The translations under genes were made by a program, and so were the position numbers. Below, in pieces: positions 1 through 39,950 of a stretch of 39,950 nt of DNA. A model generated the notes under the pieces. That model was not told where the DNA came from and did not search any database. It saw only the letters and a list, made by a program, of their open reading frames with translations. This DNA is from Pseudomonadota bacterium. Lineage in GTDB: Bacteria; Pseudomonadota; Alphaproteobacteria; Puniceispirillales; UBA1172. Each line of letters opens with the position of its first letter. Positions within the stretch are counted from its first letter, which is position 1. The stretch is taken from contig JAQCJL010000006.1 of the NCBI GenBank assembly GCA_027593125.1, positions 1 to 39,950 on the forward strand, given 5' to 3'.

Positions 1-263
1 ATTTCTCTGACTAAGAAGAAACCTATCAAAATCAAATGCTTCGAAGGCTTCCCTCTTGGGACAAGGGCTAGGATGGCCTTAAGTCTGATGTGGGTCTGTG
101 GCCAGCCTCTTGCCTGAGAGTAAAACAGGTTGACATTATACTGATATTTCGATTTTAAGACGTATCAGTTTTTAGAAAACCTTAAATGTACATTTAGCTT
201 CCTATTGCACAGATTTCTGTTAACGCGCTTTATGTCATTGGCATTGGCGGCGCCGTAGGATTT
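1..263. other. Left edge, no confident gene
   Basis: A plus-strand frame is open from the window edge to a TGA at 115-117 (38 codons), but I recognise no protein in it and cannot tell whether it is a gene end. From about 198 onward the sequence appears to encode the N-terminus of the TSUP permease that follows: after a TAG at 195-197 the frame reads hydrophobic and glycine-rich. An ATG lies in the same frame at 186-188, three codons before the TAG. No clear promoter or riboswitch was found. Confidence 0.4.
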
Positions 264-1100
264 TTGTCTGGGGTGTTTGGTGTTGGCGGCGGCTTTCTGA
301 TGACCCCCTTATTGATTTTTCTTGGTATTCCGCCTGCTGTTGCGGTTAGCACAGGCGCTAATCAGATCATTGCCTCATCGGTAACTGGGGTGTTGGCGCA
401 TTTGCGGCGCGGCAATGTGGATATTCGGATGGGCCTGCTCTTATTAATAGGGGGGTTGATCGGATCATCGGTCGGGGTATGGATATTCACAGCACTTCGT
501 GCCTTGGGGCAAATCGATCTGACGATTACGCTCAGTTTTGTGATTCTCCTCGGCTCAATAGGCACACTCATGCTGGTGGAAAGCATACAAACCCTTAGGT
601 CAAAAAAACGCGCCGGGGGTAAGCGCCGGAAAAAACATAAGCATACTTGGCTTCACGGCCTGCCCTTTAAAATGCGATTTCCAAAATCCCAGCTTTATAT
701 TAGCGCCTTATTACCTGTTATGGTGGGCATCGTTATTGGCATCATCTCTGCCATTATGGGGGTTGGTGGGGGCTTTATTATGATACCAGCCATGATTTAT
801 ATTCTCGGCATGCCTACGGCTGTTGTTTTTGGCACCTCACTTTTTCAGATGATCATCGTGGCATCAAACATTACTTTTTTGCAATCAACCCAGACCCAGA
901 CCGTAGATATCGTGCTGGCAACCTTGTTGGTCATCGGAGGAGTCATTGGCGCACCAATCGGAGTTAAGGTTGGCTCTTACCTCAAGGGAGAACAGCTTAG
1001 GGGGCTTCTTGCCCTGATTGTTTTGCTAGTGTGTCTCAAACTTGTGTTTGAGTTAACGTTACATCCCAGAGATCTCTTTACCATCGCTATCTTAGGTTAA
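264..1100 (+). CDS. TSUP family (TauE/SafE) membrane permease, 5' end disrupted
   Basis: Membrane permease of the sulfite exporter TauE/SafE (TSUP) family, which moves sulfonates, sulfite or other organic anions across the inner membrane. The family shows two homologous halves, each with a glycine-rich motif: VFGVGGGF near residue 4 and IMGVGGGFIM near residue 165, with hydrophobic helices around both and a basic loop between (residues about 113-125). The listed start is a TTG at 264, but the frame is coding-like upstream to about 198, reading LPIAQISVN and then a hydrophobic segment that would complete helix 1. That segment is separated from an in-frame ATG at 186 by a TAG at 195-197. No ATG, GTG or TTG lies between the TAG and 264. 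The gene is either a pseudogene, expressed from a rare start, or affected by a base error. Family call is firm; functionality is uncertain. Confidence 0.8.
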   Translation: MSGVFGVGGGFLMTPLLIFLGIPPAVAVSTGANQIIASSVTGVLAHLRRGNVDIRMGLLLLIGGLIGSSVGVWIFTALRALGQIDLTITLSFVILLGSIGTLMLVESIQTLRSKKRAGGKRRKKHKHTWLHGLPFKMRFPKSQLYISALLPVMVGIVIGIISAIMGVGGGFIMIPAMIYILGMPTAVVFGTSLFQMIIVASNITFLQSTQTQTVDIVLATLLVIGGVIGAPIGVKVGSYLKGEQLRGLLALIVLLVCLKLVFELTLHPRDLFTIAILG

Positions 1101-1154
1101 GCTAAGCTGGCGTTTAGCGTCATCATTCATACCATTTACCACGGATAAGATGCG

Positions 1155-1799
1155 TTAATCATTATCATTAAGCCCAGCACCAGCACCAGATAAGCGTGAC
1201 TGTTCCGATGATGGAACATAGGTTTTATAGGCAAGTGCCGCTAATTTTTCCCAAACATCTTTAGCAACAATCAGGTCATCATAATGATCAGGGTTTGAAA
1301 TTGCATCTTCACCAGAAGCGGGAAAACACGTTAAGGACATGGTCTGATTGCGGGAATCTGACAGGATCGTCCAGTTCGTACAGCCTGTCATGGTTACCCT
1401 AGCTTTATGATTCTTGCCATCCACAGAGATCTGAAAGACGCTGTTATATTGGCCCGCCGCTACACCCAGCAGCCCTAATAGCAACACCCCATCCGAAACA
1501 TCTGACATCACAACACAGCCATCATCAGGGTTGGCGATAAGCCAATCTATCGCGGCAATCCCCTCAATAGCCGGACGCGGTGAAGAAAGCTTAAGCTGAT
1601 CTTTCGCCTTAGTCATAACGAGTGGGGGTGCAGTATCCGTTGCCGCCAGCATAGCCTCAGCAATAGCGCAACCATCCTGTCCATGCCGTGCCAACCATAC
1701 CACCGCCGCGCCAATATCTGTGGCGCGGTCATGATCAAGCCCAATGGCTAGACTCGCCTTTCGGATTGTATGATGGATTTCGTTGGCTGACACCATCAT
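1155..1799 (-). CDS. DUF3726-like protein
   Basis: Protein of about 214 residues with no assigned biochemical role. The opening MMVSANEIHHTIRKA followed by an Ala/Gly-rich stretch with AAVVWLARHG resembles DUF3726 proteins as I remember them. I see no signal peptide or membrane helix. The frame extends back to an ATG at 1844, but that would overlap the upstream gene (whose stop is at 1807) and add a non-conserved 15-residue leader. The ATG at 1799, or the adjacent one at 1796, is the better start. It is the last gene of a three-gene minus-strand unit with the M19-like dipeptidase and the 596-residue protein, whose close packing suggests a shared role. It converges with the TSUP gene. The call depends on memory of the family, so moderate confidence. 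Confidence 0.6.
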   Translation of the reverse strand: MMVSANEIHHTIRKASLAIGLDHDRATDIGAAVVWLARHGQDGCAIAEAMLAATDTAPPLVMTKAKDQLKLSSPRPAIEGIAAIDWLIANPDDGCVVMSDVSDGVLLLGLLGVAAGQYNSVFQISVDGKNHKARVTMTGCTNWTILSDSRNQTMSLTCFPASGEDAISNPDHYDDLIVAKDVWEKLAALAYKTYVPSSEQSRLSGAGAGLNDND

Positions 1800-1806
1800 G
1801 GCTGCG

Positions 1807-3597
1807 TTACGCCTCAGACGGTGATAGCACAAATATCCAGTCATCCAGTTCTGCTAATCGTGATGCAGCCAGATCAGGTTCGGTTTCCGCCATCAGATCA
1901 GCTGCTGTTGGGGCACCCTGATAAAGCGTGATCCGTGTCCAACGATCTGATTTCGGGTCAAACTTGCTGGCCCCAAAAAAGGATAATTTGCACCGCAACA
2001 GATCAATCGGCCGGCACGCATCACCGACCAGGTTATCTCTGATTTCTGCATAGGGATAAATAGCTGTGGTCTGAACTCGCCTAACAATATGCCGCAAATC
2101 TGGCCGCCCCATCAATAGCTCCGCCACAATCTGATGATCTGGCAAATCCGTAATGGCTGATTTTAGCGCCCCAACATAACGCGGAATGTTAAAGGGCATT
2201 TCCAATTCTTGCCCTGGCTCTTCGTAACGGCGGCCCAGCCTTGGTTCTAATTTTTCTTCTGAGGTGTACCAGAAATGCGCATCAGAGGTTTCCGCAGACC
2301 TATCAACCGCATCCACCCAACGATAATGATCATCTAAAATATGCCTAAGTTCAGCAATGGTCATGCTAGGGATTAGCTTTGGTGTGTGGGGATTAGCCAT
2401 ACAATCCACCAACCCATCCACTTGATCGGGTATCAGTTCAATCAAAAGGGATACCATCAATTCTTGAGTTTCCAACGAATAAGAAGCGCAACGCGATACC
2501 ACGTCTTTGAACGGGTATTCTTGATTAAGCGGCCTCGCGGAAATATCAGCTTTCAGTTTTGCTAATTCTTCTCGCAAGATGATGATCCTATCCATCTGAA
2601 TCTGATCTTCAACCTGCCAATCATGACAGCTATGATAAGCTCGATCCAGCAAGGTTTCAAAACGGTGATACTGGTCATCATTAATACAAGGGACTGACTG
2701 CGTGCGCGCGAATGCCACCTCACGCGCCATAATCCAACTATGAAGCAAGGCAGGATGATTCACCAAGAACGGCGCCATGCCAAGACCGGTTGAATTCCCA
2801 ATACCAAGATAACGCCGATAGGATGGGGCAAGCCCTATTGCTGCTTCACCAGAAATCTGACGGGCGCAGTAATCAGCTAAGAAAAGTGTAAACTCTCTGA
2901 TTAAAAATACGGTAAGCATTTCCGCCTGAAAAGGCCCTTCAAGACCGGGGCGACCAGCAATGCGATCGCGATCAGCAATACCAAACTTGCCATTACCGTA
3001 AACCGCTGTGGTACGCATCAAATACCCAATGGCCTTGATTTGTTGCAAATCTGGCTGAACCCCAGATGCCAAACTTTCAACCACATGATGAAAAAGCCGT
3101 AACGATTTATTGGCTCTAGACAAGGTCAGCACTTTATGATGATAGCGTCCGGCTTCTTGTTTGGTCACTTGATCTGCTAATGCGGTGATATCTTCTTCAG
3201 TTGGGATACCGTCAAAAAGACAGAAACTCGCATCCCATTTGGTGGCGATAACCCTATCCGTTCTCTCATCCGCGTTAAGAGGACGGCTGTAAGCGATCAG
3301 GGAATAATCATAACCAGACACCGGCAGGGTCAACACCAAATGCCCATATCCATCCGCATCAAGGGCACAAACCGGCATTGTTAGGCTGGCGTTCTCTTTG
3401 GCAATACGGCGAATAAAACTGCGCATAAAGCTCAACCTGTGGGGGAAAAATGACCCTAACCGTGCCAGCGTCATCACCACATCAGGATGCCGCAAGTCAG
3501 GCAAAGGCCTGCCGCAAGCGTTGGCCTGAGTGCCATTAGGTGTGTTCGTATCAGCCTTACCCAACTCCATGTGGGGTGGTGTTATGGCGTTACTCAT
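1807..3597 (-). CDS. Conserved hypothetical protein, 596 aa
   Basis: I do not recognise a characterised family. The protein is 596 residues, mostly soluble in character, with no signal peptide and no convincing membrane helix. Visible features are a central segment rich in aromatic and small residues (GIGNSTGLGMAPFLVNHP, about residues 275-292), a charged, probably helical region after it (about 330-360), and many His and Arg residues. The ATG at 3597 overlaps the TGA of the dipeptidase gene by four bases, so the two are very probably translationally coupled. The DUF3726-like gene follows directly. The context suggests a role tied to the dipeptidase-like enzyme, but no reaction can be assigned. 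The ORF is intact and in the same codon style as its neighbours, so it is a real gene. Confidence 0.75.
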   Translation of the reverse strand: MSNAITPPHMELGKADTNTPNGTQANACGRPLPDLRHPDVVMTLARLGSFFPHRLSFMRSFIRRIAKENASLTMPVCALDADGYGHLVLTLPVSGYDYSLIAYSRPLNADERTDRVIATKWDASFCLFDGIPTEEDITALADQVTKQEAGRYHHKVLTLSRANKSLRLFHHVVESLASGVQPDLQQIKAIGYLMRTTAVYGNGKFGIADRDRIAGRPGLEGPFQAEMLTVFLIREFTLFLADYCARQISGEAAIGLAPSYRRYLGIGNSTGLGMAPFLVNHPALLHSWIMAREVAFARTQSVPCINDDQYHRFETLLDRAYHSCHDWQVEDQIQMDRIIILREELAKLKADISARPLNQEYPFKDVVSRCASYSLETQELMVSLLIELIPDQVDGLVDCMANPHTPKLIPSMTIAELRHILDDHYRWVDAVDRSAETSDAHFWYTSEEKLEPRLGRRYEEPGQELEMPFNIPRYVGALKSAITDLPDHQIVAELLMGRPDLRHIVRRVQTTAIYPYAEIRDNLVGDACRPIDLLRCKLSFFGASKFDPKSDRWTRITLYQGAPTAADLMAETEPDLAASRLAELDDWIFVLSPSEA

Positions 3598-4589
3598 TGA
3601 TCCATTCCCAAAAAACTATCATCATAAAACTTTAACCAATTAAGACCCATAATGTCATTAATTTCTTCGGCAGAAAACCCTACCCCAGCTAGACCTTTTT
3701 CTAAATTTGGAAAATCGCGAATGCCTTCAAACCAAGAAGGCTGATCCGGAAAGCCTGCTTGATCGGCACTGCCCTCGCCATAATCCAATTCCCTGGACCA
3801 GCGCCCATTTCGCATCCATGTGACAACACTGTCAGGCTGATTTTGGCAAAGATCAGAACCAATGCCCAAAGCCTTAACCCCATAGCGCTCAGCCGCTTCG
3901 GCAATCATGGTGCAGAAACTTTCTAGGCTACACGCGCTCCCATCTTTGAGATGATGGGGGTAGAGAGAAAATCCGATCATACCACCTTGATCAGTTAAGG
4001 CTTTGATGATGTCGTGGGATTTGTTGCGCCGCGCTGGATGCCACCATGATGGATTAGCATGGGTGATTGCAATCGGCCGGGTTGATAATTCTATGGCCTC
4101 AAAAGTGGAACGATCAGCAGAATGACTCATATCCACGACCAGACCAACGCGATTCATTTCGGCTATCGCCTGTTTCCCAAATCGCGTTAGACCGGGGTCT
4201 TCGGCTTCGTAACATCCCGTGGCCAGGAGCGATTGGTTGTTGTAGCTCAACTGCATAAATCTGCCGCCCAACTGATGCAAGATTTCAATCAGGCCGATAT
4301 CATCTTCCATTGGTGCGCAATTCTGAAATCCATAGAAAATGGCTGTTCGCCCTGTGTCATGGGCAAGGCGCACATCATCACCTGTTCTGCCATGCATCAA
4401 TCGGTCAGGATGGGTTTCGATATACCTGTTCCAGGTGATCATGTTTTCCACTGTCTGACGAAAGTTTTCATGATAACAGATGGTGACATGAACGGCAGAC
4501 AATCCTGCTTCAGCCATTTCAGAAAACAATTCAGGCGACCAATTTGCGTATTGCAAATTATCAATTCGAATGGGTGTCTGCGTTGTCAT
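3594..4589 (-). CDS. M19 (renal/membrane dipeptidase) family protein with altered metal site
   Basis: A TIM-barrel amidohydrolase of peptidase family M19, 331 residues, with no signal peptide. The C-terminal metal and substrate motifs are present: DMSH (His156), ITHAN (His177), the Arg187/188 region and GIGSD (Asp246). The N-terminal His-x-Asp pair of canonical dipeptidases is absent: the protein begins with IDNLQYANW. The bridging Glu of the canonical GVEGG motif is replaced by Gln89 in GFQN. The binuclear zinc site is therefore probably changed, and the substrate may not be a dipeptide. The in-frame stretch upstream of the ATG has no start codon before a stop, so a missing N-terminus does not explain the loss. 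The ATG at 4589 has a good AAGGA box. It leads the three-gene unit with the 596-aa and DUF3726-like genes. Confidence 0.82.
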   Translation of the reverse strand: MTTQTPIRIDNLQYANWSPELFSEMAEAGLSAVHVTICYHENFRQTVENMITWNRYIETHPDRLMHGRTGDDVRLAHDTGRTAIFYGFQNCAPMEDDIGLIEILHQLGGRFMQLSYNNQSLLATGCYEAEDPGLTRFGKQAIAEMNRVGLVVDMSHSADRSTFEAIELSTRPIAITHANPSWWHPARRNKSHDIIKALTDQGGMIGFSLYPHHLKDGSACSLESFCTMIAEAAERYGVKALGIGSDLCQNQPDSVVTWMRNGRWSRELDYGEGSADQAGFPDQPSWFEGIRDFPNLEKGLAGVGFSAEEINDIMGLNWLKFYDDSFLGMDQ

Positions 4590-4707
4590 ATCGTCATCCT
4601 TTTGATGATCATGCTGGTGATCGAGGGCAATGGGAGAATCAAGCGATAACTCAAGCCATCACTATGGCAAAATTAACCGCCCTTCACAAGGATTGGGTAT
4701 CAATTCT

Positions 4708-4737
4708 TTGGACAGTCTTGTCGTCTCGCGCTAATTT
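4708..4737 (+). promoter_or_regulatory. Candidate sigma70 promoter for aqpS-arsC
   Basis: TTGGAC at 4708-4713 and TAATTT at 4732-4737 are separated by 18 bases, about 85 bases upstream of the chosen aqpS start. The match is reasonable but not strong, and no other promoter-like pair stands out in this divergent gap. Confidence 0.35.
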
Positions 4738-4770
4738 AATCCCAAGTTGAATTGATGGATCGTTCCTTAT

Positions 4771-4788
4771 GGATGGAATGGGACATCC
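4771..4788. repeat. Short inverted repeat upstream of aqpS
   Basis: GGATG at 4771-4775 and CATCC at 4784-4788 form perfect 5-base arms around 8 bases. It lies between the candidate promoter and the start, where an arsenic-responsive repressor might bind. No arsR gene is in the window, so its role is a guess. Confidence 0.25.
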
Positions 4789-4821
4789 CTATCATTACTA
4801 GGGTTGATCGTGAGGCAGAGC

Positions 4822-5520
4822 ATGATACGCAAACTCATTGCAGAATGGTTAGGCACATTTTTCCTGCTCGCTACAGTGGTCGGGTCAGGCATCATGGCGG
4901 AACAACTGGCAGGTGGAAATATGGCGATTGCCCTTTTGGGAAACACTATTCCTACTGGGGCTATTCTCTTTGTTTTAATCACCATGTTTGGGCCAATATC
5001 AGGGGCACATTTTAACCCAGCTGTCAGCCTGAGCTTTATGATCCAAAAAGCAATCTGCCCGGCTAAGGCAAGCGCTTATGTTTTGGTTCAGATCGTTGGC
5101 GGCATTATGGGGGTGATGGCGGCACATATTATGTTTTCTCACCCTCTGATTGATCCCTCTACTACGATGCGATCTGGCATTGGCCAATGGACGGGCGAAT
5201 TTATCGCCACCTTTGGCTTGATTGGCACTATCTTGGCCTGCATTAAGGTACGGCCTGATTCTGTTGCTACAGCGGTTGGTCTTTATATCACTGCCGCTTA
5301 CTGGTTCACTTCATCAACCTCATTTGCCAATCCAGCGGTAACCATTGCGCGCAGCCTTTCTAATACCTTTTCCGGTATCTACCCCGGTCATGTAGCAAGC
5401 TTTATTGTGGCACAGCTGATCGCCGCTATTCTGGCCACTTGGTTTTTTGGCTGGCTGCTTATTGATCAGGCATCACCGAAACTAGACGAAACATCATCAG
5501 AGAAAAGGGGACAAGGATGA
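4822..5520 (+). CDS. aqpS: MIP-family channel (AqpS-like aquaglyceroporin)
   Basis: Inner-membrane channel of the major intrinsic protein family, about 232 residues with six hydrophobic helices. The two half-helix motifs are visible: HFNPAVS and FANPAVT. The gene overlaps arsC by four bases. In Sinorhizobium the aquaglyceroporin AqpS takes the place of ArsB and lets arsenite, made by ArsC, leave the cell; this pair has the same layout, so the same role is inferred. The frame can start at TTG 4804 or GTG 4810, but the ATG at 4822 has a GAGG box seven to ten bases upstream and begins directly with the conserved IRKLIAEWLGTFFL helix, so I prefer it. The substrate (arsenite, water, glycerol) is not provable from sequence. 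Confidence 0.88.
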   Translation: MIRKLIAEWLGTFFLLATVVGSGIMAEQLAGGNMAIALLGNTIPTGAILFVLITMFGPISGAHFNPAVSLSFMIQKAICPAKASAYVLVQIVGGIMGVMAAHIMFSHPLIDPSTTMRSGIGQWTGEFIATFGLIGTILACIKVRPDSVATAVGLYITAAYWFTSSTSFANPAVTIARSLSNTFSGIYPGHVASFIVAQLIAAILATWFFGWLLIDQASPKLDETSSEKRGQG

Positions 5521-5879
5521 CCTTTGTCGTTTATCACAATCCCAATTGTGGAACTTCACGCAACACCGTTGAAATGATCCGCGCCGCCGGGGAGACGCCA
5601 GTTGTGATTGAATATCTCAAAACAGGGTGGACGAAGCCGCAATTATTAGGTCTTTTTGCTGCCGCAGGTTTAACCCCGCGCATGGCGCTTCGCACCAGCA
5701 AATCCCCTGCAGAAGAACTTGGTTTGTTGGACGATACGGTAACCGATGATGCTTTGCTTGATGCCATGGTTGCTCATCCCATTTTGGTGAACCGTCCCAT
5801 CGTCTGCTCCCCAAAAGGGGTCAGACTTTGCCGTCCTTCAGAAACCGTCAATGATTTGCTTCCTGATACTTCATCTTAG
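5517..5879 (+). CDS. arsC: Arsenate reductase, glutaredoxin-coupled ArsC type
   Basis: Cytoplasmic enzyme that reduces arsenate to arsenite using glutathione and glutaredoxin. The 120-residue protein has the thioredoxin-like fold pattern of the ArsC/Spx family, with the catalytic cysteine in HNPNCGTSRNT (Cys11), the conserved RTSKSP loop around residues 60-65 and the NRPIV motif near residue 93 that supplies an arginine. Length is slightly below the 141 residues of E. coli ArsC, as in many proteobacterial homologues. ATG overlaps the aqpS stop as ATGA, so the two are translationally coupled. Together they form a reductase plus channel arsenic-detoxification pair. Confidence 0.92.
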   Translation: MTFVVYHNPNCGTSRNTVEMIRAAGETPVVIEYLKTGWTKPQLLGLFAAAGLTPRMALRTSKSPAEELGLLDDTVTDDALLDAMVAHPILVNRPIVCSPKGVRLCRPSETVNDLLPDTSS

Positions 5880-5908
5880 CGCTGGTGCTATGCCGCATAT
5901 CAGCTAAG
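5875..5908. terminator. Candidate stem-loop between convergent genes
   Basis: CTTAGC at 5875-5880 and GCTAAG at 5903-5908 are perfect 6-base arms, spanning the stop codons of the converging arsC and N-formylglutamate amidohydrolase genes. A TTTT follows shortly on the plus strand. A bidirectional terminator is plausible but the stem is short and the loop long. Confidence 0.35.
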
Positions 5909-6709
5909 CATTTTAAGACAGGCATCAGATAGGCGTTTTGCCCATAGGTCAATATTAACATCTTTTCGCAACTGATCATTTCTGACCTCAATCAGAACTT
6001 GCGGCACCCCTTTAGGCTCAGCATGCTGGATCACAAACCAGTCGGTTTGGTCATCCACCTGATAGGGCTCATTAAACCCAATGATTAAATCAGGATCATC
6101 TGCTAAGATGAACGCCGCCATTTGCCGCGCATAAACCCCACCATTTCGATAGAGAAAACTCATATGCCATGGGCGGGAAAACCCATCCATTTCAGCGGTA
6201 AAGCTGTGAATACAAACAACAAGCTTTATCTCTGGTCGCGCCATTTCACGGCGGCAGAGGTTATCATAGGGTTGAAAAATCTCATCCACACGCGCCTGTT
6301 TTTCTGCCGCGCTCAAGCCTATATTTCCTGGTATCGGGACATGGTCACTTTCCTCACGGATCGATTGTGGGGATAATGGCCTGCGATTACAATCAATGAC
6401 CAAGCGGCTATAATTTTGCCATATCAACCCGGCGCCAAGCTGATCTGCTATTTTTCGGGAAAGACTGGCGCCGCCTATATCCCAGGCAATATGCTGCTGT
6501 GATAAATCAAAATCAGAACTAAACCCCAACCTATCCAACCGCTTTGGGATAGCAAGCCCAGCATGTTCACAAATGATGAGAATCTCTGGCCGCTGGGTTG
6601 GGGCGAGATATCCCGCCGGTGGAGGATCATCCGCGTGAAGAAGGTTGTTTTGATGTTCTGACGATAAGGACATGATCATAAGGCCATTCTGATAACAGGT
6701 TGAAAACAT
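5900..6709 (-). CDS. N-formylglutamate amidohydrolase family protein
   Basis: Metal-dependent amidohydrolase of the N-formylglutamate amidohydrolase (FGase) family, soluble, up to 269 residues. Recognisable blocks are ICEHAG near residue 47, HIAWDIGGASLSRKIADQLGA around 73-93 and SRLVIDCNRRP around 100-110, then the later VCIHSFT block with a metal-type histidine. In histidine breakdown FGase (HutG type) releases formate and glutamate, but family members outside hut operons often act on other N-acyl or cyclic-imide-derived substrates. No other hut gene is here. Possible starts are the ATG at 6709, or ATGs at 6679 and 6673; none has a strong ribosome binding site, so the first 12 residues are doubtful. 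It stands alone, convergent with arsC. Confidence 0.8.
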   Translation of the reverse strand: MFSTCYQNGLMIMSLSSEHQNNLLHADDPPPAGYLAPTQRPEILIICEHAGLAIPKRLDRLGFSSDFDLSQQHIAWDIGGASLSRKIADQLGAGLIWQNYSRLVIDCNRRPLSPQSIREESDHVPIPGNIGLSAAEKQARVDEIFQPYDNLCRREMARPEIKLVVCIHSFTAEMDGFSRPWHMSFLYRNGGVYARQMAAFILADDPDLIIGFNEPYQVDDQTDWFVIQHAEPKGVPQVLIEVRNDQLRKDVNIDLWAKRLSDACLKMLS

Positions 6710-6802
6710 TTTGCGAAGATTTGGCCCATGGCGTCAATCCCGAAAACATTTCAACATATCACGAGATCACAATTCATCACATTTCGGCCCAATCATCGCA
6801 AC

Positions 6803-6818
6803 ATTACTAATTTGTAAT
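6803..6818. promoter_or_regulatory. Palindrome upstream of the YbjN-like gene
   Basis: ATTAC (6803-6807) and GTAAT (6814-6818) form perfect arms around TAATTT in the divergent gap, about 40 bases before the plus-strand gene. It has the look of a small repressor operator, without a known partner. Confidence 0.25.
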
Positions 6819-6856
6819 CATCCTTTTATTGGCGCAAGTGAGAAAGGGTCACCGTG

Positions 6857-7306
6857 ATGTGGTTTCGAGTTTATTATTTTTTTTCAGTCATGATAACAGT
6901 GGTGTTAGGGGGCGGCTTGGCCCATGCCCAGACTTGCCCAGATCTAAAATCTGCAAGCCAAATATCTGGTTTTAATCTGTCCCATTTCGAAGATAAAGAA
7001 TGGGAAATTACCACTGAAGGTGGGTTTTTCTATGTCCATTTTGATCCGGAATATTGTCTCTTTGTTTTAAGGGCAAGGATGGGTGATCATGGCATGGAAA
7101 AGATAGCGATGGTGAATGACTGGAATCAAGAACAAGCCATTTCAACCGCTTATATCAAAGATGGGGGGTTATGGTTGCGGTCATCGGCCTATTTGCATAA
7201 CGCAAGTGAGAAATTGCTCGCTGCCAACCTGTTTATTTTTGATATTATGGCGCAAGAATTCTCAACAACTTTAAAGCAAGATATGAAAAAGAAAACCGCA
7301 CTTTAG
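6857..7306 (+). CDS. Secreted YbjN-domain-like protein
   Basis: Small exported protein of about 149 residues. The N-terminus is a classical Sec signal: a positively flanked hydrophobic stretch (residues about 5-21) ending in AHAQ, with cleavage likely after Ala-His-Ala. The mature part carries VNDWNQEQAISTAYIKDG near residue 90, similar to the NeWNre..F..AY block of YbjN-type proteins, whose function is poorly known. Two cysteines (near residues 27 and 67) could form a disulfide in the periplasm. The GTG at 6854 directly precedes the ATG at 6857; an AAGGG box eight bases before the ATG favours the latter. It is separated from the hyuA gene by 117 bases and probably not part of that operon. 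Confidence 0.6.
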   Translation: MWFRVYYFFSVMITVVLGGGLAHAQTCPDLKSASQISGFNLSHFEDKEWEITTEGGFFYVHFDPEYCLFVLRARMGDHGMEKIAMVNDWNQEQAISTAYIKDGGLWLRSSAYLHNASEKLLAANLFIFDIMAQEFSTTLKQDMKKKTAL

Positions 7307-7423
7307 GATGTTATCATCAAAATAAGTGAAATTTTCTATCATTACGATTACATAATTTAAAGGTAGACCGCTCCTCTAAAATTAGTATGATAAATCAATA
7401 AGATAATATTTTAGGGGGGTATC

Positions 7424-9496
7424 GTGCGACTAATAGGCGTTGATGTAGGCGGAACATTCACAGATGTGGTTTTTTTTGATGCAGATAAAAATACCACTCT
7501 CACTCATAAAACCCCAACTACCCCTCAAAACCCCTCACTCGGGGTGATGAATGGTATTAATGAATTGTGCCGCCGCTTTTCTATTGATCGGAAAACGATT
7601 AATCATATTTATCACGGCACCACCACCGCTACGAACACCATGTTGGAACATGATGGCGCAGAATGTGGCATGATCACCAACGAAGGCTATCGTGATATTA
7701 TTCATATTGGACGGCATCAACGGCCTCAACATTTCTCTATTCAACAGGAAATTCCTTGGCAAGATCGCCCCCTTGTAAAGCGGCGTTGGCGTAAAACGGT
7801 TGCGCATCGCATCACACCGCCAAGTGGCGAGGTGTTAACCCCACTAGATGAAGATGGTGTTCGAGCTATCGCCGCGCATTTCAAAGAAAACAACATTAGA
7901 TCAATTGCCATCTGTTTTCTTTTTGCCTTTCTTGACCCTAGGCATGAGCATCGCGCTCGTGATCTGGTGCTTGAGGTATATCCTGATGCCTTTGTGACCT
8001 GCTCATCAGATGTCTCACCTCAGTTCAGGGAATTTGAACGCTTCACCACAACAGCGATCAACGCCTTTATCGGACCGAAAGTTCGGGACTATGTGACCAT
8101 GCTTGAGGACAGTATTGCCAAAGAAGGATATGGTGCTGATCTCCATATCATGGGTTCAAACGGGGGGCTTGCCACCTCATCCATGGTTGCGGAACGCCCT
8201 GTTTTGACAATCTTAAGCGGCCCTGCCGCCGGGGTAATGGGCGGGGCGTGGTCAGGGGGCCAATCTGGCAGACATTCTTTAATTACCTTTGATGTTGGCG
8301 GGACTTCTGCTGATATTGGCATTATTCAAAACGGGCAATTTGCCGAAGCCTCGCCACGTGACACTTGGATTGCTGGCTTTCCTTTAATGGTGCCAATGAT
8401 TGACATTCACACAATCGGTGCAGGTGGCGGTTCTATTGCCTTTAAGGATAAGGGAGGGGCTTTCAAAGTTGGGCCCCGTTCCGCAGGGGCAAGACCGGGG
8501 CCTGCCTGTTATGGATTTGGTGGGGATTTGCCAACTGTCACTGATGCCAATCTTGTTTTAGGCAGACTTGACCCAGATAATTTCCTCGGCGGCGAGATGA
8601 AACTTGATCTGGCAGCATCAACAAAAGTCATTGATAAGCTTGCTAATGAGCTTGGCATGGAACGCCATGCTTGCGCCGAAGGGATTACCACGATTGTCAA
8701 CTCTGCTATGGCAAACGCTATTCGGTCTCGCACGGTGCAAAGAGGCTTGGACCCGCGTGAGTTTTCGCTTATGGCCTTTGGCGGTGGTGGCCCACTCCAA
8801 GCCTGTGAGGTGGCCGCCTTGCTTGCCATCCCTGAGGTGATTGTACCTCCTCACCCTGGAATTACTTCGGCTATTGGTTTGCTAACCACTGATATCAAAT
8901 ATGATGCTATTCGCACCGCGTTTCAGGTTTCCGGACAAGTTGATCATAATCGGGTAGAAACCATGTTTAGCGAAATGGAGAGCCAATTAGCCCATCAGTT
9001 CGATGCTGATAACATTTCAAAAGATAAAGTCCGCTTCATGCGTTACGCGGATATCCGCTATGTTGGCCAAGGTTATGAATTGCGCGTCAAGATCGATAGT
9101 GATTGTTTTGATGCAGTTGCTGAAGACGCTTTATTTGCACAGTTTGAAGACCAACACCAAACAGAATATGGCAGATCATTCCCGGATAGCCCAAAGGAAA
9201 TTGTCAATGTTCGGGTATCAGGTATCGGTGTTTCAACCAAATTGGAAAAACAGGATAAACCCCAAGCTGATCAAAAGGATGACGCTTTGCTCAAGACCAC
9301 GGAATGTGTGTTCCGGATGGAGGCAGAGCTAATCACCGCGCAAACAAATATCTATGATCGTTCAAAAATGCCCCCTGGATCAGAATGGGAAGGTCCCGCA
9401 ATTATCCTGCAACAAGATACTACTACCGTTGTTCGTCCAGGTGACCGTTTCCGGATTGATGACAATGGCAACATGTTAATTTCGATTAACATATAA
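7424..9496 (+). CDS. hyuA: Hydantoinase/oxoprolinase subunit A (copy 1)
   Basis: Large subunit of an ATP-dependent ring-opening enzyme of the HyuA/N-methylhydantoinase/5-oxoprolinase superfamily; with HyuB it hydrolyses cyclic amides such as hydantoins or 5-oxoproline. The 690 residues match the family. The N-terminal phosphate-binding loop GVDVGGTFTD is at residues 5-14; a second ASKHA-type motif FDVGGTSADIG lies near 290; the RPGPACYGFGG signature near 360 and AFGGGGPLQA near 455 are intact. The start is GTG at 7424 behind an AGGGGGG ribosome binding site. hyuB follows after a short gap, then a carbamoylase, which points to an N-carbamoyl amino acid as product and hence a hydantoin as substrate. 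It closely resembles copy 2 at 20012-17928 in subfamily-specific stretches. Confidence 0.93.
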   Translation: MRLIGVDVGGTFTDVVFFDADKNTTLTHKTPTTPQNPSLGVMNGINELCRRFSIDRKTINHIYHGTTTATNTMLEHDGAECGMITNEGYRDIIHIGRHQRPQHFSIQQEIPWQDRPLVKRRWRKTVAHRITPPSGEVLTPLDEDGVRAIAAHFKENNIRSIAICFLFAFLDPRHEHRARDLVLEVYPDAFVTCSSDVSPQFREFERFTTTAINAFIGPKVRDYVTMLEDSIAKEGYGADLHIMGSNGGLATSSMVAERPVLTILSGPAAGVMGGAWSGGQSGRHSLITFDVGGTSADIGIIQNGQFAEASPRDTWIAGFPLMVPMIDIHTIGAGGGSIAFKDKGGAFKVGPRSAGARPGPACYGFGGDLPTVTDANLVLGRLDPDNFLGGEMKLDLAASTKVIDKLANELGMERHACAEGITTIVNSAMANAIRSRTVQRGLDPREFSLMAFGGGGPLQACEVAALLAIPEVIVPPHPGITSAIGLLTTDIKYDAIRTAFQVSGQVDHNRVETMFSEMESQLAHQFDADNISKDKVRFMRYADIRYVGQGYELRVKIDSDCFDAVAEDALFAQFEDQHQTEYGRSFPDSPKEIVNVRVSGIGVSTKLEKQDKPQADQKDDALLKTTECVFRMEAELITAQTNIYDRSKMPPGSEWEGPAIILQQDTTTVVRPGDRFRIDDNGNMLISINI

Positions 9497-9519
9497 CAGG
9501 CGTAATGGAGAGTATGGCT

Positions 9520-11286
9520 ATGACAAATCTATCTGCATCCCCCACCAGCATTGATCCCGTTACCGCTAGTGTTATCCAAGGTGCATTGCAAAATATTGCG
9601 ATTGAAATGGGCTACAAATTAATGCGGATGTCTTATTCGTCGATTATTCGGGAATCCGAAGATTTTGGCACTGCACTAACTGATGCTACGGGAAATCAGT
9701 TGGCAGAATCCGTGCAATCCACCCCGTTACAATCAGGGCCAATTCCCGGTTATGTGCAAAATGTGATCAAAGTGTTTTCAGAGCGCGGTGTCAGTTTTAA
9801 ACCTGGTGATGTGATTATGCATAATGATCCCTATGGCGGCGCGAGTCATGGCCCAGATATCGCGCTTATTGTGCCAGTCTTTTATGATAATCAGTTGATC
9901 GGGTTTTCCGGAACAACCGCGCATCATCTTGACGTTGGCGCGCTTAGCCCTGGCAGTTGCGGCATTGTTGACGCTATTGATGTCTATGCCGAAGGGTTGC
10001 AATTCAAAGCTATTAAAGTTTACGACGGCGGCGTCCGAAATGAAGCGGTTTGGCAAATCCTCAAAGATAATGTTAGAGCCCCCGGCATGGTGGTTGGGGA
10101 TATGGAAGCTCAAGTCGCCGCCTGTCAGATTGGCGCTGATCGGTTCATTGATCTGGTAGATCGTTATGGCCTTAAGGCTGTTAATGATGCCAGCGAAGCC
10201 TTGATGGATTACTCTGAACGTTTGATGCGGCAAGCCATTAAAGATGTGCCTGATGGGGTATATCATGCCACCACCTGCATTGATGGGTTCCTTGATGATC
10301 CTGATCGTCGTGACCTCCCCCTCGCCGTTACCATCACCATCACCGGAGATGAGATGCTGGTGGACTTGACAGGAACCGCACCACAAGTTTCCGATCGCCC
10401 TATTAATATGCCCTTAATTGGAACGGTTGATATTTCCATCTGGCTAACCATTCGGTCGGTTTTGTTGGATTCAGATATTTACGGATATATTCCCCAGAAC
10501 TCAGGATTAACGCGTCCTATTAAACTGCATGTTCCACGCGGGTGTCTTGCTAATCCAATTTTTCCAGCCCCTGTTATCGCACGCTTCACCCCTGGCAATC
10601 AGTTGGCAGATACGGTGATGAAGGCCCTAGCCGAAGCGGTTCCTGAACAGGTCTCAGCAGGAATAGGCAACCTTAAGGTTATTGCTTTTTCTGGGCTCAA
10701 AGAAGAATCCCACTGGGTGCATATGGAAATCTTTGAAGGCTCTTACGGGGGGCGGTTTAACCGCAATGGCATGGATGCAGTAGATACGCTTTATGCCAAT
10801 ACCCGTAACAATCCGATTGAGGATATTGAAAGCCATTTGCCTATGCGCGTGACACGCTACGAACTGCGTGAGGATACATCAGGAGCAGGACGAACACGTG
10901 GTGGGCTTGGCGCCTGCCGAGCGTTTCAATTTCTTGAACCTGGTGGATTTTCAGTTGAAGGCGAAGGCCACCGTTTCGCCCCATGGGGGTTTCGAGGAGG
11001 TAAAGATGGTCAGACCGCTGAACTGCATCTGATCCATGCGGATGGTAAATCCGAAGCCCTAACATCCAAAGTGCCTTATCATACGACTGAAATCGGCGAT
11101 ACTTTCTTTGCTATTGGGCCATCAGCAGGGGGTTATGGTGATCCGGCTGAGCGCGACCCAAAGGATATTCTCGAAGACGTTCTGGATGAACTGATCAGTG
11201 TTGAATCTGCAGAACGTGATTATGGGGTTGTTGTTCGCAACGGCAAGATTGATGATGAGGCCACCAGAAAGCTGCGCTCAACATGA
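9520..11286 (+). CDS. hyuB: Hydantoinase/oxoprolinase subunit B (copy 1)
   Basis: Partner subunit of the preceding HyuA. The family signature is clear: DPVTASVIQGAL at the start, MSYSSIIRESEDFG, HNDPYGGASHGPDIA, TRNNPIEDIE and the C-terminal glycine loop GPSAGGYGDP. About 588 residues, the usual length. In-frame ATGs occur at 9505, 9514 and 9520; a GGAG box at 9507-9510 sits nine bases before 9520, so that start is preferred, although 9505 cannot be excluded. The stop overlaps the ATG of the carbamoylase by four bases, so the three genes are one translational unit. The final glycine loop is GPSAGGYG rather than the GGGFG seen in copies 2 and 3. Cytoplasmic complex with HyuA expected. Confidence 0.93.
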   Translation: MTNLSASPTSIDPVTASVIQGALQNIAIEMGYKLMRMSYSSIIRESEDFGTALTDATGNQLAESVQSTPLQSGPIPGYVQNVIKVFSERGVSFKPGDVIMHNDPYGGASHGPDIALIVPVFYDNQLIGFSGTTAHHLDVGALSPGSCGIVDAIDVYAEGLQFKAIKVYDGGVRNEAVWQILKDNVRAPGMVVGDMEAQVAACQIGADRFIDLVDRYGLKAVNDASEALMDYSERLMRQAIKDVPDGVYHATTCIDGFLDDPDRRDLPLAVTITITGDEMLVDLTGTAPQVSDRPINMPLIGTVDISIWLTIRSVLLDSDIYGYIPQNSGLTRPIKLHVPRGCLANPIFPAPVIARFTPGNQLADTVMKALAEAVPEQVSAGIGNLKVIAFSGLKEESHWVHMEIFEGSYGGRFNRNGMDAVDTLYANTRNNPIEDIESHLPMRVTRYELREDTSGAGRTRGGLGACRAFQFLEPGGFSVEGEGHRFAPWGFRGGKDGQTAELHLIHADGKSEALTSKVPYHTTEIGDTFFAIGPSAGGYGDPAERDPKDILEDVLDELISVESAERDYGVVVRNGKIDDEATRKLRST

Positions 11287-12227
11287 CTAGGCGCTTGATT
11301 GGTGCGGCCGCTCAGATGGGGCCAATTTCACGAAACGAAACGCGGGAAAGCTGTGTTCGCCGAATGTCTGAAATGATGCGTGAGGCCGCGGCAAAAGGGG
11401 CTAGGTTTATTGTCTTTCCCGAATTGGCATTGACCAGTTTTTTCCCTCGCTGGGTGATTGATGATCGTGCGGAATTGGATCAGTGGTATGAAGACCAAAT
11501 GCCAAATCCTGTGGTCAAGCCGTTGTTTGATCTGGCCACCGAATTAGGCGTTGGTTTCAATTTTGGTTATGCTGAAAAAATCGTAGAAGACGGCAAAACT
11601 CGATATTTCAACACCGCAATTCTGGTAGATGCTAGTGGCCATATTTGCGGCAAATATCGTAAAGTGCATTTGCCGGGGCATAAAGAACCCCAACCCGGAC
11701 GACACCATCAGCACCTTGAAAAACGCTATTTTGAACAAGGCAATCTGGGTTTCCCTGTCACCCCCATGATGGATTGCCGCATGGGAATGCTAATTTGCAA
11801 TGATCGTCGCTGGCCTGAAGGGTGGAGAGTTTTGGCTTTGCAAGCAGCAGAGCTTGTCTGTCTTGGTTATAACACCCCGAATGATCATAGTGGTTTTGCC
11901 GAGGTCGATGCCTTAGCTGATTTTCATCATGTCTTATCAATGCAGAGTGGGTCTTATCTCAATTCCGTTTGGTCAATAGCCAGTGCAAAATGCGGCAATG
12001 AAGAAGGCTCATCCATGATCGGAAACAGCGTTATTGTTGCCCCATCAGGTGAGGTCATTGCCCAATCAGAAACCCTTGAAGATGAGGTCATATGCGCAGA
12101 CATGGATTTAGACATGGCTACCCAATACCGCCAGACCTTTTTTGATTTTGCACGCCACCGCGCGCCAGAATGCTATGGCCTCATCACTCATCGCAAGGGC
12201 AGTTCACCTGACCCTGACGACAGTTAA
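11283..12227 (+). CDS. N-carbamoyl-D-amino-acid amidohydrolase (nitrilase superfamily)
   Basis: Cytoplasmic enzyme that hydrolyses N-carbamoyl-D-amino acids to D-amino acid, CO2 and ammonia. The 314-residue protein aligns by eye, almost gap-free in its first 180 residues, with the Agrobacterium D-carbamoylase I remember. The nitrilase catalytic triad falls on exactly the same numbers: Glu47 in FPELAL, Lys127 in KYRKVHLPGHKE and Cys172 in ICNDRRWPE. The LPGHKE and FFPRW blocks are typical of this subgroup rather than general nitrilases. It overlaps hyuB by four bases. The set therefore encodes hydantoin opening followed by carbamoyl removal. The D preference is inferred from family resemblance; usual D-carbamoylase operons carry a metal-dependent D-hydantoinase instead of HyuAB. 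Confidence 0.88.
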   Translation: MTRRLIGAAAQMGPISRNETRESCVRRMSEMMREAAAKGARFIVFPELALTSFFPRWVIDDRAELDQWYEDQMPNPVVKPLFDLATELGVGFNFGYAEKIVEDGKTRYFNTAILVDASGHICGKYRKVHLPGHKEPQPGRHHQHLEKRYFEQGNLGFPVTPMMDCRMGMLICNDRRWPEGWRVLALQAAELVCLGYNTPNDHSGFAEVDALADFHHVLSMQSGSYLNSVWSIASAKCGNEEGSSMIGNSVIVAPSGEVIAQSETLEDEVICADMDLDMATQYRQTFFDFARHRAPECYGLITHRKGSSPDPDDS

Positions 12228-12256
12228 GCCCAACGATCCTGGCTTTACGCTGTTTT
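12226..12256 (+). terminator. Weak terminator-like hairpin after the carbamoylase
   Basis: AAGCC at 12226-12230 pairs with GGCTT at 12241-12245, and a run of five T starts seven bases later. It lies in the 28-base gap between the converging carbamoylase and hyuA genes. The 5-bp stem is short, so low confidence. Confidence 0.28.
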
Positions 12257-14334
12257 TACTTTTGCTTTGTCAATTCATAAACAGCGGAATCAGTTAGCGT
12301 AAGCTTCCAGTTCGGATCAATCACCAAAGTCGTGGTTTCTTCCTCAATCACCGCAGGCCCCATAATATGATCGCCAGCACCAAGTTTTGAGCCATCATAA
12401 ATCGGGGTTTTCATCCGGGCGCCATCACTGGAAAATACCACTTCGCGTGATCCTGTTTTTGCGGTATCCGCACCATTACCCTTAGCTTGCTTCATCCGTT
12501 CAGGACGATCAATTCGGCCAACGATGGTGCTTTCCACGTTCACAACCTCAATGGCGCTATGACGTTCGGAATACATATAAAGCTCTTCATGGCGTTCATG
12601 AAACGCTTCTACTAATGTGGAAATTGAACTAGGCGTGATATCAAAGGCGCCGACTTCAACCGTACATTCATGAACCTGTCCGGTGTAACGCATATCCAGC
12701 GTTCGGGTGATATGAATATCGTTTTCAGCAAACCCATCTTTATTAAGCTGTTCACGGCCCCGCGTTTCCAGCCCGTCAAAAAGGCCTTGCAGGGTAGCAT
12801 CGACATTTTCACTATCCAGCCGGTATGGTGCTGGTGCCATGAAATTGTATTTCACATCCGAAATAATCTGCCCATAGGCACATAGCCCTGATGCCAATTT
12901 CGAAATCAGAATGCGGTCAATGCCAATCTCATTAGCGAGTGCTGTGATATGTGCGCCCGTGGCCCCGCCAGCACCCATCAGAACAAAATCACGAGGATCA
13001 TATCCACGTTCCACAGAAACTCGGCGGATGCCATTTACCATATTATTATTGACGATGGTGAACATGCCATAGGCAGCACGTTCTAAGGATAATCCTAACG
13101 GCTCACCAATATGGGTCATGATGGCATTAACGGCTTTATCATAATCAAGCTGAAGCCGGCCACCTACTAACCCTTCGGGGCTTAGATATCCAAGCACCAG
13201 ATTAGCATCTGTGGTTGTGGGCATATCGCCGCCCTTGCTGTAACAGGCGGGTCCAGGTTCAGAACCAGCAGATTGCGGCCCCATTTGCAACAGACCCATT
13301 TCATCAATCCAGCCGATTGATCCCCCGCCGGCACCAAGGGTTTCCACCTGAATCATAGGAATACCAATGCGGTAGCGCAGGAAATCAATATTCTTATTCA
13401 CATTGGCCTTGCCATCATGAGCAAGAGTAATATCGAATGATGTGCCGCCCATATCAATGGTGATGATGTTTTTATCACCCCAAGGCTCAGCAATAAATGT
13501 TGCCGCTTGTGGGGCAGATGCTGGCCCAGAATTGATCGCATAAACAGCTTGATTAGCTACTGTTTCCCCTAGGGCCAGGCCGCCATTTGATTGGAAAAAC
13601 CGAACTGGCTTTTCTGATCCTAGCGATTGAAAATAGTCATCAATAGCCCCAACATATTTTTGCAAAATTGGGGCAAGATAAGCATTCACTAACGCCGTTG
13701 ATGTACGGGTATATTCACGCACCTGTGGGTAAAGTTGGCTGCCAACCGTTAGATGCACTTCGGGCAACATTTCTCGGACAATTTCTGCTGCGCGATTTTC
13801 ATGTTCAGGATGGAGAACAGACCAAACAAAAGACACCACAACAGACTCGACGGCTTCTTTCTTAAACACTTCACAAGCGGCGCGGACATCGTCTTCGTTC
13901 ATAGGGATGCGCACCTCACCGGTTGAGATGACACGCTCATTGACACCCTTACGCAAATACCGTGGGCTTAGCATCACTGCAGGCGGATAATGCGGATCAT
14001 AACGATAGCCGTCTTCTTTGTGACCCAGACGAATTTCAATCGAATCTTCGTGGCCTTTGGTACAGATCAGCCCTGTTTTGGCGCCACGATGCGTGATCAA
14101 CGCATTCAATCCAACAGTTGTCCCATTGATACATAAATCTGATTGTGACACCAGATCAGTTGCAGAAACCCCGGCTCTGGCTTCGATTTCTGCTAGCCCA
14201 TTGCGGATCGCCTCTGTCGGATCATGCGGTGTGGATAACACCTTAAACAGCTGAACATCGCCATCAGGCTTGGATAAAATAAAATCGGTAAAGGTGCCGC
14301 CAGCATCAATTCCTAAACGATATTTCTGCGCCAT
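12256..14334 (-). CDS. hyuA: Hydantoinase/oxoprolinase subunit A (copy 3, divergent subfamily)
   Basis: HyuA-family subunit, 692 residues, last gene of the long minus-strand operon. The nucleotide-binding motifs GIDAGGTFTD (residues 7-16) and IDMGGTSFDI (near 300), the PGPACYSKGGD block and the GAGGATGAH motif are present. Compared with copies 1 and 2 it lacks their shared block around residues 90-120 (RHxRPxxFS and PLVKRR) and instead reads LGHKEDGYRYD, so it belongs to another subfamily, perhaps with another substrate. The ATG at 14334 follows a strong GAGGAGA box. Its natural partner is the hyuB directly upstream (copy 3), only 15 bases away. Exact substrate unknown: N-methylhydantoin, oxoproline, other lactams or even a carboxylation reaction as in acetone or acetophenone carboxylases are possible for this superfamily. 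Confidence 0.92.
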   Translation of the reverse strand: MAQKYRLGIDAGGTFTDFILSKPDGDVQLFKVLSTPHDPTEAIRNGLAEIEARAGVSATDLVSQSDLCINGTTVGLNALITHRGAKTGLICTKGHEDSIEIRLGHKEDGYRYDPHYPPAVMLSPRYLRKGVNERVISTGEVRIPMNEDDVRAACEVFKKEAVESVVVSFVWSVLHPEHENRAAEIVREMLPEVHLTVGSQLYPQVREYTRTSTALVNAYLAPILQKYVGAIDDYFQSLGSEKPVRFFQSNGGLALGETVANQAVYAINSGPASAPQAATFIAEPWGDKNIITIDMGGTSFDITLAHDGKANVNKNIDFLRYRIGIPMIQVETLGAGGGSIGWIDEMGLLQMGPQSAGSEPGPACYSKGGDMPTTTDANLVLGYLSPEGLVGGRLQLDYDKAVNAIMTHIGEPLGLSLERAAYGMFTIVNNNMVNGIRRVSVERGYDPRDFVLMGAGGATGAHITALANEIGIDRILISKLASGLCAYGQIISDVKYNFMAPAPYRLDSENVDATLQGLFDGLETRGREQLNKDGFAENDIHITRTLDMRYTGQVHECTVEVGAFDITPSSISTLVEAFHERHEELYMYSERHSAIEVVNVESTIVGRIDRPERMKQAKGNGADTAKTGSREVVFSSDGARMKTPIYDGSKLGAGDHIMGPAVIEEETTTLVIDPNWKLTLTDSAVYELTKQK

Positions 14335-14349
14335 TTTCTTCTCCTCTAC

Positions 14350-16110
14350 CTAAGCGTGTTTTGCACGAAGTGCCTGCGTTGCCGCCGCATCAACTTGCAA
14401 ATTCTTAAAATCAGAAAACACAACGCCATAATCCATTTTAGCGCCTTTTTCGCTCACCAGGCCATTTCGGGCATCTTGAACCACGCGATCAATTTCGCGT
14501 TCAAAAGGATTGCCAAACCCGCCACCACCAGGATTCATGTTGGCAGCTTTTTCCCCGGGCATGATCTGTTCAATCACATTTTCTTTAATGATCTGTTCTT
14601 TGCCATCGCGGGTGATCCGCAAACGACCGACTTTAGCTTCAACAAACTCGGATTTTGCGCCCCCAGCCCCCATGGCAGGAATACGCCGGCCTTCGCCAAA
14701 GGTGATCATCGTCATTGGTTTATCAAGCGGTTCCACTTCCCAACACGTTCCTGATCCCCCACGAAACTTTCCTGCTCCACCAGAATCTTCCATCAAGGAA
14801 TACCGGTGAATAATGATAGGATAGGAATATTCCAACATCTCAATATCCCCAGAGGTAAGGGCCCCAAAACAACATTCTGGGCCAACCGCATGCCAGCCAT
14901 CTTGTTCAGATGTTGCCCCGGCCCCAGAAATAATACTGGCAAGCACCATGGTCACATATTCTTCATCATGGCGCGTGTCCCATCCCGCAATATTACAGCC
15001 ATTTGCATGACCCCAAGATGCTGATACCCGATCTGGTGCGGCTTGTTCAAAAGCCAACCGGACCGCGTCTGTCAGGGTTTCCATAGGTGTGGTCGTGCAA
15101 TTGGCATGAGGCGCCGGTGATTTTGCATTACACAGCGTTCCCTTTTCCCCCATATCTACCGTGATACACCGATATAACCCTTCGTTATATGGCGGCGGCA
15201 ATTGGGCAAACATCATGAGCCCTAGATAAACACCTGAATAAGAATTCCCTTCGTAAGAATTGATAAAATAGGGAACTTGCGGTGGACTATCTATGGTAAT
15301 GTGGCAAGTATCACCCTTGATATTAACCTCAGCTGAGATGTCCATATCGCCAAAACCATGGCCAGCATCTTCAAGGGTTGCAACACCGTGGTAGACCCCA
15401 TCAGGCACTTTTTTAATCATAGAACGCATATGATTTTCAGCCATAGCGAGCAACTCATCAATACAATCTAACACCACCTGTTTGCCATATTTTTCCAGCA
15501 AATTGGTTAGATTTCTTGCCCCAACCTTGCAGGCCCCGATCAAAGCGTTAAAGTCACCCTCTTGATCGCGTCTGGCACGCATATTGGTGAAAAGCATATT
15601 GAGAATATCATCCCGAGGGACACCTTTATCCCAAATTTTAATAGGCGGTATGCGTAAGCCTTCAGCATAGATTTCGGTTGCCGCCGGATTGTAACCAGCC
15701 GGAACTGGCCCACCAATATCGGTCAAATGCCCTTTACACACTGTCCAGAACACCAACTCACCTTTAAAAAAGACCGGATAGTACATGCAGGTATCAATGA
15801 TGTGTGAGCCAGCATAATCAGGATCGTTGTGAAGGATCAAATCCCCTTCATAAATCTTGCCATCAAAAAATTTATTAACGGCTTTCATGGCGGGGATAAG
15901 CGAGCCTAAGTGAATAGGAATATCTTGTCCCTGAAGAATCATTTCAGGATCACTGTTAAACAGTGCGGTCGAATAATCATGTGCCAGATTGAACACACTT
16001 GATCGCGCTGTTTTTTCCAGTGTTAGTGTCATTTCACGCTGAGTAGTTTCAAGCGCTCCACGCACCACTGAAAGGGTGATTGGGTCAATATCCTTACCAC
16101 TATAACTCAT
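14350..16110 (-). CDS. hyuB: Hydantoinase/oxoprolinase subunit B (copy 3, divergent subfamily)
   Basis: HyuB-family subunit, 586 residues, paired with the hyuA that follows. It has the family frame DPITLSVVRGALE, HNDPDYAGSHIID, FRGGSGTCWE and the C-terminal NPGGGGFGNP loop. The block after the substrate loop reads WTVCKGHLTDIGG where copies 1 and 2 have SxxTAHHxDVG or SANTAHHVDIG; this moves a His pair that is conserved in the other two copies, so the active-site environment differs. A GGAGGAGG box precedes the ATG at 16110. Its upstream neighbour is another hyuB, giving the unusual order A-B-B-A for the two pairs. Confidence 0.92.
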   Translation of the reverse strand: MSYSGKDIDPITLSVVRGALETTQREMTLTLEKTARSSVFNLAHDYSTALFNSDPEMILQGQDIPIHLGSLIPAMKAVNKFFDGKIYEGDLILHNDPDYAGSHIIDTCMYYPVFFKGELVFWTVCKGHLTDIGGPVPAGYNPAATEIYAEGLRIPPIKIWDKGVPRDDILNMLFTNMRARRDQEGDFNALIGACKVGARNLTNLLEKYGKQVVLDCIDELLAMAENHMRSMIKKVPDGVYHGVATLEDAGHGFGDMDISAEVNIKGDTCHITIDSPPQVPYFINSYEGNSYSGVYLGLMMFAQLPPPYNEGLYRCITVDMGEKGTLCNAKSPAPHANCTTTPMETLTDAVRLAFEQAAPDRVSASWGHANGCNIAGWDTRHDEEYVTMVLASIISGAGATSEQDGWHAVGPECCFGALTSGDIEMLEYSYPIIIHRYSLMEDSGGAGKFRGGSGTCWEVEPLDKPMTMITFGEGRRIPAMGAGGAKSEFVEAKVGRLRITRDGKEQIIKENVIEQIMPGEKAANMNPGGGGFGNPFEREIDRVVQDARNGLVSEKGAKMDYGVVFSDFKNLQVDAAATQALRAKHA

Positions 16111-16135
16111 GGCTTATCCTCCTCCTTGTTTTGGC

Positions 16136-17905
16136 TTAGCTCATTGATGCGCGTAGCTTCTCCGTTGCGGACTCATCAACTTGCCAACCATAGCCATCAT
16201 CGACTTCGGTCATCACGACGCCGTAATCATTACGCGCTTCATCAACGCTAATGATATCGTCGAGCACATCATCAAGCACTTTGGCTGTGTCGCGTTCAAG
16301 CGGGCTGCCAAAGCCGCCTCCTGAAGGTGAGATATAAGACACAACATCACCTTCTTCGGTTCTCAGCCCTGAAAACTTGGCATATTCCTGACGGACGTTT
16401 GACGGGTCTTTAATATTATAGATTTCCATCTTTCCGACCGCACCCGGCTTTCCACCAAAGGCGCCCCATGGGGCATCCAGATGACGATCGGATTCATGTG
16501 TCATAAATCCAGGGGTGAGATAGCGTTGTGATTTAACAACCCCTGCTCCACCACGGAATTTACCTGCTCCGGGAGGGGCATCGTCTCTGATCTCATAGCG
16601 GTCACAAATCAAGGGCAGATGCATACCAAGGTCTTCTAGCGGATTGTTTCTTGTGTTCCGCATCAATTCTTCGACGGTATCCACACCATCAGAATATGGT
16701 CTACCCCCTGTGGCGGCTTCGTTCACCTCAAGGAACACCCAATAATCACCACTTGGACGCACCCCTGAATATGCCGCAAAGGAAAGAGTTGCCGCATTTC
16801 CAGCAGTTGATTTTTCAGGGATCACTGGGCTTAGTGCCTTAATCACCAAGTCAGCCATACGCTGAATCTGACAGAAACGAGCTTCGGCGGCGGCAGGGGC
16901 AATGGGGTTAAAGATAGACCCCTTTGGCGCCGTCACCTTAATGGGGCGGAATGATCCTTCATTCTGCGGCACATATTCTTCTAATGTATACGTATCAAGC
17001 AACATCGCCCGGAAGACGAAAAATGCCGCCACCATTGTTGAACCATCATATGGGACGTTGAAAGCGGTTGGCACCTGATCTGATGAACCGGTCAGATCAA
17101 CCTCAACATCATCGCCCTTAATTCTGACACATACCTTAATTGGCAATGTTTTGTCACGGTTACGGCCGTCATCATCTAAAAAGCCTTCGGCAAAATATTC
17201 ACCATCTGGAATTTTAGCGATTTCCCGCCGCATCAACCGCTCTGTGTAATCCATTAGCTGATTACATGAAGCAATCACATCATCCTTACCATATTTTTCG
17301 AGCAATTCTTCAAAACGCCGAACCCCTAGCTCTGCTGAAGCGATCTGAGCTTCGAGGTCACCCATCACTAACCCGGGCACGCGTGTGTTATCACGAATAT
17401 ATTTCCACATGGACTCGACTCGCTTGCCGCCCTCAAAGAGTTTAACAGCATCAAGCAACATTCCTTCTGCCCACATATCCGGCACATCAATAATCAGCCC
17501 GGGTGTCGCCGCACCAATATCAACATGGTGTGCGGTATTTGCAGAAAATCCGACTAACTCACCTTTATAAAATACCGGCATAACAACCGCGATATCCGGT
17601 GAGTGCGACGCCCCTTTGTAAGGGTGGTTATGCACAACGCAATCACCCGGCGCCCATCCATCAAGAGGAATAGTTTCTGCAATCCCGCGGAGATAGCCCG
17701 GCAATGAACCAATATGCATTGGCGTGGAATCAGACTCGCAAAGCGTGTTGAAATCAACATCAAACAACCCTGCCCCTAAATCCTGACTTTCGCGAATAAT
17801 GGAAGAATAACTCATCCGGTAAAGCACGTTACCCATTTGTTCAGCGATGGAATGCAAGGCACCACCGATGACCTGTAAGGTAATTGGATCAATTTCTCTA
17901 GTCAT
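16136..17905 (-). CDS. hyuB: Hydantoinase/oxoprolinase subunit B (copy 2)
   Basis: HyuB-family subunit of 589 residues. Signatures: DPITLQVIGGALH, MSYSSIIRESQDLG, HNHPYKGASHSPDIA, TAHHVDIGAATPG, TRNNPLEDLGMHLP and SPSGGGFGSP. It shares the MSYSSIIRES and TAHH blocks with copy 1, so these two pairs are of the same subfamily while copy 3 is not. The ATG at 17905 has a GGAG box ten bases upstream. It follows its hyuA partner (copy 2) by 22 bases. Role: second subunit of an ATP-dependent cyclic amide hydrolase in the cytoplasm, fed by the ABC importer of the same operon. Confidence 0.93.
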   Translation of the reverse strand: MTREIDPITLQVIGGALHSIAEQMGNVLYRMSYSSIIRESQDLGAGLFDVDFNTLCESDSTPMHIGSLPGYLRGIAETIPLDGWAPGDCVVHNHPYKGASHSPDIAVVMPVFYKGELVGFSANTAHHVDIGAATPGLIIDVPDMWAEGMLLDAVKLFEGGKRVESMWKYIRDNTRVPGLVMGDLEAQIASAELGVRRFEELLEKYGKDDVIASCNQLMDYTERLMRREIAKIPDGEYFAEGFLDDDGRNRDKTLPIKVCVRIKGDDVEVDLTGSSDQVPTAFNVPYDGSTMVAAFFVFRAMLLDTYTLEEYVPQNEGSFRPIKVTAPKGSIFNPIAPAAAEARFCQIQRMADLVIKALSPVIPEKSTAGNAATLSFAAYSGVRPSGDYWVFLEVNEAATGGRPYSDGVDTVEELMRNTRNNPLEDLGMHLPLICDRYEIRDDAPPGAGKFRGGAGVVKSQRYLTPGFMTHESDRHLDAPWGAFGGKPGAVGKMEIYNIKDPSNVRQEYAKFSGLRTEEGDVVSYISPSGGGFGSPLERDTAKVLDDVLDDIISVDEARNDYGVVMTEVDDGYGWQVDESATEKLRASMS

Positions 17906-17927
17906 GTTTTAATCTCCATTCCCTAAA

Positions 17928-20012
17928 TCAGTTTTTTTCAATCAGAATATCGCCAACTTCTAAAATAGTGGCTGTATAATCTGGTGGAATAATGGTGGTT
18001 GAGTTGTGCTGTGTCACAATGGCAGGGCCACTAATCGTATCCCCTGATTTCAGCTTGCCCCGATCATAACGTGGGGTAGAAACCGCTTTATTATCGTCAA
18101 ATACGGTATCTCTGTTATAGAGATGCGCATATTCCGGATTCTTGCTGCCACCTTTTTCCAGTTTATTAAGCTGTAATTTCTCAACATCAGCAGATGCAAC
18201 TACACGGACGGTAATTGCCTCCGTAATCTGGTCTTTAAAGGCGTGACCATATTGCTGTTTATGGACATCATAGAAATTATCAATAACAACTTGGACATTC
18301 TTTGTTGTTAATGGCTCATTTGGCATTTTTGCCCTTAGCTCAAACCCCTGACCCAGATAACGGCATTCCATAATATATTCGTACTGGCGTTTATCTTTGG
18401 GCACATTATCCTGATCAAGCTGTTGATCTGCCTCTGCTTTCAGGTCTTCAACAATCTGGTTAATTTGTGCCAGATCATTATCAGATGCCTGATTAAGAGG
18501 GATAAGAACAGACCGCGTATATTCATATTTAAGATCAGAAACCAGCAATCCTAATGCGGCGGTAATACCCGGCTGTGATGGGGATATGATATTCTTTGCT
18601 GAAATCATTTCGGCGAGTGCAACCGCATGCAATGGACCGGCACCTCCAAATCCCATCAATGTAAACCCTCTTGGGTCAATCCCTTTGGCAACAGAGTTAG
18701 AATTAATAGCAAGCGCCATATTATTATTGATAATTTTCAGAATCCCTAGGGCAGCTTCTGTTACGGACATGCCCAAGGCATCAGCAATATGTGTCTTGAT
18801 GGCTTTTTCGGCCAGCTCTGGCTTAATGACAATATCACCACCAAGGAACTGTTCCTGATCCAGTCGGCCCAGAACAACCTGCGCGTCAGTAACTGTTGGA
18901 TGCTCACCGCCATTGCCGTAACATGCTGGCCCCGGAACAGCGCCTGCTGATTTTGGCCCAACGCGGAAGGCACCACCGTCATCAATATAAGCGATAGAAC
19001 CCCCACCTGCACCAATTGCATCAATATCAAGCATTGGAACCAACACTGGCAGACTTGCAACTTCGGTATCGCGAGGATTTTTAATACGAAGGTTACCATC
19101 TTGTATCACGGAAATATCAGCGGATGTTCCGCCAATATCAATGGTAATGATATTGGAAATATTGTTGTATTCACCTGTCGAACGCGCACCGATAACACCA
19201 CCAGCAGGGCCTGATAACAACAATCCAATTGGCCTGTCAGATGAATTTTCAATGGTAGAAATACCACCATTAGACTGCATAATTCTTACCTGACTGTTGA
19301 TACCTTCTTTTTTCAGCCGGTTTTCCAGATTAGAAAGATACCGTGCTGTTTTAGGGCCAATATAGGCGTTCATTGCGGTTGAGCTGAAACGTTCATATTC
19401 ACGGATCACGTTAACCACTTCTGATGATGTATAAATATAAGCATCTGGATGAATAGAGGATACGATTTCCTTCGCCCGCATTTCATGGTCATTATTCAGA
19501 AATGAGAACAGAAAAGCGACAACAATAGAATTAATCCCGCGCTTTTTGAGCAATTCTGCGGCCGCCCTAACTTCATCTTCGTTCAATGGAGTTTCAACTT
19601 CGCCTGTTGGGGGCATAAGCCGCTCTGTAATTGGAATACGATTGCGCCGCTTGACTAGAGGCTTTGACTGCCATGGCACTTCATATTGAAGGCTAAAGTT
19701 ATGAGGACGCTTGTGGCGAGCCATATGAAGAATATCCCGGAACCCACGAGTGGTCAGCATCCCAACCTCAGCGCCATCACGTTCAATCACCATGTTGGTT
19801 GCTACGGTTGTACCATGATAAAGCATATCAATATCAGATGGGCTAACCCCAGCCAGTTGGCATACCTGCAACACACCCTTAACCACGCCTTCAGATTGAT
19901 CATGCGGCGTACTAGATACTTTAGTTACGGTAACCTCATTCTTATTTGCATCATGGTTTTCCAAAATAATATCGGTGAATGTTCCACCAACGTCTACGCC
20001 TACTCTTATCAT
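17928..20012 (-). CDS. hyuA: Hydantoinase/oxoprolinase subunit A (copy 2)
   Basis: HyuA-family subunit, 694 residues, with GVDVGGTFTDI at residues 4-14, YHGTTVATNMVIERDGAEVG at about 65-84, IDIGGTSADIS near 290, GPACYGNGGEHPTVTDA near 363 and GFGGAGPLHAVALAE near 458. It is the partner of hyuB copy 2, directly downstream. The start ATG at 20012 is only three bases after the amidase stop and its perfect AAGGAGGT box lies inside the end of the amidase gene, so the two are coupled. Codon use looks slightly more AT-rich than in hyuA copy 1, by eye. Likely substrate is a hydantoin-like or lactam ring taken up by the transporter encoded upstream; this is inferred from context only. Confidence 0.93.
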   Translation of the reverse strand: MIRVGVDVGGTFTDIILENHDANKNEVTVTKVSSTPHDQSEGVVKGVLQVCQLAGVSPSDIDMLYHGTTVATNMVIERDGAEVGMLTTRGFRDILHMARHKRPHNFSLQYEVPWQSKPLVKRRNRIPITERLMPPTGEVETPLNEDEVRAAAELLKKRGINSIVVAFLFSFLNNDHEMRAKEIVSSIHPDAYIYTSSEVVNVIREYERFSSTAMNAYIGPKTARYLSNLENRLKKEGINSQVRIMQSNGGISTIENSSDRPIGLLLSGPAGGVIGARSTGEYNNISNIITIDIGGTSADISVIQDGNLRIKNPRDTEVASLPVLVPMLDIDAIGAGGGSIAYIDDGGAFRVGPKSAGAVPGPACYGNGGEHPTVTDAQVVLGRLDQEQFLGGDIVIKPELAEKAIKTHIADALGMSVTEAALGILKIINNNMALAINSNSVAKGIDPRGFTLMGFGGAGPLHAVALAEMISAKNIISPSQPGITAALGLLVSDLKYEYTRSVLIPLNQASDNDLAQINQIVEDLKAEADQQLDQDNVPKDKRQYEYIMECRYLGQGFELRAKMPNEPLTTKNVQVVIDNFYDVHKQQYGHAFKDQITEAITVRVVASADVEKLQLNKLEKGGSKNPEYAHLYNRDTVFDDNKAVSTPRYDRGKLKSGDTISGPAIVTQHNSTTIIPPDYTATILEVGDILIEKN

Positions 20013-20015
20013 TGG

Positions 20016-21419
20016 CTACCTCCTTATAGTAATGATGTTCTCCAGCATACTTGCCACAGCCAGCAGATCGTCATCACGACCTCCATGTGTTGTGACCAGA
20101 AGACTGGTTGGTCTTTTGTTAATGTTACCTAGTGGGGTCATTGGCATGGCCACACCCGGCAAGTTGAAAATATTGCCTAGCGTTGTGTTACGCAGGGATT
20201 TCAAATTGAACTTATGAAACACACTCTTATCAGCCACGAGAGGGGCTAATTCTGGGGCAACAATTGGTACGGTAGGCATCAGCATGAAACCTGATCCCGT
20301 TTTCTGAATAATTTCAGAAACCCCATCAACCCTTAACCAATGAAGCCGAACAACATCAGACATAGTCATGGTTGACCCACGCATAATGCGGTCTAACACA
20401 CGCTCATCTATACGCGCCCTAACCTCATCCGTGAGCCGATCCCCATATTCATTCCACGCATCAAGGGCCACGATGGTTCCACATTCTTGCATCAGCTCAA
20501 AGCTCTTGGAAAAACAATCCAAATCAATAGGAGTGATGGCATAACCAGCATCCTCAATCATACTGAGAGCGTTTTGATAATCCTCAGCCACTTCAGGGTC
20601 TAAATCATCTAGAACAATCGTCTGCGGCGTGTAAAATTGCGGTTTTTCGGTTCTTGGCGGTGCCTGAACATGATGTTCAGACCGAAAGATCTTATCAATT
20701 GCGGCACAGTCAGCAACCGTCTTTGCCAGAGGCCCAACGGTATCAAATGTACGAGATAAGGGAATAACGCCGCGCTTATCATAGCGCCCCTCTGAGGTTT
20801 TAAGCCCTGTCACACCGTTGTAAGCGGCAGGAACACGAACGGAACCGCCTGTGTCAGATCCAATAGCGATAGGCGCCATATCACGGCCAACCGCCGCCCC
20901 ACTTCCTGATGATGAACCGCCAGGCGAATAAGCCACAGTGTCCGAACATGCATTCATAGGTGTGCCATAATGAGGATTATAGCCAATACCGGAAAAAGCC
21001 AATTCTGTCATATTGAGTTTCCCCAAACTGACCATGCCAGCGGCTTTTGCCTTGGCAACAACAGGGGCATCACTGATGGCAGGTTTAGCCTTTTCAAAAA
21101 CAATGGACGCCGCGGTGGTAACCTCGCCTTCCATATCGTAAAGATCTTTCCACGCTATAGGAACACCATCAAGCGGCGACAATGGCGCTTTGGCATCTAA
21201 CCTTTTATCTGCGGCCTTAGCTTCGGCCATCGCACGACTTTCGGTAATCTGAAGATAAACCGGACTTGATTGTTTCTTGGCGCGATCAACGAAAACCTGA
21301 GCAACATCCACGGCTTTGACTTCGCGGTTATGCAAAGCCTTGCCCAGATTACAGGCAGTCATGGATGCAATATCATCAGGTCTCATAATATTATGCACCA
21401 CCGCTATTGTTGGTTTCAT
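20016..21419 (-). CDS. Amidase-signature family hydrolase
   Basis: Cytoplasmic amidase of the GatA/amidase-signature family, which cleaves primary or N-substituted amides with a Ser-cisSer-Lys triad. All three are visible (numbered from the 21419 start): Lys91 in PIAWKDLYD, cis-Ser170 in SPGGSSSGSGAAV and nucleophile Ser193 in GSDTGGSVRVP. The 467-residue length is normal. The first ATG at 21419 overlaps the upstream ATPase gene by 29 bases; an ATG at 21386, giving MRPDDIASM, sits just past that stop and is an equally good or better start. It may finish ring-opened amides or ureides made by the HyuAB enzymes encoded next. GatA itself is unlikely because no gatB or gatC is nearby and the context is catabolic. 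Confidence 0.88.
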   Translation of the reverse strand: MKPTIAVVHNIMRPDDIASMTACNLGKALHNREVKAVDVAQVFVDRAKKQSSPVYLQITESRAMAEAKAADKRLDAKAPLSPLDGVPIAWKDLYDMEGEVTTAASIVFEKAKPAISDAPVVAKAKAAGMVSLGKLNMTELAFSGIGYNPHYGTPMNACSDTVAYSPGGSSSGSGAAVGRDMAPIAIGSDTGGSVRVPAAYNGVTGLKTSEGRYDKRGVIPLSRTFDTVGPLAKTVADCAAIDKIFRSEHHVQAPPRTEKPQFYTPQTIVLDDLDPEVAEDYQNALSMIEDAGYAITPIDLDCFSKSFELMQECGTIVALDAWNEYGDRLTDEVRARIDERVLDRIMRGSTMTMSDVVRLHWLRVDGVSEIIQKTGSGFMLMPTVPIVAPELAPLVADKSVFHKFNLKSLRNTTLGNIFNLPGVAMPMTPLGNINKRPTSLLVTTHGGRDDDLLAVASMLENIITIRR

Positions 21420-22503
21420 TTAACATGATGCGGCCTTGTTTATCGGACCAGTAGCAGTTGAGAACAGTGCCAGGATTCAAATCTTGACCTTTGACTTTAT
21501 CAACATGTGTATCAATTTTAACAACATCACCATTGGCTAAGGTCATATAGATAATTACGGTATTGAGAACAAAGTTTGCCTGCTTCACATGGCCTGTGAT
21601 GGCGTTAACGCCGCTCGCTTTGCTCTTGCCAAATTGGATATATTCAGAAGGCACCGACAACAATCCTTGCTGGCCTTTTGATATCTTGCCTGCGCCTGCC
21701 ATCCCGGCCTTCAGCACCCCATGTGGGGTTTCAATAGACGCGATACCCCCATTAGCCCCTGAAATCTTGCCTTCAAAAAGGAGGTTCTTTCCAATAAAGC
21801 GCGAAACGAAAGGGGTTTGTGGGTTGAAATAAATATCTTCGGACTTGCCGATTTGTTCCACCCGACCTGCGTTCATCACAACGATACGGTCACCCATACC
21901 TAGGGCTTCGGATTGCGCATGGGTAACAAAAACAAAGGTGATGTTTAATTGCCGCTGAAGAAGTTTCAATTCATCCTGAATGGCGCGGCGCAGATTAGCA
22001 TCAAGCGCGCCTAACGGCTCATCAAGCAAAAGAATTTCAGGCTCGGTAATCAGTCCTCGTGCTAGGGCAACACGCTGTTTCTGTCCACCTGATAGCGAAT
22101 GTTCTCTGGCATCAGCAACACTGCCTAAATCCAACAGATCAATCATATTTCCTGTTTTTTGTCTGATCTCAGAGGCAGAAAGATTTCTAATTTTAAGGCC
22201 AAACTCAATATTCTGACGCACCGTCATGTGCGGATAAATGGCATAATTTTGAAAGATGGTAGCGGTAGGACGCTTCTCAGCCTTGATATGCGTATTATTA
22301 ACGCCGCGAATGTAAAGCTCACCCGATGTGATATCCTCTAACCCTGCGATCATTCTCAAGGTCGTGGTCTTGCCACAGCCTGAAGGCCCGACAAAGGATA
22401 GGAATTCTCCTTTTTCCACCTGAAGGTCAAAGGCCTCAACAGCCAGAGTCCCACCAGGATAAATTTTTGTTATTTGTTTTAGCTCAAGATCAAATTGGGT
22501 CAT
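21391..22503 (-). CDS. ABC transporter ATPase, polyamine/sugar type (complete motifs)
   Basis: ATP-binding subunit of a PotA/MalK-like importer, 370 residues. All catalytic motifs are present: Walker A GPSGCGKT (39-46), Q-loop IFQNY (83-87), signature LSGGQ (137-141), Walker B ILLLDE (157-162) and the H-loop His195 in FVTHAQSEA. After about residue 240 comes a regulatory TOBE-type domain. It lies between the binding protein and the amidase, apart from the two permeases. A second, different ATPase heads the operon at 28145 and lacks the H-loop histidine, so this subunit probably supplies the catalytically complete half of a mixed dimer. Confidence 0.92.
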   Translation of the reverse strand: MTQFDLELKQITKIYPGGTLAVEAFDLQVEKGEFLSFVGPSGCGKTTTLRMIAGLEDITSGELYIRGVNNTHIKAEKRPTATIFQNYAIYPHMTVRQNIEFGLKIRNLSASEIRQKTGNMIDLLDLGSVADAREHSLSGGQKQRVALARGLITEPEILLLDEPLGALDANLRRAIQDELKLLQRQLNITFVFVTHAQSEALGMGDRIVVMNAGRVEQIGKSEDIYFNPQTPFVSRFIGKNLLFEGKISGANGGIASIETPHGVLKAGMAGAGKISKGQQGLLSVPSEYIQFGKSKASGVNAITGHVKQANFVLNTVIIYMTLANGDVVKIDTHVDKVKGQDLNPGTVLNCYWSDKQGRIMLNETNNSGGA

Positions 22504-22528
22504 GTTTAAGATTACCGCTGAGTGTCAA

Positions 22529-22559
22529 GGTTCAGGAGACCCGATAAGCCCCCTGAACC
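22529..22559. repeat. Stem-loop between binding-protein and ATPase genes
   Basis: GGTTCAGG at 22529-22536 and CCTGAACC at 22552-22559 are perfect 8-base arms with a 15-base loop, in the 73-base gap after the binding-protein gene. There is no T run on the minus strand, so it is more likely an mRNA-stabilising or partial-termination hairpin, as known after binding-protein genes in other ABC operons, than a full terminator. Confidence 0.55.
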
Positions 22560-22576
22560 AGAGATTTTGGTGATGA

Positions 22577-23788
22577 TTAAGCGCTTAGGAATTCATCCCA
22601 CTTCATCATCAGATGATCATACTCATCTGGCCACTGGTGCCAGTAAGTTACCTTTGAGGCACGGTTTGCAAGTGATCCACCATCACGGAGGTCGCCTTCT
22701 TGAATCCCGCGATCAGGGGCACCAACCCAAGGCTTGCCTTCATACCAGAAGTCATACTTTTCTTTTGGCATAGCGTCCTTAATGGTTGTGGTTGGTGAGT
22801 AGTAACCCTGCTCAGATACGGCGATAGCTGGTGGGCCAGACAGCCAGTAATCAGCATAGGCCATAACAGCATCTTCGTTTGGCGTACCATTGATCATGGA
22901 AATACCAATTGACCAACCGCGATAACCTTCTTTTGGTTCCGCGTATGAACATGGAATGCCCTGTGCCTTAACAGCCATAACCGCCGGCTGCCATGCATCA
23001 GCAAGAACCATCTCACCAGAAGCCATCAGGTTAACCAGTTCACCGAAATCACCCCAAAGGGCACGGAACTGACCTTCTTTCTTTTTGGAAACCAGGAACT
23101 TAGAAGCTTCATCAATCTCACTCTTATTTGGGTTACCTGGGTTTGGCACATCCAACATACCAAGTGAGTTCATAGCCAAGATAGCCTGTCCGAATGCGAT
23201 CAATGGATCAACGTTCAGGCCAGTCTTGCCCTTAAACTTCTTGTCGAAAAGTGAAGTCCATGTGTTGGCTTCTTCTGCATCCACAAGGTCAGGACGATAG
23301 CCAATGGAGTCAAAGTTATAAACGGTCGGAACCATCCAAAGTGATGACTGTCCAGCATCTGCCCAAATCTGGCCAGAAATCTGTGCACGCGCTTCCATCC
23401 GTGGGTCAGTCTTTGTGAATGTATCACGAATACTGTTCCAGTTAGATAGCTTAGCTGTTGGAATTGGCTTAATGGTGTTTGTCATTGTCATTGCTGGCAG
23501 ACGCTCACCAATTGTTTCCCAACAATCATAGGCTTTTGAACCTGAAAGCAGTTCTGTCTGGGTGTTCGGGAAAATGTCCCCTTTACCGTTAACAGATCCT
23601 ACCCCTGATTTCTCTTTGAAATCATTCAGGATACGTTCTTGAACCGTCACGGAAAGACCGACTGTTCTTAATTGCTGTTCAGCCAGATGGCCGCCAGCGA
23701 ACAGCTGAGATGGTGTTGAGAGCATAGTGCCCCCAATCGCCATCCCTGTCCCTGCCAGAAACTTACGACGATTTGTATGTATGGTCAT
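22577..23788 (-). CDS. ABC transporter substrate-binding protein, Tat-type signal
   Basis: Periplasmic binding protein of the PotD/family-1 extracellular solute-binding type, about 403 residues. The N-terminus has a twin-arginine signal, NRRKFLAGTGMAIGG, followed by a hydrophobic stretch and a likely cleavage near FAGGH, so it may be exported folded by Tat. The start at 23788 is set by a perfect AGGAGGA box; the longer frame to 23842 would run into the dehydrogenase gene upstream. It captures the substrate for the permease pair encoded upstream. The C-terminal half is clearly homologous to the signal-less protein at 30634-29441 (shared EGKP, GGS and W-D motifs), which suggests related ligands. 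Nature of the ligand is unknown; polyamine-like or cyclic ureide are options. Confidence 0.9.
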   Translation of the reverse strand: MTIHTNRRKFLAGTGMAIGGTMLSTPSQLFAGGHLAEQQLRTVGLSVTVQERILNDFKEKSGVGSVNGKGDIFPNTQTELLSGSKAYDCWETIGERLPAMTMTNTIKPIPTAKLSNWNSIRDTFTKTDPRMEARAQISGQIWADAGQSSLWMVPTVYNFDSIGYRPDLVDAEEANTWTSLFDKKFKGKTGLNVDPLIAFGQAILAMNSLGMLDVPNPGNPNKSEIDEASKFLVSKKKEGQFRALWGDFGELVNLMASGEMVLADAWQPAVMAVKAQGIPCSYAEPKEGYRGWSIGISMINGTPNEDAVMAYADYWLSGPPAIAVSEQGYYSPTTTIKDAMPKEKYDFWYEGKPWVGAPDRGIQEGDLRDGGSLANRASKVTYWHQWPDEYDHLMMKWDEFLSA

Positions 23789-23816
23789 AATATTCCTCCT
23801 TCTAGAAGATTGGTTG

Positions 23817-24569
23817 TTAGTAACGGCCGACCGCAAGCCCACCGTCCACGCTTATCACTTGCCCTGTCAAATATCTGGCTTGTTCTGATGCTAAAAACAC
23901 AATTACATCAGCGATATCATCTGGTTCCCCGATACGACCCATCGGGATGAAAGACCCTGCTTTATCTGCACCTTCTTTCCCAAGTGAATGCTCCTCCGAC
24001 AAAAGCTGGGCAGTACGGATATAGCCCGGGGCTACTCCGTTAACCTTAATCCCGTGTCGTGCCAGTTCCGAGGCTAATCCCCGGACCAAGCCAACAACAC
24101 CTGCTTTTGCCGATGAATAATGTACATGCTCATCCCATCCATACATGACACCCATGCAGGATGAGAGGCAGATAATTGATCCAGCCTTTGCCGCCTTCAT
24201 TGCGGTTAACGCCGGACGAATAACCCGGAACATCCCCTTAAGATCAACATCAAAGGTGAAGTCCCATTTCTCGTCAGTCATCTGATCTAGCGGCACCTTA
24301 TGGGCAATGCCAGCATTACATACAATAGTATCAATAGCGCCATGCGCCTTTTCAACCGCTGCCACCACCTGATTGGCATTTTCGGTTGAAGTCACATCCA
24401 GATGATGAAACTCTGCTGTGCCGCCGGTTGAGGTAATGGCATCAACCACGGCATTCCCTTCGTCTTTGAGAATATCAGTAACAATGACACGATAACCAGC
24501 TTTACCGAAGGCCAATGCCGCCGCCTTACCGATACCAATTCCTGCCCCTGTTATTATTGCCGTTTTCAT
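23817..24569 (-). CDS. SDR-family oxidoreductase (1)
   Basis: NAD(P)-dependent short-chain dehydrogenase/reductase, 250 residues. The dinucleotide loop TGAGIGIG (7-14), the CNAG motif (84-87), catalytic Ser137, and Tyr151-Ser-Ser-Ala-Lys155 are all present; the C-terminal GGLAVGRY is typical of classical SDRs. TDILKD after the second strand, with an acidic residue at the end of beta-2, suggests NAD(H) preference. It follows the second SDR by ten bases in the transporter/hydantoinase operon. It could oxidise a hydroxylated ring or side chain before or after ring opening; the substrate is not deducible. Confidence 0.9.
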   Translation of the reverse strand: MKTAIITGAGIGIGKAAALAFGKAGYRVIVTDILKDEGNAVVDAITSTGGTAEFHHLDVTSTENANQVVAAVEKAHGAIDTIVCNAGIAHKVPLDQMTDEKWDFTFDVDLKGMFRVIRPALTAMKAAKAGSIICLSSCMGVMYGWDEHVHYSSAKAGVVGLVRGLASELARHGIKVNGVAPGYIRTAQLLSEEHSLGKEGADKAGSFIPMGRIGEPDDIADVIVFLASEQARYLTGQVISVDGGLAVGRY

Positions 24570-24579
24570 ACTATCCTCC

Positions 24580-25335
24580 CTACAACATCACATCGCCAGA
24601 ATTAGGCCCAAGCGTTTGCCCAACATATATTCGGGCATCATCTGACGCCAAAAAAGCCACTGTGGCAGCCACATCTGAAGGCTCACCAAACGCACCAAGT
24701 GGCAACTGTGCCGCCTTTGCATCACGCCATTCTTTAGATAATCCCAGAACCAATTCAGTATTGATAGGCCCCGGGGCAACTGCATTAACCCTGATACCCG
24801 ACTGGCCAACTTCACGCGCTAAGGATTTGGTTAGGCCAATAATCGCGGCCTTGGCAGACGCGTAATGCACCAAATCTGCTGCCCCAATCTGACCTAATTG
24901 TGAGGCGGTATTAATGATCACGCCGCGGCCACGTTTCTGCATAATTGGAAGTGCAAAATGACAACCAAGGAAACATCCACGCAAATGCACAGCGATCATC
25001 CGATCCCAATCATCACAAGTCAGATCAACAAATGCTTTTTGTTGCAAAATACCTGCGTTATTGACCACTAGAGACAGATCACCAAAAGTGGCCAATGCCG
25101 CATCAAAAAGCGATTTCATATCAGCCTCTGACGACACATCGCCAGCCATTGTAGCCAGATCCCCTGCGTCAATTCCGCTATTCACCAGGCGAGCTTTCAC
25201 CGCCTCCAACCGATCCGCATCAATATCATTCATCATCACTTTTGCGCCATCATGTGCCAGCCGTTCGGCAATAGCCGCGCCAATGCCTGCGCCGGCCCCT
25301 GTCACGATAGCGATGTGATGAGCAAGATTGGTCAT
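24580..25335 (-). CDS. SDR-family oxidoreductase (2)
   Basis: Second classical short-chain dehydrogenase, 251 residues, with TGAGAGIG (12-19), NNAG (92-95), Ser145, and Tyr158-x3-Lys162. NDIDADR after beta-2 carries an acidic residue and suggests NAD(H). The start overlaps the permease stop by four bases (ATGA). The family's usual C-terminal DGG motif is replaced by PNSGD. With SDR 1 it forms a tandem pair that is clearly different in sequence, so not a recent duplication; the two may act on successive oxidation steps or on two stereoisomers. Confidence 0.9.
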   Translation of the reverse strand: MTNLAHHIAIVTGAGAGIGAAIAERLAHDGAKVMMNDIDADRLEAVKARLVNSGIDAGDLATMAGDVSSEADMKSLFDAALATFGDLSLVVNNAGILQQKAFVDLTCDDWDRMIAVHLRGCFLGCHFALPIMQKRGRGVIINTASQLGQIGAADLVHYASAKAAIIGLTKSLAREVGQSGIRVNAVAPGPINTELVLGLSKEWRDAKAAQLPLGAFGEPSDVAATVAFLASDDARIYVGQTLGPNSGDVML

Positions 25336-26189
25336 GAAATATCCTCTTGCAAGCCTGATGCTTTTGCTCTTTGCCGCCGCGTGGAAACGGTCAGCAAAAT
25401 GCCATAAATGGCTAACAAGGCGAATGAGAACAAGGTTGTTAACACCCCAAACGCAAACAGGTTTGGATGAATTTCTACCGCAAAGGTGCCATAAATCGCC
25501 AACGGCATCGTCACATCAGAACCGCCAGTGAACAATGTTCGCGGAAACTCATCATAGCTAAGCGTAAAGGCAAATAGCATCGCTGATAGAACACCTGGAA
25601 AAATGATTGGGAAAGTCACTTTACGAAATGTTCGAGCTGGGCTGACACCTAAGCTTAGCGATGCTTCTTCAACCGAGGTATCAAAGCGGTTGAAAATTGC
25701 CAGCATCACAAGAAACGCAAAAGGATAGGTATAAACCACATGCAATACAAAGGCTGTCGACCACCAATTCCGGTCAATACCAAGTTGATTAGCCAATAGC
25801 GCCATGCCAAGACCCAGCAAAACACCTGGCACAATCATGCCGAGAATAACCGAGTAGAACACCACGCCTGAGCCGCGGAATTGGCTGCGGAAAGCTTGCG
25901 CTGTGAGAACCCCCATCACTGTTGATACGACCATGGTAGCAAAGGCCAACGATAATGACCGGAATAAAGCTTCACCAATTGGTAATGGCGCAACACGTGA
26001 AGGCGGGGCGATGCCAAAGACATGCTGATACCAATAGGTTGACCATTCAATGATTGGGAATTGCGGTCCACCTTCGGGGCCTTGCTGAAAACTGAGAATG
26101 CCCATGACAATAAACGGGCCATAGAGAAACAGCACAAAGAGCGCTGTAAAGATGCCCAGAAACCATTTTAATGATGCGACTTTATCCAT
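25332..26189 (-). CDS. ABC transporter permease, PotC-like
   Basis: Inner-membrane permease, 285 residues, about six helices. The cytoplasmic EAA loop that contacts the ATPase is visible as EASLSLGVSPARTFRKVTFP around residue 175. The layout (short N-terminus, large periplasmic loop after helix 1, GGSDVTMPLAIYG near 225) is that of PotC-type spermidine/putrescine permeases. It follows the PotB-like permease by 12 bases and is followed by the SDR genes. The two permeases, the Tat-type binding protein and two ATPases probably make one importer. Confidence 0.9.
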   Translation of the reverse strand: MDKVASLKWFLGIFTALFVLFLYGPFIVMGILSFQQGPEGGPQFPIIEWSTYWYQHVFGIAPPSRVAPLPIGEALFRSLSLAFATMVVSTVMGVLTAQAFRSQFRGSGVVFYSVILGMIVPGVLLGLGMALLANQLGIDRNWWSTAFVLHVVYTYPFAFLVMLAIFNRFDTSVEEASLSLGVSPARTFRKVTFPIIFPGVLSAMLFAFTLSYDEFPRTLFTGGSDVTMPLAIYGTFAVEIHPNLFAFGVLTTLFSFALLAIYGILLTVSTRRQRAKASGLQEDIS

Positions 26190-26201
26190 AACAGCGTCCT
26201 A

Positions 26202-27050
26202 TCAAATCTGGTTTCTTAAATTAACAATACGAAGCATGATCGCCACGAAAGTCGCCATGACTACTGTCAGCACCACTCCTGCAACCGCCGCAAAAGCCCA
26301 TTTCAGCGATCCCACCTGCGTGATAATAATATTGCCTAGCAAATTAACTTTGCGGCCTGACAGCGCGGATGCTGTCGCAAACTCACCCAAGACCATTACG
26401 GTGACAAAGATAGAGCCAACGATAACACCAGGCATACTTAATGGCAGAATAATCCGGCGGAAAATTGTTGTTGCCGAGGCCCCAAGATCGCGCGCGGACT
26501 CAATCAAGCTTTCATCAATGCGCCCAATCATAAAGGCAATTGGACCAACCATAAACACCACATAAATCTGCACCATGCCAATGATGACCGACAATTCGGT
26601 AAACAACAGCACTTCAATCGGGGCATCAATAAATCCAATTTTTTGCAAAATAATGTTAATGGCGCCTTCTTTGCCTAGCATAGGTCGCCATGCAAGCACC
26701 CGAATAAGGAATGACGTCCAAAAAGGGATAACGCAAGTGACAAGCAACGCGGTTTGTAGGGTTTTATTTTTAATAAATTGGCCAATAAATAGCGCCACCG
26801 GATAACCTATCACCAAAGTGACAAACAACACGGTAAGCCATATTCTGATAGTTCGTAACAACGCCCCAAAATAGGTGTCTGAGCTAAAGAAATTGACCCA
26901 TGACTGGGTGGTCAAGTCCGGCTTGATGCTAAAGGTCGTCTGAGTCCAAAAGCTGACGTAAACCATCATGATAAGTGGCGCGACCAGAAACAAAAGGATC
27001 CAAATCATCCCTGGTGCAAGTAACAGCCATGTTCCTTTATTTGATCTCAC
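26202..27050 (-). CDS. ABC transporter permease, PotB-like
   Basis: Inner-membrane permease, 282 residues, about six helices, with the EAA loop ESARDLGASATTIFRRIILP near residue 182 and the PotB-like PFWTSFLIRVLAW segment near 111-123 ahead of it. The start is a GTG at 27050 behind a GAGACGG box. It is the second gene of the operon, 27 bases after the H-loop-deficient ATPase, and is expected to pair with the PotC-like permease. Confidence 0.9.
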   Translation of the reverse strand: MRSNKGTWLLLAPGMIWILLFLVAPLIMMVYVSFWTQTTFSIKPDLTTQSWVNFFSSDTYFGALLRTIRIWLTVLFVTLVIGYPVALFIGQFIKNKTLQTALLVTCVIPFWTSFLIRVLAWRPMLGKEGAINIILQKIGFIDAPIEVLLFTELSVIIGMVQIYVVFMVGPIAFMIGRIDESLIESARDLGASATTIFRRIILPLSMPGVIVGSIFVTVMVLGEFATASALSGRKVNLLGNIIITQVGSLKWAFAAVAGVVLTVVMATFVAIMLRIVNLRNQI

Positions 27051-27077
27051 TATCCGTCTCTTTCTTTACTTATGCCA

Positions 27078-28145
27078 TCAGCTAATCAGCTGTTTGTTCT
27101 CATCGTATAAAAGCATATCCGCCGCATCCCAGCTTAGCAGGTAGGCGTTATTTGGATTAAGATGCTTGGGTTCGCTCAGACTCATATGATCTTCGACTTC
27201 GCAAATGCGGTCATCATTAGTCTTAAAGAAATAAATCACTTTATTGCCAAGAAACTCACTGGTTAGAAATGTAGCCTCTAAGCCACTGGCCTTTGCTGTT
27301 GGTTTAGCAATGTCGATCTTATCCATACGCACCGCACAATGGCTGGCACGGCTAATTTTGGCACTTGGCGCCTTACCTTTAAGGCCAGATTTGAGGTGAT
27401 CCGCCATCATGTCACCAGAGAAAATATTAAAGCTGTGCATACTCTTAGCTGTGGTGAGGTCTTGCGGCATGGTGTAAAGGGTTTGCGGTTCGCCCTGTTG
27501 AACGATATGCCCTTCGGACATCACGAGCATTTTCTGCCCCATGGCCAAGGCCTCAAACTCATTTCCCGTCACATGGATAAAGGAAATACCAAGTTCTTTA
27601 CGAATATTTTGAAGCTCAATGGTCATCCGTTCACGAAGATTGGCATCAAGCGCACCAAGAGGTTCATCTAGCAAACAAATTTCTGGGCTAGTAACAAGGG
27701 TCCGCGCCAATGATACACGCTGTTTCTGACCACCAGAAATCTGACCTGTCATTTTTTGTTCTTGCCCAACTAGCCCGACCAATTCAATCATCTCAGACAC
27801 TTTACGTGTGATTAGACTTTCATCCGTTATGCGGTCATTGTTGCGATGCCGTAAGCCAAAGGCGATATTGTCAAACACATTGAGATGAGGAAATAACGCG
27901 TATTTTTGTTGCACAAACCCTATCCGGCGTTCATGACAAGCGCGTTTTGAGATATCTTCACCGCGAAGAATAATTTCACCTGCGTCAGGTTCAAGCAGGC
28001 CAGCAATTATTCGCAGAAGTACCGATTTGCCGCTTCCTGACGATCCAAGAAGAGTAATATACTCATTTTCACTTACCTCAAAAGAGATATCGTTTACCGC
28101 TGGTACGCCAGCAAAACCCTTGGATATCGACCTTACTTCTAGCAC
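27078..28145 (-). CDS. ABC transporter ATPase lacking the H-loop histidine
   Basis: First gene of the 16-kb operon: a PotA-like ATP-binding subunit of 355 residues starting at a GTG. Walker A GSSGSGKS (34-41), Q-loop VQQKY (78-82) and Walker B ICLLDE (156-161) are intact. The signature reads ISGGQ instead of LSGGQ. The H-loop, normally VTHD, reads HVTGNEFEA: codon 194 is GGA (glycine) at 27566-27564, confirmed in the DNA. The H-loop His is needed for efficient ATP hydrolysis in this family, so this subunit is probably a weak or structural partner to the complete ATPase at 22503-21391. A C-terminal regulatory domain of about 120 residues follows. Confidence 0.9.
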   Translation of the reverse strand: MLEVRSISKGFAGVPAVNDISFEVSENEYITLLGSSGSGKSVLLRIIAGLLEPDAGEIILRGEDISKRACHERRIGFVQQKYALFPHLNVFDNIAFGLRHRNNDRITDESLITRKVSEMIELVGLVGQEQKMTGQISGGQKQRVSLARTLVTSPEICLLDEPLGALDANLRERMTIELQNIRKELGISFIHVTGNEFEALAMGQKMLVMSEGHIVQQGEPQTLYTMPQDLTTAKSMHSFNIFSGDMMADHLKSGLKGKAPSAKISRASHCAVRMDKIDIAKPTAKASGLEATFLTSEFLGNKVIYFFKTNDDRICEVEDHMSLSEPKHLNPNNAYLLSWDAADMLLYDENKQLIS

Positions 28146-28217
28146 AGGTTTTCCGCCCCAATCTTAAATGACTTAGTCTATAAGCCTTATGATGTTCTTA
28201 AGTTTTATTACTTTATT

Positions 28218-28223
28218 ATTATA
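28218..28223 (-). promoter_or_regulatory. Candidate -10 box for the transporter/hydantoinase operon
   Basis: On the minus strand a perfect TATAAT lies 73 bases upstream of the first gene's GTG, inside an AT-rich divergent gap of 262 bases. The sequence 17 bases further upstream (TGTCCA) is a poor -35 match, so an activator may be needed. Confidence 0.35.
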
Positions 28224-28323
28224 TTTGTATGCTTTCACAATGGACACAAAAGTCAAAGCAATTTTTTAGATTTGCCTGTTTTTTTATCTAATTCTCTTGA
28301 TCAGCAATTCCCAAACCCTGAAA

Positions 28324-28348
28324 TGTCTAATTAACGACACTTATTGTC
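28324..28348. promoter_or_regulatory. TGTC/GACA half-site cluster near the GntR gene
   Basis: TGTC (28324-28327), GACA (28336-28339) and TGTC (28345-28348) alternate in orientation, about 60-85 bases before the GntR-type gene and between it and the divergent operon. Such spacing fits a dimeric regulator, possibly the GntR protein itself, but this is inference. Confidence 0.25.
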
Positions 28349-28407
28349 TTATTTTTTTCATGTATATCTTAGTAGATCATTCTGATAATTCCTGATATGT
28401 TACTTAG

Positions 28408-29421
28408 ATGAATTTTGTACACAAAAATACATTGCCACAACCACGATACCGGCAGATCTATGAAGAAATCGCCACAACACTTGAGGCGAATCGCCCCCTT
28501 GATGGGGCACTAGTGAACCTAGGCACGCTTGCCAAAATTTTCAAAACCAGCCGAACCCCCGTCTATCAGGCCTTACAAATGCTGGAAGCAGATAAACGCG
28601 TCAGCCGGGTTGGCCGTAAAGCAGAGTTCATCTTTCATCGCCAAAGTGGGCGCAAGATCCAAACGCCGACAATACCAGTTCGCTATACAGAGACTGATCT
28701 TCGCTCCTTTTTCAAAAATGTTCTGGATACGGAAAAACAGCGTTCTGTTGATTTGCATGAGGACATAGAACAACAAATCGCTAATCTTTTGCCTTTTGGT
28801 GAGTTTTGGGTAAATGAACAAAAAGCAGCTGATCATTATCATGTTAGCCGCACCATTATCCGTCAGGCTTTGTCTAAATTTGCTGAACGCGGTTTGATCG
28901 GAAAAGATTATCGCTCCCACTGGACGGTCGGGCCTTTGACCTCAAAAATGTTGAATGATTTGTTTATCATTCGCTCTAAACTTGAACCCTTAGCACTGAT
29001 AAAAGCGGCTAACCATCTGAACAGCAAGGTCATCCATCAATGGCTAGAGAGATGCCACAACGCCAGAGATAACGCCAAAGACCTTGACCAAGAAACCATC
29101 AAACAGCTTGAAGATGATCTTCATGTGCATCTTTTGGAATATTCTAACAACACCCCCTTATTGCGATTTATCCACCAGTCGCAACTGGCGCTTGTGGTCA
29201 ATGATGTGTTTGCAAAACCGCGCAACACCCGACCGTTTTCAGCTGCGATGACGGAACATATTATGATTTACGAATATCTTTTGCGCGGCGCCATCGAACC
29301 AGCGGCCTTAGCTCTTGAAACACATATTCAGCTATCAGCCAAACGCACGACCCAGCGGCTTAAAGCTTTGTCGATTTTCCCCATGCCGCCCTTACCATCT
29401 TGGTTAACGCGGCACGCCTAA
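28408..29421 (+). CDS. GntR-family regulator with two winged-helix domains and FCD domain
   Basis: DNA-binding regulator, 337 residues, longer than the usual 220-250 of FadR/FCD proteins. Two GntR-like winged helices can be read: residues 12-78, with LAKIFKTSRTPVYQALQML, and residues 115-175, with AADHYHVSRTIIRQALSKF. The C-terminal all-helical FCD ligand domain (about 180-330) has the metal-type residues Asp237, His241, His284 and His306. The ligand could be a small carboxylate or amino acid. It is transcribed divergently from the 16-kb operon and convergently with the PxpABC operon, so it is the obvious candidate regulator for one or both. The tandem head could bridge two operators or bind a longer site. 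Confidence 0.87.
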   Translation: MNFVHKNTLPQPRYRQIYEEIATTLEANRPLDGALVNLGTLAKIFKTSRTPVYQALQMLEADKRVSRVGRKAEFIFHRQSGRKIQTPTIPVRYTETDLRSFFKNVLDTEKQRSVDLHEDIEQQIANLLPFGEFWVNEQKAADHYHVSRTIIRQALSKFAERGLIGKDYRSHWTVGPLTSKMLNDLFIIRSKLEPLALIKAANHLNSKVIHQWLERCHNARDNAKDLDQETIKQLEDDLHVHLLEYSNNTPLLRFIHQSQLALVVNDVFAKPRNTRPFSAAMTEHIMIYEYLLRGAIEPAALALETHIQLSAKRTTQRLKALSIFPMPPLPSWLTRHA

Positions 29422-29440
29422 TAGCCCCTCAAAAATGCGG

Positions 29441-30634
29441 TTATAAAATCCATGGCAGATTTTGCCATTTTCTGACCAGATAATTATGTTCAGGCATGAT
29501 GGTGTTCCAGACACAGGTTTTAGCCATACGGCTTTCTTGGCTTCCACCCGCCCGAACGCTGCCCCGGGGGTAAAGCAAATTGCCGTCATTATCAAAAATA
29601 TCGAACCGCGCCGGTTTGCCTTCAATCCAGTATTCATATTCATGTTGCTGAAGATAATTTTTGACGGCGAAAAGATTGGTAAAATACCCGCCTTGCCGGC
29701 ACAGATACGCCCCTGCCGGGCCCGTCAGCCACCAATTCAGATAATCATAAGCCGCATCAAGTGACCAATCAGGAATAGCCTGAGATAGGGCAAGCCCACC
29801 AAACCACCCCCGATAGCCATTTTGCGGCGCAATCATTTCTACGTCATGCCCTTCGGCGCGAAGACGCATGGCACCTGACCACCAAAGAGAACATAACAAA
29901 GGTTGATCGGGTTTAACCAGATTTGCCAAGTCTTCTTCAACTTCCCAAATCCCCTTGAACTGACCCTGTTTGAGATAGCGATAAATATGCTGAATAAAAA
30001 GATCAATTTCCTCAATGCTGAGGTCTGAGATATCGGAAACCTCTAAATCTCCATTTCCGGTTAACGCCAACAGCATTTCTACCGCACAAATCGCAGAATC
30101 CTTTTGGACAACCACAGCACCTCGCCAAGCCTCACTCACCAAATCTGACCAATCATTGACTTGATCTCGGCTATCTTTACCCCCGTTAATCAGAGCAATG
30201 GTATCAGCATTAAATATCGTCGGCATCATGCTGATTTCGTCCGAGGGCTGGCTCGATAACGACATATCAGGGCCAACATATAGCCGTTCAACCGGAGCAG
30301 ATGATTTCCATTTTTTGTCCTTGATCGGACTATAGGCATTGAGAGCGGAAATGCTGATCTGGTCAAAAGCTTCGATACGATTGATATCAATTGGCATCAA
30401 TGACCCTGTTGGCCAGCTCAAATCGATATCATGAAACCATTGATCATAAACATCGAAACTCTCCGGGGATAGGGCCGCCTGTTGTTGAGCCGTTTCCCCA
30501 TCACGGGTTACCAGATCAAGAGCTATGCCTAAATCTTTTTCTGCATAGCCCTTGAGCACTGGATTTTGGGTCACAGAAGTGCCTAACACCGCAAGCCGGC
30601 GTGTGGAATCCTTGACCAGAGGGGCGCCTAGCAT
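29441..30634 (-). CDS. Solute-binding-protein homologue without signal peptide
   Basis: A PotD-type (family 1) binding-protein homologue of 397 residues, last gene of the PxpABC operon, starting eight bases after pxpC. The N-terminus MLGAPLVKDSTRRLAVLG shows no Sec, Tat or lipoprotein signal, and similarity to the neighbouring binding protein (22577-23788) begins within the first 20 residues at LGTSVT, so only the mature domain is present. The upstream frame has no start codon that would add a signal. The C-terminal part keeps the shared EGKP, GGS and MxxWxx patterns. It is probably cytoplasmic: a ligand sensor, a chaperone for the ring substrate, or a non-transport leftover. Export by an unrecognised route cannot be excluded. 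Confidence 0.82.
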   Translation of the reverse strand: MLGAPLVKDSTRRLAVLGTSVTQNPVLKGYAEKDLGIALDLVTRDGETAQQQAALSPESFDVYDQWFHDIDLSWPTGSLMPIDINRIEAFDQISISALNAYSPIKDKKWKSSAPVERLYVGPDMSLSSQPSDEISMMPTIFNADTIALINGGKDSRDQVNDWSDLVSEAWRGAVVVQKDSAICAVEMLLALTGNGDLEVSDISDLSIEEIDLFIQHIYRYLKQGQFKGIWEVEEDLANLVKPDQPLLCSLWWSGAMRLRAEGHDVEMIAPQNGYRGWFGGLALSQAIPDWSLDAAYDYLNWWLTGPAGAYLCRQGGYFTNLFAVKNYLQQHEYEYWIEGKPARFDIFDNDGNLLYPRGSVRAGGSQESRMAKTCVWNTIMPEHNYLVRKWQNLPWIL

Positions 30635-30642
30635 CCTATGAT

Positions 30643-31614
30643 CTAGGCCAGCGAGCCGCGGATCTGATCCAATAACTGGTGCCGTTCCTTACGAGCGGCT
30701 AGCGCGTCTTCCATGCTTACCGCTTTAAACTTAACCGGTGTATGCGGCTGCAATTGGCCGATATAATCCATATCCGCCGAAATAATCGCCCCAAGGGTAA
30801 AATAGCCACCACCAGAGACCGCATCTCGATGAAGAACAATCGGTTCAGTTCCACCCGGCACCTGAATAGACCCATAAGAATAACAGCCATCAACAATATT
30901 CGATGGATCCGAACCTGCCCCAAAAGGCTGTTCACGATCTACAAACTCCAGCGGCTTACCCCCACGGAACCGATATCCCATGCGGTCTGCCTCTGGGGCA
31001 ACTTTCCATTCATCATTTAGGAATTGTTCCCCTGAAGCATCTGTCAACCGATGCCAATATAATCCCTTAACCATGCGCAAAACCGCAGGGTTTCCAGGCA
31101 TACGGCGATGCGCAGGTGCCACGGTAGCGCCTGTCTTACCTGGGCCTGATTTTCCCAATGGCAGAACATCACCAGCCGCTACATTTCGGCCTTCAACACC
31201 GCCAAGAGCCCCAATCGGATACGTAGACCGACTGCCCAACGCCTCGGGGGTATCAATACCGCCACTAACCGCAATATAAATCCGGGCCCCTGATTGCAGA
31301 AACCCAAAGCTAAGGGTTTGGCCTTTTTTAACAGCGATAGCCGTCCATGTGTTTTGCTCAACCCCATCCAGCATTACTGGCAATTCCGCACCCGTGATGG
31401 CAATCAGGGTATCTTCAGTAAAGGTGATTTCGGGGCCCATAAATACGGCTTCGAGTCCGGCCGCATCCTCGGCATTGCCCACGAGCATGTTCGCCACGCG
31501 CATGGCAAAACGATCCATTGCCCCACCAATAGGAATGCCCAAGTGGAAATATCCCGGGCGACCAAGATCCTGAATTGAGGTCGATAGACCAGGATTAAGA
31601 ATATTAAGCGCCAT
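30643..31614 (-). CDS. pxpC: PxpC / biotin-dependent carboxyltransferase-type subunit
   Basis: 323-residue protein of the PxpC (YbgK, KipA, allophanate hydrolase subunit 2-like) family. Signatures: STSIQDLGRPGYFHLGIPIGGAMD at the start, GPEITF, GSRSTYPIGALGG near 130 and EPIVLHRDAVSGGGY near 258. With PxpA and PxpB it forms the bacterial 5-oxoprolinase; the same fold forms the carboxyltransferase domain of urea carboxylase together with the PxpB-type domain. Its start lies 11 bases inside pxpB, so the two are coupled. The adjacent biotin carboxylase and carrier suggest that here it works in a carboxylation step. Confidence 0.92.
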   Translation of the reverse strand: MALNILNPGLSTSIQDLGRPGYFHLGIPIGGAMDRFAMRVANMLVGNAEDAAGLEAVFMGPEITFTEDTLIAITGAELPVMLDGVEQNTWTAIAVKKGQTLSFGFLQSGARIYIAVSGGIDTPEALGSRSTYPIGALGGVEGRNVAAGDVLPLGKSGPGKTGATVAPAHRRMPGNPAVLRMVKGLYWHRLTDASGEQFLNDEWKVAPEADRMGYRFRGGKPLEFVDREQPFGAGSDPSNIVDGCYSYGSIQVPGGTEPIVLHRDAVSGGGYFTLGAIISADMDYIGQLQPHTPVKFKAVSMEDALAARKERHQLLDQIRGSLA

Positions 31615-32479
31615 TGAGAGCCTCCATCAAACGGGCATTTGTTCCCGTCATATCCTTGTTGAACGCATCCAGATCAAACTCAACTTCAGCCATTTTCGGC
31701 ATAAAGGTGCCGTCTTCAACTTGTTGGCAAATCGCATCATATTCGGCCCGATCGATCGGGCGCCATTTGACGATATCACCGGGACGGAACAAAACCATGA
31801 AATCCTTAAGATAGGTGACTTCTTGTTCAGGGTCATAGATTGGCATAGGAGTGATACCAAACATTTGATATCCGCCTGCCCCACGCACTGAATAGATGCA
31901 GGAAAAACACCCGCCATACCCAACTGTCAGTTTTGGCGTATCTGTCCGAGGCCGCAGATATTTGGGGACTTCGAGCTGTTTTTCTCTTTCGACCAACTGA
32001 TAAAGAAATGGCAAGCCTGCAACAAACCCCACCATCGAAACAAACCATGGTTGCGAATGGTGCGCGGTAATAAAATCTTCAACACTGTCAAAACCGTTGA
32101 TACGCGCAGCATATTCTAGATCCGTTCCGCTTGGGTCTTGGTGCCGCTCCCTAAACCGCATTAAGGTTTCATGGGTCCAAGGGTCCTGATAATAAACGGG
32201 TATCTCAATGATACGCGTATTCATCCGCTTTTCAGCTTTCTCCGCGACAGCCTCTAGCGCTTTTACCTGTTCCAGCAAATCGTCAGGATGAACAACATCA
32301 GGATTAAACTTAACCTGAAAAGAGGCATTCGCAGGACATATTTCTGTCACGCCATCAATTTTTGCCTCTCTGACCGCGTTACTCATGGATAGGCTTTTAA
32401 AGAACGCATCAAGGGACATTTCCTCGTCCATCTCGATGTAAATATGTTCATCACCGCCAAATGTGTATCGTGTTTTCAA
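31604..32479 (-). CDS. pxpB: PxpB / allophanate hydrolase subunit 1-like protein
   Basis: 291-residue member of the PxpB (YbgJ, KipI) family, with the typical IEIPVYYQDPW, FVAGLPFLYQL, PRTDTPKLTVGYG and ITPMPIYDP blocks. It is longer than E. coli PxpB (218 residues): an extra C-terminal segment after residue 240 is rich in Asp/Glu and probably helical. It forms the PxpBC half of the 5-oxoprolinase or a urea carboxylase-type carboxyltransferase. Located 30 bases downstream of the biotin carboxylase gene, with a good ribosome binding site (AAAGGAG). Confidence 0.9.
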   Translation of the reverse strand: MKTRYTFGGDEHIYIEMDEEMSLDAFFKSLSMSNAVREAKIDGVTEICPANASFQVKFNPDVVHPDDLLEQVKALEAVAEKAEKRMNTRIIEIPVYYQDPWTHETLMRFRERHQDPSGTDLEYAARINGFDSVEDFITAHHSQPWFVSMVGFVAGLPFLYQLVEREKQLEVPKYLRPRTDTPKLTVGYGGCFSCIYSVRGAGGYQMFGITPMPIYDPEQEVTYLKDFMVLFRPGDIVKWRPIDRAEYDAICQQVEDGTFMPKMAEVEFDLDAFNKDMTGTNARLMEALNGA

Positions 32480-32509
32480 CTTTATGCTCCTTTGGCTATC
32501 GTCATATTT

Positions 32510-33877
32510 TTAGGGCTTAATCTTTTCAATATTATGTTCCAGCCAGTGTTCTAACCAACCGGTATGCACCTGACCTTCCTTAACCTCATTATCTTTGGCA
32601 AGGGCAATGAGCAGGGGTATTGTTGTTTCAATCCCAGAAATCGTGGTGTTTTCTAAAGCATGATGCATGGCTGCAATTGCCTCATCCCTATTATTCCCAT
32701 GAACAATTAGTTTGCCCAAAAGGGAATCATAGAAAGGGGGGATTGTGTAACCTTCATAGAGGAAATGATCAAACCGCACCTCTGGTGCATGCGCACAGGT
32801 AAGGGTTGTGATCACACCCGGTGATGGCAAAAAATGCATCAGTGGGTTTTCGGCATTGATCCGAACCTCAATGCTATGTCCATTAATCTTGATATCATCT
32901 TGCGAGACGGATAAAGGCGCGCCACCTGCAATACGTATCATTTCTGCCACCAGATCATACCCTGTGATGGCTTCAGTAACAGGATGTTCCACCTGAATTC
33001 GGGTATTCATCTCAATAAAAAAGAACCGTCCAGTTGATTCTTCATAAAGATATTCCACCGTGCCAGCGCCAACATAACCAATATCCCGCGTAAGCTTTAC
33101 CGCCGATTGGCAAAGCTCTTGACGGGTGGCTTCATCTAGGGTTGCTGAAGGGGCTTCTTCCCATATTTTCTGGCGGCGACGCTGAAGCGAACATTCTCTC
33201 TCAAAGAAATGTACCGCCGACTTTCCATCACCCATGACCTGAACTTCGATATGCCGGGCATTAACAACAACATATTCAAGATAGTAACTGCCATCCCCAA
33301 ATGCTGAAACGGCCTCTGCCTGAGCTTGCGGCGCAAGCCGGCGCAAGCTGGCTTCGTCATCAGCAATGCGAATACCCCTTCCCCCGCCACCTGCGGCAGC
33401 CTTAATCATCACAGGATAACCAATCTCATTCGCTACCCGAACCGCCTCATCCAGATCAGAAATGGCCCCATCAGAACCCGGCACCACCGCCACACCTGCT
33501 TTCATAGCAGTTTGGCGCGCGGCAATTTTATTACCCATTTTTTCAATCAAGTCTGCGTCAGGGCCAACAAAAATAAGCCCTGCATTGGCAACCGCACGAA
33601 CAAAATTGGCATTCTCAGAGAGAAATCCATATCCCGGATGGATGGCATCTGCGCCAGCATCTTTAGCGGCAGAAATAATAGCATCATGTTTTAGATACGA
33701 TTGCGCCGCCGACGCCGGACCAATGCAAATGGCTTGGTCTGCCAGCTTTACGGCCAGCATATTTTCATCTGCTTCAGAATAAACCTGAACCGTTTTGATA
33801 CCAAGACTCTTTGCGGCTCTGATAATACGAACCGCTATCTCACCTCGGTTTGCAATAAGTAATGTTTTGATTACCAT
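32510..33877 (-). CDS. Biotin carboxylase (AccC-like)
   Basis: 455-residue ATP-grasp enzyme that carboxylates biotin on a carrier protein using ATP and bicarbonate. Present: NRGEIAVRIIRA (N-terminal domain), GYGFLSEN, the glycine-rich KAAAGGGGRGIR loop near 160-171, EMNTRIQVEHPVTE (catalytic Glu/Arg block) and RINAENP. It lies between the small carrier gene and pxpB rather than next to accB/fabH-type genes, so it probably serves the PxpBC subunits and not fatty-acid synthesis. A general acetyl-CoA carboxylase subunit role is possible but no carboxyltransferase AccA/AccD is here. Confidence 0.92.
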   Translation of the reverse strand: MVIKTLLIANRGEIAVRIIRAAKSLGIKTVQVYSEADENMLAVKLADQAICIGPASAAQSYLKHDAIISAAKDAGADAIHPGYGFLSENANFVRAVANAGLIFVGPDADLIEKMGNKIAARQTAMKAGVAVVPGSDGAISDLDEAVRVANEIGYPVMIKAAAGGGGRGIRIADDEASLRRLAPQAQAEAVSAFGDGSYYLEYVVVNARHIEVQVMGDGKSAVHFFERECSLQRRRQKIWEEAPSATLDEATRQELCQSAVKLTRDIGYVGAGTVEYLYEESTGRFFFIEMNTRIQVEHPVTEAITGYDLVAEMIRIAGGAPLSVSQDDIKINGHSIEVRINAENPLMHFLPSPGVITTLTCAHAPEVRFDHFLYEGYTIPPFYDSLLGKLIVHGNNRDEAIAAMHHALENTTISGIETTIPLLIALAKDNEVKEGQVHTGWLEHWLEHNIEKIKP

Positions 33878-33882
33878 GATTT

Positions 33883-34116
33883 TTATGAAAGCTTTGCTAT
33901 CACCTGTCCTGCCTGAACAGGCTGTTCGTTTTCGACAACATAGCTATCGAATGTTCCCGCATCTGTGGCTTTGACTTCGATGAAGGTTTTCATCACTTCG
34001 ATGAGACCAATGACATCACCCTCGCTAACGGTATCCCCTTTGCTTTTGTAAGCAGGTTCACCCGGAGATGGGGTAAGGTAAAATGTACCTGGAAGAGGAG
34101 ATTGAATATCTGTCAT
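33883..34116 (-). CDS. Biotin carboxyl carrier protein, domain-only (AccB-like)
   Basis: 77-residue biotinyl domain without the N-terminal region and Pro/Ala linker of normal AccB (about 150 residues). The biotin-accepting lysine is Lys43 in EVMKTF; acetyl-CoA carboxylase carriers have EAMKM, so Ala and the last Met are changed. Met-Lys is kept, which supports biotinylation. PSPG near residue 16 and VENEQPVQAGQVIAKL at the end are typical. It starts 45 bases after pxpA and ends five bases before the biotin carboxylase gene. It would shuttle carboxybiotin to the PxpBC subunits. Confidence 0.9.
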   Translation of the reverse strand: MTDIQSPLPGTFYLTPSPGEPAYKSKGDTVSEGDVIGLIEVMKTFIEVKATDAGTFDSYVVENEQPVQAGQVIAKLS

Positions 34117-34161
34117 AACATACCTTTCTTAAATGTTTAGTGCAGGCCCTTTTATGTGTGA

Positions 34162-34935
34162 TCATGCCGTGGTTGGGATAGGGGCGGCAATCGTAATCCC
34201 GTTAGCCTTTAGCGCATCATGAATAGCTTGGCCCATGGCTAGCGCACCCGGCGAGTCTGAATGAAAACAAATCGATTCAAAAGCGATATCAATATCATTG
34301 CCATCCACGGTTTTCACCTTGCCTTCCGTACAGGCACGAACACATTTTTCAGCAACAGCTTTGGGGTCAAGTTGGCCCACTTTGCGGGCAAAAACGATAG
34401 AACCGCTATCATCATAATCACGGTCAGCATAAAACTCACGTGCGCTGGGGTAACCTTTTTCCAAAGCAATCTTTCTAGTCAGAGAAATGCCCATACAAAA
34501 GATCATCTGATCAGGACAGGTTTTCATCAAAGTGTCTATCAACATTGTTGAAAGCTCTTCGTTCCGAGCGGCTTCCATATAAAGCATGCCATGCGGTTTA
34601 ACATGCTGAAGTTCAATATCATGGCGGCGCCCAAATTCACGCAGCGCCCCGACCTGATAGATAATATCATTAATCAACTCATCTGAAGGAGTTTGAATAA
34701 ACCGGCGACCAAAACCGCGCAAATCCTGATAGCCAGGATGGGCACCAAGCCCCACACCATAATCTTTTGCTAATTTTACCACCCTATCCATAGAGTTGGG
34801 ATCACCTGCATGAAAGCCAGTGGCCACATTGGCGGAACTAAGAATTTTCATCAATTCTTCATCAGGGGCATCACCAAGCACCCAATGGCCGAAGCCTTCA
34901 CCCATATCACAATTCAGATCAACACTGGATTTCAT
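34162..34935 (-). CDS. pxpA: PxpA / LamB-YcsF family hydrolase subunit
   Basis: Subunit A of the bacterial 5-oxoprolinase, about 257 residues. The family opening [14 protein letters not shown], then [36 protein letters not shown] and FHSDSPGA are all intact, with several His and Asp residues suited to hydrolysis of an activated ring. The frame extends to an ATG at 34989, but GAGGAA directly before ATGs at 34938 and 34935 fixes the start there and removes an 18-residue leader that overlaps a palindrome. It heads the six-gene set pxpA, carrier, carboxylase, pxpB, pxpC, binding-protein homologue. Confidence 0.92.
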
Positions 34936-34986
34936 CATTTCCTCAATGGTTGTTTGTAAGCCATATTCATGCAGAAAATGGCATCT

Positions 34987-35003
34987 CATTAACGTTATTA
35001 ATG
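34987..35003. promoter_or_regulatory. Palindromic operator candidate before pxpA
   Basis: CATTAACGTTATTAATG: 6-base arms CATTAA/TTAATG around 5 bases, about 52 bases upstream of the pxpA start in the 147-base gap after the cupin gene. The flanks are AT-rich and promoter-like on the minus strand. Regulator unknown; the GntR-type protein is a candidate. Confidence 0.45.
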
Positions 35004-35081
35004 ATTACTTAAATCTTAACAATACGCAAGACCTGAGATCGACAATCGCCGCAGATGATAGAAAAGCAAAGCCGTGATCAG

Positions 35082-35372
35082 TTAGGATTTGAACTCCATT
35101 TCAAGGAATGAAAACGGAGCGTCACCAGCGTTAATAACATTATGGTTCACCCCTTTTTCACGATAATAAGGGGCGTCTGGCAACATATCAGCATGGCTCT
35201 CACTTCCATCAGGATGTTCAAGCCTAACCTTACCTGCGACTTGTGGCATGACCACATAATCCATTTCATGAGTATGCCAGCCCGTTTCCTGACCCGGTTC
35301 AAACGACCATAAGGTTAGACGGCACTGATCATTGTCAATCAATACGGTTGGTGTCGCCGATGTGTTTGCCAT
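35082..35372 (-). CDS. Small cupin-domain protein
   Basis: Single-domain cupin of 96 residues. Metal-ligand candidates of the two cupin motifs are His33 and His35 in GWHTHEMDY and His77 in GVNHNVINAG. Small cupins often bind a metal and act as isomerases, dioxygenases or ligand-binding accessory proteins; which applies here is unclear. It lies 37 bases after the flavin oxidoreductase gene and upstream of the PxpABC operon, so it may act on the same substrate before ring opening. Confidence 0.82.
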   Translation of the reverse strand: MANTSATPTVLIDNDQCRLTLWSFEPGQETGWHTHEMDYVVMPQVAGKVRLEHPDGSESHADMLPDAPYYREKGVNHNVINAGDAPFSFLEMEFKS

Positions 35373-35409
35373 GTTACGCCCCTATCATTCGTCTTTTCAA
35401 TCTGACGGA

Positions 35410-36603
35410 TTAGCGTTTTCGTTTCGCCGTCGGCGACCAATCCCGACTTGGCAATTCGGTGGGATAGGCATAGGTGTAATCATAAGCTGGCTGAATGACG
35501 TATTTTCTATCAAACTCCATCCAATCATAATCCATCCCTGAGGCCACAATATACGCCCAATCAGGATGGGCAAAAATCGGTCTGCCTACAGCCACCATAT
35601 CACCCGCATCATGAGAAAACACCTCTTCTGCTGTGGCCCCATCAAAGATGTTTCCATTAGTGATAAAAGGCTTACCGCTGACTTTCTTTAGCGTCACGGG
35701 TATAGGCGGCTTATTAGCATCAAAGCGGTTATCTTTCCAATTAAAGCTGGACCAGTGAATGACATCCGCATCCATCTTGCCCAACTCTTTGCCAATCGCC
35801 TCGACATATTCTTGCCCAGCTTCCCAGACCCCCATGAAATCATCAACGCCATCTTGCGAAATGCGATAGCTGATCAGCTTATCAGGGCCAATCGCGGCAC
35901 GAACCCGATCAACAACCATTCGGGGAAAGCGCATGTTATTTTCAGCAGAACCCCCATAAGCATCTGTCCGCAGATTCTGTTTTGGGTCCGTGAATTGATA
36001 AAGCAAATAGCCATTTGCCCCATGTATCTCAACACCATCACAGCCAGCATCAACCGCACGTTTAGCAGCGGCAGCAAAATCATCAGCTACGGCATTCAGT
36101 TCATCTTCGGTTAAGGCTCTGGCTGGAGGAAAATTGACGATCGGCCATTCCCCACTTAGGCCACGATCATGAAGCTCGGTATCGTTATCAGTATAAAGCA
36201 CCCAACCTTGGCTATGGGTATCTGAGGCTGAGACCGGCTGTTCACCATCCCTAATTGTGCGTGGATCGGCAACACGGCCAGCATGCATCAATTGAACAAT
36301 GATTTTTGATCCAAATTTGTGGCAAGCATCTACTATTTTTTGCCAACCTTTTTGCTGTTTATCATTTTCGCATCCAGGCTGATTTAGATATCCAACACCC
36401 GAAAGGTGATCAGCCGGATATGTGCCTTCGGTAATAATAAGCCCAATGCCGCCTCTGGCGCGGCGGGCATAATACGACACCATTTCATCATTAGGCGAAC
36501 CATCATCATCGGCACATTGGCGCGTTAATGGCGCCATGGCAATTCGGTTTTTGATAGACAAAGGGCCGAGTTTTACAGCGTCAAACAATTTCCCGTTATA
36601 CAT
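35410..36603 (-). CDS. Old-yellow-enzyme-type NADH:flavin oxidoreductase
   Basis: FMN-dependent TIM-barrel oxidoreductase, about 397 residues, single domain without the iron-sulfur and NAD domain of 2,4-dienoyl-CoA reductase. The N-terminal LGPLSIKNRIAMAPLTRQ, QLMHAGRVADP, GCDGVEIHGANGYLLYQF (HGAN: substrate-binding His and Asn) and the late VGRPIFAHPDW phosphate-binding loop are present. It reduces activated C=C bonds of enones, maleimides or similar compounds; in context an unsaturated cyclic imide or lactam is attractive but unproven. The ATG at 36603 has an AGAGGAAA box; the longer frame to 36645 has a Lys/Asp-rich leader not typical of the family. Confidence 0.9.
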   Translation of the reverse strand: MYNGKLFDAVKLGPLSIKNRIAMAPLTRQCADDDGSPNDEMVSYYARRARGGIGLIITEGTYPADHLSGVGYLNQPGCENDKQQKGWQKIVDACHKFGSKIIVQLMHAGRVADPRTIRDGEQPVSASDTHSQGWVLYTDNDTELHDRGLSGEWPIVNFPPARALTEDELNAVADDFAAAAKRAVDAGCDGVEIHGANGYLLYQFTDPKQNLRTDAYGGSAENNMRFPRMVVDRVRAAIGPDKLISYRISQDGVDDFMGVWEAGQEYVEAIGKELGKMDADVIHWSSFNWKDNRFDANKPPIPVTLKKVSGKPFITNGNIFDGATAEEVFSHDAGDMVAVGRPIFAHPDWAYIVASGMDYDWMEFDRKYVIQPAYDYTYAYPTELPSRDWSPTAKRKR

Positions 36604-36691
36604 TATTTTCCTCTTATCAATCTTTTTATCAATATCCATAATCACCTTATTAATCAGATACCGTCAACATCATTTCTTTACCCATTGATTT

Positions 36692-36730
36692 AAGACACTG
36701 TTCTGGACCAGTGATTTATAACAATGTCTT
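36692..36730. promoter_or_regulatory. Nested inverted repeats in divergent gap
   Basis: AAGACA (36692-36697) and TGTCTT (36725-36730) form long-range arms, and CTGGACCAG (36703-36711) is a palindrome between them. They lie between the OYE-type gene and the plus-strand amidase, where shared control would act. Possible operators only. Confidence 0.3.
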
Positions 36731-36804
36731 TGAACTTATTATGACATGGGACTATGTTGATTGCTTAATGATGAAATTATCGAAATTTGAAAGGCATAAA
36801 TACA

Positions 36805-37515
36805 ATGAGTAAAGAAGAGATGGATTGGGAAGAGCTAGACAGCATGCTGAACCAGGCTTTTGCCAAAGCAACGGAAATCTACCAAAAGCGTGGGTTTCAA
36901 CGGCGTATTGGCTTTGGTAAAAAGCCTGCATTAATATCGGTTGATCTGGCGAATGCATGGACACGCCCCGGCAACCCCTTTACCTGTGACCAGAAAAAAA
37001 TGGATGAAGAAATTATCCCTGGCATGCAACGCTTGCTCGCGGCCTGCCGAAAGCATGGCCACCCTGTTATTCATGTGACCACAGCTTATGAGGTCACGGA
37101 TCGCAACGCAGAGTTCACAGACATGGGTCTTTGGCACTGTAAGATCCCTGTTGATGTCGTGGATATCAAAAATAAAGAGCTTTGGGCCATTGATAGCCGC
37201 ATCGCCCCGGTTCAAGGTGAATATACTTTGCTGAAAAAACGTGCCAGTGGATTCCATGGCACAGAGCTAGCCGGCATTCTGCGTGCCGCCAATGTTGACA
37301 CCATTCTTGTTACTGGTGTTACCGCAACAGCCTGTGTCAGAGAAACAATATGTGATGGGATTGCAGATGGGTTCCGCACAATTGGTGTTCGGGAATGTAT
37401 CGGTGATCGTATTCCTGGTGCAGTAGCATGGAATCTGTTTGATCTTGATGCTAAGTTTGCTGATGTGCACAGCGTTGATGAATGCGTGTCCTATCTGGAA
37501 ACGGTCAAAGGCTAA
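36805..37515 (+). CDS. Isochorismatase-family amidohydrolase, N-carbamoylsarcosine amidase-like
   Basis: Cysteine hydrolase of 236 residues. Catalytic residues of the family are all present: Asp47 in ISVDLANAWT, Lys144 in LLKKRASGFHGT and Cys177 in VTGVTATACVRET; the TATACVRET block with the N-terminal extension of about 35 residues is like N-carbamoylsarcosine amidase, which makes sarcosine, CO2 and ammonia in creatinine breakdown. Maleamate amidase is an alternative. The ATG at 36805 follows an AAAGG box; the TTG at 36787 is less likely. It is transcribed away from the OYE-type gene. Together with ATP-dependent N-methylhydantoinase candidates (HyuAB) it would complete an N-methylhydantoin to sarcosine route. 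Confidence 0.82.
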   Translation: MSKEEMDWEELDSMLNQAFAKATEIYQKRGFQRRIGFGKKPALISVDLANAWTRPGNPFTCDQKKMDEEIIPGMQRLLAACRKHGHPVIHVTTAYEVTDRNAEFTDMGLWHCKIPVDVVDIKNKELWAIDSRIAPVQGEYTLLKKRASGFHGTELAGILRAANVDTILVTGVTATACVRETICDGIADGFRTIGVRECIGDRIPGAVAWNLFDLDAKFADVHSVDECVSYLETVKG

Positions 37516-37522
37516 CTTAAAC

Positions 37523-37555
37523 GCCGCCCCCTTACGCTTTGCTCGGGGGGGGGGC
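37523..37555. terminator. GC-rich hairpin with G10 run
   Basis: GCCGCCCCC at 37523-37531 can pair with the G10-C run at 37545-37555 across a 13-base loop. On the minus strand the stem is followed by GCGTTTAAG, so it may terminate the EamA gene; on the plus strand it follows the amidase stop by eight bases. The G10 homopolymer is prone to length variation. Confidence 0.5.
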
Positions 37556-37581
37556 AGCTGTTGCGTAGCATGGCAACCTTG

Positions 37582-38496
37582 TTAGGTGGTCCGCACCCGT
37601 AAAATGGTTCCTGCTATTCGGGTGATATAGAGACTGATAATGATCACCAGCATAGCTAAGACTTTAGCCAGGCTAATCGTCTCACCAAGAACAAAATAAC
37701 CGATAATCAAAGCCACTATTGGGATCAAATATCCTACATTGGACATGAAACCAGCCCCAGCGCGATTGATCAAAACATAGCGCAAAGAAAATGCAAGTGC
37801 GGTTGATACCGCCCCTAGCCATATCAGCGCTAACCAAACCTCACCGCTCCATTGGCTTGGGCTTGGCTGTTCCACAATAAGCGCTAATGGCATAAACAAA
37901 ACCCCAGTGATTAACAAACTAAAGCAAGTTAATTGCGCCGGACGTAAGGCGGTTTGTCCGCGCACCAACAAATTTCCAGCCGCATAGCAACAAAACGCAA
38001 ACACCAACGCAAGCTGAGCTAAAATTGAGGCATTTCCAACTTTGGTAAGACCCTCATGCATCAGCAAAACAACCCCAATCAATCCAAACAATACCCCAGC
38101 TAATCTGGTTTTGGTCAGCAATTCATCACCAGTGATGTAATGCGCACCCAGCACCGTGACCAGAGGTGCCGCCCCATTCAAAAGACCAGCTACCGTACTG
38201 TCCACATATTGTTCTGCCCAGCCGATCAGAAAAAAGGGCATTGCCGTGCCAATAAGGGCAATAGCGAAAAGGCGGCGATAAGGCAGGGCCTTTGCATTTA
38301 TTTTCCATCCCCCTGTGATAGCCAGAAAAGCCGCCACCGTAATAAAACCAAGAGATGTTCGTGCCGCCACCAGAGATAATGGCCCTGTTTCCTCAACTGC
38401 TACTTTAATTGCCCCAAAAGCAGAGCCCCATATGACCGATATGGTGAGCAGGATGACATAATCCAAAAGATTTTGGCGAACAAGTTGATGCGTCAT
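37582..38496 (-). CDS. EamA/DMT-family transporter
   Basis: Inner-membrane transporter of the drug/metabolite superfamily, 304 residues with about ten hydrophobic helices in two EamA repeats. Near the start it has WGSAFGAIKVAVEE, and the second repeat carries ALAFSLRYVLINRAGAGFMSNVGYLIPIVALIIG, both typical. Such proteins often export amino acids, metabolites or drugs by proton exchange. It lies 87 bases downstream of the Rieske oxygenase gene on the same strand. Two 9-base direct repeats lie just upstream. Substrate cannot be assigned. Confidence 0.88.
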   Translation of the reverse strand: MTHQLVRQNLLDYVILLTISVIWGSAFGAIKVAVEETGPLSLVAARTSLGFITVAAFLAITGGWKINAKALPYRRLFAIALIGTAMPFFLIGWAEQYVDSTVAGLLNGAAPLVTVLGAHYITGDELLTKTRLAGVLFGLIGVVLLMHEGLTKVGNASILAQLALVFAFCCYAAGNLLVRGQTALRPAQLTCFSLLITGVLFMPLALIVEQPSPSQWSGEVWLALIWLGAVSTALAFSLRYVLINRAGAGFMSNVGYLIPIVALIIGYFVLGETISLAKVLAMLVIIISLYITRIAGTILRVRTT

Positions 38497-38523
38497 TGAG
38501 GATTTAGTTTCTAACAGAAATGA

Positions 38524-38545
38524 TCATGATATGTGGTCATGATAT
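38524..38545. repeat. Tandem direct repeats upstream of the EamA gene
   Basis: TCATGATAT occurs at 38524-38532 and again at 38537-38545 (13-base period), 28-49 bases upstream of the EamA start; the first copy also forms the palindrome ATCATGAT. Possible binding site or chance. Confidence 0.3.
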
Positions 38546-38583
38546 AGCTAAAGCCATCGTGGTCAAGCTAAGCGGCAATGGCG

Positions 38584-39774
38584 TCACTGCGTTTCTTCAT
38601 TTTCAGAAGAAATCATGGCGATGTTCGCAAGTATTTGATCAGCATACCAATGCGCAAAACGCGCAACATTCACCTCAAGATGTGGTTGAAACCGGCCTTG
38701 CACCGCATCAGGATTCTGCAGACCTTTTTGCTGATTGATCAAAGCTGGTATATCCTCACCCAGCGCGGCATCAAGACGATGATAATAAGCCGCAACCAAA
38801 CTTTCAAACTCCTCATGCTGTACTGTCTCAGGAGGGAAACAGGCCGTCTGATAAACCAGACAGCGATCGGCCGCCAGAGGATAGGCTTCATAAACCCAAA
38901 CTGCGTCAACTCCTGCTGCAAAAGTCATGTTGGGAAACAGCCAAGTATAACGCACCCCATTGGCTTCACGTCCTTTGAGACCAGGCATAACAGGCAGAGG
39001 TTTTTGCTGAGTGGTTTGCAAAAGCCCTCCTGTGCCTTCAGTGCTACCAAACTGGGTCGCGAAATGCCCCGCCACAACATCCCCTTCATCAGGGGTGTTA
39101 TAAACATCATCAATGGAATCCGGATGGACAAAAGGCAGATGATAATATTCGTTAAACACTTCGATAAAGGTTTTCCAGTTGCAGTTAACCTCAATCTGTT
39201 GACGGCGTTTGGAGACAAGGCTTTCTAATGGCCATGGTGTATGAATATTGGCAAAATCACCAAGTGCCGCATCTAGGTCTGGCGCGTCTTTTGCCAAACA
39301 GACAAAAACAAAACCTAACCGTTCAGCAACATGATATGGGATCAACCCAAAATCAGATTTACAAAATCCGTCTACCTTATCCATCTGGGGCGCGCCAGCA
39401 AGTGAGCCATCAAGTTTATAAGCCCAGCTATGAAAAGGGCATATTATGCCGGCGGTTTTGCCTGACCCCTCCATCAATCGCGCACCGCGATGCCGACAGG
39501 TATTAGCAAACGCCCCTAGCGCCCCATCCTTATTCCGCAATAAGATGATCGCCTGACCAGCAAAATCAAGGCAAGTATAGTCCCCTGCACTTGGCAACTG
39601 ATCGCTGCGGCCAAGACAAAGCCAATGGCGGCGAAAAATTGCTTCGGTTTCATAGGCAAGAATTGTGGAATCCGTATAGACTTGTGGGGGGAGTGACCAG
39701 GCTTGGTTCAGTGGCCGCTGGGATAACCGCAAGGCCGCCGCAAGATCATCGTTTCGTTGGCGATGCGTACCCAT
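38584..39774 (-). CDS. Rieske non-heme iron oxygenase, alpha subunit
   Basis: Catalytic subunit of a ring-hydroxylating/betaine-type oxygenase, 396 residues. The Rieske cluster ligands are Cys93-x-His95 and Cys112-x2-His115 (CRHRGAR and CPFHSW). The mononuclear iron site is NWKTFIEVFNEYYHLPFVH with His212 and His217; the NWKxxxExxxEYYH form is like choline monooxygenase and glycine-betaine or carnitine oxygenases (GbcA, CntA types) and suggests a quaternary-amine or N-methyl substrate rather than benzene-type. The late GRFQPHLEVNVARFAHWY block is typical. No reductase partner is in the window; it may lie beyond the right edge or elsewhere. An AGAGGG box precedes the ATG at 39774. Confidence 0.87.
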   Translation of the reverse strand: MGTHRQRNDDLAAALRLSQRPLNQAWSLPPQVYTDSTILAYETEAIFRRHWLCLGRSDQLPSAGDYTCLDFAGQAIILLRNKDGALGAFANTCRHRGARLMEGSGKTAGIICPFHSWAYKLDGSLAGAPQMDKVDGFCKSDFGLIPYHVAERLGFVFVCLAKDAPDLDAALGDFANIHTPWPLESLVSKRRQQIEVNCNWKTFIEVFNEYYHLPFVHPDSIDDVYNTPDEGDVVAGHFATQFGSTEGTGGLLQTTQQKPLPVMPGLKGREANGVRYTWLFPNMTFAAGVDAVWVYEAYPLAADRCLVYQTACFPPETVQHEEFESLVAAYYHRLDAALGEDIPALINQQKGLQNPDAVQGRFQPHLEVNVARFAHWYADQILANIAMISSENEETQ

Positions 39775-39823
39775 GAAGCCCTCTTCCCATCATGTGCTTA
39801 TTAGCTGATGTTATCTTTTTGCA

Positions 39824-39950
39824 TCAGATTTTCAAGTCTAAACGCGGCTTCCAAAATGGACGAAATAATTCAATTTTTGGGCACCGGTTCATGACGACCT
39901 TAAGCCCTGCGTCTTCGGCAAGGCGCGCGGCTTCATGATCCACCACCCCG
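39824..39950 (-). CDS. CoA-binding (YccU-like) protein, C-terminal 41 residues
   Basis: The minus-strand frame is open from the window edge to a TGA at 39826-39824, 49 bases upstream of the Rieske gene. It reads GVVDHEAARLAEDAG, then KVVMNRCPKIELF, and a basic tail. The VVMNRCPKIE block is the hallmark end of the small CoA-binding, Rossmann-fold YccU/HCP-type proteins (about 140-150 residues in full). The gene start is outside the window. Function of the family is not established beyond CoA binding. The call is by motif recall only. Confidence 0.7.
   Translation of the reverse strand, partial: GVVDHEAARLAEDAGLKVVMNRCPKIELFRPFWKPRLDLKI

Follow-up and report, generated by a model that had tools for sequence, protein, structure and literature searches.

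The closest described systems to the transporter reported here are the PotABCD spermidine importer and MalK (type I; PDB 8y5f and 3puv), with which it shares the ATPase fold, a TOBE-type C-terminus in one of its ATPases (hereafter A1), PotB/PotC-like permeases and a PotD-like binding protein. PotA and MalK are homodimers with a histidine in the H-loop of both sites, whereas here two different ATPases, A1 and A2, are encoded, one of them with a glycine at this position. In ABC dimers each ATP site is formed by the Walker A/B motifs, the Q-loop and the H-loop of one subunit and by the signature of its partner (PMC7756269). ATPase activity of H-loop mutants was below 2% in HisP (H211D/R/Y) and MalK (H192R), and below 0.1% in HlyB (H662A) (PMC6222333).

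The first-pass annotation of this DNA had considered the absence of the histidine from one of two ATPases as known in exporters but less so in binding-protein-dependent importers. This view has to be qualified, since LivF/UrtE (Gln), GlpS (Thr) and the C-terminal half of CUT2 ATPases (Ser) lack the residue (PMC11466899). LivFG and UrtDE are also binding-protein-dependent importers with two ATPases, one without the H-loop histidine, but LivF and UrtE belong to another ATPase family and their glutamine keeps hydrogen-bonding ability, whereas glycine has no side chain; in ABCC1 NBS2, Gln and Asn substitutes retained transport (PMC7756269). In the genome that holds the window, whose ABC ATPases were read by regions (at least 42 domains caught by a motif script), a LivG/UrtD-type IEHD adjoins a LivF/UrtE-type VEQN, with Gln at the H position, at L173:379-1937 and L169:409-1858. 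Plasmid pRL9 of R. johnstonii 3841 (L154:15753-17909) encodes glycerol-transporter ATPases, which we take to be GlpS and GlpT, with complementary defects that all fall in one composite ATP site. This Rhizobium glycerol importer is likewise of MalK type with two ATPases, and GlpS has Thr at the H position; nevertheless, several of its motifs are degenerate (an altered Walker A in GlpS and an altered signature, LTADQ, in GlpT), whereas the A1/A2 site loses the histidine only. A search of openly licensed full texts returned no paper on these glycerol ATPases. CUT2 sugar importers (RbsA, NupO) are binding-protein-dependent and one of their ATP sites is degenerate (PMC11466899); the CUT2 ATPase found in L154 carries Ser at its second H position. 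In CUT2 importers, however, the ATPase halves are fused and Walker A and signature are changed. The exporters TAP1/2, TM287/288 and ABCC1 share the logic proposed below, in which one ATP site holds and the other hydrolyses (PMC7756269), but they have the exporter fold and their degeneracy typically includes the Walker B Glu and the signature, changes absent in A1 and A2. Importers with one His-less ATPase are already known and the principle is not new.

The window, that is, the whole stretch of 39,950 nucleotides analysed, contains an importer gene set of a marine alphaproteobacterium that is also present in soil rhizobia and other marine bacteria (Table 1). The PxpABC/biotin carboxylase cluster is found upstream of A1 on rhizobial plasmids and in relatives as well. 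Several genes for HyuA/HyuB-like hydantoinase/oxoprolinase subunits flank the operon (7424-11286 on the plus strand and 12256-20012 on the minus strand). Judging from the PxpABC, biotin carboxylase, HyuAB and amidase neighbours only, the importer probably takes up a small compound of the amide, lactam or hydantoin type. In the divergent regulator Pfam gave one GntR match above cut-off and a second, weak one before the FCD domain, and its Shinella orthologue (L015:8430-9440, minus strand) also has two winged-helix-like stretches.

Table 1. Features of the A1/A2 operon and its surroundings, in positions of the window
Feature	Position	Strand	Basis or remark
A1, PotA/MalK-type ABC ATPase, 355 aa, TOBE_2	27078..28145	-	Pfam PF00005 and PF08402, AF2 model
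A1 codon 194, GGA (Gly), H-loop His position	27564..27566	-	Alignment with PotA and relatives
A1 H-switch HVTGNE, residues 191-196	27558..27575	-	H191, G194 and E196 invariant across the A1 alignment
PotB-like permease P0005	26202..27050	-	70-97% identity in orthologous operons
PotC-like permease P0006	25332..26189	-	Conserved gene order
SDR oxidoreductase 1	24580..25335	-	Conserved operon member
SDR oxidoreductase 2	23817..24569	-	Conserved operon member
SBP-b, PotD-like substrate-binding protein, twin-arginine-type signal	22577..23842	-	
A2, PotA-type ABC ATPase, His195, intact motifs	21391..22503	-	
A2 H-switch FVTHAQ, residues 192-197	21913..21930	-	Ala after His in 45/45 orthologues read
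SBP-a, PotD-like, without recognisable export signal	29441..30634	-	
GntR/FCD regulator, divergent	28408..29421	+	Apparently two tandem winged-helix regions
Amidase, downstream of A2	20016..21419	-	
PxpC, PxpB, biotin carboxylase, 77-aa carrier-like protein (33883-34116), PxpA	30643..34989	-	Linked 5-oxoprolinase/carboxylase-like genes

The plus strand reads TCC at the codon 194 position, so that the minus-strand codon is GGA and the glycine first noticed at the A1 H-loop position is indeed encoded. All other motifs of A1 are intact, namely Walker A (GSSGSGKS, 34-41), Q-loop (FVQQK, 77-81), signature (ISGGQ, 136-140), Walker B (CLLDEP, 157-162) and D-loop (GALDA, 164-168). The ISGGQ, which had been taken for a deviation and an additional weakness, is not one, since many His-bearing ATPases have it, including one in the same genome (L003). 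The full set of motifs reported for the second ATPase was found as described: besides His195, A2 has LSGGQ and GPSGCGKT. The H-loop histidine of PotA/MalK-type ATPases is, in short, absent from A1 and present in A2, and the H-loop deviation is confined to one subunit. Of the other motifs that would share this site, neither Walker B of A1 (DEP) nor the signature of A2 (LSGGQ) is altered. The two proteins are only 34% identical. Both contain the ABC ATPase domain PF00005; A1 also matches TOBE_2 (25.3 bits, cut-off 21), and the C-terminus of A2 has no Pfam match. The AF2 model of A1 resembles the PotA/MalK fold (Foldseek, TM about 0.8), and its best profile scores are with PhnT2/PotA-type models, LivF/UrtE being absent from the best matches and the H-position residue being Gly. 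Neither protein reaches the cut-off of 482 bits of the PotA equivalog NF006987, with 248.5 bits for A1 and 325.7 bits for A2.

We examined the conservation of the glycine in orthologues, where a return to histidine would have spoken against a functional asymmetry: H-V-T-G was found in all 47 A1 loci read (17 from a first census and 30 from the Rhizobiaceae group defined below, with possible repeats of the same species), and His was restored in none. In the genus of the window, A1 orthologues of five other genomes (71-91% identity) all have Gly; orthologues with 43-47% identity are located on plasmids of Rhizobium, Shinella, Agrobacterium, Ensifer and Pararhizobium, as well as in genomes of Sulfitobacter, Celeribacter, Mesorhizobium and Rhizobium. 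R. johnstonii 3841 has the operon on pRL12. The 161 MalK-type ATPases of the fetched loci in the first census, whose motif excludes LivF/UrtE-type ATPases, comprised 143 with His, 17 with Gly, all of them A1, and one with Thr (GlpS). In 385 alphaproteobacterial genomes the pattern HVTGxExEA had five matches, three of them outside ABC ATPases; the remaining two came from the window genome and from G196, the single genome of its order, and G196 has the same operon. Since three base changes separate GGA from a His codon and Gly is fixed in the orthologues, Gly194 is neither a chance event nor a sequencing slip. The dN/dS of A1, about 0.05-0.10, points to strong purifying selection and, together with the glycine in 47/47 orthologues, rules out a sequencing error or a pseudogene. 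The change to Gly in A1 is old and maintained. The sole match outside Alphaproteobacteria, L016 (NZ_CP084754.1), bears the name Roseateles, yet in the A1 and the A2 clade alike it falls with Shinella HZN7; its record carries the flag UNVERIFIED_ORG and the label is probably wrong.

Gene order is A1-permease-permease-SDR-SDR-SBP-b-A2, with one permease pair, in all loci of sufficient length. In the Rhizobiaceae group (the family holding G758, so labelled because its A1 genes match named Rhizobiaceae; 297 genomes), A1 is present in 32 genomes and A2 in 33, and in all 32 of the former A2 is on the same contig, 4573-5016 bp apart. The sole genome with A2 only is an assembly of 1070 contigs. Its A2 gene begins at base 4661 of the contig concerned, and from the A1-A2 spacing A1 would be expected almost wholly off that contig. 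Within the window genus, a single-contig genome lacks both genes, and one fragmented genome has A1 without A2 because the contig ends before A2. The histidine was present in all A2 sequences read (45/45), always within T-H-A-Q where relatives have mostly T-H-D-Q. A1 and A2 each form one clade with congruent branching, and the nearest relatives of A2 (L108, L142) are His-bearing ATPases from single-ATPase operons. We also considered the possibility that the ATPases serve two complete, separate transporters, which had been named as an outcome that would overturn the idea of a mixed dimer; no second permease pair linked to A2 was found at any of the syntenic loci examined. On this comparative evidence A1 and A2 are apparently an obligate pair, which is what one would expect of a mixed dimer with one weak site; against this, vertical co-inheritance of the operon would likewise yield congruent trees and co-occurrence.

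In addition, the operon was at first believed to have one binding protein, but two PotD-like homologues, SBP-a and SBP-b, are encoded. SBP-b has a twin-arginine-type signal in 10/10 loci; its listed start is GTG, and the true start may be a downstream ATG. In contrast, SBP-a has no signal-peptide-like segment in any of 12 loci by a simple hydrophobicity scan, in place of a trained signal-peptide predictor. SBP-a is predicted to adopt the PotD fold, its gene in the window genus begins immediately behind PxpC, and it is conserved in every lineage sampled (for example, orthologues at L015:19289-20521 and L021:7589-8737). The hydrophobicity scan suggests that SBP-a is a binding-protein paralogue retained in the cytoplasm beside its importer.

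Taking these observations together, we consider it likely that A1 and A2 form a mixed dimer on one permease pair with one hydrolysis-impaired site, although the dimer, its stoichiometry and its asymmetry are all read from the genes. In this PotABCD-like (type I) importer the two ATPase positions would be filled by A1 and A2, presumably one copy of each, on a single PotB/PotC-like permease pair. The A1-side site, formed by the A1 Walker motifs, Gly194 and the LSGGQ of A2, would probably bind ATP and close, but would hydrolyse poorly because no histidine would contact the gamma-phosphate. The A2-side site, formed by the A2 Walker motifs, His195 and the ISGGQ of A1, would be complete and would perform most of the hydrolysis that resets the cycle. 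The pump would probably work with a single ATP site of full strength where two are usual. Precedents from mutated importers diverge: according to PMC6222333, which cites Nikaido and Ames (1999), the histidine permease needs one intact subunit only, whereas by the same source's account of Davidson and Sharma (1997) a single H-loop-mutated MalK subunit severely impairs maltose transport. Because of this latter result, as cited there, it cannot be taken for granted that an importer with one site would function. A further point against a weak A1-side site is that neither the Walker B Glu nor either of the signatures is altered, in contrast to strongly degenerate sites. We also consider, with considerable doubt, a one-stroke type I importer in which the H-switches (HVTG/THAQ) would be jointly remodelled, one ATP would act as a standing clamp, only one would be split per substrate, and the cytoplasmic PotD-like paralogue would sense or accept the imported ligand.

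The alternative that best survives, unlikely in our view, keeps the mixed A1/A2 dimer but has both sites hydrolysing, with the HVTGxE H-switch using E196, H191 or the trans D-loop in place of the histidine. H191 and E196 are in fact invariant in A1, H191 being seen only with Gly194, A1 retains its Walker B Glu and Q-loop and faces an unaltered partner signature, and Pdr5 H1608A retains ATPase activity (PMC6222333). Nevertheless, the H-loop mutants of HisP, MalK and HlyB are almost inactive (PMC6222333), and the position of H191, three residues before the H position, is occupied by a hydrophobic residue in His-bearing relatives and belongs, in the AF2 model, to the strand that precedes the loop, so that H191 is not expected to reach the gamma-phosphate. 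Both features argue against compensation by H191, but E196 might still compensate.

Two further alternatives dispense with the mixed dimer. MalK-type ATPases are commonly homodimeric and shared ATPases are known, so A1 and A2 homodimers could take turns on the single permease pair, perhaps as conditions change, and the single-ATPase operons of the closest A2 relatives fit such a scheme. An A1 homodimer, however, would have two His-less sites, A2 occurs without A1 only in the one fragmented assembly, and both genes belong to the same gene run, which makes this arrangement very improbable. That A1 is a regulatory or decaying paralogue beside a transporter driven by A2 homodimers would agree with its missing histidine and its low identity to A2, but is hardly credible for a protein that retains all other motifs, the MalK/PotA fold and a low dN/dS, and whose gene in every case immediately precedes those of the permeases.

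The mixed A1/A2 dimer with one impaired site differs from the described asymmetric importers in a combination of features that, as far as the sequences compared here indicate, is distinct: the residue is Gly, the ATPase is of PotA/MalK type, the substitution is the sole change at an otherwise intact site, and the H-switch of the partner is derived. A search of openly licensed full texts returned no description of the A1/A2 variant or of the transporter of this operon, and the paired His/Gly ATPase variant is real, conserved and apparently undescribed. Whether binding-protein-dependent importers hydrolyse one or two ATP per substrate is still argued. The A1/A2 family seems to be a naturally occurring importer of PotA/MalK type that has kept one impaired site across distant alphaproteobacteria, with the impairment due to a single substitution and no wholesale degeneration, and it is present in strains of Rhizobium, Shinella and Agrobacterium that can be cultured. 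It would allow the contribution of the H-loop to be tested in isolation and would constitute a natural test of one-site import.

Follow-up and report, generated by a model that had tools for sequence, protein, structure and literature searches.

Several described systems come close to the locus reported here. Binding protein and kinase pairs such as TorT-TorS and LuxP-LuxQ work like a kinase-linked family described below, and cytosolic proteins that have a solute-binding protein (SBP) fold with other functions include NMT1/THI5, MqnA and the SBP domain of NrtC. In the accessible part of one study, ~1% of the proteins that SBP profiles pick up have a predicted cytosolic location (PMC9602780). 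For the pxp genes, the available part of a report on Corynebacterium glutamicum describes a GntR-type regulator, PxpR, that regulates pxpTABC and binds 5-oxoproline directly with a KD of 726 nM (PMC13274462). Here we describe a signal-less solute-binding-fold protein, called cSBP below, that is encoded between pxp genes and a GntR regulator in the window (the whole stretch of 39,950 nucleotides that was analysed), and that belongs to a conserved, signal-less SBP-fold family which occupies a single branch, is associated with GntR and has a kinase-linked sister. The open-access literature, a scope that leaves most subscription papers outside, yielded no description of this family; one candidate (PMC13390454; signal-less, periplasmic binding protein, GntR) is unrelated, judging from the part of it that is available. 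The features of the window that the argument needs are these.

21391 to 22503, minus strand: ABC ATPase 2 with canonical VTHA (sequence; relatives)
22577 to 23842, minus strand: paralogous exported SBP with Tat signal, neighbouring ABC operon (28% identity to cSBP; Tat-like leader)
25332 to 26189, minus strand: ABC permease 2, neighbouring operon (open reading frame; orthologues in the same order in related loci)
26202 to 27050, minus strand: ABC permease 1, neighbouring operon (open reading frame; orthologues in the same order in related loci)
27078 to 28145, minus strand: ABC ATPase 1, switch histidine replaced (VTGN), divergent from GntR (sequence)
28408 to 29421, plus strand: GntR-family regulator, 337 aa, two winged-HTH stretches and an FCD ligand domain (Pfam)
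28409 to 28430, no strand assigned: candidate GntR operator, palindrome TTTTGTRYACAAAA, overlapping the GntR start codon (matrix hit)
29441 to 30634, minus strand: cSBP, signal-less solute-binding-fold protein, 397 aa, ATG start (open reading frame list, SBP_bac_8, AlphaFold2)
30643 to 31614, minus strand: pxpC-like carboxyltransferase subunit, CT_A_B (Pfam and NCBIfam scans)
31604 to 32479, minus strand: pxpB-like carboxyltransferase subunit, CT_C_D (Pfam and NCBIfam scans)
32510 to 33877, minus strand: biotin carboxylase, AccC-like (NF009471 above cut-off)
33883 to 34116, minus strand: probable biotin carboxyl carrier protein (open reading frame; homologues at the same place in related loci)
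34162 to 34989, minus strand: pxpA, LamB/YcsF (Pfam and NCBIfam scans)

The gene order is pxpA, biotin carrier, biotin carboxylase, pxpB, pxpC and cSBP, followed by the convergent GntR/FCD gene, 19 bp from cSBP, and by the divergent ABC operon; the EVMKT motif in the product of 33883 to 34116 is presumably the mark of a biotin carboxyl carrier. As an earlier sequence-only reading had it, cSBP is the last gene of the pxp operon, its ATG lying 8 bp past the pxpC stop, and begins at the mature domain with no usable upstream start: the stop-to-stop frame gains only 18 residues (GTAPVIGSDPRLAGLDHR) over the annotated open reading frame, and these 18 codons 5' of the ATG hold no ATG, GTG or TTG and no hydrophobic run. 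The homology that the same reading had proposed to the exported SBP of the neighbouring operon was confirmed by BLASTP (28% identity over 255 aa, E 1e-34), and this Tat-signal protein is the only close homologue of cSBP in its own genome, which holds one further weak and distant match. The Pfam SBP_bac_8 match of cSBP lies right at the cut-off (27 bits), and NCBIfam gave no match and hence no name. Viral contigs and PHROG also gave no match, and a phage origin was rejected on that basis.

An AlphaFold2 model of cSBP (pLDDT 90.6, pTM 0.89, from a 52-row alignment), in which residues 1-7 are of low confidence and the fold begins at about residue 12, had YdcS as its best PDB match (6nlp, Z 31.6, rmsd 3.1 over 328) and PotD (1pot, Z 29.0) and PotF (1a99, Z 28.4) as further matches, so that model, YdcS match and Pfam match together identify a bilobal SBP fold. 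Comparison of 50 signal-less rows with 23 rows of the sister family and with two ABC-linked groups of 8 and 8 revealed residues common to all four groups (N142, D144, W162, W230, R275, W277, R361, R369 and W376), and because of this agreement the SBP core looks preserved in the signal-less family. The residues F67, H68, D71, A181, L299, H383, N384 and R388 set the signal-less group apart and are candidates for a new interface or new chemistry. A polyamine ligand is unlikely, since Asp257 of PotD, which we take to be the amine-anchoring residue, aligns with Gly279 of cSBP (Gly in 94% of signal-less rows) and the invariant Arg275 occupies the position of a PotD Ile.

Relatives of cSBP were gathered by a scan of genome contigs, and the best 80 of 140 (L004-L083) are 93 to 35% identical to the window protein over nearly full length. 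The signal-less group was first set by at least 33% identity to the window protein, a split with which the leader test agrees. Our home-made leader rule called for RR and then, within 28 residues, a 12-residue window of mean hydropathy at least 0.9, and it was applied to the stop-to-stop frame preceding the mature domain. The rule detected no Tat-like leader in the 90 signal-less rows, a few of which are genes fetched twice (e.g. from L004-L007), and flagged 64 of 66 related SBPs, where the two misses were one Sec-like protein and one cut by a contig end; in a check made alongside L118-L140 the rule falsely flagged one signal-less protein, L113. No signal was seen among the best 80 of the 140 relatives, and six further signal-less orthologues came from a phylum sample of 398 genomes. 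The question raised by the sequence-only reading, whether orthologues lack signals too, is thereby answered with yes. SBPs of ABC importers carry a Sec or Tat signal and cSBP carries none; the neighbouring ABC importer has its own Tat-exported SBP, and cSBP is probably not its receptor. Two plasmid-borne orthologues without a signal, L085 and L088, from Klebsiella pneumoniae and Agrobacterium tumefaciens, bear the name 'signal peptide prediction'. Two genomes of the phylum sample, G090 and G286, hold broken or partial cSBP-like frames, one with an internal TGA, which suggests gene decay in some lineages.

The cSBP of the window is under purifying selection, with a dN/dS of 0.045 against the 93%-identical orthologue L004, a value because of which we do not regard it as a pseudogene; with the orthologues likewise signal-less, a 5' loss in this genome was also rejected. 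That cSBP might be a decayed or 5'-truncated exported SBP, or might be exported signal-free by hitch-hiking on a Tat substrate, would agree with nearly all outside relatives being exported, but this is hardly credible when the dN/dS is so low, the whole family is signal-less and the other products of the operon are cytoplasmic enzymes by family. On the strength of the conserved signal-less family, the conserved core and the purifying selection, we infer instead a ligand-binding protein located in the cytoplasm.

In phylogenetic trees a single branch separated the signal-less rows from all others, with a support of 94 (44 rows); the same split had a support of 84 when the nearest exported family was added and the window included (50 rows), and 95/86 in a careful search from which six long or fast rows, the window's genus among them, were left out. 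The nearest exported family, seen in the 398-genome sample (L118-L140), is 28-33% identical to the window protein and forms the sister group of the signal-less proteins in the trees. Tat-like leaders were called by rule in 21 of its 23 members, and the two failures were L137, which resembles a Tat leader but is under the hydropathy limit, and L139, which has KR for RR. Every one of 24 sister loci (L118-L140 and L148) has a co-directional sensor kinase downstream of the SBP, separated from the end of the SBP match by 11 to 141 bp in 23 of them and, in L134, by 500 bp to the start of the kinase match, and none of the 24 has an ABC subunit beside the SBP; the two kinases that were scanned are HAMP-HisKA-HATPase-receiver proteins. 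Near the loci preceding L118 only one weak kinase match was found (L032), so that cSBP lacks the adjacent kinase of kinase-coupled sensory SBPs while sharing a common branch with them. With a sensor kinase after the SBP in all 24 sister loci and an ABC transporter beside it in none, the branch that gave rise to the signal-less family already looks sensory. A Tat-exported SBP and the sensor kinase that directly follows it, with no ABC transporter beside them, form a sensory pair present in many genomes of the phylum sample.

The reading that we prefer, at a probability of roughly 0.4, is that cSBP is the cytoplasmic ligand-binding partner of a GntR-controlled cyclic-amide operon, a sensor and not a carrier. 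GntR occurs with cSBP in 77 of 80 genome loci (the best 80 of 140 relatives), 48 times in the flank and 29 times by whole-genome search; that search was positive in 29 of 31 loci (L078 is also positive, and L004 lies outside the search), and the two without a GntR match, L042 and L044, count against the partnership. Across 41 related genomes, cSBP was found in five (G000, G001, G003, G005 and G006), the GntR profile in these five and in G002, and pxpC in two genomes besides the five, G004 and G016, in which the PxpABC operon is accompanied by neither cSBP nor this GntR. PxpABC was therefore discarded as an obligate partner, and cSBP tracks GntR rather than PxpABC in these relatives; G002 was not counted as a cSBP-free genome, as its contig stops inside GntR and the absence of cSBP is thus not shown. 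The 398 genomes gave strong GntR matches (>290 bits) in six and strong cSBP matches (>560 bits) in seven, window included, the odd genome being G384, whose contig ends before the expected GntR; weaker GntR matches of 196-253 bits belong to other branches. Linkage of GntR and cSBP is present in loci with and without a CobW cassette. Because genes of one cluster co-occur anyway, such phyletic linkage is no proof of contact.

The regulator of the window has the winged-HTH and FCD architecture, with Pfam GntR matching in two stretches (best 14-74) and FCD at 184-308. Since its FCD domain keeps the histidines H239 and H306 (25 of 25 rows each) and H284 (24 of 25), GntR may sense the ligand by itself, without cSBP; and as far as the available part of the C. 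glutamicum report goes, PxpR senses 5-oxoproline without an SBP, which argues against the need for a second sensor (PMC13274462). The palindrome TTTTGTRYACAAAA is the top match of the whole window, at 17.6 bits, to a matrix built from the GntR promoters of relatives (8 training sites chosen by eye, with the window left out), and its position at the GntR start codon would fit autoregulation; no operator upstream of pxpA is among the window's 14 top-scoring matches to the matrix.

Evaluating the surroundings of the signal-less genes more widely, we used 85 listed loci, consisting of the best 80 of 140 contigs and 5 plasmid stretches, of which L084 repeats L041 and some have short flanks. Profiles identified a CobW-type G3E GTPase and a polysaccharide-deacetylase-like protein in 59 of the 85 each, a small protein with an MCGxCG start in 57, an amidase in 54, GntR in the flank of 53, an exported SBP in 46, MFS in 23 and NCS1 in 8. 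The immediate neighbour of cSBP is G3E only in 49 loci, GntR only in 21 (16 antiparallel, 5 co-directional) and both in 9; in the remaining 6 neither adjoins, two of these (L004 and L020) being cut by contig ends. Altogether GntR adjoins cSBP in 30 loci, co-directionally in 14 and only 1 bp apart in L088. That a CobW-type GTPase rather than GntR is the immediate neighbour in 49 of the 85 counts against cSBP as a GntR sensor.

This GTPase is the basis of the main rival, which we consider unlikely: cSBP would be an enzyme or a subunit of one, the SBP fold having been recruited to catalysis; it might depend on a metal, and the G3E/CobW GTPase and the MCGxCG protein would mature it. The accompanying genes in 59 and 57 of the 85 loci speak for it, as do the signal-less-specific residues F67, H68, D71, H383, N384 and R388, which are possible metal or catalytic ligands, and a precedent exists in COG0523 proteins, which the accessible part of one source treats as putative metal chaperones, one of them activating nitrile hydratase (PMC2770081). 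The tight pairing of the two genes also speaks for an enzymatic role: G3E is found directly upstream of cSBP, in the same direction, in 58 of the 85 loci, and on two annotated plasmids the genes overlap by 4 bp. Speaking against it, 26 of 85 loci, those of the window's type included, have no G3E in their flanks, the MCGxCG protein was unmatched in 7 genomes of the window's genus (a search run without a positive control), and the only CobW-type gene in that genus is unlinked and also present in G004, which has no cSBP; for this lineage CobW was accordingly dismissed as an obligate partner. The MCGxCG protein is ~100 aa long, starts with MCGxCG or MCSxCG (e.g. L036:6594-6896), is encoded next to the CobW-type GTPase, with a gene for a deacetylase-like hydrolase, an amidase or an SDR on its other side, and has no match in Pfam, NCBIfam or PHROG.

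The same neighbourhoods bear on whether cSBP could carry or buffer substrate in the cytoplasm and pass it on to PxpABC here and to the deacetylase-like hydrolase or amidase elsewhere. Its place at the end of the pxp operon and the presence of the hydrolase in 59 and the amidase in 54 of 85 loci would suit such a role, but the adjoining enzyme changes (PxpABC, deacetylase-like, HyuAB) while cSBP stays constant, PxpABC operons without cSBP exist in G004 and G016, and we know of no precedent for an SBP that passes its ligand directly to a soluble enzyme; we regard a carrier as distinctly improbable, more so than an enzyme. The sequence-only reading had proposed a cytoplasmic ligand-binding protein, coupled to a ring-opening enzyme, that could sense or hand over the substrate. 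Location and binding hold up as probable on the evidence of family, core and selection given above, whereas the coupling is not a constant feature, with pxpC near cSBP in only 13 of 85 loci and cSBP absent from the two operons just named. Between the two functions, we favour sensing over hand-over because GntR/FCD stays with cSBP and the sister family is wired to sensor kinases.

A further alternative is that cSBP regulates the ABC importer from inside by trans-inhibition, acting on the degenerate ATPase 1, for which the cytosolic SBP-like domain of NrtC and CmpC offers a precedent. The lack of the switch histidine in ATPase 1 (VTGN, versus VTHA in ATPase 2) would be in line with this, and so would divergence between the window and L005, where cSBP (69% identity), GntR (62%) and ATPase 1 (72%) are the fastest of six genes, against 94% for the second SBP, 92% for permease 1 and 84% for pxpC. 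The VTGN change is kept in the related loci in which ATPase 1 was called (L005-L019), which suggests an asymmetric ATPase pair. An ABC permease pair is, however, absent from the flanks of 38 of 85 loci, some of them on short contigs, and MFS and/or NCS1 genes are present in 25 loci, 24 of which belong to these 38. The family thus persists in loci that rely on MFS or NCS1 rather than ABC genes for uptake, and trans-inhibition is very unlikely.

Returning to the sensor that we prefer, the family of stand-alone cytoplasmic SBP-fold proteins would have a single origin, in Tat-exported sensory SBPs that lost the export signal. The protein would stay in the cytoplasm, where its ligand would be an imported cyclic amide or imide or the product of opening that ring. 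In its closed form it would act on a partner in the cytoplasm, most probably the GntR by which the operon for uptake and ring opening is controlled, so as to report intracellular substrate just as the sister reports periplasmic substrate to its kinase. The broader proposal, that a formerly periplasmic receptor of a hybrid kinase became a detachable ligand subunit of GntR for cyclic amide and imide breakdown throughout alpha-, beta- and gammaproteobacteria and with any transporter, is one that we put forward only tentatively. Database entries label members of the signal-less family 'extracellular solute-binding protein', although their probable location is the cytoplasm. Should these proteins be sensors, the SBP fold can be moved between compartments and partners, from a kinase to a DNA-binding regulator, by the loss of one short peptide, and the family would offer a way into the sensing of cyclic amides, imides and hydantoins by bacteria, with the sister family as a natural control that has the same fold in the periplasm.

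Set beside known systems, cSBP has the same fold as PotD, PotF and YdcS of the SBP_bac_8 family and keeps the Trp of the PotD motif at W277, but differs from them in having no export signal, in Gly279 for the PotD Asp and in Arg275 for the PotD Ile. NMT1/THI5, MqnA and the NrtC domain share with it a cytoplasmic SBP fold but belong to other SBP families, whereas cSBP stands alone, resembles PotD and is associated with a regulator of its own. PxpR, as portrayed in the available part of its description, resembles the GntR of the window in being a GntR regulator beside a pxp cluster, and differs in having a single HTH in ~205 residues and sensing alone with no SBP, against two HTH stretches and an FCD domain in 337 residues here (PMC13274462). 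The Tat-exported SBPs of the kinase-linked sister family share the branch of cSBP, most of its conserved residues and the lack of an ABC partner, yet they are exported and have a membrane kinase as partner, while cSBP is signal-less and is encoded next to GntR or a CobW-type GTPase.
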